Part shown: piece by piece, positions 1 to 64,000 of the stretch
Numbering within the stretch: the stretch's first letter is position 1
Layout of the letters: every line of letters begins with the position of its first letter
NCBI GenBank assembly: GCA_022647575.1
Contig: JALCKY010000004.1
Location: 248,001 to 312,000 of the forward strand
Reading direction: 5' to 3'
From: Lachnospiraceae bacterium
GTDB taxonomy: Bacteria > Bacillota > Clostridia > Lachnospirales > Lachnospiraceae
DNA: 64,000 nucleotides
Notes under the pieces: generated by a model
Databases searched by the model: none
Seen by the model: only the letters and a program-made list of their open reading frames with translations
What the model was told of the DNA's origin: nothing
Position numbers and translations under genes: made by a program

Positions 1-265
1 TCCGGATCAGTTTCCAGAAATCCATATCCGTCACAAATCTCCGGAAGTTCTCCAGTCCGACGAATGTGCTGCCGGAAAAGCCCCGGTAGAGACTGAAATC
101 ATAAAATGCCATCCGGAGCCAGTACAGCGGCCAGTAGTAAAAGATCAGGAAGTAGATGATGACCGGAAGGATCATAATATAGACCGGTCGCGCTTTTCGC
201 AGGCGCCTGCGCAGTTCCGGCCTGTTTTCAGTATATTTCTTTGTCTTTGCACCCTCGGTTGACAT
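1..265 (-). CDS. Sugar ABC transporter permease, LplB/UgpA type (N-terminal part, cut by window edge)
   Basis: The reading frame starts at an ATG at 265 and runs off the left edge, giving about 88 residues. After a basic N-terminus (KTKKYTENRPELRRRLRKAR) comes a first membrane helix (VYIMILPVIIYFLIFYYWPL), then a segment like YDFSLYRGFSGSTFVGLENF. That is the usual N-terminal layout of LplB-type permeases importing complex sugars. Its partner permease and binding protein would lie beyond the left edge. It is a separate transporter from the YesM/YesN-linked one at 7.6-10.8 kb. Confidence 0.8.
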   Translation of the reverse strand, partial: MSTEGAKTKKYTENRPELRRRLRKARPVYIMILPVIIYFLIFYYWPLYWLRMAFYDFSLYRGFSGSTFVGLENFRRFVTDMDFWKLIR

Positions 266-402
266 TTGTTTTTTTCCGTCCTATTATGCTGTTAATATCA
301 CAGTACAGACAAGGATGTCAATCCGTCTTGCGGGCTGGCATTTTTTTATCGCTGTAACAGAGAATACACAACAGAAAATATTCGTGTAAAGAAGGCATAT
401 AT

Positions 403-660
403 ATGTATCAGGAATACTCCAAAACCTATGTTCTGAAAACCGGTGAGGCCGTGCAGGCCTATATCAAACTTGCCAAGTCCTTTGACGGGGATATCGACCT
501 CGTCAGCGGGACCTGCATTATCGACGGGAAATCGCTTCTGGGCGTCCTGTCGCTCCGGCTGCAGGATGGCGTCCGCGTCATCGTCCGCACCGACAGCCCG
601 GAAAAAGCGGAACGGTTCTTTAATGAACTGGCGCAGATCCGGGACGCACAGATCGCGTAG
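403..660 (+). CDS. HPr-like protein lacking the phospho-accepting histidine
   Basis: An 85-residue protein with AGAAGG about 8 bases before the ATG. The segment KLAKSFDGDIDLVSGTCIID followed by GKSLLGVLSL matches the HPr fold and the region around regulatory Ser46 (KSIMGVMSL in Bacillus HPr). The stretch that should read GxHARPA reads TGEAVQAYI, so the His15 phosphorylation site is absent. It therefore cannot carry phosphate as a classical PTS HPr. A Crh-like regulatory or structural role is possible but inferred. It stands alone on the plus strand between two minus-strand sugar-related genes. Confidence 0.75.
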   Translation: MYQEYSKTYVLKTGEAVQAYIKLAKSFDGDIDLVSGTCIIDGKSLLGVLSLRLQDGVRVIVRTDSPEKAERFFNELAQIRDAQIA

Positions 661-716
661 CCGTTCCGTGCAGACTCTCCCAAAGGCGCGCTGCAGAAAA
701 CAGCCCGCCGCAGGGA

Positions 717-3563
717 CTACAGCTGCGAAGCGATTACCCGGTACAGATTATCCGCATTGATCGGCTTGGCTACATGGGCAGCCATTCCTGCCTGCAGACA
801 TCTCTGCACATCATCCGGAAAAGCATCCGCCGTCATGGCGATAACAGGAATCGTTCCGGCATCCGCTCTGTTCAGTGCGCGGATTTTTTTTGTTGCCTCA
901 AACCCGTCCATGACCGGCATCCGGATATCCATGAGAATGACGGAATATGTGCCCACAGGGCTCTTTTGAAAAGCATCTAAGCCCGCCAGGCCGTCTTCCG
1001 CTGCCGTAACCATCATACCTTTTTCCTGCAGCAGCGTACTTTCGATCTCGCGGTTCATTTCATTGTCCTCACACAGAAGGACCGACTTTCCCTTCAAAGC
1101 AGAAACATCAAAAGCGGGTACCGCCGCTTCACCGGACTGTACGGTTTTTTCGTCTGCTTCGGCAAAATGAAAACGCACCGTAAACAGGGTGCCTTCATTC
1201 TTTTTGCTCCGGCACTGTATGGTTCCGCCCATCAGCCTGACCAGCTCGCTTACGATGGACAGACCGAGCCCTGTCCCGCTGCCGCCGTATCCGGTCCTGC
1301 CTTCCTGGGAGAAGGGTTCGAACATATGCTTCTGGAATTCTTCTTCCATGCCGATCCCGTCATCCCGCACGATAAAAACGGAATCCGGATCCGCCGCACC
1401 TTCCGGTACATTCAGAAACGACAGGGAAACATGACCGCCCTCCGGTGTATATTTCACGGCATTGGAAAGCAGGTTGAGAAGGACCTTCTGCATGTTCAGC
1501 GAATCAGCCATGATCACTCTGCGGCGGGCACGCGAGCGGTCGACGGTGAAGGTGATGTTCTTCCGCTTCGCAGCCTCCTGGATCGGCGTGATCACCATAT
1601 CGAAAAGCGCAAAGGAATCGACCGGCTTAAGGTGCAGCTCCAGTTTTCCGTTGCCGATCTTGGACAGCAGCAGTGTATCGTTGATCAGCTGCAGGAGCAG
1701 TTTTCCGGATGTGCTGATCTTCTCGTTCTCCGCCTGGATCTTTGTCAGATCCGTTTCGTTCCGGATCAGGTCCGAAAACCCGAGTATGGCGGTCAGCGGT
1801 GTACGCATGTCATGACTGACATCCGAAAAGAACTGGTTCCTTGCCGCCGTGCTTCTGGCAATGGCTTCCAGCTGCAGCTGTTTTCTTTCGTTATCCGCCT
1901 TTGCGGCATTGATGAGAATAGTTTCCTTCTGGTGGCGGACCAGCGAGACCAGCGCCATGACAAGGATCAGTATGATGAATATGAACACGGCGGCGATCCC
2001 GGCGATCTGGATAGGCGGGATGCGGGCGATCATGGTCTGCCAGTTGTTCTCCTGGATCGTATTGTCCTGGACCACACTGTCAAATTCAAAATTGGTGGCG
2101 CTGATGCCCTTATCCAGCACCGATACGAGCGTCGTGTTGCCGGCAGCCGCAGCTCCGCAGAGATCGAACTGCAGGGAATTCAGTATGTTTGTCCGATACG
2201 CCGACGCGTTGGTCTTGTTCATGATCCAGGAAGCCGTCGGCATGCCGCAGACAACGGCATCCACACTGCCTTTCCGCAGCAGCGTAAAACCGGCTTCCGC
2301 ATTGGATACCGGCACGATCTCCGCGTCCATGACTGCCGCTATGCTCTGCCGTACGTTATTGACGCTGCGTTCCTTGACGGCTATCTTCCGGATCTGGTCT
2401 GCACTGGTTGAGGCATGTGTCAGCAGGACCGTATCGACATTTTCATAGGCATCGGTCAGCAGGATCTGATCCTTTTCCGCCGTAATGACGCCGTCACTGA
2501 ACATAGCCAGCAGATCGGCTTCGCCGCTTTTCACCGCCGCAATGGCATCCGGATTGGTATCATAGGGATGAAACGTGAATTTCAGACCGGTGAACGCCGA
2601 CAGCTTCTGGTAATAATCCGGAATTATGCCGTGGTCCTTCCCGTCGGAAGTGCTGTAATAATACGGTGCGTCACCTTTGACGACCGCCACCCGGATCTCC
2701 GGATTGTCCTGAATATACTGTTTTTCATCTTTGAAGAAATCCGATACGCCGAGCGATTTGATATTGTACTTTTCGATCAGATGTTCTTCATAGAGCGGAT
2801 CGTTGATGAGGATCTGGTTCATGGAAGTATCGACATGGCTCTTCAGCGTCGTCTCGCTCTTCCGGAACAGAATATAGTAAGGCTTCGGCGAAAACGTCAG
2901 GATGGTCTTGTAGCCGTCCCGCCCGCTCATGCTGAGAAGACCGACATCGATGGTTCCGTCATTCAGAGCCTCGTCGATCTCCTTTTCGCTTCCGAACAGC
3001 CGGACGTTCGGCTTCATGCCGTGGTCTTCCGACCAGTTCTCGAAAACGCTGAGAGTATTGCTGCCCGCTTCCGCGCCAAAGACTTTGTCACTGAGCTGTT
3101 CCACGTCACCGTAATTAAAGCGGTCGTCGTCCAGCCGGACATACAGGGACTGTGCGGATGAACCGACCTCGTTCTCGGAAAACAGGTATTTCTGCTCTCT
3201 CTGCTCCGTCTTTCCGAAATCAAAAAGCATGTCGGCTTTTCCGCTGTCCAGCGCCTGCAGCATATCCGCTTCGCTGTCATACAGTGTGATCTCAACTTCA
3301 AAACCGGCCTTCTGCGCTATACGGTAGCAGTATTCAATGTCGGCGCCGGCATAGGTCCCGTCGGCATTCTGATAGGCATAATGAGGCGAATCATACAGGC
3401 CGACCCTGACTTTTTCCTGGTCTGCCGCATGTATTCTGCCGCCGGGCAGAATGCTTAACATCAGAATCATCAATATGGAAAACAGCAGCGTCCTGATGAG
3501 ACCTGCCAGTGACCGGCTATGTGTTCTCAAACGGTTGTCACCTCTGCCGTTTTTCGACGGCAT
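717..3563 (-). CDS. Hybrid sensor histidine kinase with two periplasmic-binding-type sensor domains and a receiver domain
   Basis: A 948-residue protein. A signal or anchor helix (about 21-46) is followed by two SBP_bac_3-like domains (about 50-270 and 285-505). A membrane helix follows at about 514-537, then HisKA with the phospho-acceptor in FFSDVSHDMRTPL (His about 584). The HATPase domain has N-box NLLSNAVKY and G-boxes DDGIGM and GSGTGLGLSIV. The C-terminal receiver has LMDIRMPVMDG (Asp about 879) and a conserved Lys in AKPIN. It should bind a small ligand outside the cell and relay phosphate. No Shine-Dalgarno precedes ATG 3563; a TTG at 3530 after GAGGTGA is an alternative start. No separate output regulator lies beside it. 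Confidence 0.88.
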   Translation of the reverse strand: MPSKNGRGDNRLRTHSRSLAGLIRTLLFSILMILMLSILPGGRIHAADQEKVRVGLYDSPHYAYQNADGTYAGADIEYCYRIAQKAGFEVEITLYDSEADMLQALDSGKADMLFDFGKTEQREQKYLFSENEVGSSAQSLYVRLDDDRFNYGDVEQLSDKVFGAEAGSNTLSVFENWSEDHGMKPNVRLFGSEKEIDEALNDGTIDVGLLSMSGRDGYKTILTFSPKPYYILFRKSETTLKSHVDTSMNQILINDPLYEEHLIEKYNIKSLGVSDFFKDEKQYIQDNPEIRVAVVKGDAPYYYSTSDGKDHGIIPDYYQKLSAFTGLKFTFHPYDTNPDAIAAVKSGEADLLAMFSDGVITAEKDQILLTDAYENVDTVLLTHASTSADQIRKIAVKERSVNNVRQSIAAVMDAEIVPVSNAEAGFTLLRKGSVDAVVCGMPTASWIMNKTNASAYRTNILNSLQFDLCGAAAAGNTTLVSVLDKGISATNFEFDSVVQDNTIQENNWQTMIARIPPIQIAGIAAVFIFIILILVMALVSLVRHQKETILINAAKADNERKQLQLEAIARSTAARNQFFSDVSHDMRTPLTAILGFSDLIRNETDLTKIQAENEKISTSGKLLLQLINDTLLLSKIGNGKLELHLKPVDSFALFDMVITPIQEAAKRKNITFTVDRSRARRRVIMADSLNMQKVLLNLLSNAVKYTPEGGHVSLSFLNVPEGAADPDSVFIVRDDGIGMEEEFQKHMFEPFSQEGRTGYGGSGTGLGLSIVSELVRLMGGTIQCRSKKNEGTLFTVRFHFAEADEKTVQSGEAAVPAFDVSALKGKSVLLCEDNEMNREIESTLLQEKGMMVTAAEDGLAGLDAFQKSPVGTYSVILMDIRMPVMDGFEATKKIRALNRADAGTIPVIAMTADAFPDDVQRCLQAGMAAHVAKPINADNLYRVIASQL

Positions 3564-3571
3564 ATAAACAC

Positions 3572-3610
3572 AATGGAATCGGCGTCCGTAAAGAAGACGC
3601 CGACTCCATT
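3572..3610. promoter_or_regulatory. Inverted repeat overlapping the putative -10 of the hybrid kinase gene
   Basis: Arms AATGGAATCGGCGTC (3572-3586) and GACGCCGACTCCATT (3596-3610) pair over about 14 positions. A TATAAT on the minus strand (3608-3613) overlaps the outer arm, so the repeat may be an operator over the promoter rather than an RNA hairpin. The upstream part of this promoter region now borders the insertion sequence. The -35 match is weak. Confidence 0.4.
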
Positions 3611-3626
3611 ATACTCAATAACCGTT

Positions 3627-3692
3627 ATAAAACCACAGACTTATTGCCGTTATTTTTCTGTAATCCCCCGTAATTTCCTGTTCTGTTCTGTC
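3627..3692 (+). repeat. Left copy of the 66-bp direct repeat flanking the insertion sequence
   Basis: This 66-bp stretch is identical to 5696-5761. The two copies directly abut the outer ends of the insertion sequence, so they read as one unusually long target-site duplication. The original site is the 3' end of the YesM-type kinase gene and the following intergenic DNA. Confidence 0.9.
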
Positions 3693-3829
3693 GGATCTTT
3701 GACAGTTGAATAGTTCCAAAAACTTCGCAAGCCGCTCGGGGCTTGTATTTTTTTGTCAAATTTTCTTTAAATATGTGTGGCTATATTTGGCTATATATGG
3801 TATAATGGATCTGTGGAGGACACAAGTAC

Positions 3830-5608
3830 ATGAAACTTACTGTCAGCAGATCCAGGAACTCAGCTTCTTTCTATGTTCAGAAAACCATCCGTAAAGAAAA
3901 CGGCAGTATCACCACCGTCACCATCGAAAAACTTGGAAATCTCGATGAGGTAAAGACAAAAGCCGGCGGAAAAGACCCCTATGTCTGGGCACAGGAGTAT
4001 GTGAATGAACTCAACCGAAGGGAGTACGAGGAACAGAAAGAAATCCTCGTCCGCTATTCTCCGACGAAGCTCCTTCCAAAGGGAGAACAAAAGGCTTTCA
4101 ACTGCGGATATCTTTTCCTGCAGTGTATTTACTCCAGCCTTGGTCTTGATAAGATCTGCACCCAGATCAGCAGACGTTATAAATTCGATTATGACCTGAA
4201 TGAGATCCTTTCCCGGCTCATTTATACAAGAATTCTCTATCCGTCCTCTAAACTTGCATCAGCAGAGCTTGCAAAGAGGTTTCTTGAACAGCCTTCCTTC
4301 AGAATCCACGATGTTTATCGTGCGCTATCCGTTCTTGCAAAGGAAAGCGACTTCATTCAGTCAGAACTGTACAGAAACAGCCAGAAGGTCCTTGAACGGC
4401 GGGATGATATCCTTTATTACGACTGTACCAACTACTACTTCGAGATCGAGCAGGAAAGCGGCAGCAGAAAGTACGGGCACAGCAAGCAGCACCAGCCTCT
4501 CCCGATCATCGGCATGGGACTCTTCATAGACCATGACGGCATACCCATGGCTTTCGACATGTACGACGGAAATACAAACGAGCAGGGGACGCTCCGTCCG
4601 CTGGAGAAAAAGATCATTGAGAACTATGGTCTCTCCCGTGTGATTGTCTGCACGGATGCAGGACTCTCTTCCGGAACAAACCGGAAATTCAACGACAAAA
4701 CTCTTCACGGGGAAGAGATCCGCAGCTTCATCACAACACAATCCGTGAAGCAGCTGCCGGACTACCTGAAGGAGTTTGCCCTCGGCAAAGACGGTTGGAA
4801 ACTCCCCGGGGATGAAAAGATCTATTGTCTCGATAACCTGGATCCTGAGGAAGACTATGAGAAAGTTTTTTACAAGGATCGCTGGATCAAAGAAGATCTT
4901 TCACAGAAAGCACTCCGTTCCGGGGAGAAGCCACTTGAACAGCATCTCATCATCAGTTTCTCACTAAAATACCAGAATTATCTACGCACAATCCGTGGAA
5001 GGCAGATCGAACGTGCACAGGCAATCATCGACAGCGGACGCAGCCATCATAGATCAAAGAGCCAGAACGATCCTTCCCGTTTCATCTCCCGCGAATCCAT
5101 GACAGATACCGGCGAAGTCTGTACAAAGAGGATCGACTATCTCGATACGGATGCGATCGCTGAAGAAGAAATGTATGACGGGTTCTATGCCGTATGCACG
5201 AATCTTGCAGAGATGAGTATCGAAGAGATCATCCACGTCAATAAGAACAGATGGAAGATCGAGGAATGCTTCCGGATCATGAAGACAGAATTCAAGGCAA
5301 GACCCGTCTATCTGCAGGATTCGGACCGGATCGAGGCACACTTCCTCACCTGCTTTCTTTCATTGTTCATCTATCGGATCCTTGAAAAGAAACTTCAGGA
5401 GGCCTATACCTCGGAACAGATCATCCGCACTTTGAAAGAGATGATGATGAGCCGGCCAGGCGAGAAACTCGGTTATACTCCTGCATACACCAGAACTGAT
5501 CTCACAGATACCCTGCATGAAGCTTTTGGTTTCAGGACAGACCATGAGATTACGACCGACATCAACATGCGTGCCATTGTACGGATATCCAAAGGAAAGA
5601 AAAAGTAA
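3830..5608 (+). CDS. IS1634-family (IS4-like DDE) transposase
   Basis: A 592-residue intact transposase with GGAGG 10 bases before the ATG and TATAAT near 3799. Typical N-terminus (MKLTVSRSRNSASFYVQKT, EKLGNLDEV). Candidate DDE residues sit in YYDCTNYYFE, VIVCTDAGLSS and, near the C-terminus, NRWKIEECFRIMK, which resembles the W-x-I-E-x2-F-R-x2-K signature of this family. It should catalyse movement of its own element; nothing in the frame suggests inactivation. Confidence 0.93.
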   Translation: MKLTVSRSRNSASFYVQKTIRKENGSITTVTIEKLGNLDEVKTKAGGKDPYVWAQEYVNELNRREYEEQKEILVRYSPTKLLPKGEQKAFNCGYLFLQCIYSSLGLDKICTQISRRYKFDYDLNEILSRLIYTRILYPSSKLASAELAKRFLEQPSFRIHDVYRALSVLAKESDFIQSELYRNSQKVLERRDDILYYDCTNYYFEIEQESGSRKYGHSKQHQPLPIIGMGLFIDHDGIPMAFDMYDGNTNEQGTLRPLEKKIIENYGLSRVIVCTDAGLSSGTNRKFNDKTLHGEEIRSFITTQSVKQLPDYLKEFALGKDGWKLPGDEKIYCLDNLDPEEDYEKVFYKDRWIKEDLSQKALRSGEKPLEQHLIISFSLKYQNYLRTIRGRQIERAQAIIDSGRSHHRSKSQNDPSRFISRESMTDTGEVCTKRIDYLDTDAIAEEEMYDGFYAVCTNLAEMSIEEIIHVNKNRWKIEECFRIMKTEFKARPVYLQDSDRIEAHFLTCFLSLFIYRILEKKLQEAYTSEQIIRTLKEMMMSRPGEKLGYTPAYTRTDLTDTLHEAFGFRTDHEITTDINMRAIVRISKGKKK

Positions 5609-5638
5609 GAATATATAGCTACGTTTTTTATGTGCAAA

Positions 5639-5677
5639 AGAGGCGAAGAATCCCGTATTTACGAGATCTTCGCCTCT
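5639..5677. terminator. Hairpin behind the transposase gene
   Basis: Arms AGAGGCGAAGA and TCTTCGCCTCT enclose a 17-base loop inside the right end of the insertion sequence, overlapping the start of the right inverted repeat. There is no clear U-tract, so it may limit transcription or mask read-through rather than act as a strong terminator. Confidence 0.5.
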
Positions 5678-5695
5678 TCAACTGTCAAAGATGGG

Positions 5696-5761
5696 ATAAA
5701 ACCACAGACTTATTGCCGTTATTTTTCTGTAATCCCCCGTAATTTCCTGTTCTGTTCTGTC
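5696..5761 (+). repeat. Right copy of the 66-bp direct repeat flanking the insertion sequence
   Basis: Identical to 3627-3692. Its last two bases form part of the stop codon of the YesM-type kinase gene (stop at 5760-5762), so the insertion left that gene intact. Confidence 0.9.
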
Positions 5762-7559
5762 ATTTTCTGCTGCCGCCGTTCTCTTTCCCCCGGTCCGTCT
5801 CCCCGATCACTACTATGGCGCCTTCTCCCGGCTCCGCGCTGCTCATGAGGCGGAAAATCAGGTTGTCCTGGTAGAGCAGGAAGCATCTGGCATACGCATT
5901 GATCAGTCCCAGTCCGCCGATCTCCATATCCACGCCCTGCCGCTGTACAAGGATCTTGTCACGGACCTGGGCCATGCTGTTTTCCAGGCTCTTCAGCGAT
6001 TCTTCGGAGAAGCCCTCCCCGTTATCCGTGATCCGGATCTCCCAGCCCGTCTCCGTCTTCCGGCCGCAGATCTTTATCTTCATCTGTCCGGCATTGTGCC
6101 GGAAGCCATGGGATACACTGTTTTCAACGATCTGCTGCATGGTGCTCTTCGGGAGGATCTTCGCCCGTACTTCCTCTTCGACGTCGATATCAAAGGCGAT
6201 CCGGTCGCCGTACCGCGCCTTCAGCAGATAGAAATAGTGATCGATGTATTCCATTTCGTCGCTGACCTTTGCGTACCGCTCCTTGGTACCGGTCGTATAA
6301 CGGAGCATGGATGCCAGGGCAGCGCACATTTCGGCAATATTCTCATTGCCCGAGATCACGCCCTGCGAGGAAATAATATTCAGCACATTGTATATGAAAT
6401 GGGGATTTACCTGTGCCTGCAGGGAATCGAACTGTGCCTGCAGGGAAAGCATGGACGACCGGCGCTCATTGATCAGCGCACTGTGCAGCCGCTCCGTCAT
6501 ATTCTGGTAGGTCTGCGCGAGTGCCTTGAATTCATCGAGCTGGTAATCGCTGCCCGAGACGACGTCCTTCTGCTCCAGGTTTTCCAGGTTCGTGCCGGCG
6601 ATGATCTTCGTAAGTTTTTTGACCGGTTTTACGAGAACATAGGACCAGAGCACAATGGCTGTGAAGCTTGCCCAGAAAACAATCAATGCTGCCATGACGG
6701 AGGTGCCGAGGATCGTCTTTTTGGCTGCATAAAAAGCAGCTTCCGGCTTGTAGCAGAGGACCGTGAGCCGGTAGTCCGGAGACACCGACTTCGTAAAAAA
6801 GTAGCCGCCCGATTTTGCCACCGTGTCCGGGGAGATCGTCGGGATCAGTGCCAGAATATCTTTTGTCAGCGTCCTGCCGTCGCTGGAATACAGAAGGTCG
6901 CTGTCGTTTCCGATCAGCATGAACTGAATGCCGGGATCGCTGCGGTCCAGACCGGCCAGGCTTTCCACCGTATTCTCCACTTCGAGGAATCCCATCCGGT
7001 GTCCCTGCAGCGCCTTGACGAGGGAATAGACTTCCGCGCCGTCCTTTGTCCCCCACCGGTCCACGTGCGGGGCTACCAGCACGGAATGACCGCCGGCGCC
7101 GGCCGCAGCCGGAAGATAGGAGATCCCGCTGATAAAATCGTCTGACCGGAGACGGACCGGATTCGTTTCGGTAAAGCTGCTGGCCAGAAAACCATCCTGG
7201 TTATAAAAGACCGTGCGGTAGGAATTGCGGATGATGTAATCCGTACTGATGCCGGTGGCAATATTGCTCTTTGCATTGGCGATCGTATCGGACGACAGCT
7301 GTCCGCTGTCATATCTTCCGAGGATCGTCATGGAAGAAAGCATGGACGCGTCGGAAAGAATGTAATTCATGATGGCGTCCATGCGGGAAAACCGGTCCTC
7401 TGTCTGGATCGTGAGGGATCTGGCTTCGACCATCATGCCGTTCTTCTGGCTCTGTGTTTCATAGCGCATGCTCGTCTGATAGCTGAGCACACCGAGTCCG
7501 GCGGTCACGAGGATCGCGACCGTGGCATAATACAGGATCATCCGCCATTGATATCTCAT
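5760..7559 (-). CDS. YesM-type sensor histidine kinase
   Basis: 599 residues. A first membrane helix (YYATVAILVTAGLGVLSY), an extracellular sensing region of about 250 residues and a second helix (MAALIVFWASFTAIVLWSYV) are followed by a HAMP-like linker. The His_kinase domain has LQAQVNPHFIYNVLNII (phospho-His about 385), and the ATPase domain has ENSVSHGFRHN, ITDNGEGF and GGLGLINAYARC. YesM kinases sense sugars and phosphorylate a YesN partner. Here that partner is at 10.9-12.4 kb with a complete sugar transporter between, so oligosaccharide-responsive control of that transporter is the natural reading. Confidence 0.92.
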   Translation of the reverse strand: MRYQWRMILYYATVAILVTAGLGVLSYQTSMRYETQSQKNGMMVEARSLTIQTEDRFSRMDAIMNYILSDASMLSSMTILGRYDSGQLSSDTIANAKSNIATGISTDYIIRNSYRTVFYNQDGFLASSFTETNPVRLRSDDFISGISYLPAAAGAGGHSVLVAPHVDRWGTKDGAEVYSLVKALQGHRMGFLEVENTVESLAGLDRSDPGIQFMLIGNDSDLLYSSDGRTLTKDILALIPTISPDTVAKSGGYFFTKSVSPDYRLTVLCYKPEAAFYAAKKTILGTSVMAALIVFWASFTAIVLWSYVLVKPVKKLTKIIAGTNLENLEQKDVVSGSDYQLDEFKALAQTYQNMTERLHSALINERRSSMLSLQAQFDSLQAQVNPHFIYNVLNIISSQGVISGNENIAEMCAALASMLRYTTGTKERYAKVSDEMEYIDHYFYLLKARYGDRIAFDIDVEEEVRAKILPKSTMQQIVENSVSHGFRHNAGQMKIKICGRKTETGWEIRITDNGEGFSEESLKSLENSMAQVRDKILVQRQGVDMEIGGLGLINAYARCFLLYQDNLIFRLMSSAEPGEGAIVVIGETDRGKENGGSRK

Positions 7560-7588
7560 ATCCGCACCTGTTCCAGTCTGTCTTCTGT

Positions 7589-8419
7589 TCAGCCCTTCAC
7601 GGATCCGGCGACCATGCCGTCTACGATCTTCCTGTTGAAGATCAGGAACAGGATAAGCATCGGGATCGTGATCAGAATGATATCTGCAAAAAGCAGATTG
7701 TAGCTGCTGGTAAACTGTCCTTTATAATTATACAGCGTCAGCTGCACGGTCGTATTTTTTGCTCCGGGCAGGAAGTACAGAGGATTCGTAAAGTCATTGA
7801 AGGTCGTAACAGCCGTCAGAATAATGACGGTGGCCTTGATCGGCTTCAGCAGCGGATCGATGATATCCCAGTAGATCTGCCAGCGGCTGCAGCCGTCGAT
7901 CCTGGCCGCTTCCTCCAGTTCCACCGGGATCGATGCCATATAGCCGCGGAACAGCATGATCGTAAAGGGTGTCTGCAGGGCGATCTCGATCATGACCATG
8001 CCGAACATGGTCTTGTAGATATGCAGCTGCTGCAGAAGATGGATTGTCGGCAGGATCGATGCAGGGATCATAAGGCCCAGCATGACGACCCACTGTACGA
8101 TATTCATCAGACGGTCATGGCGTCTCTGAATGACATACGCAGCCATGGCACAGGTGACAAGCAGTCCGAGCACGGTAAAGACCGTCAGGATCGCACTGTT
8201 TTTAAAGGCCGTCACCAGCTGATAATTGGATTTTGTGAAGACCTCGGCATAGTTTTCAAAATGCACCGATGCAGGCCAGCTGATGGAGAGGTTTCCGGCT
8301 TCCTGCTTGGACTTTATGGAATTCACAAACATGAAATAGAACGGCACAATGAAGATGATGACCGTCACAAGGACGCCGACGATATCTTCGATCAGAAGCT
8401 GTCTCTTTTCCTTTTTCAC
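7589..8419 (-). CDS. Sugar ABC transporter permease, MalG/AraQ type
   Basis: 276 residues with about six membrane helices and the cytoplasmic EAA loop (EEAARIDGCSRWQIYWDIIDP) that contacts the ATPase. It starts at a GTG that overlaps the stop of the preceding permease by 4 bases (GTGA), so the two are translationally coupled. Together with the 8416-9288 permease and the 9402-10796 lipoprotein it forms a CUT1-type importer. No ATPase is encoded here, so it must borrow a shared MsmX-like subunit. Confidence 0.92.
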   Translation of the reverse strand: MKKEKRQLLIEDIVGVLVTVIIFIVPFYFMFVNSIKSKQEAGNLSISWPASVHFENYAEVFTKSNYQLVTAFKNSAILTVFTVLGLLVTCAMAAYVIQRRHDRLMNIVQWVVMLGLMIPASILPTIHLLQQLHIYKTMFGMVMIEIALQTPFTIMLFRGYMASIPVELEEAARIDGCSRWQIYWDIIDPLLKPIKATVIILTAVTTFNDFTNPLYFLPGAKNTTVQLTLYNYKGQFTSSYNLLFADIILITIPMLILFLIFNRKIVDGMVAGSVKG

Positions 8420-9288
8420 TGGATGGCCTCCTCTCTCTTATACAGGAAGTGCTGCAGCGGGAAGGCGATCAGGGAGATCAGGATCAGCATGATCACGTTG
8501 CCGGCTGTGGAAAGTCCGTAGAAGCCGTATGCGTACTGTTTGTAAATAACGGACGCCATAACGTCGGTCGCAAAACCGGGACCGCCGCCGGTCATAGCCC
8601 AGATCAGATCGAAGCTGCGAAGTCCACCGATCAGGGACAGGATGATGATCGAGTTCTGCGAAGGTGCCACCAGCGGAAGAGTGATGCTCTTCAGCTTCTG
8701 CCAGCCGGTCGCTCCGTCAATGGATGCCGCTTCATAGTAAGTCTTGTCAATGGACTGGATGCCCGCGATATAGATGACGACGGAAATGGAAAGTCCCTTC
8801 CAGACATCTGTTGCGATGATACTGCCAAGTGCCAGATGTTCATCACCGAGGAAATTGACCGCCGGAAGGCCGATGCCGGTCAGGACAGTGTTGAACAGTC
8901 CCTTGGTCGGATGCATGAGGTAGGCAAACGTAAGGCCTACGGCCATCATGGATACGAGGTTCGGGAAGAAGACCGCGGAACGGATAAAGTCTTTTGTACG
9001 GATCTTGCTGCAGAGGAAGACCGCGATGAAAAAGGCCAGGACCACCTTCAGCGCGCTGGTGGAAAACGCATAGATGAGCGTATGGATGACCGAAGTATTC
9101 AGTGAATTTTCGGAGAAGAACATCTTGTAGTTATCCAGGCCGCAGAATGTGGCAGTATCAAAGTTCCATACAGTCAGGCTGTAATAGAACGATGTAATGA
9201 TGGGGTAAAGAAAGAATATGGAAAAGATCACAAGTGACGGCACTACGAACCATGCCGAATACAGTGACCGTGCCTTCTTTGCTTTCAC
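8416..9288 (-). CDS. Sugar ABC transporter permease, MalF/UgpA type
   Basis: 290 residues, six predicted membrane helices and the EAA motif EAASIDGATGWQKLKSITLP. The start is GTG at 9288, chosen because GGAGGAAC lies at the right distance upstream. It is the first of the two membrane subunits in the operon and lies directly behind an intercistronic hairpin that follows the binding-protein gene. Confidence 0.92.
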   Translation of the reverse strand: MKAKKARSLYSAWFVVPSLVIFSIFFLYPIITSFYYSLTVWNFDTATFCGLDNYKMFFSENSLNTSVIHTLIYAFSTSALKVVLAFFIAVFLCSKIRTKDFIRSAVFFPNLVSMMAVGLTFAYLMHPTKGLFNTVLTGIGLPAVNFLGDEHLALGSIIATDVWKGLSISVVIYIAGIQSIDKTYYEAASIDGATGWQKLKSITLPLVAPSQNSIIILSLIGGLRSFDLIWAMTGGGPGFATDVMASVIYKQYAYGFYGLSTAGNVIMLILISLIAFPLQHFLYKREEAIQ

Positions 9289-9311
9289 CGGAAGTTCCTC
9301 CTTTCAAAATA

Positions 9312-9340
9312 CAGGGCCGGCTTTATGCAGGCCGGCCCCA
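9312..9340 (-). promoter_or_regulatory. Intercistronic hairpin between binding protein and permeases
   Basis: Perfect arms GGGCCGGC (9314-9321) and GCCGGCCC (9331-9338), followed on the transcribed strand by TGTATTTTG. Such hairpins commonly stabilise the upstream message or partly terminate transcription, giving more binding protein than permease. That role is inferred. Confidence 0.65.
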
Positions 9341-9401
9341 TGAAGTATCATTTTATCTGCTGTTTTGGCTGTTTTGCATATGACGTTTTCCGCCGTATGC
9401 C

Positions 9402-10796
9402 TTACTGCCAGTTAAGACCCTGCTGTACTGCGCTCTTCTTGCAGTCGTCGTCATACATCTTGGCTGCTTCCTCTGCACCGATCTGTCCGAGTGCTGCGCT
9501 GGTCATGATCTGTTCGCAGGTGGAACCCTTGATGCTGGACATGAACTCCAGAGCCGGGCAGGTCTTCCCTGCGTCGAAATATGCCTGCATGTCTTCACGG
9601 ATAGCCGGGCAGACTGTATCAGGAAGCGTGTAGCCCTTGATGCAGGACGGTCCGTTTGCGCCGTAGGAGCTGATGAACTCATCCATGCTATCCTTGCTGC
9701 ACCAGAACTTCAGGAATGCAAGTGCGGCATCTTTATTCTGGGTATCCTTGTTGATATAGAATGCGCTGGGCTCCCAGACGGTAATACCCTGATCATCTGC
9801 GCTGTCGCCGGGAACACCGAAGACGCCGATCTTGTCAGCTGCATCCGGATTTGCTGCGATCATGGCCGGGATAGCCTGTGTCAGCATGAACCAGTGTGTT
9901 GCCTTGCCGTTTGCCATAGCCGTAACGCCGTCATCGTACTTTGCCGCGGAAGCATCGTCATTGTACATGTCGACGAGATCGCCATATTTTGCCCAGCTGC
10001 GGAGTGCGGAAGGAGTCGTGGCAAATTTTGCCTTGCCGGCAGTGAAATCATCCGCAAAAGTCGGATCCGCTGCAATGACATTGTAGTTGTCGCCAAGGAA
10101 CAGGACCTGTGTGGTCCAGGTATCGCCGCAGGACAGATATACAGGTGTCTTGCCGGCTTTCTTCAGAGCATCGCAGTTCTTGACGAATTCATCCCAGGTC
10201 TTCGGAACGGAAAGGCCGAGTTCTTCGTAATCCGGTTTCCAGTAGATGACAGCACCGGCCTGCGTGGTGGTGAACGGTGCACCATAGACCTTGTCGTCCT
10301 GGCTGACCGTCTTCTTGAATGTATCATCGAAGGTTGCCGTTACATCTTCATTGGTGATGTCGAGGAAATGTTCCTTAGGATTCAGTGCAGTCAGCAGAGA
10401 ACCGGAATTGTATACGCTGAGATCCGGAAGATCGCCGGAAGCGCATCTGGTCTTGATGATGTTGTCGCCTTCGGTACCGCCGGGATAGGTCTCGACTTCG
10501 AATTCCATACCAAGTTCATCGGTGGCTTTCTTCAGAAGTGCCTGTGCGGCATCGCTGTAGTTTGCGGTATCGATCCACAGTGTCAGTGTCGTACCTGCAT
10601 ACGGCTTCTCTCCTGCTGCCGATGTAGCAGCCGCTGCCGCTGCCGACGTAGCTGCCGCCGGTGCTGCAGATGATGCTGCCGCTGCCGGAGCCGCGCTTGA
10701 TGCCGCTGCCGGAGCACTTGCGGATGAACCGCAGCCGGCAAGCGTTCCTGCTGCCATGACCGATGCAAGAACGATGGTAACCAGTTTCTTTTTCAT
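9402..10796 (-). CDS. Extracellular sugar-binding lipoprotein (SBP family 1)
   Basis: The start at 10796 is preferred over upstream in-frame codons because GGAGGAT precedes it and a textbook lipoprotein signal follows (MKKKLVTIVLASVMAAG, lipobox LAGC). A long Ala/Ser linker leads into the ligand-binding domain (YAGTTLTLWIDTANYSD onward). About 464 residues, normal for CUT1 binding proteins. It presents an oligosaccharide to the permeases downstream. The next gene, GH78 rhamnosidase, suggests rhamnose-containing substrates, but the ligand cannot be read from sequence. Confidence 0.92.
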   Translation of the reverse strand: MKKKLVTIVLASVMAAGTLAGCGSSASAPAAASSAAPAAAASSAAPAAATSAAAAAATSAAGEKPYAGTTLTLWIDTANYSDAAQALLKKATDELGMEFEVETYPGGTEGDNIIKTRCASGDLPDLSVYNSGSLLTALNPKEHFLDITNEDVTATFDDTFKKTVSQDDKVYGAPFTTTQAGAVIYWKPDYEELGLSVPKTWDEFVKNCDALKKAGKTPVYLSCGDTWTTQVLFLGDNYNVIAADPTFADDFTAGKAKFATTPSALRSWAKYGDLVDMYNDDASAAKYDDGVTAMANGKATHWFMLTQAIPAMIAANPDAADKIGVFGVPGDSADDQGITVWEPSAFYINKDTQNKDAALAFLKFWCSKDSMDEFISSYGANGPSCIKGYTLPDTVCPAIREDMQAYFDAGKTCPALEFMSSIKGSTCEQIMTSAALGQIGAEEAAKMYDDDCKKSAVQQGLNWQ

Positions 10797-10923
10797 AGTA
10801 TCCTCCTTTGGATGTCCCGGAAGTCGCCCGGGATGCCCTTCAACTGTCATTATTCTAAAATCCGCTGCCCGAAGGGTACATGGAGATTCCAAAACGGAGG
10901 ATGGAGAAATCCGACAAAATCAT

Positions 10924-12429
10924 TCAGGACTGTTTTTCCTGCGTGCCGAGAAAAGCGCTGGGCGGTTTTCCTTCGTAGGTGCGGAAAATGCGGCTGAAAT
11001 AGAACTGGTCTTCATAGCCGACCATGGAAGCGACATCCTTGACAAAGAGATCCGGCGTCTCTTCCAGAAGCTTCCTGGCTTTTTCCATACGCACCTTCGT
11101 CAGATACTGGTTGAAGGAAATGCCGGCATACTTGCGGAAAATGCGGCTCATATAGGTCTGGGAAATGGCAAAGGTATCGGAGACCGACTGCAGTGAGACC
11201 GGTTCCGAAATGTGCGCGGACAGATAATCCGTGATCTTTTCAAAAAAGGCGGAAGAGTCCAGCCTGGGTTTACCCGCTTCTTCATCGGACTGGAAAAACA
11301 GTGTGAAAAGGCCTTCCTTCAGCTGTTTTGCCGTTTCCGCACTGAAGAAGACTTCTTCCATGACATATTCGCTGTCGATCAGGGAACGCTCGTCTCCCGT
11401 CTCCCGCCGAAGAAAGGAAAGGATCTGGCGCGATGCATATTCCATCCAGATCTGCGGACGCTTTTCCGTGCCCCACCGGTCATAGGCCGCCGAGATATAC
11501 TTCTGCAGCTGGTCCAGATGACCGCTCCGCACATAGCCTTCCAGATCCTGCAGCAGAACATCCACTTCCGCTGTTGACGGCTTCGGGATCTCTCCCGTGC
11601 TGTACCGCGGACTGTCGAGGTCGATGATCTGGTCTACGCCTACACAGCTGACCGCATTGAGCCAGCGGTACAGGCCCTGCAGTTTCTCCCTGGTCTGCGT
11701 GTCCGTAAATGTTTTTCCATAATAAAGAATGGTGCTGTAGGAGCCCGGACGCGTCTGCCGGTCGCGGACCGTCTCCATGTAGGACCGGAGATTCTTCTCC
11801 TGCAGCATTTCCGCCGGGATCAGATAAAGTTCTTCTTCACTGTCCCTTCCGTAGACGGCATACAGTTCCTCGATATCCGCATAGATTTCTGCCGCCCTGC
11901 CTCCGGAAAGCCTCCTGGGAAGCCCGTTCTGGCGGATGATCGCCGCATAGTACTCTTTATACGGAAAATACCGCCGCAGCTGCTTCGGGTCTGTTTTACC
12001 GCCGGTGCAGACCTGGCGCAGGATCTCGTTCTTGCGCTCGTAATGCACTTCCTTCAGGGTCTGTTTTACCCGTTCCATCGTCGCCTGGACGACGGACGGC
12101 GATATGGGCTTGGAAAGATAGTCCAGGACGCCGTTGCGGATCGCCGCACGCATATATTCAAAATCCTGGTATCCGCTGATGAAGACGAAATTCACGTCCG
12201 GCATTTCGGCACGGATCTTTTCCGTCAGTTCCACGCCGCTCATCAGCGGCATGGAAATATCCGTCAGGACGAGATCCGGCTCTTCCTTCCGGATCAGCTC
12301 ATAGGCTTCCTGTCCGTTGGATGCCGTTCCGACCACTTCAAACTCCGGAAAATTCCGGCTGAATATAACGGAAATCGCCTGTATGGCGATCGGTTCGTCA
12401 TCGACTATGACTGTACGGTAAATGGTCAT
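10924..12429 (-). CDS. YesN-type response regulator with AraC DNA-binding domain
   Basis: 501 residues. The N-terminal receiver has acidic DDEP and phospho-acceptor Asp about 54 in LVLTDISMPLMSG. A middle region of about 250 residues is of the kind seen in YesN proteins. The C-terminal AraC helix-turn-helix pair contains SLQSVSDTFAISQTYMSRIF and VASMVGYEDQFYFSRIFR. It is the expected partner of the YesM kinase at 5760-7559 and lies just upstream of the binding-protein gene it probably activates. Confidence 0.93.
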   Translation of the reverse strand: MTIYRTVIVDDEPIAIQAISVIFSRNFPEFEVVGTASNGQEAYELIRKEEPDLVLTDISMPLMSGVELTEKIRAEMPDVNFVFISGYQDFEYMRAAIRNGVLDYLSKPISPSVVQATMERVKQTLKEVHYERKNEILRQVCTGGKTDPKQLRRYFPYKEYYAAIIRQNGLPRRLSGGRAAEIYADIEELYAVYGRDSEEELYLIPAEMLQEKNLRSYMETVRDRQTRPGSYSTILYYGKTFTDTQTREKLQGLYRWLNAVSCVGVDQIIDLDSPRYSTGEIPKPSTAEVDVLLQDLEGYVRSGHLDQLQKYISAAYDRWGTEKRPQIWMEYASRQILSFLRRETGDERSLIDSEYVMEEVFFSAETAKQLKEGLFTLFFQSDEEAGKPRLDSSAFFEKITDYLSAHISEPVSLQSVSDTFAISQTYMSRIFRKYAGISFNQYLTKVRMEKARKLLEETPDLFVKDVASMVGYEDQFYFSRIFRTYEGKPPSAFLGTQEKQS

Positions 12430-12488
12430 GCTCTGTATGTTCCCCTTCAGAATTTGCCGTTACAGTTACTTCCGGCTGTCTGATTATA

Positions 12489-15437
12489 TTAGCATACTAT
12501 CTGCATTTCCAGTTCCGCTACTGCTTTTTTCAATTCCTCCGGATCGACCGGCAGAAAGCCCATATGGCTCAGATCCTCGAAGGTGCAGCTGCCCGTCTCG
12601 ATGTCACCGGAAAGAGCCATTCCGAAAAGGGCCGGCACATGCTGCCGCAGGATCTCCATGGCTCTGCTGTCACCGGCAATACGGGACATTTTCGTCTGCC
12701 ACCCGTACGGTTTCCGGTAATCTTTCTTCGGCCGGTACTGCCAGGTGTATTCTCCGGCCGCCAGCGTCAGCCGGCGTTCCTCCGGGTCCTCCGGCAGGAT
12801 CACTTCCGCTTCCGCGCCGAACGGCACGGCGACCTGCACTGTCAGCTGCCCGTCCTTCTCAATGGTCCAGCTGCTGCGGTATTTCCCGGCGGCCGAATCA
12901 TAGCTGCAGTCAAGGCTTCCGAGCCGGATATCCGGATGCGGATCGATCACGGCACGTACGAAGCCCGGTTCCAGAGGCCGGATGCCGGCCGCAAAAGCAT
13001 ACAGGAACTCCACGACGGAACCGTAGGAATAATGGTTCAGCGAATTCATACCGGTATCGGAGATCGTGCCGTCCTCCAGTACGGAATTCCAGCGCTCCCA
13101 GATCGTGGTCGCGCCGAGTTTTACCTCATAGAGCCAACCGGGGAATTTCTCGTTGAGCAGAAAATCGTAGGCCGTATCCGTCATGCCGGCCTCGCCGAGC
13201 ACGGTGCACAGGAGCGGCGCACCGACAAATCCGCCTTTGATCTGATAGCCGTCCTTCTGCAGCCGGATGCGGAACTGCTCCAGCAGTCTTCCGCGGTCCG
13301 GACAGATCCCGAATTTCAGGGCGATCACACAGGCGGTCTGGGTATCGACAGCCAGTCGTCCGTTCGGCGTAAAATACTCCCGCAGGATGGCTGCGCGGAT
13401 CTTCTCCGCCAGTGCATGAAAACGTGCGGCATCGTCTGCAAAGGACAGGCGTTCCGCCGCCTGTGCGGTGATCTCCGCCGAATGGCAGTAGTAGACGGAA
13501 GCAATGAAGCTGTCATCCGTACTGCCCTTGAAGCTTGTGGGCGTCATACCGTCCAGCGCGAGCCAGTCGCCGAACTGGAAACCGAAATCAAACAGATAAT
13601 GCCTGCTGCCGCGGGCTGCATCCTTCCGGTCGATCCAGTCGACCCAGTCCTTCATCATGGGATAATCGTAACGGAGTTCCGTCAGGTTGCCCGTGAAGCG
13701 GTACAGCGTATCCGGCAGCATGGTCCCGATATCGCCCCACACCGCACCCGCGTCTGTTTTATGCCCGATATTCGGAACGTAATTCGGTATTGCGCCGTCG
13801 ATCATCTTCTGCTCGTCACGCAGATCCTTGATGAATTTATGGTAGAAAGCGGCGGTCTGCATATGATAGCAGGCGGTCGGGGAAAACACCTGTGCGTCCC
13901 CGGTCCAGCCGAGCCGTTCACTGCGCTGCGGGCAGTCAGTCGGCATGTCGATAAAATTCGACTTAAGGCTCCAGAGCGTATTTTCATAGAGCCGGTTGAT
14001 CTTCGCGTTGCCTGTTTTGATATAACCTGCGCGATCCAGCGCGGAATACATGACCATGCCCGTGAAGTCTTCCTTCCGGATCTCGCCCGGCCAGCCGGTC
14101 ACCTTCACGTAGCGGAACCCGAAGTAGGTGCAGTGCACACGGACCGTTTCCTTCCGCCCGTCCGAAATATAGACAAACTGCGACTGCGCATCACGGTAGT
14201 TCTTATGGTAAAAACAGCCGTCCTGCAGGATCTCGGCCATTTCCAGCGTGATCTTCGTGCCCTTCGGAAAGTTCGAACGGAACTGCAGATAACCGGCAAA
14301 ATTCTGTCCCATATCGAGAACGGTCTCGCCGGCCGGTGTGAGGATCACATTCTGCACAGGCAGCTGCTCCATGGCACGGACCGGCAGGCTCAGACGGTCT
14401 TCGAGATGGTCCTTCCGCAGATTTGCAATGCCGGAAGGACATATGCCGGCGGCAGAGGCAGATGCTGCAGCAGGAGCGCCGTCGGGCGCAGCACAGGCAT
14501 CCGGCTGCTCCGGAATATGCAGCACTTCCACGGGGTGCCAGGGATTGTCCTTTTCCCGGTTCTGCAGATGATTCACTGTTTCGCCGTAATAGATGCCGGA
14601 TTCTTCAACATCCGTTCCGCGTACTTCCCAGTCCGAATCCGTTTTGATACAGTCCGTGCTTCCGTCCGCATAATCGATATACAGTTCCGCGATCGCCGCC
14701 ATCCGGTCTCCGTAATTATTGCAGTGCAATTCGAGTCCGAAGGTGCCCATATACCAGCCTTTGCCGCAGTACAGCTCAAGCCAGTTGTTCTCGCCGGAGA
14801 GCAGCCGTTCTTCCGCCTTGAAAGTGATGACCTGGATCCCCGCCTCATAATTGGTGATATAAGGCGTCAGCAGCTCATCACCCAGTTTTTTCCCGTTCAG
14901 CCACGGCTCGAACAGGCCGACCGCGGAGGCGTAGAGCCGCGCCCTTACGATCTCCTTATCAGCAGGCAGACGGAAGATCCTGCGGAAAACAGGATGAAAT
15001 TTTTCGTCTTCGGCAGCCGCGACCCAGTCCGCTTCCCACGGTTCACTCATCTTCCCCGTTTCAAACGTGCAGACGGCGGAAGCAGCTTCCGGTGTTGACG
15101 CAGCCGTACTTCCGACCGCTTCGGCAGAAGCAGCCGCATCCGTTTCTCCGGCCGCTGAACGGCTTCCTGCATCGGCTTCTCCCGTCACCGTGACACGGCA
15201 CCAGTACGCCGTGCGCGGCCGGAGCGGAACATCCAGTTCTTCACCGGTGGAATGAAGATCCGCACCTTCCCGGCGGAACAGGATCGTGCTGAAGTCCGCA
15301 TCACCGCCGACTTCGATTCTGGTATCTGCGGCGCGGCGGCATGCCGTATCTTCAACTTTCCAGGAACAGGTCAGTGTATCCATCCGATAGCCGACCGGAT
15401 TCTCGATGCCGTTGATCTTCAGCTGCGTAATCTTCAT
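12489..15437 (-). CDS. Alpha-L-rhamnosidase, glycoside hydrolase family 78
   Basis: 982 residues, the usual size. N-terminal beta domains (TCSWKVEDTACRR, RTAYWCRVTVTGE) and the carbohydrate-binding segment AGYLQFRSNFPKGT precede the (alpha/alpha)6 barrel with the family signature DCPQRSERLGWTGDAQ, which holds the catalytic Asp. Further conserved segments are AVWGDIGTMLPDTLYR and ATTIWERWNSVLEDG. No signal peptide is visible, so it probably acts in the cytoplasm on imported rhamnosides, matching the transporter next to it. An Ala-rich, low-complexity insertion (SRSAAGETDAAASAEA and following) lies near residue 95. Confidence 0.93.
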   Translation of the reverse strand: MKITQLKINGIENPVGYRMDTLTCSWKVEDTACRRAADTRIEVGGDADFSTILFRREGADLHSTGEELDVPLRPRTAYWCRVTVTGEADAGSRSAAGETDAAASAEAVGSTAASTPEAASAVCTFETGKMSEPWEADWVAAAEDEKFHPVFRRIFRLPADKEIVRARLYASAVGLFEPWLNGKKLGDELLTPYITNYEAGIQVITFKAEERLLSGENNWLELYCGKGWYMGTFGLELHCNNYGDRMAAIAELYIDYADGSTDCIKTDSDWEVRGTDVEESGIYYGETVNHLQNREKDNPWHPVEVLHIPEQPDACAAPDGAPAAASASAAGICPSGIANLRKDHLEDRLSLPVRAMEQLPVQNVILTPAGETVLDMGQNFAGYLQFRSNFPKGTKITLEMAEILQDGCFYHKNYRDAQSQFVYISDGRKETVRVHCTYFGFRYVKVTGWPGEIRKEDFTGMVMYSALDRAGYIKTGNAKINRLYENTLWSLKSNFIDMPTDCPQRSERLGWTGDAQVFSPTACYHMQTAAFYHKFIKDLRDEQKMIDGAIPNYVPNIGHKTDAGAVWGDIGTMLPDTLYRFTGNLTELRYDYPMMKDWVDWIDRKDAARGSRHYLFDFGFQFGDWLALDGMTPTSFKGSTDDSFIASVYYCHSAEITAQAAERLSFADDAARFHALAEKIRAAILREYFTPNGRLAVDTQTACVIALKFGICPDRGRLLEQFRIRLQKDGYQIKGGFVGAPLLCTVLGEAGMTDTAYDFLLNEKFPGWLYEVKLGATTIWERWNSVLEDGTISDTGMNSLNHYSYGSVVEFLYAFAAGIRPLEPGFVRAVIDPHPDIRLGSLDCSYDSAAGKYRSSWTIEKDGQLTVQVAVPFGAEAEVILPEDPEERRLTLAAGEYTWQYRPKKDYRKPYGWQTKMSRIAGDSRAMEILRQHVPALFGMALSGDIETGSCTFEDLSHMGFLPVDPEELKKAVAELEMQIVC

Positions 15438-15607
15438 TTGATTTTCGTCCTTCTTGTTGTGTTGTTCCGCGCGATCAAGTTCTTCGAAGCGATCAGATTG
15501 TTCAGCGCAATCCGGTTATTCTGAACAATCAGGCATGTATCTCTGCAATTATCATACAGGATATTGTCCGTTCTTACACCAGTTTTGATGCAGACAGTAA
15601 AACAGCC

Positions 15608-15637
15608 GGTCCCGCTGCCGGAAATGATCCCGGCGCG
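15608..15637 (+). repeat. 30-bp direct repeat, first copy
   Basis: Begins GGTCCCGCTGCCGGAAA and ends CGGCGCG. It recurs at 16091-16121 with a single inserted A. The pair brackets the hairpin-repeat field between the rhamnosidase and the broken GH2 gene, hinting at local duplication. Confidence 0.8.
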
Positions 15638-15651
15638 AAACTGCTGCTTAT

Positions 15652-16022
15652 GGCTAGTCGCGCGTATGGGCGCGGACACAGGAAATTTGCCCTTCCGCGG
15701 CCAGGCTGCAAACCAGGCGCGGGCCAAGTGCAATGCTAGTCGCGACTTTGGGCGCAGACACAGGAAATATGCCCTTCCGCGGCCAATCTGCTGTCTTTGG
15801 CGAGGATAATTGACTATTTGACAGTAGCTATGGGCGTACGCCTGCATTTTGGGTCTTACGCGCCCAAACGGGTGTCCACAAAGCTGGTCTGGCCGCGATT
15901 TTAGGCGCAGACACAGGAAATATACCCTTCCGCGGCCAAACTGATTTCCCCGGCGGTTCAAAAGCATGGTTTTCACACGACTTTGGGCGCAGGCAGGCAT
16001 AAACACTGTCTCCGCGCCCAAA
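15652..16022. repeat. Field of intergenic GC-armed hairpin repeats
   Basis: At least four related units: 15668-15703, 15750-15786, 15904-15940 and 15982-16022. The first three share the core CGCRGACACAGGAAAT and end CTTCCGCGGCCA. The fourth has perfect arms TTTGGGCGC/GCGCCCAAA around a diverged core (AGGCAGGCATAAACACTG). A fifth unit (15831-15866) has arms TGGGCG/CGCCCA and a different centre. Each unit is an imperfect palindrome whose ends pair. A 207-codon open frame on the minus strand (15434-16057) is just these repeats read through and has no family resemblance. No gene is supported between 15438 and 16135. Confidence 0.75.
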
Positions 16023-16055
16023 TCAAACGTCCGCAAAGAGTTCTGTTCCTTTTTC

Positions 16056-16121
16056 ACTCAATAGGCGATTCCGATCTCCGCAAGAATTTTGGTCCCGCTG
16101 CCGGAAAATGATCCCGGCGCG
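16056..16121. repeat. Duplicated gene tail and second copy of the 30-bp repeat
   Basis: ACTCAATAGGCGAT at 16056-16069 repeats 16134-16147, which is the stop codon and last codons (EIAY-stop on the minus strand) of the broken GH2 gene. The stretch 16091-16121 is the second copy of the 30-bp repeat. The end of the gene has therefore been duplicated by about 78 bp, leaving a relic reading IGIAY-stop. Confidence 0.7.
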
Positions 16122-16135
16122 GAACCGGCTGTTAC

Positions 16136-18610
16136 TCAATAGGCGATCTCCAGCTCAGTGGAGGTTCCGTCCCTGCGCACCGCCCGGATATGTGCTGTCC
16201 CGGCAGCGGCTGTTTTCCGCAGGATCAGAAGGGCGCGGCCCTGATAAGTTGTCGCCGTGTCCGAACTGTACAGATCATCGAACCGCGGATTTGCGCTCCC
16301 GAAGGCCAGCAGCTGCGCATCGCCGCTGATCTCTGCCTTTACGGTCTCATCTGTGCAGCGGAACAGCACGCCGCTTTCATCCTGCAGCGTAAGATCGACA
16401 AAGAGCAGCTCCTCGCCGCGTTCGTGCTCCTGCTCCAGATGCAGGACCGGCGCTCCCTGCGGCGTAGACATGGAAAAGCGTCCGGACTCTGTACCGTTCT
16501 GATAGCTGACCGCCGTGATCGTGCCGGGTTCATAGACCGTTTCGAAAAGGATGCGGCAGCCTGCCGCTTCCCCGGAAGGCTTCCGCCCGAGTGAAACACC
16601 GTTCAGGAACAGTTCCGTTTCATCGCCGCCGGCGTAAACTTCCACTGTCACGGGACTTCCCGCGGGCATCCGGGGGGGGGGGGGGGGGGGGGGGGGCTCT
16701 CCCAACCGGACATTGTGTCGCTCATCAGCCAGGGCATGGAGATCAGCTTCTGTCCGTGATGCGCGGGATCCTGCATAGCGATATACGGATCCTTCCGCAG
16801 GCCGAATACGATCTCCTGAAAATAGGATACCGGCTTGCGTTGGCCTGTCAGGTCAATGCTTCCCGTGCCGGAAAGAATATTTGGAAATCCGACATTGTCC
16901 TTATCGCTGCCGTCACCATAGGAAGGCAGGGCAATGCCGACTTCTCCGATATAATCCCAGCCGGTCCAGCAGAAATCGCCGATGACATGCGGCAGTCTCT
17001 TAACTTCTTTCCAGTTCTCCGCAAGCGCGGGGGAATAGGTCTCGCTCCCCACAATGACACGTCCCGGGCTTCTCCTGCCCGTCCATCTTCATAACTGATG
17101 GGTCATGTAGTTGTAGCCTGCCAGATCAAGTGGCTGCACAGGCGAGGTCCAGACGCTGCGTCAGCAGCGGATGCCGGACGATCTCCCGTTCACGGGAAAA
17201 CATGACGGCCATGAAATCGTTGACATTGCCTTCCGCAGGTGCATCTTTATCCGGCATTCGGCAGACATCCGCCATGATCTTCCCGAGCACGTCGCCCGCG
17301 ATGAAGATACCGTTGATGCCCGCCGTTACAAAGCGGCTGTCATCCAGTGAATGCATCCATGCCGCCATTTCCGCGGCCTGCTTTGCGCCCTGCGGCGTGC
17401 CGATCTCCGGGATCTCATTGCCGATGGAATACAGGATCACGCAGGGATGATTGAAATCCTTCTCCGCCATGGCGGCCAGGTCGCGCTCCCACCGGTCGGC
17501 GAAAAACTGTCCGTAGTCAAAATCGGTCTTCTGCCGGTTCCACATGTCGAACCCTTCGTCCATGACGTAGACGCCCAGCGCGTCACAGGCGCGCAGCATG
17601 GGCTCCGCCATGGGATGATGGGCCATCCGGACCGCATTGAAGCCGCTTTCCTTCAGCCGGCGGATCTCCCGGTACTGCATATCTTCATACGTTGCGGCGC
17701 CGAGCAGGCCGCTGTCATGATGGATACAGGCGCCGCGCAGCTTGACGCTCCTGCCGTTCACACGCAGACCGTGCACACTGTCCAGCTGCAGCGTCCGGAT
17801 GCCGAACGGCGAACGCTCTTCATCGAGCAGTTCATCCCCTTCATACAGCCCGGCGATGCAGGTGTACAGAACCGGCGTATCTTCCGACCAGAGATGCGGT
17901 GCCGGAACAGCGATCCTGTTTTCAAGGATCCGCTCCGAACCGCCGGACAGGCAGATGCTTTCCGCCTGCCGCGCGATCTCCGTGCCCGAAGGATCCAGAA
18001 GACGAATGACCGTCCGAAGCTGTTTTACGCCGGGATCCAGATTCCGGATCGTGAGACCGGACTGCAGCACCGCATCATCTGCGTCTGCCTGCAGTGTCCG
18101 GATGCGCAGCCCGCCGGCCGGCAGATACGTTCTCCCCGCCGTCCGGAGCTGCACATCGCGGTATATGCCGCTTCCGGAATACCAGCGGGAATTCGGCATC
18201 GCGCCGTTCCGGACGGATACCCGGATCTCATTGTCCTCCCCATACCGCAGGAAATCATCCAGCGGCACGCGGAAGCCGGTGTAGCCGTTCGGATTCCTGC
18301 CGGCCGGCTGACCGTTCACATAGACGAAGGAATCCGCATAGATCCCTTCGAAAAACAGTTCCACCGTACGGTCTTTCCATTCCTGCGGTGCATACAGTGT
18401 CTTGTAATATACATAATTGCCGCCGTCACGGAAGCCCGTGTTTTTCCCGTTGGGGGAATCCGCGCGGGGCGTCTTTGCGATCATGGCATCGTGCGGAATC
18501 GTTACGCTCTCCGCATCCTCCGGAACGGTCCAGACCAGTGCAAAAGCGTCCTTTTCCTCCCAGAATTTCCAGCCGTCGTTCCAGTATTCCTTATGCATCC
18601 TTTGAACCAT
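16136..18610 (-). pseudogene. GH2-family glycosidase (beta-galactosidase-like), broken by several frame changes
   Basis: The pieces together make one GH2 enzyme. Residues from 18610 (or ATG 18598, better matching the usual MxKxWxNDGW start) to 17126 hold the sugar-binding and immunoglobulin-like domains, the barrel start and acid/base Glu in LYSIGNEIPE. Translation then ends (LDLACAAT-stop), although LAGYNYMTHQ continues in another frame, followed by KPG, then RVIVGSETY with the nucleophile Glu in a third frame. A 25-G tract (16672-16696) causes a further shift before PVTVEVYAGGDETELFLNGVSLG, the C-terminal domain. At least three frame changes cluster in 17040-17150. It is either a dead gene or a stretch of poor consensus sequence. 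Confidence 0.82.
16672..16696. repeat. 25-base G homopolymer inside the GH2 gene
   Basis: Read on the coding strand it is poly-C, giving a run of eight prolines (WES then prolines). A tract of 23 or 26 would restore the frame into RMPAGSPVTVEVYA; 25 does not. A short natural C-run at this spot (AGC CCC CGG) would also be in frame. It could be a slippage-prone switch or a sequencing artefact: poly-G is a known failure mode of two-colour chemistry. Confidence 0.95.
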
Positions 18611-18668
18611 CCTCTCTGCATCGCGATTTCGATCTCCGTATGCAGGATCGTGCCATCCGGTATCGTTT

Positions 18669-19850
18669 CTACTTTCTGCTTCCCATAAAATCGATCACGG
18701 CCTGCGCCGCCCGGTCGCAACCGCCCTCTTCGTTCATTTCCTTCGAGACCCGCTTTGCGTTCGTCGTATAGACCGGATTATCGATCAGCTCCGTCAGCGC
18801 TTTTCGCAGCGTCTCTTCCGTCACCTGCGGCTTGCGCAGCGCCGCACTCGCCAGCTGCAGTTCCACCATCCGGTCCGCCGTCAGCATCTGCTCATCCATC
18901 TGCGGGATGCAAAGGCACGGTACACCGTAATACAGTGCTTCCATCGCACTGCCGGTGCCGGCATGCGTGATGAAATAGTCGCAGTGTTCAAGCACTTCCA
19001 GCTGCGGCGTGAACGCCATGGTCGTCACATTGGCCGGGATCTCCCCGAGATCCTCCGGCTTCAGCACCTTCCCGAGCGAGCAGAGTACATTGATGTCCAT
19101 GTCTTTTACGATCGGGAACAGCATCTGATAAAACTCCGGCCAGTTATTGAACAGCGAGCCCAGCGACGTATACAGCAGCGGCTTTCCGTTCGCCGGTGCC
19201 TGCCAGGTCCCGGAATCCGCCCGCGGCGCCACCTGCGCGCCTGCAAAGAAGAAGTTGTCCCCGCAGGTCTCCGCTCCCGGATGAAAACTCTTCGGCTGGG
19301 TCACGATGTTGAAATCGCCGATCCCTTCGAAGATCTCATAGATATCGAGATGCTTCACGCCGTATTCTGCCGTCAGACGGTCCGCGATCTTATTCGCTGC
19401 CGCACGCGCCGGATTGTCGTCCGGGTAGACGGGCCAGAAGCGGCTGATGGAAAATGCCTTGTTCGGGGTATAGCTCGTGAACATCATCACCAGCGGCAGA
19501 TGGTATTTTGCCGCGACGAGACGCCCTGCAAGCCCGATCTCATCGGCGATGACCACATCCGGCATGTTTTTCTCCACCACCGGAAGGATCGTGTCGATCA
19601 CGCCTTCCGCCTCACTTAAGAATACCAGCGGAATGCCCGCGATAAAGTCCGTCCCGGCATCCACGCTGCCGCCCTGCGCGGCCACGGCCGGGATCGGGGA
19701 AAACAGCGCGCCGGTCAGTTCGACCTGGCTGCGGAACGCCTCCGGTGCAAAATAGGTAACCTCCACACCTATTTTAACAAGAGAACCGACCATCGGCAGC
19801 GATGCCAGAATATGGCCGGGTGCGCCTAAGGGAATATAGATTGCTTTCAT
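18669..19850 (-). CDS. Glycosyltransferase of the GT1/MGT (UDP-glycosyltransferase-like) family
   Basis: 393 residues with two Rossmann-like halves. The N-terminal half begins MKAIYIPLGAPGHILASLPMV and binds the acceptor. The C-terminal half carries the donor-binding signature DYFITHAGTGSAMEALYYGV then PCLCIPQMDEQMLTADRM, as in MGT-type macrolide or sterol-like glycosyltransferases. The acceptor cannot be deduced. Its start codon overlaps the stop of the membrane protein upstream by one base (TAATG), so the two are coupled. A truncated near-copy of its last ~85 codons lies at 28949-29219. Confidence 0.9.
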   Translation of the reverse strand: MKAIYIPLGAPGHILASLPMVGSLVKIGVEVTYFAPEAFRSQVELTGALFSPIPAVAAQGGSVDAGTDFIAGIPLVFLSEAEGVIDTILPVVEKNMPDVVIADEIGLAGRLVAAKYHLPLVMMFTSYTPNKAFSISRFWPVYPDDNPARAAANKIADRLTAEYGVKHLDIYEIFEGIGDFNIVTQPKSFHPGAETCGDNFFFAGAQVAPRADSGTWQAPANGKPLLYTSLGSLFNNWPEFYQMLFPIVKDMDINVLCSLGKVLKPEDLGEIPANVTTMAFTPQLEVLEHCDYFITHAGTGSAMEALYYGVPCLCIPQMDEQMLTADRMVELQLASAALRKPQVTEETLRKALTELIDNPVYTTNAKRVSKEMNEEGGCDRAAQAVIDFMGSRK

Positions 19851-20338
19851 TATGCCACCTCCTGACCGTCATTGGTGCAGCGGCGAGCCAGTTTCTCCGC
19901 CGGCTGTGCAAACAGCATGCTGACGATATAGCATGCGATCCAGATCGGGACGATATCCATAAGGAAACCGATCAGCGCCCCGATGAACGGACCCTTTCCC
20001 AGAACACAGACATTGAATACCGACATGATGAAACAGAGCAGAACGGAATAGACCGTATTGACCGGCAGATTGACGAGTGCCCCGAAACGGAAGGATCCGG
20101 GCTCCGCCTTGCATTTTTCCGCGAACGCCAGTCCCCATTTCACACAGGGAATGCTCATTCCCACGATGCCTGCAAAAATATATGCCACAATAAAATTCAC
20201 GCCGAACATGCTCCAGCTGAAACGGTCCAGCTGGCCGTGCGCCATGGCCAGCAGCTCTGCAACGGTGCAGAGTGCTGCCGTGATCGGAAGATTCATGAAG
20301 AGGACATTCAGAAACCGGGTGGATGTTTTCATCTGCAT
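19850..20338 (-). CDS. Four-helix membrane protein of unknown function
   Basis: 162 residues, start at 20338 chosen because AGGAGGG lies 8 bases upstream. A longer in-frame extension exists but comes from fused gene debris. Four hydrophobic helices (FLNVLFMNLPITAALCTVAE, FGVNFIVAYIFAGIVGMSIP, NTVYSVLLCFIMSVFNVCVL, IGALIGFLMDIVPIWIACYI) form nearly the whole protein, somewhat like DUF2798-type proteins. It is translationally coupled to the glycosyltransferase and may work with it, for example in glycolipid export or resistance. That is inference. Confidence 0.7.
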   Translation of the reverse strand: MQMKTSTRFLNVLFMNLPITAALCTVAELLAMAHGQLDRFSWSMFGVNFIVAYIFAGIVGMSIPCVKWGLAFAEKCKAEPGSFRFGALVNLPVNTVYSVLLCFIMSVFNVCVLGKGPFIGALIGFLMDIVPIWIACYIVSMLFAQPAEKLARRCTNDGQEVA

Positions 20339-20632
20339 GACACGTTCCCTCCTTTGCCTGTTTTGCCGTAGACCTGCATGAGCAGTGCCTTTTCCACGAA
20401 GATGCTGGCCTGTTTCCAGCGCACGCGGCAAAGCTTTGCCGCTTTCACATCCATTTCCAGATATTTGTGGTTCAGCCGGTCCTCGATCAGCGCATCGCCG
20501 GCGAAGATATGGTCGACCAGGCCGATATAATCGTCCGGATATTCCATGGAGATCGGCGTTCCGTTGTGGTTCGGCAGCAGATATTGCCTTTTGCCAGTAT
20601 TGCTGTTCCTGTATGACAGAAATGATTTTCAT
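20329..20632 (-). pseudogene. Two unrelated gene fragments fused together
   Basis: The 5' part (from ATG 20632) encodes MKIISVIQEQQYWQKA, which resembles the N-terminus of a GNAT-like acetyltransferase (tentative). In a different frame the rest encodes RQYLLPNHNGTPISMEYP, DDYIGLVDHIFAGDALIEDR and so on to KGGNVSCR-stop, the C-terminus of another protein that I do not recognise. The join lies near 20585. Neither piece can be functional alone. The second fragment ends 10 bases into the membrane-protein gene and supplies its ribosome binding site. Confidence 0.65.
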
Positions 20633-20657
20633 TTCTCATTTCCGAAGAACCTGTTTC

Positions 20658-21155
20658 TTATCTCGGCAGCAGTCTGCTCCTATAGCTGAAGCTGGATACA
20701 AAGACCACGACGATGAAGACAATGCCGCGGCAGATCTGGATCTGTCCGGTCGTGAGGCCGAGGATCGTCAGTCCGCTGTTCAGGATCGTGATGGTTGCCG
20801 CACCGATGATACCGGCGCTGATCTTGGATCTCGGTCCGCCTGAAAGAGGCATGCCGCCGAGCACCAGTGCCACCATGACATCCGTGCCGACCGAACCGGC
20901 TGTACTTCCGCTGACGGATCTGGTCCGGATCAGAATAATGAAAGCCGCGACCGCTACGCCGAGGGAGCTTACAAGAAATGCTTCGATCGCCGTTTTCTTC
21001 GTGCTGATACCGCTCTGTCTTGCTGCCGTCATATTGCCGCCCATGTTGCGGATCCGCAGCCCCAGAGAAGTGTAATTGAAAAGCACCAGGCAGAGCAGGA
21101 AAAACAATATGAGGCATACTACGTTGACGATGGACATCTGGGTAAAGGTCAGTTC
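20658..21155 (-). pseudogene. C-terminal fragment of an RbsC-type sugar ABC permease
   Basis: About 165 codons remain, from VPELTFTQMSIVNVVCLILF to SSFSYRSRLLPR-stop. They include the RbsC-typical NTAAR-like segment (NMTAARQSGI) and GGMPLSGGPRSKISAGIIGA. The N-terminal half of the permease is missing and the fragment is fused out of frame to an RbsA fragment at about 21150. Confidence 0.85.
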
Positions 21156-21984
21156 CGGTACCGGTCGTGATGCCTTCAGCCTTCAGTACCACTTCGCTGC
21201 TGACCGGAACACCGTAGTCGCTGCGGTAATAGGCACCGGTCATTTCACGGCCGACCATGTTGCGCTTGATGACATCTTCATTCATCTGATCTTTGGAAAG
21301 AGTTGTGATCAGCTTTCCGTCGCGCAGGACGGTCAGTGTATCGCATTTGGCCATCAGTTCGTCCAGATCGTGGGAAATGAAGACGACGGCCTTGTTCTCT
21401 TCTTTCATCCTGTTCATGATGCCGTATATGATCTCACGGCCCTGCTGGGAAAGCGCTGTCGTCGTTTCATCGACGACCAGCATTTCCGGCCTGCTGTAAA
21501 CGACCTTGGCGATCTCGACCAGTTTGCGGTCCTGCATGCTCAGCGACTCGATCGGCATGGAGGGATCCACACCTGTAAAACCGATGGCATCCAGTGCCTT
21601 TTTCGCTTCGGCATTCATTTTTGCCTTGCTGATGATCGGTCCTTTTGCAAACTGTGATTCATTGCCGAGAAAGATATTCCGTGCAATGCTGATGCCGGGA
21701 ACCGTACCCTGTTCCTGTACGATCATGCCGATGCCCGCTCTGGCTCCTTCCAGCATGGTCGAAGGCTTATGCGGCTTCCCTTCAAAAAACATTTCACCGC
21801 TTGTCGCAGGCTGCATTCCGGCTGCAATGGAAGTGATCGTGGATTTACCGGAGCCGTTTTCCCCGATCAGTCCGGTGATCTCACCGCGATAGACCTTGAA
21901 GTCGACCTCGTCCAGTGCCACGGTCGGACCAAACAGTTTTGTCAGCTTCCTGGCTTCAAAAAGCAACTCCTTCTCTTTTTCCAT
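21150..21984 (-). pseudogene. N-terminal half of an RbsA-type sugar ABC ATPase
   Basis: Starts normally at 21984 (MEKEKELLFEARKLTKLFGP) with Walker A GENGSGKST, signature-region IESLSMQDRKLVEIAKV and Walker B MLVVDETTTAL. It reaches the linker (SSEVVLKAEGITTG), then runs into foreign frame. A full RbsA has a second ATPase domain, which is gone. With the adjoining RbsC fragment this shows an internal deletion of more than 1 kb in an rbsA-rbsC operon. The transporter is dead. Confidence 0.88.
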
Positions 21985-22249
21985 GTGGTTTCACCTCACG
22001 AATAACTGCATACCGGATCCTCGGAACTGGTTAAATGGTAAACCGTCCAGCTTCTGAAACCGTCCCGGAAAATACCCTGTCCTTTCCCGCAAACAAAGTT
22101 CTTTTTGAATGATCCGCACATTTATATTATTATTTTGGTCATATTTCTCGTTCCTTGATTATTTTTTTGGTCTTATTCGGTTTCACATATCGCGATTTTC
22201 GTATTTACGGTATAATAATTGCAAACAGTGTGCTCCGAGAGGAAATAAT

Positions 22250-24736
22250 ATGAAGCCAGATCATCCAAACGCAGAAAATGTCCTGCCTTTCCGGCAGCGG
22301 ATCATGCATGATTTCAACGCTGATATTGCCTGGTCCAGCGATCTGATCATTGCCATCGTCCTGGAAGGCGGCCTTTCCATTCATTACAAAAACCATACGC
22401 GGGACTTCGCCCTGCACGATATTTTCTTTTTCCCGCCATTCGAGACTTTTTCCATCGTTTCTTCCCTGGACCACACGAGAATTCTCGCGCTGGAAGTAGA
22501 TTCCGGATATCTTCATGCTATGTGTCCGCAGGTCGAACAGCTTTCCATGCAGAAGGACCACATTTCCCACGATATGGGAAATCCGGTCTATCGCCGAATC
22601 TGTACTGATTTTGCGGCTGTCATTTTCGGAAACATGAAAAACGAGATCTGTACCCGGATCCGTTCGCTGGAAGCCGTACTGGACATGGTCACCGTCCTTT
22701 TCGATACATACGGCCGGGTGAACGAAACCGCTGAAAAATCGGAACAGTCGCGGGAGCGCAGTCTTGACATCATGGTCTATATCAACAAGCACTTTTCCGA
22801 AAAGATCACCGTCGGTGAGATCGCTGCTTTTCTCGGCATTCATCCACAGTATTTCTCGGCTGTTTTCAATAAACAGTTTCATGATGGTTTTTCAAATTAC
22901 CTGAACAATTACCGCGTCAATCATTCCCTGGGAGAGCTCATCGGCTCCAGCCGCAGCATTCTGGACATCGCCCTCGAAAACGGCTTCAGCAACCACAAGA
23001 CCTATGCAGCCGCATTCCGGCGCTATTTCGGCTGCTCCCCGATGGAATACAGAAAGAAGAACACCCTGCTGTCCGACCGGAGTGCCGCTTTTCCCGATTC
23101 CGAAATGCCGGAGGATACGTACGGCGTTTTCTCCTACTTCCGCCAGTTCATACAGAGCGATAATTCCGCTGCTTCCGGCGAGCACCTGAAACATATGCAG
23201 GCACTGGAACTGAAACCGGCTGAACTCCTGCCCGGTTCATTCACGGTCAGCGGCGATCATTTCATGTCTGTCGGCCGGGCCGCATCCTGTCTCCGGAGCG
23301 ATATGCAGCGGCATATTCTCCTTGCAAAAAAAGAATGCGGGATCAACTATCTCCGCATCCGGGACATCTTTTCCGATGAACTTTACATATATTATGAGAA
23401 TGACAAAAAAGAGCCCTCCTTCAGCTGGCAGGCCCTCGACAGCGTTTTTGATTTCATCCTTTCGGCCGGGATCCGGCCGTTTCCGGAAATCGGATACATG
23501 CCGGAAAAACTGGCATCGAAAAAACAGTATGCCGGCTGGCAGTATCGTCCCAATGTCAGCACTCCCCGGTCCATGTCCATATGGAAATCCATGATCCGGA
23601 GCTTTCTGACACATTACATCCGCAAATACGGTCTGGAGGAAGTCAGAAGCTGGTATTTTGATTTCTGGACAAGCCCGGACCTGAAGATCCGGAATCCGTA
23701 CTGGAACGAAAGCATGGAAAGCTTCTTCGATTTTTACCGCAGCACCTATACTGTTTTTCAGGAAGTGGATTCCAGACTGCAGCTGGGTACGCCCAACTTT
23801 TCCGATATGACCGGTTTTCCCTGGTATGAAAAATTCTTTCAGTTCTGCTATGCCAATCAGATCTACCCGGCTTACGTATCCATCCACCTCTATGGATGCG
23901 AACTTCTCGGCAAAGCAGTGGAATCCGATACGTTCAGTAAGATCGACAGCGAAAGCTATTCCATCAGCAACCAGCATTACATTCTCGAAAACCTGCAGAA
24001 GCTGCAGCAGACTATGAACCGCAGCGGTTTCCGTTCGCTGGATATCATTATTTCCGACTGCAACCTTACCTTTCTTCCGAAGGATCTGGTCAGGGATACG
24101 TGCTATATGGGCCCGTTCCTCTGCAGGACCTATGCCGATATCATGAAGCAGGTCCGGGGATTCAGCTACTGGACCCTCTCTGATATTCACGAAGATGCTT
24201 TCCCGGAAAGCACGCTGTTCCGCGGCGGTCCCGGCATGCTGGATTACCGCGGGCTCCGCAAGGCTTCCTTCAATACTCTGTCACTGATCAACCGGCTGGG
24301 CTGTAAAATACTGAAGTCCGGGGACAATTTCATCTTTGCGCAGAAGGGTTCCGTCTATCAGCTCCTGCTGTACAACCTTGCCCGCTTTGATGTCCTGTAT
24401 TCCACGATCGAGAAATCCGCGGTCGATGATACACACCGCTACAATATCTACAGCAATTCGGATACACTGTCCCTGAATATTGCCATTGCCGTTCCAGAGG
24501 GCAACTACTACATCCGGAAATATGAGGTGAACCGTGAACACGGATCTGCCTACGATATGTGGGGACAGATCGGCTTCCCCAGTGCGCTCAGCCAGGATAC
24601 CGCTGCATTTATCCGGGAATACAGCGTTCCGCATATCACGATGTCCGTTCAGAAAGTGGATCAGATGCTGCTGCTGGATGAGGAAGTTCCCGCCCACGGC
24701 GTCATGCTTCTGGAGATTCAGCCGCAGGATACCTGA
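22250..24736 (+). CDS. AraC-type regulator fused to a catalytically degenerate GH39 domain
   Basis: Start at 22250 is chosen over the in-frame 22109 because GAGAGGAAATAAT precedes it and the protein then begins MKPDHPNAENVLPFRQ. About 828 residues. They comprise a cupin-like sensor (about 1-150), an AraC helix-turn-helix pair (KITVGEIAAFLGIHPQYFSA, ILDIALENGFSNHKTYAAAF) and then a GH39 beta-xylosidase-like domain to the end. The GH39 acid/base motif WNEP reads FWTSPDL and the nucleophile motif TEWN reads SDCN, so both catalytic Glu are lost while the fold landmark KDLVRDT remains. It most likely senses a xylo-oligosaccharide and controls the neighbouring GH43/GH39 genes. Confidence 0.9.
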   Translation: MKPDHPNAENVLPFRQRIMHDFNADIAWSSDLIIAIVLEGGLSIHYKNHTRDFALHDIFFFPPFETFSIVSSLDHTRILALEVDSGYLHAMCPQVEQLSMQKDHISHDMGNPVYRRICTDFAAVIFGNMKNEICTRIRSLEAVLDMVTVLFDTYGRVNETAEKSEQSRERSLDIMVYINKHFSEKITVGEIAAFLGIHPQYFSAVFNKQFHDGFSNYLNNYRVNHSLGELIGSSRSILDIALENGFSNHKTYAAAFRRYFGCSPMEYRKKNTLLSDRSAAFPDSEMPEDTYGVFSYFRQFIQSDNSAASGEHLKHMQALELKPAELLPGSFTVSGDHFMSVGRAASCLRSDMQRHILLAKKECGINYLRIRDIFSDELYIYYENDKKEPSFSWQALDSVFDFILSAGIRPFPEIGYMPEKLASKKQYAGWQYRPNVSTPRSMSIWKSMIRSFLTHYIRKYGLEEVRSWYFDFWTSPDLKIRNPYWNESMESFFDFYRSTYTVFQEVDSRLQLGTPNFSDMTGFPWYEKFFQFCYANQIYPAYVSIHLYGCELLGKAVESDTFSKIDSESYSISNQHYILENLQKLQQTMNRSGFRSLDIIISDCNLTFLPKDLVRDTCYMGPFLCRTYADIMKQVRGFSYWTLSDIHEDAFPESTLFRGGPGMLDYRGLRKASFNTLSLINRLGCKILKSGDNFIFAQKGSVYQLLLYNLARFDVLYSTIEKSAVDDTHRYNIYSNSDTLSLNIAIAVPEGNYYIRKYEVNREHGSAYDMWGQIGFPSALSQDTAAFIREYSVPHITMSVQKVDQMLLLDEEVPAHGVMLLEIQPQDT

Positions 24737-25590
24737 TCATCAAATTCAATGATCACCGGCCGCTCTTTCATTTTGTCGTTCGGATAATGCAGCACGAGTT
24801 TTCTGCTCCCGTCCTTTGTCTGCAGGATCATTCCGTGGCCGCCGTTTTCCCCGTAGACCGGTTTCTCGATCTGTTTCCACGGTCCCGTAACACTGCCGCT
24901 TTCCGAAACGGCAAGCCCGACGGCATACCCGTTACGGCTCCAGCTGGACCAGATCATATGTACGGAACCGCCTTTCTCCCGAAATGCATAAGGGCCGTCC
25001 GAGAAGAAAACATCGCCGTCCATATGGAACTCTTCCTTTGCAAACGGAATCGGTTTTGCCCATGGCGCCTCATCCGCGTAAAACAGTGTGACCGGGCTGC
25101 CTGCTGCCCGGCGCAGGTCATCGGAAAGCAGTTCTGCACATATGGCTCCTCTCGGTTCATCCGGTAAGCTGTGGCTGAACAGCAGCCAGGGGTTCCCGCT
25201 GTCATCGATGAATACGGATCCGTCAATGCAGTCCCATCCGGCAGGAGTGACCGGGCCTGCCGTCACCGGCACAAAAGGGCCGAGAGGCGATGCCGACTGC
25301 AGGATCTGGATGCCTTTTCTGCGGCCGGTCCCCGCAAACGTAGAGATCAGATAGAAACCGCCTCTGTATTGAATACACTCCGGCGCCCAGTAGCACTCGG
25401 TCGCCCAGAATGTGCCGTCATTATGGAATATTTCAAACGGGCCTTCCCACTGCTGCAGATCCGTACTCGTATAAACATCAAATCCGTCAGCCGGTCCCCA
25501 TGCAGTCCTGCTCCTGGTCCCGTACATATAGTACGTGTCCCCGGACAGCAGTATGAACGGATCCCTGATATTGATTTCCTGCAGCTTCAT
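24718..25590 (-). CDS. Glycoside hydrolase family 43 protein (arabinanase/xylosidase-like)
   Basis: 290 residues, start at 25590 after AAAGGAGAGG. Five-bladed propeller landmarks are INIRDPFILLSGDTYYMYGT (catalytic base Asp in RDPFI), ECYWAPECIQYRGGFYLIST, CIDGSVFIDDSGNPWLLFSH (general acid region) and GGHGMILQTKDG. No signal peptide, so probably intracellular. It overlaps the convergent AraC-GH39 gene by 19 bases at the 3' end and follows the GH39 gene in the same operon, suggesting arabinoxylan side-chain removal. Confidence 0.87.
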   Translation of the reverse strand: MKLQEINIRDPFILLSGDTYYMYGTRSRTAWGPADGFDVYTSTDLQQWEGPFEIFHNDGTFWATECYWAPECIQYRGGFYLISTFAGTGRRKGIQILQSASPLGPFVPVTAGPVTPAGWDCIDGSVFIDDSGNPWLLFSHSLPDEPRGAICAELLSDDLRRAAGSPVTLFYADEAPWAKPIPFAKEEFHMDGDVFFSDGPYAFREKGGSVHMIWSSWSRNGYAVGLAVSESGSVTGPWKQIEKPVYGENGGHGMILQTKDGSRKLVLHYPNDKMKERPVIIEFDDQVSCG

Positions 25591-25652
25591 ACCGGTCTTC
25601 CTCTCCTTTGTCCTTTTCAGTACTCTTTTCGCATATCTGCAAAACAGCCGGC

Positions 25653-27236
25653 TCACTGTTCGATCGTGATCAGACACACATCATTGACACCAAGTGCTGT
25701 TTCTACATGCAGTTTTCCGTCGGCATACGTATAGTCCGCTGTTTCCGGTGTCATTGCGGACCGCCGGATCAGTTCCTCTTTCTGCCGCGGCGTCGGAATT
25801 GCCGGGCTCCCCATCGCCTGCCAGTCCCGCAGCGGATTGCAGTGCGTCTCGTCGATCCGGTATAGCCGGATCTGCTGCGGCTCCGCAGGAAGTTCCAGTG
25901 TCAGTTCCGCCTTTTCTGCAGGCAGATCCAGATTCTTCATCTTCTGGCGGAATAAGAGCACCTGCATCCGGTCTCCCGCGCTGCTTTCAAAAGCGGCCAT
26001 GCCGATCTCGCCGCGCGTGCTTTCCTCCGGCAGGTCGATCCGGTTTTCCGAGACCATGGTCAGCAGCTTCAGGGCATGAAAGACCGGCTTGGGAATGCCG
26101 CTTTCCGTTACCATGCCGAAGCCGCCGTGAAACTCCTCGGGAAACAGGTGGAATTCTTCAAAAATATCGGAGAAACACCAGATGCTGGATGCATCGATCG
26201 TTTTCTCCGTCTCCAGAATGGCCCGGACATCGAACGCCGCCACTTTTCGTGTATCATTTGTGGCTGCCCCGAAGATGGAATTCTCATTCCACTCGGTGTA
26301 GAAAACAGGCAGATCTCCGGCCTGCTGTTTTACAATGGCCGAATTCTCCCGGATGCCGTAATCCGGAACGTCTTCCGTCTCCGATTTATCCGGGATCATA
26401 TACCGCAGCGCGCTGAGTACAGAACCGTCCGGCAGCCCGGACAGCGGATCCTCCGGCATATGAAATGCAAAGGCTTCCTCATGTGCTTCGCTGAGGCCGT
26501 TCACATCGATCATGCCGACCGGGTCGCCCGCGTACTGATGCGTGGAAACAAAGTCCACGGGCACGCTGTTTTCCCTGCAGTACGACATAAATCCGTGAAC
26601 CCATTTGCTGCCGGACGTCGCGGGGCCGCCGACGCGCAGCTTTTCATCTTCTGTTTTCACCGCACGGGCCGTCACCTCGTAGAGACGGAAATACTGTTCC
26701 CGGCTGCCGGCAAAAAAGCCGCCGAGGTCAGGTTCGTTCCAGACTTCAAAATACCAGCTTTCCACTTCTTCGCGGCCATACCGCTCCAGCAGGAAGCGGA
26801 TAAACTGTCCGATGAAATCCGCCCACTTTTTTTCATCGGCGGGCGGTGTGATGTTGTTTTTCGCACCGTAATGGAAAAAACAGCCCTGCGTTCCGGATGC
26901 AAGTGCCTTCGGCATGAAGGAAAGCTCAACGAACGGTTTCATGCCGCTCGCGAGCACCTGGTCGTATGCCGCCGCTACCCGGCGGAAATTGACTTCCGTA
27001 AAACGGTCCGCGCCCGGCAGCGGGAACAGCCCGGAAAAATCGTTCAGGATCTCCATGTCATCAGACAGGATCCCGTGAAAACGCACATACCGGATGCCCA
27101 GTTCCTCATGAATGAATTTCAGCTGTGTGCCGTAATCCGCGCGCAGGGTGAGCGGTGCATGTCCGCTGCCGACGCAGAAGCGCCAGTGCTGATGAAACGG
27201 ATGCGATGTATGATTCCGGCTGATGGAAAAATTCAT
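25653..27236 (-). CDS. Beta-xylosidase, glycoside hydrolase family 39
   Basis: About 527 residues, start at 27236 (MNFSISRNHTSHPFHQHWRF) with GGAGGT upstream. The TIM barrel keeps both catalytic residues: acid/base in WYFEVWNEPDLGG and nucleophile in PVFYTEWNENSIFG. GH39 signature segments ELGIRYVRFHGILSDDM and FVELSFMPKALASG are also present. It should release xylose from the non-reducing end of xylo-oligosaccharides. The inactive GH39 domain of the AraC regulator 1 kb away resembles it throughout, making that regulator a likely sensor of the same substrate. Confidence 0.92.
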   Translation of the reverse strand: MNFSISRNHTSHPFHQHWRFCVGSGHAPLTLRADYGTQLKFIHEELGIRYVRFHGILSDDMEILNDFSGLFPLPGADRFTEVNFRRVAAAYDQVLASGMKPFVELSFMPKALASGTQGCFFHYGAKNNITPPADEKKWADFIGQFIRFLLERYGREEVESWYFEVWNEPDLGGFFAGSREQYFRLYEVTARAVKTEDEKLRVGGPATSGSKWVHGFMSYCRENSVPVDFVSTHQYAGDPVGMIDVNGLSEAHEEAFAFHMPEDPLSGLPDGSVLSALRYMIPDKSETEDVPDYGIRENSAIVKQQAGDLPVFYTEWNENSIFGAATNDTRKVAAFDVRAILETEKTIDASSIWCFSDIFEEFHLFPEEFHGGFGMVTESGIPKPVFHALKLLTMVSENRIDLPEESTRGEIGMAAFESSAGDRMQVLLFRQKMKNLDLPAEKAELTLELPAEPQQIRLYRIDETHCNPLRDWQAMGSPAIPTPRQKEELIRRSAMTPETADYTYADGKLHVETALGVNDVCLITIEQ

Positions 27237-27337
27237 AATGACAATACCTCCGGGGCGGCCGATGCGCGTGCACCGATGCCATGCCACTAAAATATTCTGC
27301 TGCTGCATTCCGTCGTATTTCCGTTTTTGTTAAGTCT

Positions 27338-28933
27338 TCATGTAAAGGAAAAACAGCTGAGATCCAGTTTTCCTTCCGCGATCCGGAAATACACGGCATG
27401 CGTTCCCTGCAGCGGCCGGTGCATTTCTGCAGAAACCGTGATCCAGTCAGAACTTTCCTCTGTACTGCATGAATCCGCTTCCGCCGAACTTCCTGCGGAC
27501 GGCTTTCCTTCCATCTCCGGGATCCTGCATGCCGCACAGACTTCGCCATCCGGCGTATCGAGACGCATTTCAACGCGGCCTCTTCCGCGCAGTGTAAAGG
27601 ACACCTGCTGTTCCGTCCCGTCAAACGCAAAATACTTATAGCCCGCGACCGCACCTGTACAGAGATTCCGGATCATGGAACGCAGTCCTTTTTCACCGTA
27701 TCTCCAGGCTTCCTCCGTAATGTACGGCTGATCCGCCGGCAGCGGCGGGAGCTCTTCCCCGGGCGCCGCCATCCGGGACATGCCGACCTTTGTCCGGTCC
27801 GCTTCCGTCAGATGACAGGCGATCTGCGCCGGATACTGCCCGCGCGCCGGCAGCGGCCCGCCGTTCAGACCGCAGCTCGTGATCTCCGTCTGCGGGATCG
27901 TGCCGTCCGGCCGGATCTGCACTTCATCTGCGCAGCCCTGCCGGGAATACTGCGTGCCGTGTGTATGCCGGTGCCAGAAAATACAGGTTCTGTCCCCGAG
28001 TGTCAGCAGCCCGCCGTGATTGTTGCCCATGTGACAGACCGCCTCTGTATTTCCGTTCAGTCCGATATCGCCGTTGGAGATCAGCACGCCTTTGAATGCG
28101 AACGGACCTTCCGGCGTCTTCGCCATGCCATAGCACAGCTCATGCCCCTGCAGGCTCGAATAGACAAAATAGTACCAGTCCCCGATCTTCCGGATGCTGG
28201 AGGCTTCAAAGAACGGATGTGCCTCATAATCCGTACCCGCTGCCGTATCGCACCCGTTTGCCACGCAGACCGGCTCGCTGATGATCGTGTGCATATCGTC
28301 CGCCAGTTTCACCATCATGGCTCCGGGAATCTCTCTTGCTTCCTGCCCCGGGAAGCGGAACTGCGGGGCAAAACCGTAGTACAGGTAGTTGCCGGCATGA
28401 CCGGTGCGGCTGTCCGATGCCTTTTCACAGAGGATCGCCGGATCGAAATTGATTCCCTTTGACGGAACAGTGCCATCCGCAAAACGGACATAATCAAGAA
28501 AAGCAAACGGACCTTCCGGGCGGTCTGCGACCGCCACGGAGATCACGTCAGCAAAATCCAGTGCATAGTAAAGATAGTACCGGCCGTCCGGTCCCTGTGC
28601 CACATCCGGTGCGTACAGAAAATGCGGATGCTCCTTCGTTCCGATCGGCACGCCGGCCGGCACATCGATCGGCTCTCCGGCCGCTGTATGACCGCAGGCC
28701 GCCCCGTTCAGCGGATCCTGCTCCTTCCGATAGATGATGCCGTCAAACCGCCAGTTCCCGGGATCATCCGCCGGCGCGCTCCAGAGCGCGTAATCTTCCT
28801 CGCAGAATGTTGTTCCGCAGAGACTGTCATGACTTCCGTAAATATAGATCCTGTCCCCGAACTGATGCGGTTCCCCGTCCGGAACCGTTTCCCAGAACGG
28901 AAGGTACGGATTGAAAGCTGCTGTTTTACCCAT
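27338..28933 (-). CDS. Glycoside hydrolase family 43 protein with C-terminal carbohydrate-binding-like domain
   Basis: 531 residues beginning MGKTAAFNPYLPFWETVPDG with propeller landmarks RIYIYGSHD, HFLYAPDVAQGPDGRYYLYY, KGINFDPAILCE and HPFFEASSIRKIGDWYYFVY. The C-terminal ~120 residues (AVAGYKYFAFDGTEQQVSFT to the end) look like a CBM6-type beta-sandwich. The member is typical of alpha-arabinofuranosidase/xylosidase types. No signal peptide. First of three co-directional glycosidases; its upstream region is the recombination scar with the glycosyltransferase fragment. Confidence 0.87.
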   Translation of the reverse strand: MGKTAAFNPYLPFWETVPDGEPHQFGDRIYIYGSHDSLCGTTFCEEDYALWSAPADDPGNWRFDGIIYRKEQDPLNGAACGHTAAGEPIDVPAGVPIGTKEHPHFLYAPDVAQGPDGRYYLYYALDFADVISVAVADRPEGPFAFLDYVRFADGTVPSKGINFDPAILCEKASDSRTGHAGNYLYYGFAPQFRFPGQEAREIPGAMMVKLADDMHTIISEPVCVANGCDTAAGTDYEAHPFFEASSIRKIGDWYYFVYSSLQGHELCYGMAKTPEGPFAFKGVLISNGDIGLNGNTEAVCHMGNNHGGLLTLGDRTCIFWHRHTHGTQYSRQGCADEVQIRPDGTIPQTEITSCGLNGGPLPARGQYPAQIACHLTEADRTKVGMSRMAAPGEELPPLPADQPYITEEAWRYGEKGLRSMIRNLCTGAVAGYKYFAFDGTEQQVSFTLRGRGRVEMRLDTPDGEVCAACRIPEMEGKPSAGSSAEADSCSTEESSDWITVSAEMHRPLQGTHAVYFRIAEGKLDLSCFSFT

Positions 28934-28948
28934 TTCAGATTCTCTCCC

Positions 28949-29219
28949 TCATTTTCTGCCGGTCATAAAATCGATCACGGCCTGCGCCGCCCGGTCGCAG
29001 CCGCCCTCTTCGTTCATTTCCTTCGAGACCCGCTTTGCGTTCTTTGTATAGACCGGATTGTCGATCAGCTCCGTCAGCGCTTTCTTCAGCGTTTCTTCCG
29101 TCACCTGCGGTTTGCGCAGCGCCGCACTAGCCAGTTTCAATTCTACCATCCGGTCCGCCGTCAGCATCTGCTCATCCATCTGCGGGATGCACAGGCACGG
29201 CACGCCGTAATACCGAAGC
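28949..29219 (-). pseudogene. Truncated copy of the glycosyltransferase 3' end
   Basis: Encodes YYGVPCLCIPQMDEQMLTAD and onward to AAQAVIDFMTGRK-stop, over 90 percent identical at the DNA level to 18669-18930 in the intact gene, in the same orientation. It begins immediately after the stop codon of the TRAP binding-protein gene (29220), so it has no start and no N-terminal domain. It marks a recombination end-point. Confidence 0.9.
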
Positions 29220-30341
29220 TTATTTCGCAGCATCCTGGATCTCTTTGTAAAGAGTCATATCCCAGTCGGAGGTCTGTTCCGGATGGCTGGTGTAATATGC
29301 CTGCACCTTGGTCTTGAATTCGGTCTTGTCGGGTTTGGTAACCGTGATGCCGTTATCCTGCAGCGTCTGGATATCCTTTGCTTCCTCTGCGATTCTGGCA
29401 TCGTCATTGACCTGGCGTGCATATTCCATGGCATCCGTCACCGCGCTCTGCTGTGCGGGAGTCATGCCGTTCCATGTATCCTTATTGATGCAGGGCATAA
29501 TGGAATCGATCACGTGATCCGTCATGGCAACATACTTCGTAACTTCATAGAATTTTGCGCTTACATCGGTAGGAAGCGGGTTTTCCTGTCCGTCTACAGC
29601 ACCGGTCTGCAGTGCGGTATAAAGTTCGGAGAAGGAAACGGGAGTCGGATTGGCACCGAGTGCCTCACCGAGATGCAGCCAGGTCTCCGAGTTGGGCATT
29701 CTGAGAAGCAGGCCCTTCATGTCGTCATAGCTGTTGATCTGCTTGGTGCGCGTATTGACTTCGCGGGCTCCCAGATAGAAGCTGGAAAGCGGTACGCAGT
29801 TGACTGCCTTTTCAATTCTGGGACGGATTTCATTCTTGCCGATGTCTCCGTTCAGGACTGCCGTCATGTGATCATAGCTGCTCCAGAAATATCCGGAAGC
29901 GATCATCGAGCACCATTCCAGTCCCTTCTGGGTAGCCAGGGTCGGGAAGGAAAGGTAGGCAATATCGGCATCGCCGTTCAGCAGAGCATCCAGTTCATTG
30001 TCTGCCGTGAAAAGTGTGCCGTCCGAATAGACTTTGCAGGTAACCGATCCGCCGGAAAGTTCTTTTACCTTATCGGCAAAAGCGGTCATGGCCGTCGTAT
30101 GGGAATCGCCCGTTACGGATACCGATGTGAAGATCAGTTCCACCGGCGTGTCCTTGGAAGCATCATAGCTTCCGGTCGCAGCCGCAGCCGTTGCCGCCGC
30201 TGCCGGCGCCGAAGTAGCTGCCGCGGGTGCCGCTGCCGATGAAGCCGCCGTCGACGTCTTTGCCGCCGTGCTGCCGCATCCTGCCAGAGATACCGCTGTC
30301 ATAGCCATACATAATAATGCCGCGATCCATTTCTTTTTCAT
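29220..30341 (-). CDS. TRAP transporter solute-binding lipoprotein (DctP family), without its membrane subunits
   Basis: 373 residues with a lipoprotein signal (MKKKWIAALLCMAMTAVSLA, lipobox SLAGC) and an Ala-rich linker. The DctP fold follows with typical segments FADKVKELSGGSVTCKVYSD, IEKAVNCVPLSSFYLGAREV, GLLLRMPNSETWLHLGEALG and GAVDGQENPL. TRAP systems need DctQ and DctM, normally encoded right after dctP. Here the next DNA is the glycosyltransferase fragment, so those genes were probably lost. Co-directional with the DapA-like gene 65 bp upstream. Confidence 0.9.
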   Translation of the reverse strand: MKKKWIAALLCMAMTAVSLAGCGSTAAKTSTAASSAAAPAAATSAPAAAATAAAATGSYDASKDTPVELIFTSVSVTGDSHTTAMTAFADKVKELSGGSVTCKVYSDGTLFTADNELDALLNGDADIAYLSFPTLATQKGLEWCSMIASGYFWSSYDHMTAVLNGDIGKNEIRPRIEKAVNCVPLSSFYLGAREVNTRTKQINSYDDMKGLLLRMPNSETWLHLGEALGANPTPVSFSELYTALQTGAVDGQENPLPTDVSAKFYEVTKYVAMTDHVIDSIMPCINKDTWNGMTPAQQSAVTDAMEYARQVNDDARIAEEAKDIQTLQDNGITVTKPDKTEFKTKVQAYYTSHPEQTSDWDMTLYKEIQDAAK

Positions 30342-30406
30342 GTGTGTCCCCTCCTTGTGGTCCTTTACATTGTTTTCCCTTTATTCAATGCCTTCCGGCA
30401 TTAAAT

Positions 30407-31324
30407 TCACGCTTTGAAGAACTCTTCCCGGAAATGATTCGTAATGTTCCTGAACTCCTCGATTTCCAGTTTTTTGCTTCCGGTCAGCAGTGCATCATCC
30501 TGTTTTCTCGATTTTGTCAGAATACGGACGCCTTCGAGCTGCATGTGATATTTCGCATTGCACGGATATACCTGGCACTCGACCATCGATGCCGCGCCGA
30601 GGAAATCCATCATGACCTTTGCTCTCTCCGGTTCCTTCTGCCAGTTTCTGACCAGCCATGCATACAGGTCCGCATGGAAGTTGGCCATGACGCCGGAGTA
30701 CCCCGCTACGCCGTATGTCATACTCTCCAGAAGGGTTGCGGCATTGGCGTTGAAGATCTTGAGATCCGTTCCCTTAACGGCTTCACACTTGGCCTTCAGC
30801 TGGGGAAGGTCGCAGCAGGTATCCTTCAGGAAAGAAAACTTTCCCGTGTCGGCACACCATTTGAGCAGTTCCGGACTCAGCAGCCGCTTATACGGATAAG
30901 GGCATTCATAAATGCCGAAACTCTCTGCATCGATATGGCTGATCAGATATTCGATGCGTCTTTTGGCCACATCGTCATTTTCTTCTTCCCGGGCAAACTG
31001 GTTGGAAATGAAAACATAGGACTGGACGCCGGCATCGATGACCGCCTGCGCCTCTCTCACCTGGTCCTCCAGCTTTTCTGCAACATGCCCCGACGCTACG
31101 ACGCCGATATGCTTCGGCGTATTGTCGATGACAAATTTTGCAAGTTCGAAACGTTCCTTCGCATCCAGCTGGAACATTTCGCTGGACTGGCAGACTGCAA
31201 ATATGCCTGTGACTCCCATTTTGTCGTACCATTCGATGATACGGAGCACACCGTCATAATCGATTTTGTTGTCCGCGGTGAACGGTGTGATCATGACCGG
31301 CCATACGCCGCCTGCTATCTTCAT
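30407..31324 (-). CDS. DapA/NanA-family aldolase (dihydrodipicolinate synthase-like)
   Basis: 305 residues, a complete TIM barrel. MKIAGGVWPVMITPFTADNK is the family start. The catalytic Tyr lies in GIYECPYPYKRL and the Schiff-base Lys in KFSFLKDTCCDL. The phosphate-loop-like GTTGE motif of true DapA reads VCQSSE here, which argues against aspartate-semialdehyde as substrate. A sugar-acid or sialic-acid-like aldolase is more likely, in keeping with the TRAP binding protein it is transcribed with and the divergent AraC regulator. Confidence 0.87.
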   Translation of the reverse strand: MKIAGGVWPVMITPFTADNKIDYDGVLRIIEWYDKMGVTGIFAVCQSSEMFQLDAKERFELAKFVIDNTPKHIGVVASGHVAEKLEDQVREAQAVIDAGVQSYVFISNQFAREEENDDVAKRRIEYLISHIDAESFGIYECPYPYKRLLSPELLKWCADTGKFSFLKDTCCDLPQLKAKCEAVKGTDLKIFNANAATLLESMTYGVAGYSGVMANFHADLYAWLVRNWQKEPERAKVMMDFLGAASMVECQVYPCNAKYHMQLEGVRILTKSRKQDDALLTGSKKLEIEEFRNITNHFREEFFKA

Positions 31325-31537
31325 AAGATTCCCCTCCCGTCCTATGCTGCCGGATCCAGCATCTGCTGCTGGTTAAAACAGCCCGGATCCCTTTTGAATA
31401 AATATTTTGTTTATTTTCCGTACATCGACTAAAGTATACTGACTGCTTTTTCCACGCGCTTTCAATATCATACGCAGTACGATTTTATACTTTTTCTCAA
31501 AAATGCTTTCATTTTGCCAAAACTTACGAAATAATAC

Positions 31538-31561
31538 TGTACATATGCAGTTGTATGTACA
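31538..31561. promoter_or_regulatory. Palindromic operator candidate between aldolase and AraC genes
   Basis: Arms TGTACATA and TATGTACA separated by 8 bases, about 27 bp before the AraC start codon in the 263-bp divergent region. The rest of the region is AT-rich, carries a TATACT on the minus strand near 31435 and holds no gene. The palindrome is a plausible autoregulatory or activator site for the AraC protein. Confidence 0.45.
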
Positions 31562-31587
31562 CTCATACTGTAAAGGAAGGGACCGGA

Positions 31588-32499
31588 ATGGACACACAGG
31601 AATTATTTGACGAATATTTCTGGACAAAAGAAAAAAAGGTCATTACCAAGGATAAGCATCATGTGCCCGGACTGGGCAATTTTTCCTACTGGAACTACAA
31701 CTCCTCCACCGTTCCCTCACCGATGCATTTTCATTCGGACATTATCGAGATCCACTGTATGATCAAAGGGATCCGCTTCACGCAGATCGAAAAGAACGGG
31801 GAAATTCTGAAATATACCACGACAGGCAATCAGATCTGCATGACGTTTCCCTATGAAATGCACAGCAACGGAACACAGCCGCAGATGCCCTGTGAATTCT
31901 ATGCATTCCAGGTCATCATCTCCGATCCGTACCGCCTGTTCGGTCTGAACCGGGAATACAGTTTCGCCCTCTATCAGCAGCTGACCGGCATTAAGGACCA
32001 CCAGCTGAATTTCGGGGAAACGAATCTGTCCATTCTGCGTACGGCCTTCAACTTCTTCAGCGATCTCAATCCGGAAAACATCCGGATCGGCGTCCAGTAT
32101 CTGACCTGTTTCCTGTTCAGTCTGCAGTTTCTGACCCCGATCCGGAAGGCACAGGTCCAGGTTCTCGATGCCGGTATCAAGCGGTCCATTGACTATCTGC
32201 AGAAAAACCTGTCGGAAGCCATCTGTCTCGGGGATCTCTCTGCCGTTTCCGGCTATTCCCTGTCCCGGTTCAAGATCAAATTCAAAAAAGAAGTCGGCAT
32301 AACTCCCGCAGAGTTTGTCACGCTGCAGAAGCTGGATGAGGCCAAAAAACTGCTGCTTACAACAGACAAAAATATAACCGAGATCGCGTACGATCTCGGT
32401 TATTCTTCCAGTAATTATTTCAGTGCGGTCTTCAAAAAGATCGAAGCGTGCACCCCGCAGCACTATCGGAAACGATTTGCGGAAAACGGTCTTTCATAA
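31588..32499 (+). CDS. AraC-family transcriptional regulator
   Basis: 303 residues, start at 31588 after AAGGAAGGGACC. The N-terminal cupin-like domain (SPMHFHSDIIEIHCMIKG, GNQICMTFPYEMHS) is followed by the AraC helix-turn-helix pair (AICLGDLSAVSGYSLSRFKI, ITEIAYDLGYSSSNYFSAVF). Divergent from the aldolase/TRAP genes, which it probably controls in response to the transported acid. The effector is unknown. Confidence 0.92.
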   Translation: MDTQELFDEYFWTKEKKVITKDKHHVPGLGNFSYWNYNSSTVPSPMHFHSDIIEIHCMIKGIRFTQIEKNGEILKYTTTGNQICMTFPYEMHSNGTQPQMPCEFYAFQVIISDPYRLFGLNREYSFALYQQLTGIKDHQLNFGETNLSILRTAFNFFSDLNPENIRIGVQYLTCFLFSLQFLTPIRKAQVQVLDAGIKRSIDYLQKNLSEAICLGDLSAVSGYSLSRFKIKFKKEVGITPAEFVTLQKLDEAKKLLLTTDKNITEIAYDLGYSSSNYFSAVFKKIEACTPQHYRKRFAENGLS

Positions 32500-32543
32500 G
32501 GATTTCATAATGCCCGCTGCATACAGCATCCGGTCCAAAGACA

Positions 32544-32563
32544 TCCGATGCCACGGCATCGGA
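32544..32563. terminator. Compact palindrome between convergent genes
   Basis: TCCGATGCC (32544-32552) and GGCATCGGA (32555-32563) form a near-perfect 9-bp stem between the AraC gene and the convergent membrane-protein gene. A T-rich stretch follows some 14 bases later. It may serve as a bidirectional terminator, though the very tight loop and missing U-tract make this uncertain. Confidence 0.4.
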
Positions 32564-32572
32564 TCCGGCAGA

Positions 32573-32935
32573 TCATTTTCTTTTTGCACCGTTCTGTTCT
32601 TCTTTCTGCATATCCATCAGTTCCTTGATGATCTTGTTCTGGCTGTATGTAATGACCATGATGACAGCCAGTATGATTCCAAGGATCACATACATGAACC
32701 AGGAGGGGAGCCTGTCGTTCAGAAAATACGCAGCCAGGATCACCACATCCAGGACCAGCAGGCCCGCCCCGGTAATACGGCAGATCTTCTGTCCCTTCTT
32801 TTTCTCCTCCTCATTCCGGAATGTCGTATATTTCCGGACCAGGATGACAGCACCCCTGCCCATCAGAAGCGGAACCGCAAGTGCCGTAAGCACAGCGGCA
32901 GTAAGCAATACTGCAATCGTAATTTTGATCGACAT
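32573..32935 (-). CDS. Small membrane protein, DUF3784-like
   Basis: 120 residues with three hydrophobic helices (ITIAVLLTAAVLTALAVPLL, ICRITGAGLLVLDVVILAAY, SWFMYVILGIILAVIMVITY), a basic-acidic loop between the first two (RNEEEKKKGQK) and a charged C-terminal tail. The layout and spacing resemble DUF3784 proteins of Clostridia. Function unknown; no operon partner is evident. Confidence 0.6.
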   Translation of the reverse strand: MSIKITIAVLLTAAVLTALAVPLLMGRGAVILVRKYTTFRNEEEKKKGQKICRITGAGLLVLDVVILAAYFLNDRLPSWFMYVILGIILAVIMVITYSQNKIIKELMDMQKEEQNGAKRK

Positions 32936-33003
32936 ACGTGTCAGCCTCCGAAGGTCTGCAGGTTCTTCATCTCTTAAATAATCCCGATGCTGTATTATTT
33001 ATG

Positions 33004-33252
33004 TTAATCCATACCGCTTTTGTTTTGCAACAGGCCGTTTTTTACCGCTATTCTGGCAAGGAAGATCTTCTCGGTCCTCTTGAAGCGCACTTTGACCCTC
33101 ATTTCGTTGTTTTCATCGGTCATGATCCTCGTGATCCTGCCCTTGCCGAGATAAGGGTGTGCGACTTCGGCGCCCTTCTGCAGCCATGATAGATCCACGG
33201 GAGCATCACATGCCGGATGATCACCGGGTACGTAAGCAATTATTCTTGCCAT
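33004..33252 (-). CDS. Small protein with an SH3-like KOW/CarD-type segment
   Basis: 82 residues starting MARIIAYVPGDHPACDAP after GGAGGTGATTTAA. The centre, KGAEVAHPYLGKGRITRI followed by a beta-rich stretch (MRVKVRFKRTEKIFLARI), resembles the HxxFGxGxI turn of small SH3-like domains in helicase tails and CarD proteins. No firm family assignment. It may bind nucleic acid or a polymerase partner. Confidence 0.55.
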   Translation of the reverse strand: MARIIAYVPGDHPACDAPVDLSWLQKGAEVAHPYLGKGRITRIMTDENNEMRVKVRFKRTEKIFLARIAVKNGLLQNKSGMD

Positions 33253-33382
33253 TTAAATCACCTCCGCTCTGCCATAACAGAGATTGATCAATAATCGCTT
33301 TACTTTATCATTTCACATCCGTTTGAACATCATCCCAAAGTATGAGTCCGCATTGCAAAGGCAGATCCGGCGAATGTTTATT

Positions 33383-35755
33383 CTATTCTTTCAGAAGATG
33401 CAGTTTATCCGCCGCTTCCTTTGCTTCGGCACGATTCCTGACATTCAGCTTCAGGAAAATATTCCTCACATGCGTTTTTACGGTGGGAATGCGGATATCC
33501 AGAATCTCGCAGATCTCCGCGTTGCTCAGGTTCTGGCAGATCAGCCTGAGGACCTGTGTTTCCGTCCGGGAAAGCGGATCGGCGGATATCGCCCGTTCCT
33601 TCAGAAACTTCGGATAGAATACAGCCTGCGCACGCGCAGCTTCCGTCAGTTCCTGCAGGAACTCCCTGTCTTTTTCCCAGCCGCAGGTCCGCAGAAGCGG
33701 CAGGATCGCCGCCCCGTACTGGGCAGCCGGCCAGATAAATCCGTATTCCAGGGAAGTATCCAGCGCAGCTGAAATTTCTCCTTTCCAGGAAGCATCCTTC
33801 TGCCTCTGGCGGCAGATCGCCGTAAGGATCCGTATATGCAGCCGGTCCATGATCCTCCCGGCACTCTCGCAGTACGGGATCAGCCTGGACAGCAGAAGCA
33901 TCGCCTCATCCGTTTCCCCTTCGCCGATCTGCACCATTGCCCGCGTAAGATACTGATAGCGCCACATCGGCCACAGATGGACCTCATTTCCGGGAGCTCT
34001 CTTCATCCATTCCCGTACTGCTTCCATATCTCCCGTCCGGAGACTGATCCTGGTGAACATGGCATCCATATTCGGCAGAAAGCGCTTCTCACCGGAAATC
34101 TCATATTTCTCACGCAGATTATGAATGGATTCGGCAGCTGACTGTGGTTTTCCGAGGGATACCTGAATCCGCGCGAGCAGGCCGATCACGGCAAATTCAA
34201 TGTCCGGCGTGCCACGGGCCTGTATCTCTCCCAGCCGCGACATCAGACTCAGCATTTCTTCGGATACATTCCGTCCTTTTTCAAAACGGCTCTCGCAGAT
34301 GCCGCAGTCCGCAAGCCCCACACCGTCGCGGCCAAGCAGCGCTTCGACCGGCTTCCGCATGGTCCTGTACAGCAGCGTGTCCTTCTTTGACCATTCACAG
34401 AAGTCCTTCCCTCCGTTCATGATGCTGGGAAGCGTACTGGTAACCGAGAAAGAAGGGATCTTCAGCTTTCTGTCCTGCAGAACACGAAAGGTATTCCGCA
34501 TGACATCGATCAGTCCGCTGCTTCCCCGCTGCGGCAGCGCAATATCGAGATAGATGACCTTCCCGGCCGCTTCCGGATACTCCGGGTCCTTGTTCTTCAG
34601 TCCGGATACATATTTTTTCAGTTCCCTGTACCATTTTTCGGACGAATCCGTATCCAGACGCATGGCATACAGCATGCTCATGGTACACATAAGGGCCGGC
34701 GATTTCCGGATCTCTTCTTCCGACAGTGCATCGTAATAATCCTGCAGTTCGCGGTAATGTCCGACGCCCGGATTGCCTTCTGCATTCCTGATCAGGATCT
34801 CGATCAGTTTTCCCCGTTCCCCGGCCTCGGCATAATACTTCATGGCATTGCCGAGATCTCCCTGCAGTTCATAGTAGATCGCTGCACGGCCAAGTGTTTC
34901 CTTTCGTTCTGCATCCGTCCGTATCCTCTCATTTTCCCAGAGGAGCATGTTTCTGAAGATCGGTTGAAAACAGTACTGATCCCGTCCTTTGCTGATCATC
35001 ATTGAGGTATCCCTCTCCAGCATCGCAAAAACAGCTCCGGCATCCGGATTTCCGCTGACGATCCTGGCCAGTTCCAGGGTAAAATCGGCAAACGGAGCAA
35101 TCGCAAGAAGAAGGCTGCGTACCGGCTTCTCGAAGCGCATGAATACATTTTCATCGAGATACAGCCGGATATCTCTCACCGCGGCAAGATAAACACTGTC
35201 GTCATACGGGTTCCCGGGCTCCATATGACGGCTGATCATTTCCAGCGCAGGAAAATAGCCTTTGCTGTCCTTCATGATCCGGGTCATTTCCAGGGCATCC
35301 GGCCGAAGTCCGCGGCTGTTCAGCATATGCTGCGCCGTTTCCCGGTCGGCCAGCAGGTCCTTCATTTCAAACACATGCATGTTCCCGGATACCTTAAAGG
35401 CCATGAGATAGCCCGGCAGACGGCACCTTCCGGAAAGGATGAAATGGATATCCTTCCGCTCCGCGATCAGTGTACAGAGCTGATCCCGTTTTTCCTGTTC
35501 CGTCAGATACTGCAGATCATCCAGCAGGACCGCTTCACAGCCGCCCGGAATTTTTTTCCGGAACAGCTCCGGATCGGCAGCGTTCCATTCGCAGAACTTT
35601 TTTCCCTCGAGAAGTCTGCGTGCACAGACTGTCTTTCCGCAGCCGCATGGCGCGGAAAACAGAAGGACATGGTATCCGGTATAGCTTTCACTGAATGCCC
35701 TGCGGAGCCGGGGGCTTATTTCCGTTTCATAAGGTCGCTCGTTTGTCTTTTTCAT
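33383..35755 (-). CDS. MalT-like LuxR-family ATPase transcriptional regulator
   Basis: 790 residues. The N-terminal STAND-type NTPase has Walker A SAPCGCGKTVCAR and Walker B EAVLLDDLQYL. A long helical-repeat middle (for example AAIYYELQGDLGNAMKYYAE) precedes the C-terminal LuxR helix-turn-helix (LSRTETQVLRLICQNLSNAE, then VKTHVRNIFLKLNVRNRAEA). Such proteins bind an inducer and ATP, then activate sugar or surface genes. TATAAT lies only 6 bases before the ATG, so the message may be nearly leaderless or the true start may lie further in. The target is not evident from neighbours. Confidence 0.9.
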   Translation of the reverse strand: MKKTNERPYETEISPRLRRAFSESYTGYHVLLFSAPCGCGKTVCARRLLEGKKFCEWNAADPELFRKKIPGGCEAVLLDDLQYLTEQEKRDQLCTLIAERKDIHFILSGRCRLPGYLMAFKVSGNMHVFEMKDLLADRETAQHMLNSRGLRPDALEMTRIMKDSKGYFPALEMISRHMEPGNPYDDSVYLAAVRDIRLYLDENVFMRFEKPVRSLLLAIAPFADFTLELARIVSGNPDAGAVFAMLERDTSMMISKGRDQYCFQPIFRNMLLWENERIRTDAERKETLGRAAIYYELQGDLGNAMKYYAEAGERGKLIEILIRNAEGNPGVGHYRELQDYYDALSEEEIRKSPALMCTMSMLYAMRLDTDSSEKWYRELKKYVSGLKNKDPEYPEAAGKVIYLDIALPQRGSSGLIDVMRNTFRVLQDRKLKIPSFSVTSTLPSIMNGGKDFCEWSKKDTLLYRTMRKPVEALLGRDGVGLADCGICESRFEKGRNVSEEMLSLMSRLGEIQARGTPDIEFAVIGLLARIQVSLGKPQSAAESIHNLREKYEISGEKRFLPNMDAMFTRISLRTGDMEAVREWMKRAPGNEVHLWPMWRYQYLTRAMVQIGEGETDEAMLLLSRLIPYCESAGRIMDRLHIRILTAICRQRQKDASWKGEISAALDTSLEYGFIWPAAQYGAAILPLLRTCGWEKDREFLQELTEAARAQAVFYPKFLKERAISADPLSRTETQVLRLICQNLSNAEICEILDIRIPTVKTHVRNIFLKLNVRNRAEAKEAADKLHLLKE

Positions 35756-35825
35756 ACTTCTATTATATTAAAATCGGGATTGAATTGACACTCATATACA
35801 ACAGTACAGATCAGACAGGATATAA

Positions 35826-35866
35826 AGAAAGCCGGGAGCACTGCATTCATCAGTACTTCCGGCTTT
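35826..35866 (-). terminator. Rho-independent terminator of the tRNA-Pro gene
   Basis: Arms AAAGCCGG and CCGGCTTT with further inner pairing (GCACTG/CAGTAC) directly behind the 3' end of the tRNA, followed by TCTTTATAT on the transcribed strand. Confidence 0.75.
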
Positions 35867-35867
35867 A

Positions 35868-35940
35868 TCGGAGTGGCGTGATTCGAACACGTGACCCCCA
35901 CGTCCCTAACGTGGTGCGCTACCAGCTGCGCTACACCCCG
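35868..35940 (-). tRNA. tRNA-Pro with anticodon AGG
   Basis: A 73-nt cloverleaf can be drawn on the minus strand. The acceptor arm CGGGGTG pairs with CACTCCG, with A73 after it. The D-arm is GCGC/GCGC, the anticodon stem CCACG/CGTGG with loop TTAGGGA, and the T-arm CGTG/CACG with loop TTCGAAT. One A-C mismatch closes the T-stem. The C1-G72 pair is typical of tRNA-Pro. Anticodon A34-G-G would need deamination to inosine by TadA to read CCC and CCU. The CCA end is not encoded. Confidence 0.92.
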
Positions 35941-35945
35941 GTATT

Positions 35946-35991
35946 AAAAAATACGTTTTGCACGCCTTAACCGACGCGCAAAACGTATTAT
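35946..35991 (-). terminator. Rho-independent terminator of the YcxB-like gene
   Basis: An 11-bp stem ATACGTTTTGC / GCAAAACGTAT followed on the minus strand by a run of six T, lying between the YcxB-like gene and the tRNA. It separates their transcription, so the tRNA must have a promoter at or within this hairpin. Confidence 0.8.
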
Positions 35992-36007
35992 ATCGGTTTC
36001 GCTGCGA

Positions 36008-36535
36008 TTATGCAAGATTTTTTACCGCATTGATGGCTGTTTTTACGGTTTCCCAGCTGCCGGTGGAAAAGTTGCTCTTTTTCCCGAAAAGGATGATATC
36101 GTCGGGGAGAAGCAGGATGAACATGTCGTCTTTTTCATGAACGGATTTGATGTCGCTGTACAGATGCTTCGTCATCGCGCCGTTCTCATAGCTTAAAACG
36201 GAGTCTTTGTTAAACAGGTACTGTCTGTTTTCCTCGTTCAGCGCCGTATAGATCCTATACTGCTTCTGCGCTTCCGTCTGATTGAAATGGTCAAACAGCA
36301 GAAACAGCACGCAGCCGATCACTGCAAAAATGTTACCCCGCATCCATCCCTGTCCGCCGCCGAAGCCCATCAGAAACATTGCCATGCGGATGACGATAAA
36401 AGCAGCCGTCAGAAGAATGGCTGCACGAACGATAAATTTAATGACCAGACTCTGGTCATCCAGTGCCTTCATACAGTCTTCAAAGTCCTTCTGTGTCAGA
36501 TTTCTTTCGCATACCGCTATCATGCCTTCTTCCAT
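36008..36535 (-). CDS. YcxB-like membrane protein
   Basis: 175 residues from ATG 36535, preferred over 36568 because GGAGGGGG precedes it at the right spacing. Two membrane helices (FIVRAAILLTAAFIVIRMAM, GNIFAVIGCVLFLLFDHF) are followed by the YcxB-like C-terminal domain (YLFNKDSVLSYENGAMTKHL, SDIKSVHEKDDMFILLLPDD, IILFGKKSNF). Family function unknown. Monocistronic, with its own terminator. Confidence 0.8.
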   Translation of the reverse strand: MEEGMIAVCERNLTQKDFEDCMKALDDQSLVIKFIVRAAILLTAAFIVIRMAMFLMGFGGGQGWMRGNIFAVIGCVLFLLFDHFNQTEAQKQYRIYTALNEENRQYLFNKDSVLSYENGAMTKHLYSDIKSVHEKDDMFILLLPDDIILFGKKSNFSTGSWETVKTAINAVKNLA

Positions 36536-36758
36536 GCTGTCCCCCTCCATATGCAGCCGGCGCATCATTTCCGTACTGCAAAACTAACATAACTATAAGA
36601 TAATCCGACATGAAATAGCAAGTCGTAGCCGAAAAAAAGACCGGACGGCATACCGGAGAGCCTGTTCCGGCATGATGAAAGACATCTGTGTCCAATGCCG
36701 CCCGATTATGATATGATTTTCATGTAACAAATCACACAGCAGAAGGAGTGAATCCGAT

Positions 36759-37523
36759 ATGTATCAATGAACAAGAAAAGAACTTAAGACCAATGGCAAA
36801 GTATGTATGCACCGCAATTACTGGAAATGTGTTCTGACCGCATTTATCCTGGCACTCTGCGGAGGAATGTCGGCCGGCGCCGGCAACGGTTTTACCAATC
36901 TGGGCGCGGCAAAAAAGGATTTCCATTCCGATTATTTCAGCAATATTCCGGACGGCCTGGATCTTGGCAGATTCCTGAGCGGCGGCATTCTCGGACTGCT
37001 GATCGGCGCTGCCATTGCCATCTCCGTCGTCAGTATCGTGATCTCCATATTTGTGCTGATGCCGCTGGAAGTCAACTGCCGCAGGATCTTTATCATCAAC
37101 CGTGTCGAAAACCCGGAACTGTCGAATCTCGGTTTCTCGTTCAGCAACGGATACGGCAACGTGATCAAGACCCAGTTCCTGCGTGCCCTGTATATTTTCC
37201 TGTGGTCGCTGCTCCTTGTCGTCCCGGGCATCATCAAGGGATATTCCTACCGCATGGTTCCCTACATTCTTGCAGAAAACCCGCAGATCGATTCCAGAGA
37301 AGCCTTCCGTCTTTCCCGTTCCATGATGGACGGACAGAAATGGAAAGCATTTGTCCTGGATCTGTCCTTCCTCGGCTGGCATATCCTCAGTGCTTTTACA
37401 CTCGGCCTGCTGGATCTGTTTTACACCAATCCCTATGAAGCCTGCACCGGAACGGAGCTCTACACCGTCCTGAAGTCGAACCTCTTCACTGCTTCACAGC
37501 CGCAGCAGAATCCTAATATGTAA
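36759..37523 (+). pseudogene. DUF975 membrane protein with an in-frame TGA at codon 4
   Basis: A strong ribosome binding site (AGAAGGAG) precedes ATG 36759, and the frame reads M-Y-Q-TGA-TRKELKTNGKVCMHRNYW and continues unbroken. Family members start with a Trp just before TRKELK, so the TGA stands exactly at a Trp codon. The body (238 codons from the next in-frame ATG, 36807) is a normal DUF975 protein with four or more helices (GILGLLIGAAIAISVVSIVI, LYIFLWSLLLVVPGIIKGYS) and EAFRLSRSMMDGQKWKAF. Either a nonsense mutation, a sequence error, weak re-initiation at 36807, or UGA read-through. Other genes here end in TGA, so global recoding is unlikely. Confidence 0.7.
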
Positions 37524-37531
37524 CCGTAATA

Positions 37532-37624
37532 ACAGTTCCTTGCAGTGATCCAGCCGATTTGCTTGCCTTGTACCTTCGGACGGTACAAGGCAAGCAAATC
37601 GGCTGGATCACTGCGAGGAACTGT
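37532..37624. repeat. Near-perfect 43-bp stem-loop
   Basis: Left arm 37532-37574 and right arm 37582-37624 pair over 43 positions with a single T-G wobble, around the loop TTCGGAC. It lies between the DUF975 gene and the rplT terminator. A partial echo of the arm (CCAGCCGAT) follows at 37636-37644. Far longer than a terminator stem; see findings. Confidence 0.95.
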
Positions 37625-37650
37625 ATACATGTTGTCCAGCCGATCTGCAC

Positions 37651-37688
37651 GTAAATAAGCGCCTGCATCCGAAAGGATACAGGCGCTT
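37651..37688 (-). terminator. Rho-independent terminator of the infC-rpmI-rplT operon
   Basis: Stem AAGCGCCTGTATCC / GGATGCAGGCGCTT on the minus strand, TTTC loop, followed by ATTTAC. It lies 33 bp after the rplT stop codon. Confidence 0.85.
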
Positions 37689-37720
37689 TAACTGTCACTG
37701 TTCTGCGCTGTGCAGAAACC

Positions 37721-38095
37721 TTATGCCTTCTTGACCGGCTTCGGGTTCTTCTCATCAGCGATCTTTGCCAGCGTAGCAAATCCTTCTGCATCGCTGACGG
37801 CAAGATCAGCAAGCATCTTGCGGTTGATATCCACACCGGCAAGCTGCAGGCCGTGCATCAGCCTGCTGTAGGAGATACCGTTCAGTCTTGCTGCAGCATT
37901 GATACGGGCAATCCAGAGAGCTCTCATATCTCTCTTCTTCTGTCTTCTTCCGGCAAAGGAGGAGGTAAGTGCTCTCATGACAGACTGTTTTGCCACTCTG
38001 TACTGTTTGCTTCTTGCTCCTCTGTATCCCTTTGCAAGTTTTAATACTCTGTTATGTCTCTTCTTGGCATTTAAAGCGCCTTTGATCCTAGCCAT
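37721..38095 (-). CDS. rplT: Ribosomal protein L20
   Basis: 124 residues, slightly longer than usual through a Lys/Pro tail ([11 protein letters not shown]). Fully typical: [58 protein letters not shown]. It binds 23S rRNA early in 50S assembly and, in Firmicutes, also represses its own operon through the leader RNA. Last gene of the operon. Confidence 0.98.
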
Positions 38096-38142
38096 CTTCG
38101 TTTTCCTCCAGAATTAATGATCCACAAGCACACACGGAACGA

Positions 38143-38340
38143 TTATGCGTAAGGCAGAACTTTCTTCATGTTCTTTACGCAGGTCTGATCGACGAGAGTG
38201 GGCTTACGTAAATTTCTCTTTCTCTTGGTTGCCTTCTTGGTCAGAATATGGCGCTTGTTCGCCTTGAATCTTACTAACTTGCCGGTCCCGGAAACCTTAA
38301 AACGCTTCGCGGCCGATCTGTTTGTCTTCATACTGGGCAT
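38143..38340 (-). CDS. rpmI: Ribosomal protein L35
   Basis: 65 residues, standard length: [20 protein letters not shown] then [20 protein letters not shown]. Component of the 50S subunit; located between infC and rplT as in most bacteria. Confidence 0.98.
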
Positions 38341-38384
38341 TGCTTTTTCCTCCTGTCATTATTTGCTGCTCTATTTTAACTGCG

Positions 38385-38900
38385 TCAGTTATTTTTCTTT
38401 GCAGCTAAAAACATGGTCATGGAACGTCCTTCCACCTTCGGCGTCTTGTCAACGACTGCAAGATCGACAAGCGAATTGGCAAAGTCGGTCAGGATGTGCA
38501 CGCTGGCTCCCATATGAGCCATCTCGCGTCCGCGGAAACGAAGCGTGATCTTCACGCGGTTTCCTTCGCTGAGGAACTTGCGGGCCGCATTGGTCTTGGT
38601 CTCGAGATCGTGTGTATCGATGTTGGGAGAAAGACGGATCTCCTTGATCTCGACGATCTTCTGCTTCTTCTTGGCTTCCTTGTCCTTGCGGGCCTGCTCG
38701 TAACGGAATTTTCCGTAATCAATGATTTTGCATACCGGCGGGACTGCATTGGGCGAAACCTTTACAAGATCGAGGCCTGCATCCTCTGCTGCTTTTCTCG
38801 CATCTGCGGCGGAAAGAATGCCAAGCATCTCCCCGTGCTCTCCGATCACACGGACTTCTCTGTCGCGGATCTGTTCATTGATATAGAATTCGTTATTAAT
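38385..38900 (-). CDS. infC: Translation initiation factor IF-3, starting at ATT
   Basis: 171 residues. The frame can be extended upstream, but the extension is leader RNA. The start is placed at ATT 38900 because GGGGAGG lies 8 bases before it and the protein then reads NNEFYINEQIRDREVRVIGE, the usual IF-3 N-terminus. Non-standard ATT starts are the rule for infC and let IF-3 repress its own translation. The N-domain, linker (DKEAKKKQKIVEIKEIRL) and C-domain (GNRVKITLRFRGREMAHM) are complete. Confidence 0.95.
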   Translation of the reverse strand: MNNEFYINEQIRDREVRVIGEHGEMLGILSAADARKAAEDAGLDLVKVSPNAVPPVCKIIDYGKFRYEQARKDKEAKKKQKIVEIKEIRLSPNIDTHDLETKTNAARKFLSEGNRVKITLRFRGREMAHMGASVHILTDFANSLVDLAVVDKTPKVEGRSMTMFLAAKKNN

Positions 38901-39095
38901 GTTCGTTTCCTCCCCTGGGCATAAGAACCAAAAAACAGTGGATACGCAAAGCATCCACTGTTCTGAATTTTCTTCCGACACGCCGCCTGCCGAACAGACT
39001 TCATGTCCTCTGAAACTGTGAACGCCGTAAGCCTTCGCCGACGGGTGAGAGTGGAAACTCTGCTTTGTTGTAGTGTGCTGAAAACGGATGTTTTC
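38901..39095 (-). ncRNA. L20-type leader RNA of the infC operon
   Basis: About 190 nt of structured leader between the promoter and infC. It includes the ACTCTCACCCG segment typical of these leaders and several pairing stretches that can form a two-part fold, before an intrinsic terminator (38930-38961). In Bacillus, L20 binding to such a leader promotes termination. The same control is inferred here from layout and from rplT being in the operon. Confidence 0.75.
38930..38961 (-). terminator. Attenuator terminator in the infC leader
   Basis: Stem ACAGTGGAT / ATCCACTGT with a 9-base loop followed by six T on the transcribed strand, ending about 20 bases before the infC ribosome binding site. 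Confidence 0.9.
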
Positions 39096-39105
39096 AACGT
39101 GTGTT

Positions 39106-39134
39106 AGAATAACACATGCAAAACAGCCTGTCAA
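39106..39134 (-). promoter_or_regulatory. Sigma-A-type promoter of the infC operon
   Basis: Consensus TTGACA (-35, 39129-39134), a 17-base spacer and TATTCT (-10, 39106-39111) on the minus strand, right before the leader RNA. Among the strongest promoter matches in the window, as expected for ribosomal genes. Confidence 0.9.
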
Positions 39135-39140
39135 ACATTT

Positions 39141-42000
39141 TTATTTACCGGCATCCGCGCCTGTTTCCGCGCTTTCGTAAAGGCTGCGGACACGCAGTTT
39201 TCCCTCCGGCCTGCTGCCGGTCACGCGGACCGTCCTCGAACCTTTTTCCATATCGAAGTAATTGTCTTCGAGCCGCAGTTCCCCGTCTTCCGATTCGATC
39301 GCAACCGCCCGGGCGAAGTTCTTTGCCGTAACGGTAAGGAACGTACCGTCCTCCGTCTGTTTTTCCGACAGCGTCAGCTCCGGATCCGCAAAGGCATAAT
39401 GCTTGGGTGCGCAGAACAGGCAGTCTCCCTGCGAAATGACCTGCCCGTCCTTCACAAATGCAAAGGTCAGGTGCAGGCGCAGCTGTCTGCAGACATCCGC
39501 CGCAGATGCACTGGCGCATCCCGCGCCGCTGCCGAGCAGCCCGTTCAGGTCGATATGCGGTGCCCACGCGCCGCCGTAAGACGGTACGGTCAGTGTAAAC
39601 TCTCCGGAAGCTGCAGAACTGCCTTTTACGCCGCTGTCTCCATTCGCTGCCGCACTGCTGTCCTCTGCTGCCATGCTGCCCTCTGCCGCATTGCATACGA
39701 TCTCACTGTCCGGCCCGCGCAGCGCCCAGCGGACGGTTCCGGTCACCGGTTCCGCCGTTTCGTTTGCCACATGCAGATCAGACGCTGAAATCGACTGCCT
39801 GCGGCTGCGAATTCGGGAAGGGCTTCTGGTCGATCTCCCCGTGTTCCTCACAGGAAATATGGATCGGCTCAAACATGCGCTTCTCCGCATACTGCAGTGC
39901 CTTCCAGCGGCCGTAGTAGTCGATGCCCGACCAGGAAGCCACCGGCCAAATATCGTTCAGCTGCCATACGACGGTGCCCATGCAGGTGCCCCGGAACCGC
40001 CGGAAGTGCTCGACGCCGTAGCGGATGGCTTCCGCCTGCAGCAGCTGCGAGCAGTACAGCAGTTCTTCGAAATTCTTCGGCATCCGGAAGGTCTGCGACA
40101 GATACTTCATGATCTTTCCGTTGGCCGCCGTATTCCGCTGGTGCATCTCCATGACGCGGGAATACACGTTGCGGTCCTCCGGCGCCGTAAAGCTGTTCAC
40201 GGTCGCCGCACACGGGAAGGACTGGAATCCGAACTCCGACAGGAAACGGTAGTGATGGTGCCGGTATGCGGTAAACGGTTCTTCGCCATGCCAGACGCCC
40301 CAGTAGTGTACATCGCCGACGTTTTCCGCCTGCGGTTCCAGATAATTGCCGCCCGAAGACGGGGACGACGGCCAATAGAAGCGGTCCGGATCCTCATCCT
40401 GCAGGATCTTCGGGATAATGTACTCAAACATTTTTATATAATCATAGAACTGTTTCTGCGACGGCTTCCACGAACGGTCCAGCATCTGTGCTTCCATTTC
40501 ATTGTTGCCGCACCAGACCGCAAGGCAGGCGTGGTGACGCAGCCGCCGTACATTGTCGCGGATCTCCTGCGAGAAATTTGCCTCGAAGGCATCGTCCAAT
40601 TCATAGCACGCGCATGCAAAGAGAAAATCCTGCCAGACCAGCAGTCCCAGCTCATCGCAGAGATCGTAAAAACAGTCGTCCGGAAAGTAGCCGCCGCCCC
40701 AGATACGAATGTTGTTCATATGGGCTTCCGCCGCCGAACGCAGCAGTTTCTCCGTACGTGCGGCGGACTGTCTGGTAAACAGGCTGTCCTCCGGAATGTA
40801 GTCCGCGCCCATGGCAAAGATCTGCAGTCCGTTCACTTCGAACGCAAAATTGCGTCCGGGCAGATCGTCTGTCTTCTGTCCGGAAAGATGCGGATCGAAT
40901 TTTTCGGAAGCGCCGCAGCCTTCCTCCGGCCGCGGATCGGTATTGACCGTCACCGTACGCAGGCCGAGCCGGCAGGTATACCGGTCCAGTTCCGCGCCGT
41001 TCTGCACATCGAGCAGGAGGATCTCAGCCGTGTACAGCGGCTGGCTGCCATAGCCGTTCGGCCACCAGAGCTGCGGCTCCGGTATTGTTATGGAAGCAGA
41101 AAGCCATCCTGCGTCCGGCCGGGCTCCGGCCTTTGCAGATGAACGCGCCTCTGTCCCGGCCTGTGCCGTCGAAAGCGCATTCATCCCGGCCTGTGCCGCC
41201 GATAATGCATCGAGCTGCTGGCTTTCAGCCGTAAAGGAACGACCGTCCGGCGCTGTCAGGAGAAATGCAAACCTGACCGTATCGTCGGAAAGCAGCGAGC
41301 GCTCCCACTCCACCTGTACATCCGCACATATCTTAACGCTCTTTACCACGTTCCCGCGGACTGTTTTACCCGTCACTTCATGCTGCTGCGTCGTACGGAC
41401 CTGCCGGATCCGGGCCTGTTTTACCGCCAGGATACTGACCGTGCGGAACAGTCCCGCATCGGGAAGACGCGGGCCCCAGTCCCATCCGAACATGCAGGCC
41501 GCCTTGCGGATATGCGGATATCCTTCCATGGCATCCGGACTGCCGCCCGCATAGCATTTCTCATTCTCCTCACGGATATACTTCAGCGGGGAATGCAGGT
41601 CGACGCGCAGTGTGTACTCCGCCGTCTCATCGCCTGCGCCGAGCGCGCGGATCAGTTCCGTAATGTCGTATTCCCATACCCGGTGCATATTTTCCGCCGA
41701 GCCGACATGCTCCCCGTTCAGATAGATATCGGCCAGGGTATCGATCCCGTCAAAATGCAGAAGCAGGCTGTCTGCTTCCAGTTCACGCGAAGAGAGCGTA
41801 AATATCGTTTCATAGCTGTAATCCTGCTCCATCCGCGCTGTCAGATCCAGTTCGTTGTCCCGGTAGAACGGGTCCGGAATGGCGCCATGCGCAAGCAGCG
41901 TGCTGTATACGCTCGACGGCACAGATGTTTCATAGCGGCTTCCATCCGCCGCTGTCATGATCCATTGTCCATCCAGAAATTTTCTGATCATTCTGTTCAT
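39141..42000 (-). pseudogene. Beta-mannosidase-like GH2 enzyme split by one frameshift
   Basis: The first 740 codons (from 42000, or ATG 41991 giving MIRKFLDGQWIM) include the sugar-binding domain (EMDQDYSYET-like start), FGWDWGPRLPDAGLFR, acid/base Glu in LAVWCGNNEMEAQML and nucleophile Glu in RFLSEFGFQSFP, as in GH2 mannosidases. The frame ends at QPQAVDFSV-stop (39778), but the C-terminal beta domain continues in another frame as SDLHVANETAEPVTGTVRWA down to 39141. One lost base near 39785 explains it. The catalytic part is whole, so a shortened enzyme might keep some activity. Confidence 0.88.
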
Positions 42001-42112
42001 ATCCTCCCCGGGTCAGATGCCCGCAGCATTTCATACTGGTGCGGCCGTCCGTGCGTCAGCTGTAACACTGCGCATCGATACTGCCGCCGGTGCTGACACG
42101 TGCACCTGCCCG

Positions 42113-42142
42113 TTGCACTTCGTCCGCATTTCAGCTTACAAT
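42113..42142 (+). promoter_or_regulatory. Promoter candidate for the small membrane protein gene
   Basis: TTGCAC (42113-42118) and TACAAT (42137-42142) with an 18-base spacer, 42 bases upstream of the start codon. Confidence 0.55.
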
Positions 42143-42184
42143 AGGCTGGATGTTAAAACAACCTGCATTTTGAAAGGAACCACC

Positions 42185-42514
42185 ATGGAAAATCAGTCAA
42201 AACAGGAAAAAACAGATAAGAAATATCCGTGGACTCTGAAGCGGATCCTGGCCTGGATATGCATCATCGCGCTGTGTGCGCTGTATGTGGTCACGTTCAT
42301 TCTCGCCTGCCTCTCCTCACCGGGAGCCGGCGCGCTGTTCAAAGCCAGCCTTGCGCTGACGATCATTCTGCCCATATTCTGCTGGGTCTTCATCTGGGCA
42401 TACGGTTTCCTGAACCATAAGAAGACCATCGCCAGCATGGATATCCTGAATTCCAATCCGGAGTCGCGAAAGGAAATGGAAGACGCGGTGCACCGGCAGG
42501 AAGAAGCTAAATAA
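42185..42514 (+). CDS. Small membrane protein, two helices
   Basis: 109 residues from ATG 42185, preceded by AAAGGAACC. The N-terminus is highly charged (MENQSKQEKTDKKYPW), followed by helices ILAWICIIALCALYVVTFIL and LALTIILPIFCWVFIWAYGF and a charged tail (NSNPESRKEMEDAVHRQEEA). Proteins of this shape are common in Lachnospiraceae; no function is known. Its 3' end overlaps the convergent HAD gene by 8 bases. Confidence 0.7.
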   Translation: MENQSKQEKTDKKYPWTLKRILAWICIIALCALYVVTFILACLSSPGAGALFKASLALTIILPIFCWVFIWAYGFLNHKKTIASMDILNSNPESRKEMEDAVHRQEEAK

Positions 42515-43130
42515 GCTTTTCCAGTTCCGACTTCACCTGCTCCTCTGTACGGTACAGGATCGTATGAATACCGAATGCCGAAGCAGCCGTCAGATTGATC
42601 TCCGTATCATCGATGAAGACGCAGCGCTCCGGGTTCAGGTGATACCGTGCGATCAGAAGCTCATAGATCTCCGGATCCGGCTTGATCACCTTGTCTTTCC
42701 AGGAAAGGATTCCGCCGTCGACCACATCCAGAAAATCCAGCGCTCCCGCGTTGTCGCGATGCGCCGTATCCGAGAAGTTCGAAAGCACCAGCACCTGCAG
42801 CCCTCTGGACTGCAGATCCCGGATCCACGGGATCGAAGCATCGCGTCTTGTGATCATTCCGGTCATCTTCGTCAGCGAACGGTCGATCTCCTCCGCCAGT
42901 TCCGGCTCCAGCTGTTTGAACAGGCCGCGGATCTCCTCATCCTTCATCACACCCCTGTCATATTCCTTCCAGTAGGGTGAGAGCATCGTCGCCTTCTGCA
43001 GTCTTTCCGCCGTTTCTTCGGAGTATCCCTTCCCGATGAAGTAATCCTTTGTATGATACCCGGCAAGCACACCGCCGATGTCAAAAATCACGGTATCGAT
43101 CTTTCGGTTCGAAGTATTGTGTCCGATCAT
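42507..43130 (-). CDS. HAD-superfamily phosphatase (YihX-like)
   Basis: About 207 residues. Motif I is DTVIFDIGGVLAGY, motif II LQVLVLSNFSDT, motif III Lys in WKDKVIKPDPEIY and motif IV CVFIDDTEINLTAA. The GGVL form and cap size fit sugar-phosphate phosphatases of the YihX group. ATG 43130 is used here; ATG 43142 is in frame and possible, and would overlap the LysR gene more. The two genes overlap and are probably co-transcribed. Confidence 0.87.
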   Translation of the reverse strand: MIGHNTSNRKIDTVIFDIGGVLAGYHTKDYFIGKGYSEETAERLQKATMLSPYWKEYDRGVMKDEEIRGLFKQLEPELAEEIDRSLTKMTGMITRRDASIPWIRDLQSRGLQVLVLSNFSDTAHRDNAGALDFLDVVDGGILSWKDKVIKPDPEIYELLIARYHLNPERCVFIDDTEINLTAASAFGIHTILYRTEEQVKSELEKLI

Positions 43131-44062
43131 AGATTTTCCCATTCTGTCTTCGCTGCCGGCTGTTTTTTCTCTATAAGGCTCTCCCGGATCATTTTAAGGA
43201 GTCTCGAAGCTGCCGCAGGAAGCTGTTCCCGCTGATCCACAATAACGTAAAAATCACGTCTCGGAATCAGCTTGTTGAAGCGCAGTTCAAAGAGCTGTCC
43301 GCTCTCCAGATATTCTTTTGCGAAATCCCGTACCACACTGCCGACGCCCAGATTCCGCAGCGTAAACTGCACGATCATGTCGCTGGTCGCAAGTTCGAAT
43401 TCCGGCCGGATGGATACGCCGTTCTTCGCCATAAAGCTGTCGATATACGTCCTGGTGGACGTCCTGTTTTCCAGTGAAATGAGCGGCAGCTTTTCGAGAT
43501 CATGGAAGTCGAGCATACGGTTGCGGTACTGAATGAAGCGGCGCGCGGCAATGAACGTGTCCTGGATCTCCCGCACCGGAAATGCCTCGACGCCCGGAAG
43601 CGAAGGAAGCGGCCCGGAAACCAGTCCGAAATCGATCTGCTCGCGTGAAAGAAGTTCGATCGTCTCCGGAGTCGGCGCGTTGTTGACGATGACCTTGACG
43701 CCCGGATATTTTTCATGGAATTTCTCCAGATACGGCAGCAGATAAAACTGCAGCGTCATATCGCTGGCACCGATGTGCAGTTCCCCGATATCGAGGTTCA
43801 GCATCTGCTGCAGCTTCTTCTCTCCCGTTTCGATCTGCTGATAGCCCTTGGAAACATAGGAATACAGCAGCTCCCCTTCCTTGGTGAGATGAACACCCCG
43901 GGAAGTCCGTGTAAACAGCCGTACGCCAAGCGTGGCCTCCAGCTGTTTCAGCGACTGGCTGACTGCAGGCTGCGAGATCGACATCTGTTCCGCAGCCTTG
44001 CTCAGCGAGCCGCATTTGGCGACATAATAGAAAGCTCTGTAATATTCCAGACCGGTAATCAA
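43127..44062 (-). CDS. LysR-family transcriptional regulator
   Basis: 311 residues from a TTG at 44062. N-terminal winged helix (EYYRAFYYVAKCGSLSKAAE, ISQPAVSQSLKQLEATLGVR) and C-terminal effector-binding domain (IGELHIGASDMTLQFYLLPY, LSREQIDFGLVSGPL). It belongs with the regulators that follow purA in related genomes. The effector and targets are not deducible; it overlaps the HAD gene, which may be regulated with it. Confidence 0.9.
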   Translation of the reverse strand: MITGLEYYRAFYYVAKCGSLSKAAEQMSISQPAVSQSLKQLEATLGVRLFTRTSRGVHLTKEGELLYSYVSKGYQQIETGEKKLQQMLNLDIGELHIGASDMTLQFYLLPYLEKFHEKYPGVKVIVNNAPTPETIELLSREQIDFGLVSGPLPSLPGVEAFPVREIQDTFIAARRFIQYRNRMLDFHDLEKLPLISLENRTSTRTYIDSFMAKNGVSIRPEFELATSDMIVQFTLRNLGVGSVVRDFAKEYLESGQLFELRFNKLIPRRDFYVIVDQREQLPAAASRLLKMIRESLIEKKQPAAKTEWENL

Positions 44063-44087
44063 AAGAGTATCCGTCCCCGTTTTTTCT

Positions 44088-45389
44088 TCAGTTCTTCTTC
44101 AGTTTCGAATCCCGGTAAATGATATCCGTTCTCGCCGGGCCGTTGCCGACCATGGTGATCGGGAATCCGATATGCTCTTCGATGAAGTTCACGTAGTCCT
44201 GCGCCTTCTGCGGCAGTTCCTCAAACTTATGGATCCCGCGGATATCGCATTTCCAGCCGGGCATGGTGACATAGACCGGCTTGCACTTTGACAGCAGGTG
44301 GTAGACCGGGAACTCCGTCGTCTGTTTTCCGTCCATTTCATAAGCGACACAGACCGGGATCTCATCCAGATAGCCGAGGTCATCAAGTACCGTGAAGGCA
44401 ACATCCGTTGCGCCCTGCATCATGCAGCCGTACTTGCTGGCAACGCAGTCATACCAGCCGACTCTTCTCGGTCTGCCGGTGGTTGCGCCATATTCGCCGC
44501 CATCGCCGCCGTTTCTGCGCAGCGTCTCGGCTGCTTCGCCCTGCAGTTCGGAGACAAAATCGCCGCCGCCGACGGCAGAGGAATAAGCCTTGGAAACAGC
44601 GATGATCTGTTTGATCTCATAGGGCGGAATACCGCCTGCACCGATCGCGCCGTAGCCTGCGAGCGGATTGGAGGATGTGACCATGGGATAGATACCGAAA
44701 TCCGGATCCTTCATAGTGCCGAGCTGGCCTTCCAGAAGGATCGTTTTGCCGTCGATGCAGGCCTGGTGCAGATACTGTTCTGTCTTGCCGAGGTAAGGCG
44801 CAACCTCTTCTCTCCAGCGTTTGATGGTCTCCAGAAGCTCCGCACGGTCGATCGGATCGGTATGATAGAGATTGACGAGCAGGACATCCTTGATATCGGC
44901 GATGCGGTCGATCTTTTCCTTCAGGACATCGTCCTCCTGGAAGAATTCATTGACCTGCCAGCCGATCTTGGCAAATTTATCGGAATAGAACGGTGCGATA
45001 CCGGACTTGGTGGAACCGAAAGCCTTGCCTGCGAGCCTTGCTTCTTCGAGCCCGTCCAGCAGTTTGTGATAAGGCATCATGACCTGCACACGGTCGGAGA
45101 TCATGATATGGGGCTGCGGTACACCCTTGTCGGTGATCGATTTCAGTTCGCCCATGAACTTGTCGATATCCAGTGCCATGCCGTTTCCGCAGATATTCAT
45201 GATGTTTTCATGGAATACGCCGGAAGGTACGGTGTGCAGTGCAAATTTTCCGTACTGGTTCACGATGGTATGGCCGGCATTGTATCCGCCCTGATAACGG
45301 ATGACCACGTCCGCGGTATCCGCAAGTGTATCGACGATCTTGCCCTTTCCTTCATCGCCCCAGTTGGCTCCTACAACAGCTTTTACCAT
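44088..45389 (-). CDS. purA: Adenylosuccinate synthetase
   Basis: 433 residues from ATG 45389 with GGAGGG upstream; the longer in-frame extension is not supported. MVKAVVGANWGDEGKGKIVD holds the GTP-binding P-loop and catalytic Asp. YQGGYNAGHTIV holds the catalytic His. GSTKSGIAPFYSDKFAKIG and TGRPRRVGWYDC are further signatures. It condenses IMP and aspartate to adenylosuccinate with GTP, the first committed AMP step. The next enzyme, PurB, is encoded 200 bp upstream. Confidence 0.98.
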   Translation of the reverse strand: MVKAVVGANWGDEGKGKIVDTLADTADVVIRYQGGYNAGHTIVNQYGKFALHTVPSGVFHENIMNICGNGMALDIDKFMGELKSITDKGVPQPHIMISDRVQVMMPYHKLLDGLEEARLAGKAFGSTKSGIAPFYSDKFAKIGWQVNEFFQEDDVLKEKIDRIADIKDVLLVNLYHTDPIDRAELLETIKRWREEVAPYLGKTEQYLHQACIDGKTILLEGQLGTMKDPDFGIYPMVTSSNPLAGYGAIGAGGIPPYEIKQIIAVSKAYSSAVGGGDFVSELQGEAAETLRRNGGDGGEYGATTGRPRRVGWYDCVASKYGCMMQGATDVAFTVLDDLGYLDEIPVCVAYEMDGKQTTEFPVYHLLSKCKPVYVTMPGWKCDIRGIHKFEELPQKAQDYVNFIEEHIGFPITMVGNGPARTDIIYRDSKLKKN

Positions 45390-45420
45390 AATAATACCCT
45401 CCTTGGCATACTGTATGATT

Positions 45421-45437
45421 TTGACTATTACGGTCAA
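45421..45437 (-). promoter_or_regulatory. Promoter -35 and inverted repeat before purA
   Basis: TTGAC-N7-GTCAA forms a small palindrome. On the minus strand its outer half is a TTGACC -35, with TACAGT 16 bases further as a moderate -10. The palindrome could be a regulator site over the promoter. No purine riboswitch core is visible in the 200-bp purB-purA gap. Confidence 0.4.
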
Positions 45438-45585
45438 TTATCGTTCTCTGCGGCAGTTCAGATCTCCCTGCCGCAAAACAGTATACCTCAGAGGGTAATA
45501 TAAGTACAATCAATATTTCTAATAACAGATATAAGTGAAATGGCCTGCTGCCGCCGGATCTGCGGACCCGCGTGATTTCAGATGG

Positions 45586-47028
45586 TCAGACCGTGATCTC
45601 CGCTTTTTCGCCGAGCAGTTCCGCGTTGGCATCGAGGATCGGCTGGATGACTTCCTGCAGGAAGCGGTCGACCTGGTGTGCAGCGCAGCCGGTGTATTTG
45701 GACGGATCCATATATTTCTGCAGATCGTCCATGCTCACATGGAAATCGGGATCTTCCGCGATCAGTTCGAGAAGGTTGTTGTCGAGTCCTTCCTCCTTGA
45801 CACGTTTTCCTGCCTGCATGGACAGTTCACGGATCTTCTCATGCACCTTCTGGCGGTCGGCGCCGAAATTGTTCACTTCATCCATCATGATGTTTTCCGT
45901 TGCCATGAAAGGCAGCTCCGCACGCAGATGGCGCTCGATCACCTTCGGATAGACCTTCAGTCCGTCCGTGACGTTGAGGCAGAGATCCAGTACGCCGTCA
46001 ATGGCAAGGAATGCCTCCGGAACGGAAAGACGTTTGTTGGCGGAATCATCCAGCGTCCGCTCGAACCACTGGGTGCCGGATGTGATGGCCGGATTCAGGG
46101 CATCGCACATGACATAGCGGGAGAGGGAGCAGATCCGCTCGCTCCGCATCGGATTTCTCTTGTAGGCCATGGCAGACGAACCGATCTGCGATTTTTCAAA
46201 CGGTTCCTCCACTTCCTTCAGGTGCTGCAGCAGGCGGATATCGGTCGCCATCTTCATGGCGGATGCCGCAATGCCGGCAAGTACATTCAGGACCTGTGTG
46301 TCGACCTTGCGGGAATAGGTCTGTCCGGAAACCGGATAGCAGGCTTCAAAGCCCATCTTTTCCGCGATCATCGGATCGAGTCTGTCGACCTTGTCAAGAT
46401 CGCCGTGGAACAGTTCAAGGAAGGAGGCCTGCGTTCCCGTCGTGCCCTTGCTGCCGAGCAGCTTCAGGGACGCGATGACATGTTCGGTCTCTTCCAGATC
46501 CAGGCAGAACTCCTGCATCCAGAGCGTTGTCCTCTTGCCGACGGTCGTCGGCTGGGCCGGCTGGAAATGCGTAAATCCGAGGGTCGGCTGATCCTTGTAT
46601 TCTTCGGCAAACGAAGAGAGCTCCGCCAGTACGTTGATCAGCTTCTTGCGGACCAGCTGCAGCGCTTCCTTCATGATGATGATGTCCGTGTTGTCGCCGA
46701 CATAGCAGCTCGTCGCGCCGAGGTGGATGATGCCAGCCGCCTTCGGACACTGCTGGCCGTATGCATACACATGGCTCATGACATCATGCCGGACTTCCTT
46801 TTCCCGGGCTCTTGCGACCTCATAGTTGATGTCGTCCTGGTGTTCCTTCATCTCCGCGATCATATCGTCCGTGATCTTGGTGATCCCGAGCTCTTTCTCC
46901 GTCTCTGCCAGCGCGATCCAGAGTTTTCTCCAGGTGCGGAATTTCATGTCCTGCGAGAAAATGAACTGCATCTCTCTGCTTGCATACCGCTGTGACAGCG
47001 GGCTTGTATAGATATCTGTTCCTGCCAT
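45586..47028 (-). CDS. purB: Adenylosuccinate lyase
   Basis: 480 residues, start at ATG 47028 after GGGAGGAACAG. The fumarase/aspartase superfamily signature is present (QIGSSAMAYKRNPMRSERIC, mobile loop with catalytic Ser). Others are HLGATSCYVGDNTD, FTHFQPAQPTTVGKR and GTTGTQASFLELF. It cleaves SAICAR and adenylosuccinate to fumarate plus AICAR or AMP. Long C-terminal form as in eukaryote-like PurB proteins of Clostridia. Confidence 0.97.
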   Translation of the reverse strand: MAGTDIYTSPLSQRYASREMQFIFSQDMKFRTWRKLWIALAETEKELGITKITDDMIAEMKEHQDDINYEVARAREKEVRHDVMSHVYAYGQQCPKAAGIIHLGATSCYVGDNTDIIIMKEALQLVRKKLINVLAELSSFAEEYKDQPTLGFTHFQPAQPTTVGKRTTLWMQEFCLDLEETEHVIASLKLLGSKGTTGTQASFLELFHGDLDKVDRLDPMIAEKMGFEACYPVSGQTYSRKVDTQVLNVLAGIAASAMKMATDIRLLQHLKEVEEPFEKSQIGSSAMAYKRNPMRSERICSLSRYVMCDALNPAITSGTQWFERTLDDSANKRLSVPEAFLAIDGVLDLCLNVTDGLKVYPKVIERHLRAELPFMATENIMMDEVNNFGADRQKVHEKIRELSMQAGKRVKEEGLDNNLLELIAEDPDFHVSMDDLQKYMDPSKYTGCAAHQVDRFLQEVIQPILDANAELLGEKAEITV

Positions 47029-47210
47029 ATCTGTTCCTCCCTTACTGTTAAGACAGCTTCCGCTGCCCGCTCATTCCTTTTCGATCTGCAATATTTGCCA
47101 ATATCCCGTCTGGATATCTGTCCGTCCTGCTGCATCCATTGGTATCCTGCACGGATGCCTTTCGGACCTGCTGCATCTGCTGCCACCCCGTTCAGATGCC
47201 TCCGCCCGCG

Positions 47211-47480
47211 GATTTTGTCTTTTGCAGACGAAAACGTGTATCCGCGACAAAATACGCTCTTTTTCACGAGGCCAGCCATCTGATTTTACGTGGATTTTGT
47301 CTTTTTTCAGCGGAACTGCACATCCGCAGCAAAATATCTTTCGACCACAGGACACTTTTTGTCTGGTTTATTAAAATATCAGTTTTTTGACAAAATCGCC
47401 ATCTGGACAAAGGCTTCAGAGACCTGATTTGACGCGGTTTTTGTCTTTCGCAGGCGAAAACGTGTGTCCGCGACAAAATC
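47211..47480. repeat. Intergenic AT-armed hairpin repeats between purB and purF
   Basis: Three units: 47211-47254, 47292-47337 and 47437-47480. Each is bounded by TTTTGTC and its complement or near-complement, around a core like CAGACGAAAACGTGTATCCGC. A fourth, core-less unit (47354-47397) keeps only the arms. The core (on the minus strand CGCGGA, then GTTTTCG, then CTGC) recalls the GC-armed repeats at 15.65-16.02 kb. The region 47029-47629 contains no supported gene; short open frames there only read through these repeats. Confidence 0.7.
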
Positions 47481-47523
47481 TCCGGTGCATCACCAATCAA
47501 CATATGCAGAAGTTATACATTGT

Positions 47524-47632
47524 GCGGCTTCCAACCGTCCGCGCTTTACAGGACGGTTTACATCTCCGGCCTGACACACCGATGAAGCCGCATCAGCGGC
47601 TTCCGACCGTCCGCGCTTTACAGGACGGTTTA
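47524..47632. repeat. Two copies of a two-hairpin repeat behind purF
   Basis: The second copy (47584-47632) has hairpin 1 GAAGCCGC/GCGGCTTC and hairpin 2 ACCGTCC/GGACGGT around the loop GCGCTTTACA. The first copy (47524-47561) keeps hairpin 2 and a decayed hairpin 1. The second copy includes the purF stop codon. Same architecture as 49200-49345 and 60718-60763 but with different, compensated stem sequences. Confidence 0.8.
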
Positions 47633-49138
47633 ATCCAGCCGCAGTTCCGGCAGGCCTTCGCAGGCGCCGCCCGAATGCAATCCGTTCCACTGCTCGTTTT
47701 CCCCGCGCTCGTCTCCCGCGGGCGGATCGACCGGATAATGTCCGGTAAAACAGCCGTCGCAGTATCCGAATTTTCCGCCGATCATTTCCTTCAGCCGGTC
47801 GGTCCCCAGATAGGCGAGCGAATCGGCGCCGATGACCTTCCGGATATCCTCGATGCTGCGGTTGTAGGCGATCAGCTGCTCCCGCGCCGGCACATCCGTG
47901 CCGAAATAGCAGGGCCACAGGAACGGCGGCGACGAGATCCGGACATGCACTTCCTTCGCGCCGGCCTTGCGCAGCATTGCCACGATCAGATCCGAAGTCG
48001 TACCGCGCACGATCGAATCATCGACCATGATGATACGCTTCCCTTCCACCGCGCTGCGGATCGGGTTCAGCTTGACCTGCACCGAACTCTCACGGCTCTT
48101 CTGCGTGGGTTTGATGAAAGTCCTGCCGATATAGGCGTTTTTCACAAAGGCATGGCCGTAGGGAATGCCTGATTCGCAGGCATAGCCGAAAGCCGCCATG
48201 TTGCCGGATTCCGGTACGCCGACGACCAGATCGGCATCGACCGGCGAATCCTTCGCCAGGTATTTCCCGGCAATGATCCGCGCGTCATAGACGCTCTGTC
48301 CGTCCAGAATGCTGTCCGGCCGCGCAAAATAGATATATTCAAAAATGCATTCGCCCCGTTCTTCCTTCTTCAGGCAGTGCGAACGATCCGAGACAAGCCC
48401 CTCTTCTTCCGAGATTGTGACGATCTCACCGGGCTCCACATCCCGCACGAACGTCGCGCCGATCGTATCCAGCGCACAGGATTCGGAAGCCAGCATCCAG
48501 GCATTGTCCCGCTTTCCGATGCAGAGCGGACGGAATCCGTAGGGATCGCGCACGCCGATCAGCTTTCGCGGCGAGGAGATCACAAGGGAATAGGCTCCTT
48601 TGATCTGCTGCATCGTAAGCCCGACCGCTTCTTCGATCGAATTGCTCTTCAGTCGGTTCCGGGCGATTTCAAAGGCGATGACCTCGGAGTCGATGGTCGT
48701 CTGGAAAATAGCACCGGTATAGGCCAGCTCTTCCTTCAGGATCGAGGCGTTGGTCAGATTGCCGTTATGCGCAATCGCCAGCGTGCCTTTCACATAATTC
48801 AGGACCAGCGGCTGTGCGTTTTCCCGTGTGCTGCTGCCGGCCGTGGAGTACCGCACATGGCCGACGCCGATATTTCCCTTCAGAGATTCCAGCACCTCCG
48901 GCGTAAAGTTTTCGTTCATGAGCCCCATGTTCTTATAGCTGATGATCTTGCCTTTGGGGCCGTTCGTATCGCTGACCGCAATGCCGCAGCTTTCCTGGCC
49001 GCGGTGCTGCAGAGCCAGCAGACCGTAATAAATGGAATGTGCCACATTGAGGTTTCCGTCAAAATCGTAAATGCCGAAGACACCGCATTCTTCCCCGATC
49101 CTGTCGCTCTGTGGCTGCCTCATGAAAGTATCTTTCAT
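47630..49138 (-). CDS. purF: Amidophosphoribosyltransferase
   Basis: About 502 residues. Start at ATG 49138 (MKDTFMRQPQSDRIGEECGV) after TGAGGT; ATG 49168 is in frame but lacks a site. The glutaminase half carries nucleophile Cys in GEECGVFGIY, here after a short propeptide, with QHRGQESCGIAV and GHVRYSTAGSS. The phosphoribosyl half has the PRPP loop RIIMVDDSIVRGTTSD and GVPESGNMAAFGYACESGIP. It makes phosphoribosylamine, the first step of purine synthesis. The C-terminus runs into the repeat element behind it. Confidence 0.97.
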   Translation of the reverse strand: MKDTFMRQPQSDRIGEECGVFGIYDFDGNLNVAHSIYYGLLALQHRGQESCGIAVSDTNGPKGKIISYKNMGLMNENFTPEVLESLKGNIGVGHVRYSTAGSSTRENAQPLVLNYVKGTLAIAHNGNLTNASILKEELAYTGAIFQTTIDSEVIAFEIARNRLKSNSIEEAVGLTMQQIKGAYSLVISSPRKLIGVRDPYGFRPLCIGKRDNAWMLASESCALDTIGATFVRDVEPGEIVTISEEEGLVSDRSHCLKKEERGECIFEYIYFARPDSILDGQSVYDARIIAGKYLAKDSPVDADLVVGVPESGNMAAFGYACESGIPYGHAFVKNAYIGRTFIKPTQKSRESSVQVKLNPIRSAVEGKRIIMVDDSIVRGTTSDLIVAMLRKAGAKEVHVRISSPPFLWPCYFGTDVPAREQLIAYNRSIEDIRKVIGADSLAYLGTDRLKEMIGGKFGYCDGCFTGHYPVDPPAGDERGENEQWNGLHSGGACEGLPELRLD

Positions 49139-49199
49139 TTTTACCTCATATTCTGATAATCCGTCCATAAAGAAAAGCCGTTTGACATGGAAAGTATAT

Positions 49200-49345
49200 C
49201 ATAATTATGCCAGTAAACTGAAGCTGCGTCAGCAGCTTCGCATCCGCCACGTTTTACAGGCGGATGTTATACCATAATTATGCCAGTATACTGAAGCTGC
49301 GTCAGCAGCTTCGCATCCGCCACGTTTTACAGGCGGATGTTATTC
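49200..49345. repeat. Tandem pair of 73-bp two-hairpin repeats upstream of purF
   Basis: Units 49200-49272 and 49273-49345 are nearly identical with a period of 73. Each has CATAATTATGCCAGT, hairpin 1 GAAGCTGC/GCAGCTTC, and hairpin 2 CATCCGCC/GGCGGATG around the loop ACGTTTTACA. They fill most of the gap between the ABC ATPase gene and purF. The purF -10 (TATACT) lies in the AT-rich edge of the first unit. Confidence 0.9.
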
Positions 49346-49371
49346 CAAGTAAACGGCTTTGCATCAATTGC

Positions 49372-50124
49372 TCATGACTGAAATTTTCCTATGAAGTCCC
49401 TGACCCTCGTGCTGTCCGAATTGAAGAGTTCATCCGGTGTGCCCTGCGCCTGGATCACGCCGTTCTCGAGGAAAATGATCCGGTCGGACAGTTCCCTCGC
49501 AAACTGCATTTCGTGCGTGACGATAATCATTGTCCAGTGTTCCTGCGCCAGTTTGCGGATGACCTTCAGGACTTCTCCCGTCAGTTCCGGATCGAGTGCG
49601 GACGTCGGTTCATCGAAAAACAGGATCTTCGGTTCGAGTGCCAGAGCCCGCGCGATGGAAACCCGCTGCTGCTGGCCGCCGGACAGCTGGAACGGATAGG
49701 CGTCCTCCCTGCCTCCGAGACCCAGATCCGAGAGCAGCTGTTTTGCCTTCTCCTCCGCCTGCTGCCTCGTCTTTCCCGCCAGAATCTGCGGTTCGGCGAT
49801 ATTCTTCAGCACGGTATAATGCGGAAACAGATTGAAATTCTGAAACACCAGGCCGAAGCAGCGCCGGATGTTCTTCATTTCCTCCGGAGATGCATATACG
49901 CACTGGCCGTTCTCTTCGTGCGCCGCGTAGCTGTCGAGATATTTCAGGCTTCCGCCGTCCATTTTCTCCAGCATCGTCGCACAGCGGAGCAGCGTGGACT
50001 TCCCGCCGCCGGAGGGACCGATGATGGAAACCACCTCGCCCTCCTGCACCGTCAGACTGACGTCTTTCAAAACAGCCGTGCCGTCAAATGCTTTTTTCAT
50101 ATGGGAAATTTCCAGAAGATTCAT
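49372..50124 (-). CDS. Amino-acid ABC transporter ATP-binding protein (GlnQ type)
   Basis: 250 residues, start at 50124 (MNLLEISHMKKAFDG) after GGAGGT. Walker A is GPSGGGKST, signature LSGGQQQRVSIARAL, Walker B ILFFDEPTSALDPE, switch His in IIVTHEM. It powers the polar amino-acid importer formed with the two genes upstream. Last gene of the operon; the tandem repeats follow it. Confidence 0.95.
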   Translation of the reverse strand: MNLLEISHMKKAFDGTAVLKDVSLTVQEGEVVSIIGPSGGGKSTLLRCATMLEKMDGGSLKYLDSYAAHEENGQCVYASPEEMKNIRRCFGLVFQNFNLFPHYTVLKNIAEPQILAGKTRQQAEEKAKQLLSDLGLGGREDAYPFQLSGGQQQRVSIARALALEPKILFFDEPTSALDPELTGEVLKVIRKLAQEHWTMIIVTHEMQFARELSDRIIFLENGVIQAQGTPDELFNSDSTRVRDFIGKFQS

Positions 50125-50201
50125 GAATACACCTCCGCGCGGGGAACTTACGCCTTCCCGCGCCGGACAGACGGTGCACCGCACCGGAGCTGTGCCGCCT
50201 T

Positions 50202-50855
50202 TCAGATCCTGTAGTAGTTATAGTGTTTTTCGATCCGGGCGCAGGCCCATGCCACGATCAGGTTGAAAATGTAGTAAAACAGGCCCGCCGCCATCAGCGG
50301 CATGATCGAAGCCTCCTTGGCCGCGATCTGTTTTGCGATCGTGAACATTTCCGCGGTCGCAATGGCAAAGGAAAGCGATGTGTCCTTGACCAGTGTGATC
50401 ACTTCGTTGGTGATCGGCGGAAGGACGCGCTTCAGAACCTGCGGCAGGATGATCCGCAGAAATGTCTGGCTCCTGCTGTAGCCCAGCACATGCGCCGCCT
50501 CATACTGGCCGGCCGGTATGGACTGGATGCCGGAACGGTAGATCTCCGCAAAGTACGCGGCGTAGTTCAGGGCAAACGCGATGATGACCGCCGTGAAACG
50601 GAACGTGGACGAGATCTTCATATGAAAAACATAATATGGTGAGAAATACAGCACGATCAGCTGCAGCATAAGCGGTGTGCCGCGCATGATGGAAATATAG
50701 ATCCGGCTGATCACTGAGACCGGCCGGAACCGGCTCATGCGGAGGAATGCCACCCCGAGGCCCAGGGGCAGGGAAAACAGCAGCGTCAGCAGAAAAATCG
50801 CCACCGTTGTACCCATACCGTTCATCAGCTGCTGAAACATCACCGCGATACTCAT
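50202..50855 (-). CDS. Amino-acid ABC transporter permease (GlnP/HisM type)
   Basis: 217 residues from ATG 50855 after GGAGAA. Family signatures are SIMRGTPLMLQLIVLYF and the EAA loop YRSGIQSIPAGQYEAAHVLG, with LPQVLKRVLPPITNEVI and about five membrane helices. It forms the homodimeric channel for the binding protein at 50.9-51.9 kb. Confidence 0.95.
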   Translation of the reverse strand: MSIAVMFQQLMNGMGTTVAIFLLTLLFSLPLGLGVAFLRMSRFRPVSVISRIYISIMRGTPLMLQLIVLYFSPYYVFHMKISSTFRFTAVIIAFALNYAAYFAEIYRSGIQSIPAGQYEAAHVLGYSRSQTFLRIILPQVLKRVLPPITNEVITLVKDTSLSFAIATAEMFTIAKQIAAKEASIMPLMAAGLFYYIFNLIVAWACARIEKHYNYYRI

Positions 50856-50943
50856 GAATTCTCCACTTCTTCCTGAAAAGCCCGGCCCTGCCATAGCAGC
50901 AGCCGGGCATGTCTTTGACGATTCCTGCCGGTCCTTCCGGACC

Positions 50944-51899
50944 TTATTTTATGCAGAGGCTCTGTGCAATTCCGAAATCGGCGTATTTCTTGTCTTCCGC
51001 AATTTTCTGGATGGTGCCGTCAGCCGCCATTTCATCGAGCGTCTTCTGTACCTGATCGCGAAGGGCTGTATTGCCGAGTTTGAAACCGACTGCATACTGT
51101 TCGGTGGAGAGATAGTCGTCGAGGATCTTGAAGCCGTCCCCGCCTTTCTGGCTGATCTCATACTTTGCCACACCGATATCGATGGCAACCGCATCGATGG
51201 CACCCGCCTGCAGATCCATGAATGCCGTGTTGTAGTCCGCATACTGGGTCAGGGAGCCGAAGGTTGCCGCAAGATCCTTGCTGTCGCCTTCGAGCGCCGC
51301 AAGTGCGCTGGAATCCTTCTGCACACCGACATTTTTTCCGGCAAGTGCAGCCTGATCAGCGATCGTACCGTCAGAGGGCACAACGAATACCTGGCTGTTG
51401 TCGATATAGGGTTTGGTAAAGGTATACTGATCTTCCCGGCCGTTCATGGTAAAACCGTTCCAGATGCAGTCGATCGTTCCGGAATTGATCTCGGCGTCCT
51501 TTGCATCCCAGTCGATCGGCTGTTTTACGAGCTTCCAGCCGTTCCGGTCGCAGACTTCCTGTGCAAGATCCAGGTCGAAGCCGGTATATTCGCCGTCATC
51601 GCCCATATAGCCGTAAGGCGGGAACTCCGCGTCGAAGCCGACGGTGAAGGTGTCGCCTGTCGTCTTGCCCGTGCCGGCATCCGATGCTGCTGCTGCTGCG
51701 GATGTCGCTGCTGCAGATGCCGATGTCTCAGCTGCCGCCGATGCAGCTGCCTGTGATGCTGATGCCGCCGCAGATGTTGCTGCCGCCGGGGCCGCAGAGG
51801 ACGATGCCGCTGCCGTATCTCCCGCGGCTGTGCTTCCGCAGCCTGCCAGCAGGCTGACGGACAGAGCTGCTGTCAGAATAATGCCATTTTCTTTTTCAT
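50944..51899 (-). pseudogene. Amino-acid-binding lipoprotein with a frameshift in the signal peptide
   Basis: The natural start, ATG 51899 behind AGGAGGAGG, gives MKKKMALF then a stop. One base out of phase, the signal peptide continues LTAALSVSLLAGCGS with a perfect lipobox, followed by an Ala/Ser linker and a complete SBP family 3 domain (DTFTVGFDAEFPPYGYMGDD, GFDLDLAQEVCDRNGWKLV). The only in-frame start is a TTG at 51936 that would destroy the signal. A single missing base near 51880 is the simplest explanation, by mutation or by sequence error. If real, the importer lacks its binding protein. Confidence 0.8.
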
Positions 51900-52118
51900 A
51901 ATACTGTACTCCTCCTCCTGAAATTTCCGGAATCAAGTGCCGTCCGGTTTCGCTTTATTGATTTATCAGTTTACTACGCTAAATCGAAAGGACAGAAGTA
52001 TCCTATCAGATAAAGCGCAGGCCGTCAACGGCCTGCTGCATACGATTTCACGGCAGGATTTTACGGCAGCGGACATCTGCACCCGGCCGCCGCACAGACC
52101 GGCTGCCGCATCTTCCGG

Positions 52119-52952
52119 TCAGCTGCCGAGATTGGTACGGTAATTGTCCCGCATTTCACGAATCGTGGAAGAAAGTTCCGAAAGGAATTCCTCGCGTGCG
52201 ATGCCGCCGCGCAGCCGGCGCAGCTTTTCGATCTGGGCATGCCCCGCGGTATTCTCATAGTTCAGATGCGCGTCATCCATCCGGCGTTCGACTTCGAGGG
52301 AAGCCTCATAGGCCTCCGGATGGCCGGCAATGAAATTGACGTAATCCGCGTCCGGAAGATACATGCGGACTGCGGAAAGATAGTCGATGTAGTACTGTTT
52401 TTCATCCGAAAGGTCCGCCGCGGTATGGAGACATTCCGCCGCCATGGCAAACCGGAAAAGCCCGCAGTAAATGATGCCGCGGCTGTGTTCGATCCTGGCC
52501 CGGAGACGCCGCTCGGGTTCGGGAAGCTGCGAAAGGATCTTCTCGTACTCCGTAAGCGCCTGGTAAAAATGGCCGGTATCCATCAGGTAGTCGGCCTTGG
52601 CCTCCTTCTGCTCGTACCGCTCCAGGCCTTCGCCCGCGCGCAGCACCTGCAGTGCGCCCTCCTGTTTTTCGATCGGGATGTAATCCGCAATGCCGAGGAT
52701 CGTACCCGTAAAATCCGCCAGCCGCTCTCCGTGGCCGATATACGGCCGGAGCAGCTTTGCAAGGTCCGGCAGGCCGCACTCGTCCGACAGCCAGGTGAGC
52801 AGCTCCGGGTCCATGATCGACTCATCCAGGAACTGCGCGCTCTGTACCAGCGAGTAGGCCAGTTCCTCATAGGAGTACACATTGCGGTCGATCACCGAAA
52901 TGTGATATGGAATTTTCGTCCGAATACCGGTTGTAAGTATCAGTGCGCTCAT
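52119..52952 (-). CDS. Helical protein of unknown function in the DUF5716/DUF5717 operon
   Basis: 277 residues, predicted mostly helical. There is a conserved-looking start (SALILTTGIRTKIPYHISVI), and TPR-like helices in the middle (YLMDTGHFYQALTEYEKILS, LRARIEHSRGIIYCGLFRFA, AAECLHTAADLSDEKQYYID). No signal peptide or membrane helix. It starts inside the stop of the DUF5716 gene (ATGA overlap), so the two are made together. Last gene of a three-gene operon. I know no functional assignment. Confidence 0.75.
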   Translation of the reverse strand: MSALILTTGIRTKIPYHISVIDRNVYSYEELAYSLVQSAQFLDESIMDPELLTWLSDECGLPDLAKLLRPYIGHGERLADFTGTILGIADYIPIEKQEGALQVLRAGEGLERYEQKEAKADYLMDTGHFYQALTEYEKILSQLPEPERRLRARIEHSRGIIYCGLFRFAMAAECLHTAADLSDEKQYYIDYLSAVRMYLPDADYVNFIAGHPEAYEASLEVERRMDDAHLNYENTAGHAQIEKLRRLRGGIAREEFLSELSSTIREMRDNYRTNLGS

Positions 52953-54277
52953 AATTGAATACCAAAGTTCCAGGTCTGTCCGCTCGATCTCGCGATCTCG
53001 CCGAAACCGAGATCCTCTGCATCGATCGTCAGCTTATCCTTTGCCGACATGGTAAAACGGAGACCGATCCGTACCGTTCCCTCCGCCCGTTTCGGCAGCT
53101 GGTCCAGCAGGATCCTCTCCTGCCGTACGTCCCCGCCTGTCAGCGGCGTGATGACCAGGGTCAGTTCGTTTCCTTCTTCCAGAATATATTCCTCTTCCCG
53201 GTCCACCTCATACCAGTTTTCACCCGCGCTGAGCACCGGATGATACACGGAGCGGCCAAGATGACGAACGAGGAGCCCGATGTTGGAGGTCAGCTTGTTT
53301 TCCCCGAGGAAAAAGTACTTTGCGGCCGCCTCCGGTTTCTTCCGGCGGATCAGCGCCCCGTATGCCGCTCCCTTGCTGTACAGATTGTTGCCGAGGAACA
53401 CCCTGCGGTGATAGGCGATATAGGTCAGCGACTGTTTCATCCAGCGGTTCCGGAAGCCTTCGCCGATCAGGAAGACGGAGGAGATCTCATGCTCCGGTGC
53501 CGCCTGTTTCAGGATCTCGAGAAAACGGCTGTCCCGGACATCGTCCGCACTTTCGCCCGACCGCGCCGCATCGGCCTGCAGATAGTCACGGATCTGCGCG
53601 GAAGGGAGCTGCCCCGCGGACAGCTGCGGATACTCCTGCGAACGCAGGAACGCCACCACCGGCGAAGTATGATAATTGTAGCTCAGGCGGTCGATCCGCA
53701 TCGCGTGTTCGCCGTCATATTCGCAGAGAAGGACATCGTTCTCATGCATGGATTCCGGACTCATGAGCATGTAGTTGTAGAAGGAGTTCCGGCGGCTCTC
53801 GCAGTAGACAGCCTCCACCGGAAGATTCAGGAGTTTGCGCACCTTCTGCAGCGCGTTCACGGTATCCCGGTCCATCTTCTCCGCGGTGAACATGATCACA
53901 CCGATCTCGTCGGTCGGCACATCCCTTGCAAGCAGCGCCAGACAGCGCCGCACGTACAGGGCGAGCAGCGAACACGGCTCATACTCCTGCCCCTCGATCA
54001 TGACGGGCTTTCCGGACACCGCGGACGAATAAATATGCGTCACCAGCGTACCTTCCCCGTGGTCGATATGCTGCTCCGCTTCCGTGCCGCAGTACCAGAG
54101 ATTCGCACCGATCTTTTTCGTCAGCTGCGTGGGAATGTTGAACTGCTCCTGCGCGGGCATCATGGAAAAAGTCTTCGGGTCCTCCCCGTCCATCGTCGTA
54201 TAGGAAATCTGGCAGTATTTCTCTCCCAGATCAAAACCGATATTGAATTTTCTTTCTGCCGTTCTGGAAAAAAGCAA
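52949..54277 (-). CDS. DUF5716 protein with actin/Hsp70-like fold
   Basis: 442 residues. Several points match the actin/Hsp70/sugar-kinase superfamily: a phosphate-1-like loop near the N-terminus (NIGFDLGEKYCQISY), a segment like the adenosine motif (VFLIGEGFRNRWMKQSL, about 267) and YSKGAAYGALI (about 309), which mirrors the VAxGAAxxA element of Hsp70. The C-terminal ~120 residues form a beta-rich domain (ELTLVITPLTGGDVRQERIL, VRIGLRFTMSAKDKLTIDAE), reminiscent of a substrate-binding domain. Nucleotide hydrolysis is inferred. Coupled to the genes on both sides. Confidence 0.8.
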   Translation of the reverse strand: MLFSRTAERKFNIGFDLGEKYCQISYTTMDGEDPKTFSMMPAQEQFNIPTQLTKKIGANLWYCGTEAEQHIDHGEGTLVTHIYSSAVSGKPVMIEGQEYEPCSLLALYVRRCLALLARDVPTDEIGVIMFTAEKMDRDTVNALQKVRKLLNLPVEAVYCESRRNSFYNYMLMSPESMHENDVLLCEYDGEHAMRIDRLSYNYHTSPVVAFLRSQEYPQLSAGQLPSAQIRDYLQADAARSGESADDVRDSRFLEILKQAAPEHEISSVFLIGEGFRNRWMKQSLTYIAYHRRVFLGNNLYSKGAAYGALIRRKKPEAAAKYFFLGENKLTSNIGLLVRHLGRSVYHPVLSAGENWYEVDREEEYILEEGNELTLVITPLTGGDVRQERILLDQLPKRAEGTVRIGLRFTMSAKDKLTIDAEDLGFGEIARSSGQTWNFGIQL

Positions 54278-54346
54278 TGCCGGACCTCCCGGTCTCTTCA
54301 GAACTATCTTCTGCCGCTGTCACACGTCATGCGCAGCTTTGTTCAC

Positions 54347-57300
54347 TCATTCACGGCGGAACAGGGCTGCCACCATCTGTGCCCTGCGGTCGTACGCTTC
54401 AAGAACATCCAGCGCCTCGTCGTATTTCTTCAGCGCCGTGAACATGGAAATGCGGTTGATCAGTGCAAACCGGTCGTCGCCCGCATCCTGGATCCGCGTG
54501 TCCTGCCCGAACGAACCGCTCTCGACCACATTTTTCTGGTCTGCGTCGTCCGTGATGAAATACCGCACCTGCTCCCCGAAAAACAGCAGGAGGCCGGTGA
54601 CATAGATCCCGTCATACATTTCCTTCATCGGAAGAATGCTGTATTCCTCCTGTGCCGTACTGTCACGGTCGACCGCATAGTGGAAAAGGACATTGGCACC
54701 GCAGCGGCCCTTGAACTGCAGCATGGTCTGATCGGAATATTCCTGCAGCCGCGGCAGGAGTCCCGCAAAGCTCCGGTAGAACGGAAAAACAATATCTTCC
54801 GAAAGCAGATCCCCGAGGAAGAGTTTCGCCGCCTTCAGATCATCGGCCGGCATCTCGCCCGAGACTCCGGAAAGCTGTTTTAAAAAAGCCATGCGGCAGA
54901 TATCGAAAACCGGTTCGCCGGCCCGGCCGAGATCGCCGATCCTGCGGTAGATCTCCTGGCCGAATGTCACATCATCGACAAAGGCATAATGGGAGACCTG
55001 CGCGAGGAGTGCGGACAGCGTTTCCGCACTGCCGCCCCGCGCGGCATAGTCCGTGACGATCTGTTCCTCGTTTTTCAGGAGCACACCGCTGTACAGCATC
55101 TGCGTAACCATACGCTGCAGGATGATCCAGGTATCGGTCCCGAAGTTCTGCGCAGCCGCCCGGATCTGTTCCATCTCGGAGGTCAGGCCTTCAAAATAGT
55201 TTTCCAGGTAAAGCAGCATGTTTTCATCGTACTTGTTCTCGGAAAATACGCCGAACACGAGCTCGGCCGGCATTTCCTCCTCCGTCGGCATTTCCCGCGA
55301 AAGACTGCGGCTGATAAGCCGGTACATCGTGGAAGCATCCATGCCGTGAATGCCATACCGTTCGACCCAGGAGAGCGCCCGGTCATTCAGGCCGCGCATG
55401 ACAAGATAGCGGATGATCCCGTCCCTTTCGGAAGCGGTCAGTTCCTCCGGCTCGATCTCCTCCAGCCAGCTGTCCAGTTCCCGCAGGCAGTCATTATCGC
55501 TGTAATACTGCAGGAGCTTCATCCGGATCTCCTGACGCCAGTTTTCCCGCAGTTCCGGTGAATCCGCCAGCACCCGGAAACGCGCGGCATTCTCCTGCGT
55601 CACCTGCCAGCTGTCGCCGGCAAGACCCGTCAGATAAAGGTCGAACCCAAGCAGTCCCGTATCGAACTGCGCCAGCGCGGGCACCAGCGATTCATACGCC
55701 ATCAGCCGCTCGAAAATGAAGGGTGCGCTGACATAGTAGCGGTTCCCGTCGGCATCCGCATGGAAAATATGGCAGTCCTCGCCATAGATCGGCAGATAGC
55801 AGGTATCGTCCCTCGCGGGGAAACTCTGTTCACTGCGCACCTTGTCGTACCGCAGGATCACCTGCCGCAGGCCCAGTTCCGGGCGGTTGGAATGCACCAC
55901 GCACGTAAATGCCGCTTCGCAGGCCAGCGCGGCATTCTGTCTGGTCAGTACGCCGCCGTCGAGGAAATGCTGGTAAAGCCAGCAGAGCGCCTTGCTGACA
56001 TGCCGTTTTTCGAGCTGTTCCAGTGTAAACCGCCGGATATCCGGCAGATAGTGTTCATACAGATCGGAATAGCTGTCCTTGTGCTGTCCCACGTACCGGT
56101 ACAGCCGCGCCGTTTTTTCAAACGGCAGGGAACACTGGTAGCAGAAATACAGCAGCACGACCTGCGGTATCTCCCCGTCAAAATCCTGCGGCAGGGAGAG
56201 CATGTAAAACTCAAACAGCCGGGTAAGCGAAAGCTGCGCTTCAACGCCCTTCTCATACCAGATGAAATAATCAGGAGACTCCATATTTCCGCGGATCAGC
56301 AGCGTGCAGATGCTCTGCAGTGTTTCCTCGGGAAGTATCCCGGCGTTATAACCTTTTTCCAGAATGCGGAACAGCCTTCCGGAAAACAGCTTCTGCCGGA
56401 GCGTCAGCTGGTTCACCTGCGTCATGACCGCCGGTGTCAGAATATCCTTCTTCGCCGCATACCAGAGAACCTGCAGTTCAAAATCATCCAGCGAGGAAAT
56501 GACGGCCGGATTGACCCGGACAAGCTGATAGCTTTCAATATAAAGGATCGGACTGCGTATTCCCTGCCGGAAAAGATTCTGCAGAAGTTCCCACTTCTGA
56601 GAAGGATGACGGCTGTATTTATCGCAGAGATACATGGCGATCCAGGCAATGCGCCAGTTGGAAGGATCTTTCTTCCGTTCCTCCTCCACCCGGTTTGCGG
56701 CATCCATGGTGTCGAGCGCATTGCCGTCACCGGCTGCCAGGGCACCCAGATATTCCCGGTAGCAGCGCACTTCCGCCTCCGCCGGATCCCGGAATCTTCC
56801 GTCAAAATCGGCAAGCGCCCAGTTGGCTTCTCTCCGGCGGTTTGCCGTGATATCCAGATGAATACGGTACAGGGCAGCGATCGGATCGTCCGGATCCATG
56901 GTCGCCAGCCGGTCTGCCAGAACGCCGGTCTGGGCAAGCCACTCCCGCCCGCTCATCTTTTTTGCCCGATAGTCTTCATAATACCGCGTGATCTTCGCGG
57001 TGATCTGGCGGTACTCCCGCCGGACCTGGAACCAGGGATCCGCACTGTAGTGACTGGCCGCAGCTTCGACCGGCACACGCAGGTCCGTCCAGGCGCCCTT
57101 CAGCAGGATAGCGCCAAAGTTTTTACCCGCATGAAGCTTTACCGGATCGATCCGGTAGCGGATCTCGCAGCTGCTCCCCTGAAAATCCTCCTGGGTAATC
57201 CACTCTTTTTCCGGAATGAGAAAATCGCCGTCGGCCAGCACGTGGATCCTGGTATAGCCCCAGCCGTTTCGCATCAGACGGAAAAAGTACGGGATCGGAC

Positions 57301-57958
57301 GCGTCGGATCGCCGGCGCCGGAAAGCACTATGCCCAGTTCCGTTTTGATCGTTTCCACTTCCGGGATATACTGCACTGCCGTTTTCTTATTGACGGCAAT
57401 GAGAAATTCTTCCATGTTCTGCCCGTTGCCGGGCACGCAGGAAAGACCGCGCCACAGTTCCGCTTCCTCGTTTCCATGCGACGTGTCAAAGATTGATTCC
57501 AGCGCGGGATCGCTGAACAGTTTCAAGGCTTCGTCCCAGTTTGCCCTTGCCAGATTCGTAAAATGAAACAGATTTTTGACCGGCCCCATCGAAGAGGCGA
57601 TTTCCGGAATTTCAATGCTGATGCTGAACGGAAGCCTGTACTCGCCCTGATTGGATATAATGCGGAAACAGCCCTCCGCGGTTTCTCCCTGCGAATAGGC
57701 CGAGGCATCGAACCGCCATGCGATCTCATCGGCGGCGCCTGCAAATTCGGCGGTCAGGCACTGCATCGCCGGATTGGAAGAGGAGACAAAGCCGTCCGCA
57801 CTCGCGCCGGCGGGTCCGTATATGGTAAAGGTTCCTTCCGTGACTGCTCCCGGTGCCGACGAAAAAGCCACCTTCTCCTCAGAGAAAGTAAGCGCGCCGC
57901 GTATGACATGGAATTTTTCTCCCGACATGCGTTCGGGAATCGAATGGAACAGCCCCAT
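54347..57958 (-). CDS. DUF5717 large helical-repeat protein
   Basis: 1203 residues starting MGLFHSIPERMSGEKFHVIR. There are two N-terminal beta-sandwich-like regions, about 10-135 (with GCFRIISNQGEYRLPFSISI) and 205-300. Then come about 850 residues of helical, TPR-like repeats (for example AALYRIHLDITANRRREANW, LLYLENYFEGLTSEMEQIRA, MFTALKKYDEALDVLEAYDR). No signal peptide or membrane helix, so cytoplasmic. First gene of the operon with the actin/Hsp70-like DUF5716 protein. A scaffold or adaptor is the most cautious guess. Confidence 0.78.
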   Translation of the reverse strand: MGLFHSIPERMSGEKFHVIRGALTFSEEKVAFSSAPGAVTEGTFTIYGPAGASADGFVSSSNPAMQCLTAEFAGAADEIAWRFDASAYSQGETAEGCFRIISNQGEYRLPFSISIEIPEIASSMGPVKNLFHFTNLARANWDEALKLFSDPALESIFDTSHGNEEAELWRGLSCVPGNGQNMEEFLIAVNKKTAVQYIPEVETIKTELGIVLSGAGDPTRPIPYFFRLMRNGWGYTRIHVLADGDFLIPEKEWITQEDFQGSSCEIRYRIDPVKLHAGKNFGAILLKGAWTDLRVPVEAAASHYSADPWFQVRREYRQITAKITRYYEDYRAKKMSGREWLAQTGVLADRLATMDPDDPIAALYRIHLDITANRRREANWALADFDGRFRDPAEAEVRCYREYLGALAAGDGNALDTMDAANRVEEERKKDPSNWRIAWIAMYLCDKYSRHPSQKWELLQNLFRQGIRSPILYIESYQLVRVNPAVISSLDDFELQVLWYAAKKDILTPAVMTQVNQLTLRQKLFSGRLFRILEKGYNAGILPEETLQSICTLLIRGNMESPDYFIWYEKGVEAQLSLTRLFEFYMLSLPQDFDGEIPQVVLLYFCYQCSLPFEKTARLYRYVGQHKDSYSDLYEHYLPDIRRFTLEQLEKRHVSKALCWLYQHFLDGGVLTRQNAALACEAAFTCVVHSNRPELGLRQVILRYDKVRSEQSFPARDDTCYLPIYGEDCHIFHADADGNRYYVSAPFIFERLMAYESLVPALAQFDTGLLGFDLYLTGLAGDSWQVTQENAARFRVLADSPELRENWRQEIRMKLLQYYSDNDCLRELDSWLEEIEPEELTASERDGIIRYLVMRGLNDRALSWVERYGIHGMDASTMYRLISRSLSREMPTEEEMPAELVFGVFSENKYDENMLLYLENYFEGLTSEMEQIRAAAQNFGTDTWIILQRMVTQMLYSGVLLKNEEQIVTDYAARGGSAETLSALLAQVSHYAFVDDVTFGQEIYRRIGDLGRAGEPVFDICRMAFLKQLSGVSGEMPADDLKAAKLFLGDLLSEDIVFPFYRSFAGLLPRLQEYSDQTMLQFKGRCGANVLFHYAVDRDSTAQEEYSILPMKEMYDGIYVTGLLLFFGEQVRYFITDDADQKNVVESGSFGQDTRIQDAGDDRFALINRISMFTALKKYDEALDVLEAYDRRAQMVAALFRRE

Positions 57959-58031
57959 AAATGAAACCCCCGACAGGAATAAACCCCGGCGAGATTCACA
58001 GCTCCCGCCGAAAACAGTCCCGGAGAAGCGA

Positions 58032-58064
58032 ATACCCCCGGCAGAAAAGACCTGTCGGGGGTAT
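58032..58064 (-). promoter_or_regulatory. Hairpin in the leader of the DUF5717 operon
   Basis: Arms ATACCCCCGGCAG and CTGTCGGGGGTAT lie about 75 bases before the DUF5717 start. On the minus strand TATAAT (58061-58066) overlaps the outer arm, so this is a promoter with an overlapping inverted repeat, or a terminator of htpG. CCCCCGACAGG recurs at 57969-57979 just before the start codon and could pair alternatively. No long U-tract is present. Confidence 0.45.
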
Positions 58065-58086
58065 TATATCATTAAGTTACGAGCCA

Positions 58087-58152
58087 TGCACCCCAATATG
58101 TAGTGGCCTGCCGCGAGTTTACTCGCATACAGGCCGGTACATCTTGGGGTAC
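58087..58152. repeat. Nested imperfect palindrome behind htpG
   Basis: An outer arm (ACCCCAA with ATGTA, and TACAT with TTGGGGT), a middle arm GGCCTG/CAGGCC and an inner hairpin GCGAG-TTTA-CTCGC stack into a 66-base rod. It lies 30 bp after the htpG stop and may terminate htpG transcription. Confidence 0.65.
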
Positions 58153-58154
58153 AA

Positions 58155-58181
58155 CATCCGCCTGTAATACGTGGCGCGGAT
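58155..58181 (-). repeat. Inverted single copy of the second hairpin of the two-hairpin repeat
   Basis: On the minus strand ATCCGC, then GCCACGTATTACAG, then GCGGAT, directly touching the htpG stop codon. The loop matches the ACGTTTTACA loop of the copies near purF but in the opposite orientation. The GAAGC hairpin is missing. Confidence 0.6.
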
Positions 58182-60466
58182 TATTTCGCCAGCAGCATCA
58201 TGATGTCGTTGCTCCGTGCCACGAACTTCGTCATTTCATCCGACTCAAGCGGCGCGTTCTGCAGCTGTGCGAGATCATACAGCTGCTCGCAGATCATCTT
58301 CGTATTGTCGCCTTCCTCGTGTTCCATCACATACTGGACCAGCGGATGGTTTGCGTTCAGGACAAGCGTCTGGCCTTCCTTTGCATAATCGCCGAGGCCC
58401 ATGGCGCCCATGCCGCTGGAAGCATACATCTTCATCATATCCTGCATACGGCGGCTCTGCTCGTCAACGGTAAGAAGTGCGGAAACCTTCTTGTCCTTCA
58501 GCTTCTGCAGCGACACCTTAAGCTTGTCATTCTTCAGCGCCTTGCGAAGCATCTTGGTCAGTTCATCTTCCTGTTTCTTCAGGTCTTCGGCGGCTTTCTT
58601 GCCGGTGCGGGCCTTCAGGGCATCCTGTACGGCTGCATCGACACGGGCAAAATGAACACCCTCATTCTTCATTTCCAGCTGGGAGATGAAGGGCTGGTCG
58701 ATCGTATGATCAAGGATAAATGCCTGCATCTTCTGCGCACGGAACTGGTTGATATACTGGCTCTGCTGTCTCGGATCCGTCACATAGTAGATCGTGCGGT
58801 CTGCGGGCTTTACTTCACCGGCTGCCTCTTCCGCCGCTTCGCCGTCTTTCTTCTCTGTGCCGTCGGCGCTTTCCGTCTTTTCGGCATCCTGTTTTACTTC
58901 TTCCGGTTTCTCTTCCTGTTTGATCGGATTGCCGTCCGCATCGAGGATCTCCGGCTTCTTTTCCTGTTTTACCGGATTGCCGTCCGCATCGAGAATTTCC
59001 GGTTTCTTCTCCGCATCCGCCTGCGGCGTGCTTCCTTCCGCCTTCTTTTCAGCGTCAGCGTTTTCTTCCTTTCCGGCATCCTTATTGATCTCCAGGGCGT
59101 CGGGAAGTGCGACATATTTGCCGTCCAGATCGCGGAACAGGATATAGTCCGTCATCTTTTCGCAGAACTTGTCATCCTTCAGGCATCCGTACTTGATGAA
59201 GGGACTGATATCATCCCAGTATTTCTCATAGTTCGCGCGGTCTGTCTTGCACATGCCGGACAGCTTTTCCGCGACCTTCTTCGTGATGTAATCGGAGATC
59301 TTCTTCACGAATCCGTCATTCTGCAGCGCGGATCTCGATACGTTCAGCGGCAGATCCGGGCAGTCGATGACGCCCTTGAGGAGCATCAGGTATTCCGGGA
59401 TGACTTCCTTGATGTTATCGGCTACGAAGACCTGATTGTTATACAGTTTGACAACGCCTTCGATGGACTCGTACTCCATGTTGATCTTCGGGAAGTACAG
59501 AATACCCTTCAGGTTGAACGGATAGTCCATGTTGAGGTGGATCCAGAACAGGGGCTCCTTGTAATCGTTGAATACCTTGCGGTAAAACTCCTTGTATTCC
59601 TCGTCGGTGCAGTCTTTCGGCGTCTTGGCCCAGAGCGGATGGATATCGTTCATGAGTTCCGGACGCTTTTTGATCTTGTACCGTTTTTCCTCCGGCTTTT
59701 CTTCCTTCTTCTCCCCTTCCGCCTTGGCGGCATCGCCTGCAGGGGTGCTGTTTTCCTTCTTCTCCGGGGGCAGTTCCTCAAGGACGATATCCTGCGGCTG
59801 GCGCTCGGATTCCTTTACGGTCTGGGTATCCTTCGGATCGGCGCTGGAAAGCCAGATCTCCGTCGGCATGAAGGAGCAGTACTTGGCGATCGTCTCGGAA
59901 GCCTTGTAATAGTTGGAGAATTCAACACTGTCCTGATTCAGGTGCAGCGTGATCGTCGTACCGAAAGTCTTACGCGTGCCTTCCTCCATGGAATAGGTGC
60001 TCCCGCCGTCGCACTCCCAGTGCACCGGCTTTGCATCCTTTGCATAGGAAAGCGTGTCGATCTCTACCAGATCGGCAACCATGAATGCGGAATAGAAGCC
60101 CAGTCCGAAATGACCGATGATCTGGTCATCCGTAGCTTTGTCCTTATATTTCTGCAGGAAATCCTCTGCTCCGGAAAAAGCGATATTGTTGATATATTCC
60201 TTCACTTCATCGGCGGTCATGCCGATGCCGTTATCAGAAAATGTCAGTGTTTTTTCATTCGGGTCAGTGACGACATCGATCCTCGGCTTATATCCGTCCG
60301 GATAGGTAAACTCGCCCATCACTTCAAGCTTCTTCAGTTTGGTCACCGCATCGCAGCCATTGGAGATCAGCTCTCTGACAAAAATGTCATGATCGGAATA
60401 CAGCCATTTCTTGATGATCGGGAACATGTTCTCGCTGTTAATTGAAAGATTGCCTTTTTCGCCCAT
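58181..60466 (-). CDS. htpG: Hsp90 chaperone HtpG with large charged insertions
   Basis: 761 residues, about 130 more than usual. The N-domain ATP site is complete (FVRELISNGCDAV, FSDNGIGMTADEV, IGHFGLGFYSAFMV). A charged linker follows (about 228-260, PPEKKENSTPAGDAAKAEGE onward), then the middle domain with catalytic Arg in LPLNVSRSALQND. An acidic, low-complexity insert (about 458-553) contains two tandem KKPEILDADGNP units. The C-terminal dimerisation domain ends the protein. Bacterial Hsp90 normally lacks such linkers. Preceded by a promoter and a perfect CIRCE element, so probably HrcA-controlled. Confidence 0.95.
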   Translation of the reverse strand: MGEKGNLSINSENMFPIIKKWLYSDHDIFVRELISNGCDAVTKLKKLEVMGEFTYPDGYKPRIDVVTDPNEKTLTFSDNGIGMTADEVKEYINNIAFSGAEDFLQKYKDKATDDQIIGHFGLGFYSAFMVADLVEIDTLSYAKDAKPVHWECDGGSTYSMEEGTRKTFGTTITLHLNQDSVEFSNYYKASETIAKYCSFMPTEIWLSSADPKDTQTVKESERQPQDIVLEELPPEKKENSTPAGDAAKAEGEKKEEKPEEKRYKIKKRPELMNDIHPLWAKTPKDCTDEEYKEFYRKVFNDYKEPLFWIHLNMDYPFNLKGILYFPKINMEYESIEGVVKLYNNQVFVADNIKEVIPEYLMLLKGVIDCPDLPLNVSRSALQNDGFVKKISDYITKKVAEKLSGMCKTDRANYEKYWDDISPFIKYGCLKDDKFCEKMTDYILFRDLDGKYVALPDALEINKDAGKEENADAEKKAEGSTPQADAEKKPEILDADGNPVKQEKKPEILDADGNPIKQEEKPEEVKQDAEKTESADGTEKKDGEAAEEAAGEVKPADRTIYYVTDPRQQSQYINQFRAQKMQAFILDHTIDQPFISQLEMKNEGVHFARVDAAVQDALKARTGKKAAEDLKKQEDELTKMLRKALKNDKLKVSLQKLKDKKVSALLTVDEQSRRMQDMMKMYASSGMGAMGLGDYAKEGQTLVLNANHPLVQYVMEHEEGDNTKMICEQLYDLAQLQNAPLESDEMTKFVARSNDIMMLLAK

Positions 60467-60542
60467 TGTTTCAGCCTCCGATATCTTTATGATTTCATGC
60501 CTGGCAGGGGCATTTCACCCGCCGGCGCACCATCTGAAATGA

Positions 60543-60571
60543 AGTCTAGCCACCGACTGACGGAAAGTCAA
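60543..60571 (-). promoter_or_regulatory. Sigma-A-type promoter of htpG
   Basis: TTGACT (60566-60571), a 17-base spacer and TAGACT (60543-60548) on the minus strand, 77 bases before the start codon and just downstream of the CIRCE operator. Confidence 0.85.
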
Positions 60572-60578
60572 TAAAAAA

Positions 60579-60605
60579 TTAGCACTCATTTATCGTGAGT
60601 GCTAA
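60579..60605. promoter_or_regulatory. CIRCE operator (HrcA binding site)
   Basis: TTAGCACTC-N9-GAGTGCTAA, a perfect match to the CIRCE consensus, 7 bp upstream of the htpG -35. It indicates heat-shock repression by HrcA. In Bacillus, htpG is not in the CIRCE regulon, so the arrangement differs from that model. Confidence 0.97.
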
Positions 60606-60660
60606 CAGACGTTCTGGAAATGCCGCAGTACCGCTGTTTTCCGGATTTCTTAAACTTTTA

Positions 60661-60763
60661 TAAACCGGGTGTGCTATACAGGCCGATGTCAGAACTGCTC
60701 CTGTAAACAACTGTGGTGAAGCTGCGCAGCAGCTTCGCATCGGCCACGCCCCACAGGCCGATG
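60661..60763. repeat. Two-hairpin repeat behind the cardiolipin synthase gene
   Basis: 60718-60763 has hairpin 1 GAAGCTGC/GCAGCTTC and hairpin 2 ATCGGCC/GGCCGAT around the loop ACGCCCCACA. A partial copy precedes it: ACAGGCCGATGTCAGAAC occurs at 60678-60695 and again at 60752-60769, where it reaches the stop codon of the cls gene. The rest of the 297-bp htpG-cls gap holds the CIRCE element and the htpG promoter. Confidence 0.75.
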
Positions 60764-62317
60764 TCAGAACAGCGGCGCAAACAGCCGCAGGATGCACTGC
60801 CATATCCGCAGCGTATACGGCCGGTCGCCGCGGTATTTGTCCGTGACTTCCGTGCTGTCCGCAAACATCTGCTCAAAGTCGCGGCGGATCTCCGGCAGGA
60901 TCGAGCAGCGGTGGAACAGGACACCGTCTTCGAAATGCAGATAAAGACTGCGGAAATCCATGTTGAATGTGCCGACCGTCGCGGACTCGTCATCCGCCAG
61001 CATCATCTTGGCATGGTTGAATCCGGGCGTATACTCGAAGATCCGGACACCTTCACGGACCAGGGATGCATAATAGGAACGCGTGACCGAGTAGATCATT
61101 TTCTTGTCCGGAATGCCCGGGGTGATAATGCGCACATCGACGCCTCTGCCGGCAGCCAGTGCCAGCGTACGCACCGTCTCGTCACTGGGGATAAGATACG
61201 GCGTCGAAATCCAGAGATAGCGTTCCGCACTGTCGATCAGGTTCATATAGACATTTTCGCCTGTATGTTCCAGATCGAGGGGCGTATCGGCATAGGGCTG
61301 GATCCAGCCGGTTTCAGCAGCTTTATAGTCGTGCGGCGTAAGATAATTCGCGGTGCGCGGACTCCAGCCTTCATGTCTTGAAGCATTCCACATTTCAAGG
61401 AAAATAACGGTCATACTGTGCACGGCATCACCTGTGAGGCGCACGCCCGTATCCTTCCAGAAGCCGAACGGGTGCGTGATGTTGAAATATTCATCTGCCA
61501 GGTTATAGCCGCCGGTAAATCCTACGATACCGTCGATGATCGTCATTTTGCGGTGATCGCGGTTGTTCATGAAAACATTGACGGCCGGCATGACCGGATT
61601 GAAATCACGGCACTGGATGCCTGCCGCTTCCATTTCCCGGATGAATGAACGGTTGAGGAACTGCATGCTTCCGATATCATCGTAAAACACGCGTACCCGC
61701 ACACCATGGCTTGCCCGTTCCTTGAGGATCTCCTTCATGGAGGCAAAAGACTGTGCGTCTTCAATGGCAAAATACTCCATGAAAATGAAATTCTGCGCCT
61801 TTTTCAGAGCTTCCTTCTGTGCTTCAAAACCGTCTGCCGCAGAGGCATAATAGACGACATCCGTATTTCTGTAGACCGGGAAGGAACAGCGTTCCAGCAG
61901 ATAGCGGGATTCGTTGGCCTGCTTCCGGCTCGTTTTTTCCAGCGACGCCATTGCCTCCGGATCCTGCGGCATAAAATCCGGAAAATCCTTTTCAAAAACA
62001 GCAAAATGATGTTTCATTTTGAGCAGCGGCAGGGAACTGCCAAGGAGCAGATAAAGCACCAGTCCGAAGATCGGCATGGCCAGGATCAGCATGATCCAGG
62101 GCATCTTGACCGCCGCATTCTTATGCTGCCCGTAAATGGCAAGCACCGTAAGAACGGAAATTACCCGCAGCAGCAGCTCGACCCAGCCCGCCATATAACT
62201 CAGCGCGGTCACCGTATAAACCACAAGCCACACCTCGACCGCAATGGCAAGCACCACAAAAAACACCCGGCCGAGGCTGTTTTTAACATTGTCCTTCTGC
62301 TCTACACGCAGTTTCAT
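60764..62317 (-). CDS. cls: Cardiolipin synthase
   Basis: 517 residues. Two N-terminal membrane helices (VFFVVLAIAVEVWLVVYTVT, MPWIMLILAMPIFGLVLYLL), then two phospholipase-D domains with HKD motifs NNRDHRKMTIIDG and FNHAKMMLADDESATVGTFN. It joins two phosphatidylglycerols, or a related pair, into cardiolipin at the membrane. Starts one base after the stop of the PrsA-like gene, so the two are coupled. Confidence 0.95.
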   Translation of the reverse strand: MKLRVEQKDNVKNSLGRVFFVVLAIAVEVWLVVYTVTALSYMAGWVELLLRVISVLTVLAIYGQHKNAAVKMPWIMLILAMPIFGLVLYLLLGSSLPLLKMKHHFAVFEKDFPDFMPQDPEAMASLEKTSRKQANESRYLLERCSFPVYRNTDVVYYASAADGFEAQKEALKKAQNFIFMEYFAIEDAQSFASMKEILKERASHGVRVRVFYDDIGSMQFLNRSFIREMEAAGIQCRDFNPVMPAVNVFMNNRDHRKMTIIDGIVGFTGGYNLADEYFNITHPFGFWKDTGVRLTGDAVHSMTVIFLEMWNASRHEGWSPRTANYLTPHDYKAAETGWIQPYADTPLDLEHTGENVYMNLIDSAERYLWISTPYLIPSDETVRTLALAAGRGVDVRIITPGIPDKKMIYSVTRSYYASLVREGVRIFEYTPGFNHAKMMLADDESATVGTFNMDFRSLYLHFEDGVLFHRCSILPEIRRDFEQMFADSTEVTDKYRGDRPYTLRIWQCILRLFAPLF

Positions 62318-62318
62318 A

Positions 62319-63461
62319 TCACTCGTTCGTCCCCTGTTCCGACCCGGCTGCCGAAGCCGCGGAGGATGCCGATGATGCCTGTCCCTCCGTTTCTTCCGTC
62401 AGGTCATCCGATCCGAAAACACTGTCGTATGTACTGAAAAAAGAATCCGTCGTTACATTTTCCGGAACCGTAACGGAAGAGAGGATCTCATCGTTCAGAT
62501 CCGTATCGAGTCCGGCGGCAAAGCTGTCGTACTGTTCCCCGAAAAGGCTGCTTTTGCGTGCTTTCAGGAGCCTCGCTTTGTTGGCCCTGGTCTCTTCGCG
62601 GTCAAAATTGCTGATGCATTTCAGGATGCAGTAGCCGTCGCCCGTTTCGACAACGTCGCTTACATCCCCTGTATCGAGTGAAAAAGCCGCATCGGTGAAA
62701 GCATCGTCGTTTCCGTCATCGCTGCGGCTGACGCTGCAGGTCGTCGTATCTGCCGCGTTGTAGGTGCGCATCATTTCGTCGAAATCCGCACCGCCCCGGA
62801 TCTTTGCAAGGACATCCTCCGCCTGCGAACTGACCGTCTGTTTTTCTTCGTCCGTCATATCCGTGCCATCGCTGTTTTTCGTGGAAAACAGGATGCTCTC
62901 CACCTTGACGATCCGCGCTTCATCATCGCTGATCTCCGTCTGGATCGAAGAAGTGATCGACCGGTAGACCTCATCCGCAAGCGCATATTCCCGGTACATA
63001 GGAATGAGTTCAGCCTTCGTGATCCCGAGACCGGTCCGGTCCTCTTCGGAAAGAGAATCATAATAGGCCGTCACCGCCTGCTGCACCTTTCCCTCCTCGA
63101 CTTCCGTGAGGGAAATATTCTGCTGATCCGCCAGCAGGCCGAGGGTCTTGACCTTGGAAAGACGGGCTACTGCCAGATCGGTGATCGATGAATTCTCCGC
63201 ATCCGCTCCGGCTGTCTTCCAGATATCCTCCCCAAGCGCACTCCTGTACTGGTCGCGGATATTCGCCATATAAAGTTTCAGTTCGTCCCGCGAGCATCTG
63301 GCCGTCAGGTCTCCGCTGCTGATGGTAAAAACGTCGTCGCTGCCGAAGCCTGTCGTGAGAATGATTTTTCCGTTCCCGTTCCCGCAGGCAGTCAGTGCCG
63401 CTGCGAACACGCAGAGCACCGCACAGAATATCTGTTTTTCCCGTTTCCAGAAATTATGCAT
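62319..63461 (-). CDS. PrsA/SurA-like peptidyl-prolyl isomerase lipoprotein
   Basis: 380 residues from ATG 63461, chosen because a lipoprotein signal follows (MHNFWKREKQIFCAVLCVFA, lipobox LTACG). The N-terminal helical chaperone region (IRDQYRSALGEDIWKT, SSITDLAVARLSKVKTLGLL) precedes a parvulin-like core (ARIVKVESILFSTKNSDGTD, ADFDEMMRTYN, FSLDTGDVSDVVETGDGYCI). A Ser/Ala-rich tail ends it. It probably helps fold secreted proteins outside the membrane. Parvulin activity is inferred from the fold only. Confidence 0.85.
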   Translation of the reverse strand: MHNFWKREKQIFCAVLCVFAAALTACGNGNGKIILTTGFGSDDVFTISSGDLTARCSRDELKLYMANIRDQYRSALGEDIWKTAGADAENSSITDLAVARLSKVKTLGLLADQQNISLTEVEEGKVQQAVTAYYDSLSEEDRTGLGITKAELIPMYREYALADEVYRSITSSIQTEISDDEARIVKVESILFSTKNSDGTDMTDEEKQTVSSQAEDVLAKIRGGADFDEMMRTYNAADTTTCSVSRSDDGNDDAFTDAAFSLDTGDVSDVVETGDGYCILKCISNFDREETRANKARLLKARKSSLFGEQYDSFAAGLDTDLNDEILSSVTVPENVTTDSFFSTYDSVFGSDDLTEETEGQASSASSAASAAGSEQGTNE

Positions 63462-63477
63462 TCCGTCTGCCTTCCGG

Positions 63478-64000
63478 TCAGTTGCCTGCTTCGAGGATCG
63501 AACGCGCCGCGCATAGTCCGTTTGCGGAAGCCTGCTGCAGACCTCTCGTAATGCCCGCGCCGTCGCCGATCGCATAAAGGCCTTTTACGCTGGTTTCAAA
63601 GCGGTTGTCCACCACCAGCCGGTTGGAATAGAATTTCACTTCCACACCGTAAAGCAGCGTCTCATCCGATGCGAGTCCCGGCGTGACCTTGTCGAGCGCA
63701 TAGATCATTTCCTCAAGATCGACCATGATCCGGTGCGGGAACACCAGAGAAAGATCGCCCGGCACGGCGTCCTTCAGCGTAGGGATAAGATTGTTCCTGC
63801 ACATTCTTTCTTCGGTGGAACGTCTGCCTCTCTTGAAATCGCCGAAGGTCTGTACCAGGATCTTATTGCCGCAGAGCATGTTGGACAGCTGCGCGATCAT
63901 CCGGCCGTATTCGATCGGGGTACGGAACGGCTTGGTGAAGTTCTTCGAGACCAGCAGCGCAAAATTCGTATTGGCGGTCCTGTATTCTCCGCCGGCATAG
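63478..64000 (-). CDS. FAD-dependent dehydrogenase, C-terminal part (cut by window edge)
   Basis: The frame enters from the right edge (YAGGEYRTANTNFALLVSKN) and ends at 63478 with the flavin-binding end KGLYAIGDGAGITRGLQQAS and ANGLCAARSILE. This is the COG2509-type NAD(P)/FAD-dependent oxidoreductase tail. At least 174 residues are present. It lies 16 bp before the PrsA-like gene and probably begins the same transcript. The substrate is unknown. Confidence 0.88.
   Translation of the reverse strand, partial: YAGGEYRTANTNFALLVSKNFTKPFRTPIEYGRMIAQLSNMLCGNKILVQTFGDFKRGRRSTEERMCRNNLIPTLKDAVPGDLSLVFPHRIMVDLEEMIYALDKVTPGLASDETLLYGVEVKFYSNRLVVDNRFETSVKGLYAIGDGAGITRGLQQASANGLCAARSILEAGN

Follow-up and report, generated by a model that had tools for sequence, protein, structure and literature searches.

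What do three tightly packed genes, at least two of whose products belong to families to which Pfam gives no function, contribute to the cell? The window, by which we mean the whole stretch of 64,000 nucleotides analysed, carries them in one minus-strand block (52119-57958; Table 1), and the open reading frames match those of an earlier note on this DNA, which proposed that an actin-like ATPase, a giant helical-repeat scaffold and a small adaptor form a chaperone or filament machine. The DUF5717 and DUF5716 genes lie 69 bases apart, and the 4-base ATGA overlap of DUF5716 and the adaptor, already recognized in that note, makes translational coupling of these two genes possible; the same -4 spacing recurs in loci L048, L075 and L116. 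The three proteins were also correctly described as lacking membrane segments, their best 19-residue hydropathy means being 1.12, 1.18 and 1.19. The arrangement is not a matter of chance, because 48 of the 52 mapped three-gene-form loci contain exactly these three genes in the order DUF5717-DUF5716-adaptor; the remaining four loci are either incomplete or without a called adaptor.

Table 1. Features of the three-gene block and its upstream region in the window
Feature	Positions	Strand	Basis or remark
277-aa adaptor	52119-52952	-	ORF
ATGA overlap, DUF5716 stop / adaptor start	52949-52952	-	sequence and spacings
DUF5716 protein, 442 aa, start codon TTG	52949-54277	-	ORF and Pfam
DUF5717 protein, 1203 aa	54347-57958	-	ORF and Pfam
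Two terminator-like hairpins, between htpG and DUF5717	57984-58041	-	terminator scan
htpG (Hsp90), 761 aa, neighbour	58181-60466	-	222 bases upstream of DUF5717
Perfect CIRCE element	60579-60605	.	113 bases upstream of htpG, 0 mismatches

The block is a nearly constant possession of the family. DUF5717 was found in 388 of 397 Lachnospiraceae genomes, and in a phylum-wide draw of 348 genomes it occurred in Lachnospiraceae only (4 genomes). Among 246 genomes of the order, DUF5716 and DUF5717 occurred together in 114, singly in 3 and 8, and not at all in 121, which bears out the co-occurrence expected by the earlier note, and neither family was present in 14 control genomes. No relatives were found on viral contigs or on plasmids; four unannotated faecal "Bacteriophage sp." records match at 24-29%. 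Duplication within the window's own genome was considered as a source of paralogues and set aside in favour of a possibly mixed bin, which the window's bin may be. Papers on the families, the operon and its distribution, judged by title or the start of the abstract, contained no description of the operon.

The window's DUF5716 protein has no HSP70 match in Pfam or NCBIfam, its PF18980 match (3.8e-86) covers the C-terminal part only, and a PDB search with the single sequence gave nothing meaningful, so that profiles were needed. A profile of 26 small-form (three-gene-form) sequences matched only DnaK in the PDB (6 matches at E<=1, the best at 8.5e-5), mainly over the first ~150-200 residues, and the beta domain contributed just 3.6 bits. 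When 24 orthologues were added, the enlarged profile (A1) matched DnaK at 3.3e-22, spanning the nucleotide-binding and beta substrate-binding domains through residue ~500. Orthologues from two genomes of other families match both the DUF5716_C and the HSP70 Pfam models. The AlphaFold model, built from a four-sequence alignment, is weak (pLDDT 59.7, pTM 0.46; TM ~0.33), and the claim to an actin-like nucleotide-binding domain homologous to that of DnaK thus rests on the sequence profiles and on the Foldseek match of the model, for which all 50 matches listed are Hsp70 family members (best 6.4e-13), Ssz1 and Sse1 entries among them. In this respect the fold proposed by the earlier note has held up.

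The resemblance to Hsp70/DnaK (PF00012) does not extend to the catalytic machinery. In a motif comparison with an alignment that is uncertain around K70, and with positions in E. coli numbering, the 47 small-form sequences retain the two phosphate-1 threonines in 0 and 2 cases, K70 in 0, E171 in 0 and T199 in 2; the corresponding counts for 35 orthologues from the large, eight-gene form are 6, 0, 0, 9 and 0, and all five residues are kept in 86 of 86 sister Hsp70s. What DUF5716 shares with DnaK besides the two domains is the phosphate-1 aspartate (38/47), a glycine of the adenosine motif (46/47) and a GA near residues 303-304 that is invariant (50/50). The alpha-helical lid is missing, both the protein and the alignment stopping at the beta domain. 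As judged from these comparisons, DUF5716 is a diverged, lidless Hsp70 with nucleotide-binding and beta substrate-binding domains, and the loss of catalytic residues argues that it is probably no ATPase, contrary to the activity first assigned to it. Ssz1 and Hsp110/Sse1, degenerate eukaryotic Hsp70s, have accessory roles, and DUF5716 resembles them in combining an Hsp70 fold with a probably non-cycling accessory role; it differs in being bacterial and in being encoded with a beta-sandwich/helical-repeat scaffold and no J-protein.

DUF5717 belongs to its Pfam families above their cut-offs, as does DUF5716 (PF18984 at 1.2e-243 and PF18983 at 2.9e-74 for DUF5717). In its AlphaFold model (pLDDT 62.9, pTM 0.32), an alpha-helical repeat solenoid with a beta insertion at ~680-740 follows residue ~300, but residues ~25-300 model as two beta-sandwich (Ig/ASH-like) regions with helices between them, so the description as a giant helical-repeat protein does not hold for the whole chain. 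Foldseek matches of the model include axonemal central-apparatus, SPD-2 and titin Ig entries and helical-repeat subunits, and a PDB search with a four-sequence profile gave no match. For the adaptor, Pfam offers only a sub-threshold TPR match (1e-4), and residues 5-190 align (hhalign probability 99.9, E 2e-32) with the ~387-aa TPR protein encoded last in the eight-gene operon; the adaptor looks like a reduced version of that protein.

The strongest evidence is that of the genomes. Profile matches link each of the window genes to a counterpart in the large form, which encodes three Hsp70s that look active, one of them carrying a VWA domain, a dedicated GrpE, a DUF5716 orthologue, a DUF5717 usually split into two subunits, both matched by the DUF5717 profile, and the TPR protein. 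In 35 large-form loci the order of whatever genes are present is conserved throughout, and in 22 of them the complete run of seven genes, DUF5717-main through TPR, is there in order. In Lachnospiraceae DUF5717 is fused, and the four motor and exchange genes (the three Hsp70s and GrpE) are absent from the locus. Loci were assigned to the small or large form on the Hsp70 genes themselves, and Hsp70 absence is therefore stated by family. The GrpE-domain gene is present in large-form loci of other families and in none of 47 loci from Lachnospiraceae and three named relatives. A genome-wide search covered the Hsp70-VWA protein, whose orthologue was found in 0 of 19 Lachnospiraceae genomes and in the control G024; for GrpE and the two remaining Hsp70s, absence refers to the locus. 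One genome outside the family (G167, f8) is exceptional in carrying the small form.

Where all eight genes exist, mean between-genome identity is ~74% for the three active Hsp70s and 25-35% for the five partners; the genes kept by Lachnospiraceae are the fast-evolving partners only. Small-form DUF5716 sequences form one clade (support 100), nearest to a sequence in the large-form operon of G003, and are nested among large-form sequences if the tree is rooted on the sister Hsp70, this being a quick tree with long rows, an assumed root and 25 of its 90 inner branches open. The reverse direction, in which four genes would have been gained elsewhere, is less likely. In some loci of each form (18/50 and 4/17) the operon is flanked by a divergent aminotransferase, which fits one shared locus.

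The gene upstream suggested another connection, namely that the three proteins serve HtpG as an Hsp90 co-chaperone module. The htpG gene does lie directly upstream and does carry charged inserts (761 aa versus 614 positions in the NCBIfam HtpG model), as the earlier note pointed out, but the weight placed on this link has not survived: htpG is the next gene in only 5 of 44 mapped loci (the window, L003, L004, L064 and L068; L073 has <2 kb upstream), and although it is present in 20 of 20 genomes it lies within ~12 kb of DUF5717 in just 6. It is no conserved member of the module, and the adjacency is local. Furthermore, the two hairpins and a TATAAT hexamer just before them (about 58068-58063) suggest that htpG and the three-gene block are transcribed separately, terminator-like sites numbering 16 in the region versus 10.8 in shuffles. 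CIRCE, the HrcA operator (a mean of 0.01 sites is expected by chance when up to 3 mismatches are allowed), occurs only before htpG, in the window, L003 and L004; across 1.48 Mb of loci none lies next to an operon of either form, and there is thus no sign of HrcA heat-shock control. A dedicated HtpG module is highly improbable on this evidence. An actin-like filament system is scarcely credible, even though actin and Hsp70 share a superfold: a beta substrate-binding domain is characteristic of Hsp70s, the Foldseek matches listed point the same way, the ATPase residues are lost, and nothing was found in support of the filament machine once suggested.

Two further proposals deserve more attention. 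The three proteins could form a membrane-linked scaffold on the coiled-coil protein P4, with an envelope or division task and no chaperone role today. P4 follows the adaptor in 28 of 44 small-form loci, also occurs with the large form (L040, L041 and L051), and has one or two central hydrophobic segments in 28 of 28 cases of 370-450 aa; a relationship between P4 and the GrpE protein was considered and dropped (hhalign probability 0.3). This proposal is unlikely, since P4 is absent beside the window genes and was not found in 7 of 9 genomes, the window's included, in a search with one query and limited sensitivity. Slightly less likely still is a conflict or defence system related to those centred on GAP1-N2 GTPases, whose second theme, described in PMC7159879, combines HSP70 and GrpE with an FNIII protein that carries a DnaJ or TPR fusion. 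The components set out in section 29 of that paper resemble those of the large form (Hsp70, GrpE, an Hsp70 variant and a beta-sandwich protein with TPR), and both the beta-sandwich and helical-repeat build of DUF5717 and the fast evolution of the partners would suit a defence role. However, the large form differs from that account in having three Hsp70s and a VWA domain fused to Hsp70, and the Lachnospiraceae locus in having no Hsp70 genes. No linked GAP1-N2 domain was found in 18 genomes (12 large-form, 6 Lachnospiraceae); the domain occurs in one of them, on another contig, and the same search was positive in 1 of 14 control genomes. The three window proteins have 0 matches in PADLOC at E<=0.01, two Hsp70s match one PADLOC candidate model weakly, and near-universal presence with no plasmid match is unlike the patchy distribution of defence genes.

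The chaperone connection therefore stands as the best lead, and the genes belong together as first proposed. We favour, at a probability of about 0.5, the reading that they are what remains of a multi-Hsp70 chaperone machine, namely its client-side half. The four motor and exchange genes would have been lost from the Lachnospiraceae locus and the scaffold fused. DUF5717 would serve as a cytoplasmic scaffold, and DUF5716, to go by its fold, may bind clients through its beta substrate-binding domain with no cycling driven by ATP; its nucleotide-binding domain would then serve for docking, either statically or under the control of a ligand. The adaptor would link the complex to another protein, perhaps the housekeeping DnaK or HtpG, and in many species perhaps the adjacent hydrophobic-segment coiled-coil P4.

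In this way two DUF families of nearly every sampled genome of Lachnospiraceae, a family dominant in the gut, acquire an ancestry and a role that can be tested. Among them is a bacterial pseudo-Hsp70, which diverges far more quickly than do the intact Hsp70s encoded alongside it, and the two operon forms provide a natural experiment on a chaperone machine after removal of its motor. More tentatively, and at somewhat less than even odds, an undescribed multi-Hsp70 machine may extend across one order of bacteria, of which Lachnospiraceae would have kept the pseudo-Hsp70, scaffold and adaptor, as a core operon present almost throughout the family, to serve as a client receptor that either lacks a motor or borrows DnaK or HtpG.

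The DUF5716 protein, which an earlier note on this DNA had read as an actin/Hsp70-fold ATPase, is a degenerate Hsp70. Neither Pfam and NCBIfam nor a single-sequence PDB search assigned the window's protein to Hsp70. A profile of 26 sequences from the small form of the operon (the three-gene row DUF5717-DUF5716-adaptor, as in the window) gave six PDB matches at E<=1, all of them DnaK and the best at 8.5e-5, with alignments mostly confined to the first 150-200 residues. A 50-sequence profile, in which these 26 were joined by 24 orthologues from other families, matched 118 PDB sequences at E<=0.01; among the 60 listed, 59 are named Hsp70-type chaperones and one a "putative uncharacterized protein", and the best match (3.3e-22) spans DnaK residues 36-500, that is, both domains without the lid. 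The AlphaFold model (four sequences) is weak, with pLDDT 59.7 and pTM 0.46. Foldseek returned 159 matches to it at E<=0.001; all 50 of those listed belong to the Hsp70 family (best 6.4e-13), and their TM-scores are low, mostly near 0.33.

Coordinates of the window genes and of related features
Feature	Sequence	Coordinates	Strand	Remark
DUF5717 gene	window	54347-57958	minus	Pfam
DUF5716 gene	window	52949-54277	minus	Pfam
Adaptor (277-aa protein) gene	window	52119-52952	minus	TPR match sub-threshold
HtpG	window	58181-60466		charged inserts, one with repeated stretch KPEILDADGNP
Perfect CIRCE element	window	60579-60605		precedes htpG
Equivalent region, two in the bin	window	45586-57958		
Equivalent region, two in the bin	L037 (G000:C2)	18000-37999		
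Hsp70 with C-terminal VWA domain	L038	6787-8862		
Hsp70 with C-terminal VWA domain	L055	2670-4748		
P4 (~395 aa; others also found)	L063	5937-7130		
P4	L064	9812-10990		
P4	L005	11157-12344		

In the window, a 69-base gap separates DUF5717 from DUF5716, the DUF5716 and adaptor genes share a 4-base ATGA overlap, and hydropathy shows no membrane segments in any of the three proteins. Elsewhere in the order, other families carry the orthologues in a single row of genes, the large form, which encodes DUF5717-N (~390 aa), DUF5717-main (~900), an Hsp70 (~558), a GrpE-domain coiled-coil protein (~280-650), the DUF5716 orthologue (~520), a second Hsp70 (~546), an Hsp70-VWA fusion (~692) and a TPR protein (~387). 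In some loci the two DUF5717 parts are a single fused gene. Pfam domains were checked for all eight genes in one genome (G024) and for five in another (G066). The full seven-gene order from DUF5717-main to TPR is found in 22 of 35 large-form loci, and the order of whichever genes are present is conserved in all 35; the remaining 13 have genes missing, and many of them are cut by the end of the contig or locus or have genes broken into pieces.

The three intact Hsp70 groups encoded in the large operon provide a reference for the catalytic residues of DUF5716, and a joint alignment was made of 86 such sister sequences (28, 32 and 26), 35 large-form and 47 small-form DUF5716 proteins. In all 86 sisters the phosphate-1 aspartate with its two threonines, the equivalents of E. 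coli DnaK K70, E171, D194 and T199, and the adenosine glycines are conserved. Large-form DUF5716 retains the phosphate-1 aspartate (35/35), D194 (34/35) and the adenosine glycine (35/35); K70 and T199 are each kept in 0/35, the phosphate-1 threonines in 6/35 and 0/35, and E171 in 9/35. Loss goes further in the small form, the window's type, with the threonines at 0/47 and 2/47, K70 and E171 at 0/47, T199 at 2/47, D194 at 23/47, the aspartate at 38/47 and the adenosine glycine at 46/47; the alignment is uncertain around K70. DUF5716 thus has the Hsp70 fold, whereas its catalytic activity is probably lost.

The DUF5717 model (pLDDT 62.9, pTM 0.32, unreliable over the last 150 residues) shows beta-sandwich regions followed by helical repeats that are interrupted by a beta insertion. 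Foldseek matched one part to axonemal central-apparatus, SPD-2 and titin Ig entries and another to Ctr9, SKI and IFT subunits, all with low TM-scores, the matches being allotted to the two parts by hit sizes and names. On the same grounds, the beta-sandwich part is putatively of the "ASH" kind.

The small and large forms are defined by gene content, and the informative part of the split is the family membership of the loci. The small form comprises all 47 loci of the window's family (Lachnospiraceae; the window locus and L037 come from the same bin) and three named relatives, together with G167, the sole small-form genome of another family (f8), counted twice as L076 and L136; all 35 large-form loci are from other families. 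The exact three-gene row is present in 48 of 52 small-form loci. Profile-profile comparison of the window with the large form gave probabilities of 100% for DUF5716 (1.7e-56), 100% for DUF5717 to both subunits and 99.9% for the adaptor. In a quick tree of 93 rows, with 25 of 90 inner branches open and some rows long, all 47 small-form DUF5716 sequences form one clade (support 100), and rooting on the second Hsp70 nests them within large-form sequences. Their closest neighbour is the sequence of G003, in whose locus an Hsp70, GrpE and the second Hsp70 are encoded as well, together with a broken Hsp70-VWA and pieces of TPR. This nesting supports an origin of the small form in which four genes would have been lost, DUF5717 fused and the adaptor shrunk. 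Of the four genes, Hsp70-VWA was sought genome-wide: in 19 of 19 Lachnospiraceae genomes the matches were to different proteins of Hsp70 fold, at <=40% identity and with no alignment extending beyond residue 540 of 692, whereas in G024, the large-form control, the query matched along its full length at 68% identity. We put both the Hsp70 ancestry of DUF5716 and the relationship between the two operon forms at about 0.95.

The htpG gene lies 222 bases upstream of the window operon, and 5 of 44 mapped small-form loci have it as the adjacent gene; it is present in 20/20 genomes, within ~12 kb of DUF5717 in six, and other full HtpG open frames across the 20 genomes are 673-758 aa long. A perfect CIRCE element likewise precedes htpG in L003 and L004; none was found there in L064 and L068 at up to 4 mismatches, nor before either operon form. 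P4, a protein of coiled-coil look with central hydrophobic segments (28/28 examined), is encoded in 28/44 small-form and three large-form loci and is absent beside the window genes; three P4s tested gave no Pfam family at E<=1e-5. A divergent aminotransferase gene lies upstream in 18 of 50 loci with a small-form-type first gene (large-form L041 included) and in 4 of 17 with DUF5717-N first (one weak).

DUF5717 was found in 388/397 genomes drawn from the window's family (316/320 of high quality; 328/334 genera); in at least one of the negatives (G683) the gene is cut off by the end of a contig. Among 246 genomes of the order, DUF5716 occurs in 117 and DUF5717 in 122; hand comparison of the two lists gave 114 with both, three with DUF5716 alone, eight with DUF5717 alone and 121 with neither, and all 33 listed genomes of the window's family carry both. 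A draw across the phylum, with few genomes of the order, found DUF5717 in 4/348, all of the window's family, and 14 control genomes had neither family. DUF5716 relatives at 24-29% identity also occur in unannotated faecal "Bacteriophage sp." records (MT835719, MT835988, MT835486, MT837634), which are perhaps host DNA.

In the window's bin, purB, htpG and the DUF5717 operon each occur twice, with the copies on different contigs; the purB copies are 76% identical and the htpG copies 60%, and each operon has purB and an amino-acid ABC transporter nearby. The genus-mate G787 has a DUF5717 closer to the C2 copy (39%) than to the window's (25%), and the bin may be a mix of two related genomes. Between the two equivalent places, identity is 60-76% for flanking genes and 21-26% for the three operon genes. 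Rates in the large form were compared over 15 genomes with eight separate genes, using 93 of 105 pairs after 12 close pairs (second Hsp70 >=80%) were dropped. Identity averages 0.749, 0.736 and 0.733 among the Hsp70s (0.733 for Hsp70-VWA), 0.347 for DUF5716, 0.275 for DUF5717-N, 0.251 for DUF5717-main, 0.25 for GrpE and 0.327 for TPR; across 44 small-form loci it is 0.28 for DUF5717, 0.297 for DUF5716 and 0.278 for the adaptor. The small form thus retains only fast-evolving parts.

GAP1-N2 conflict systems include an HSP70/GrpE theme (PMC7159879) which is the nearest described system to this operon; their defining GAP1-N2 domain was found in 1 of 18 genomes here, unlinked to the operon. The simplest account, given even odds, is that the three genes would encode a scaffold that binds clients and descends from a chaperone machine.
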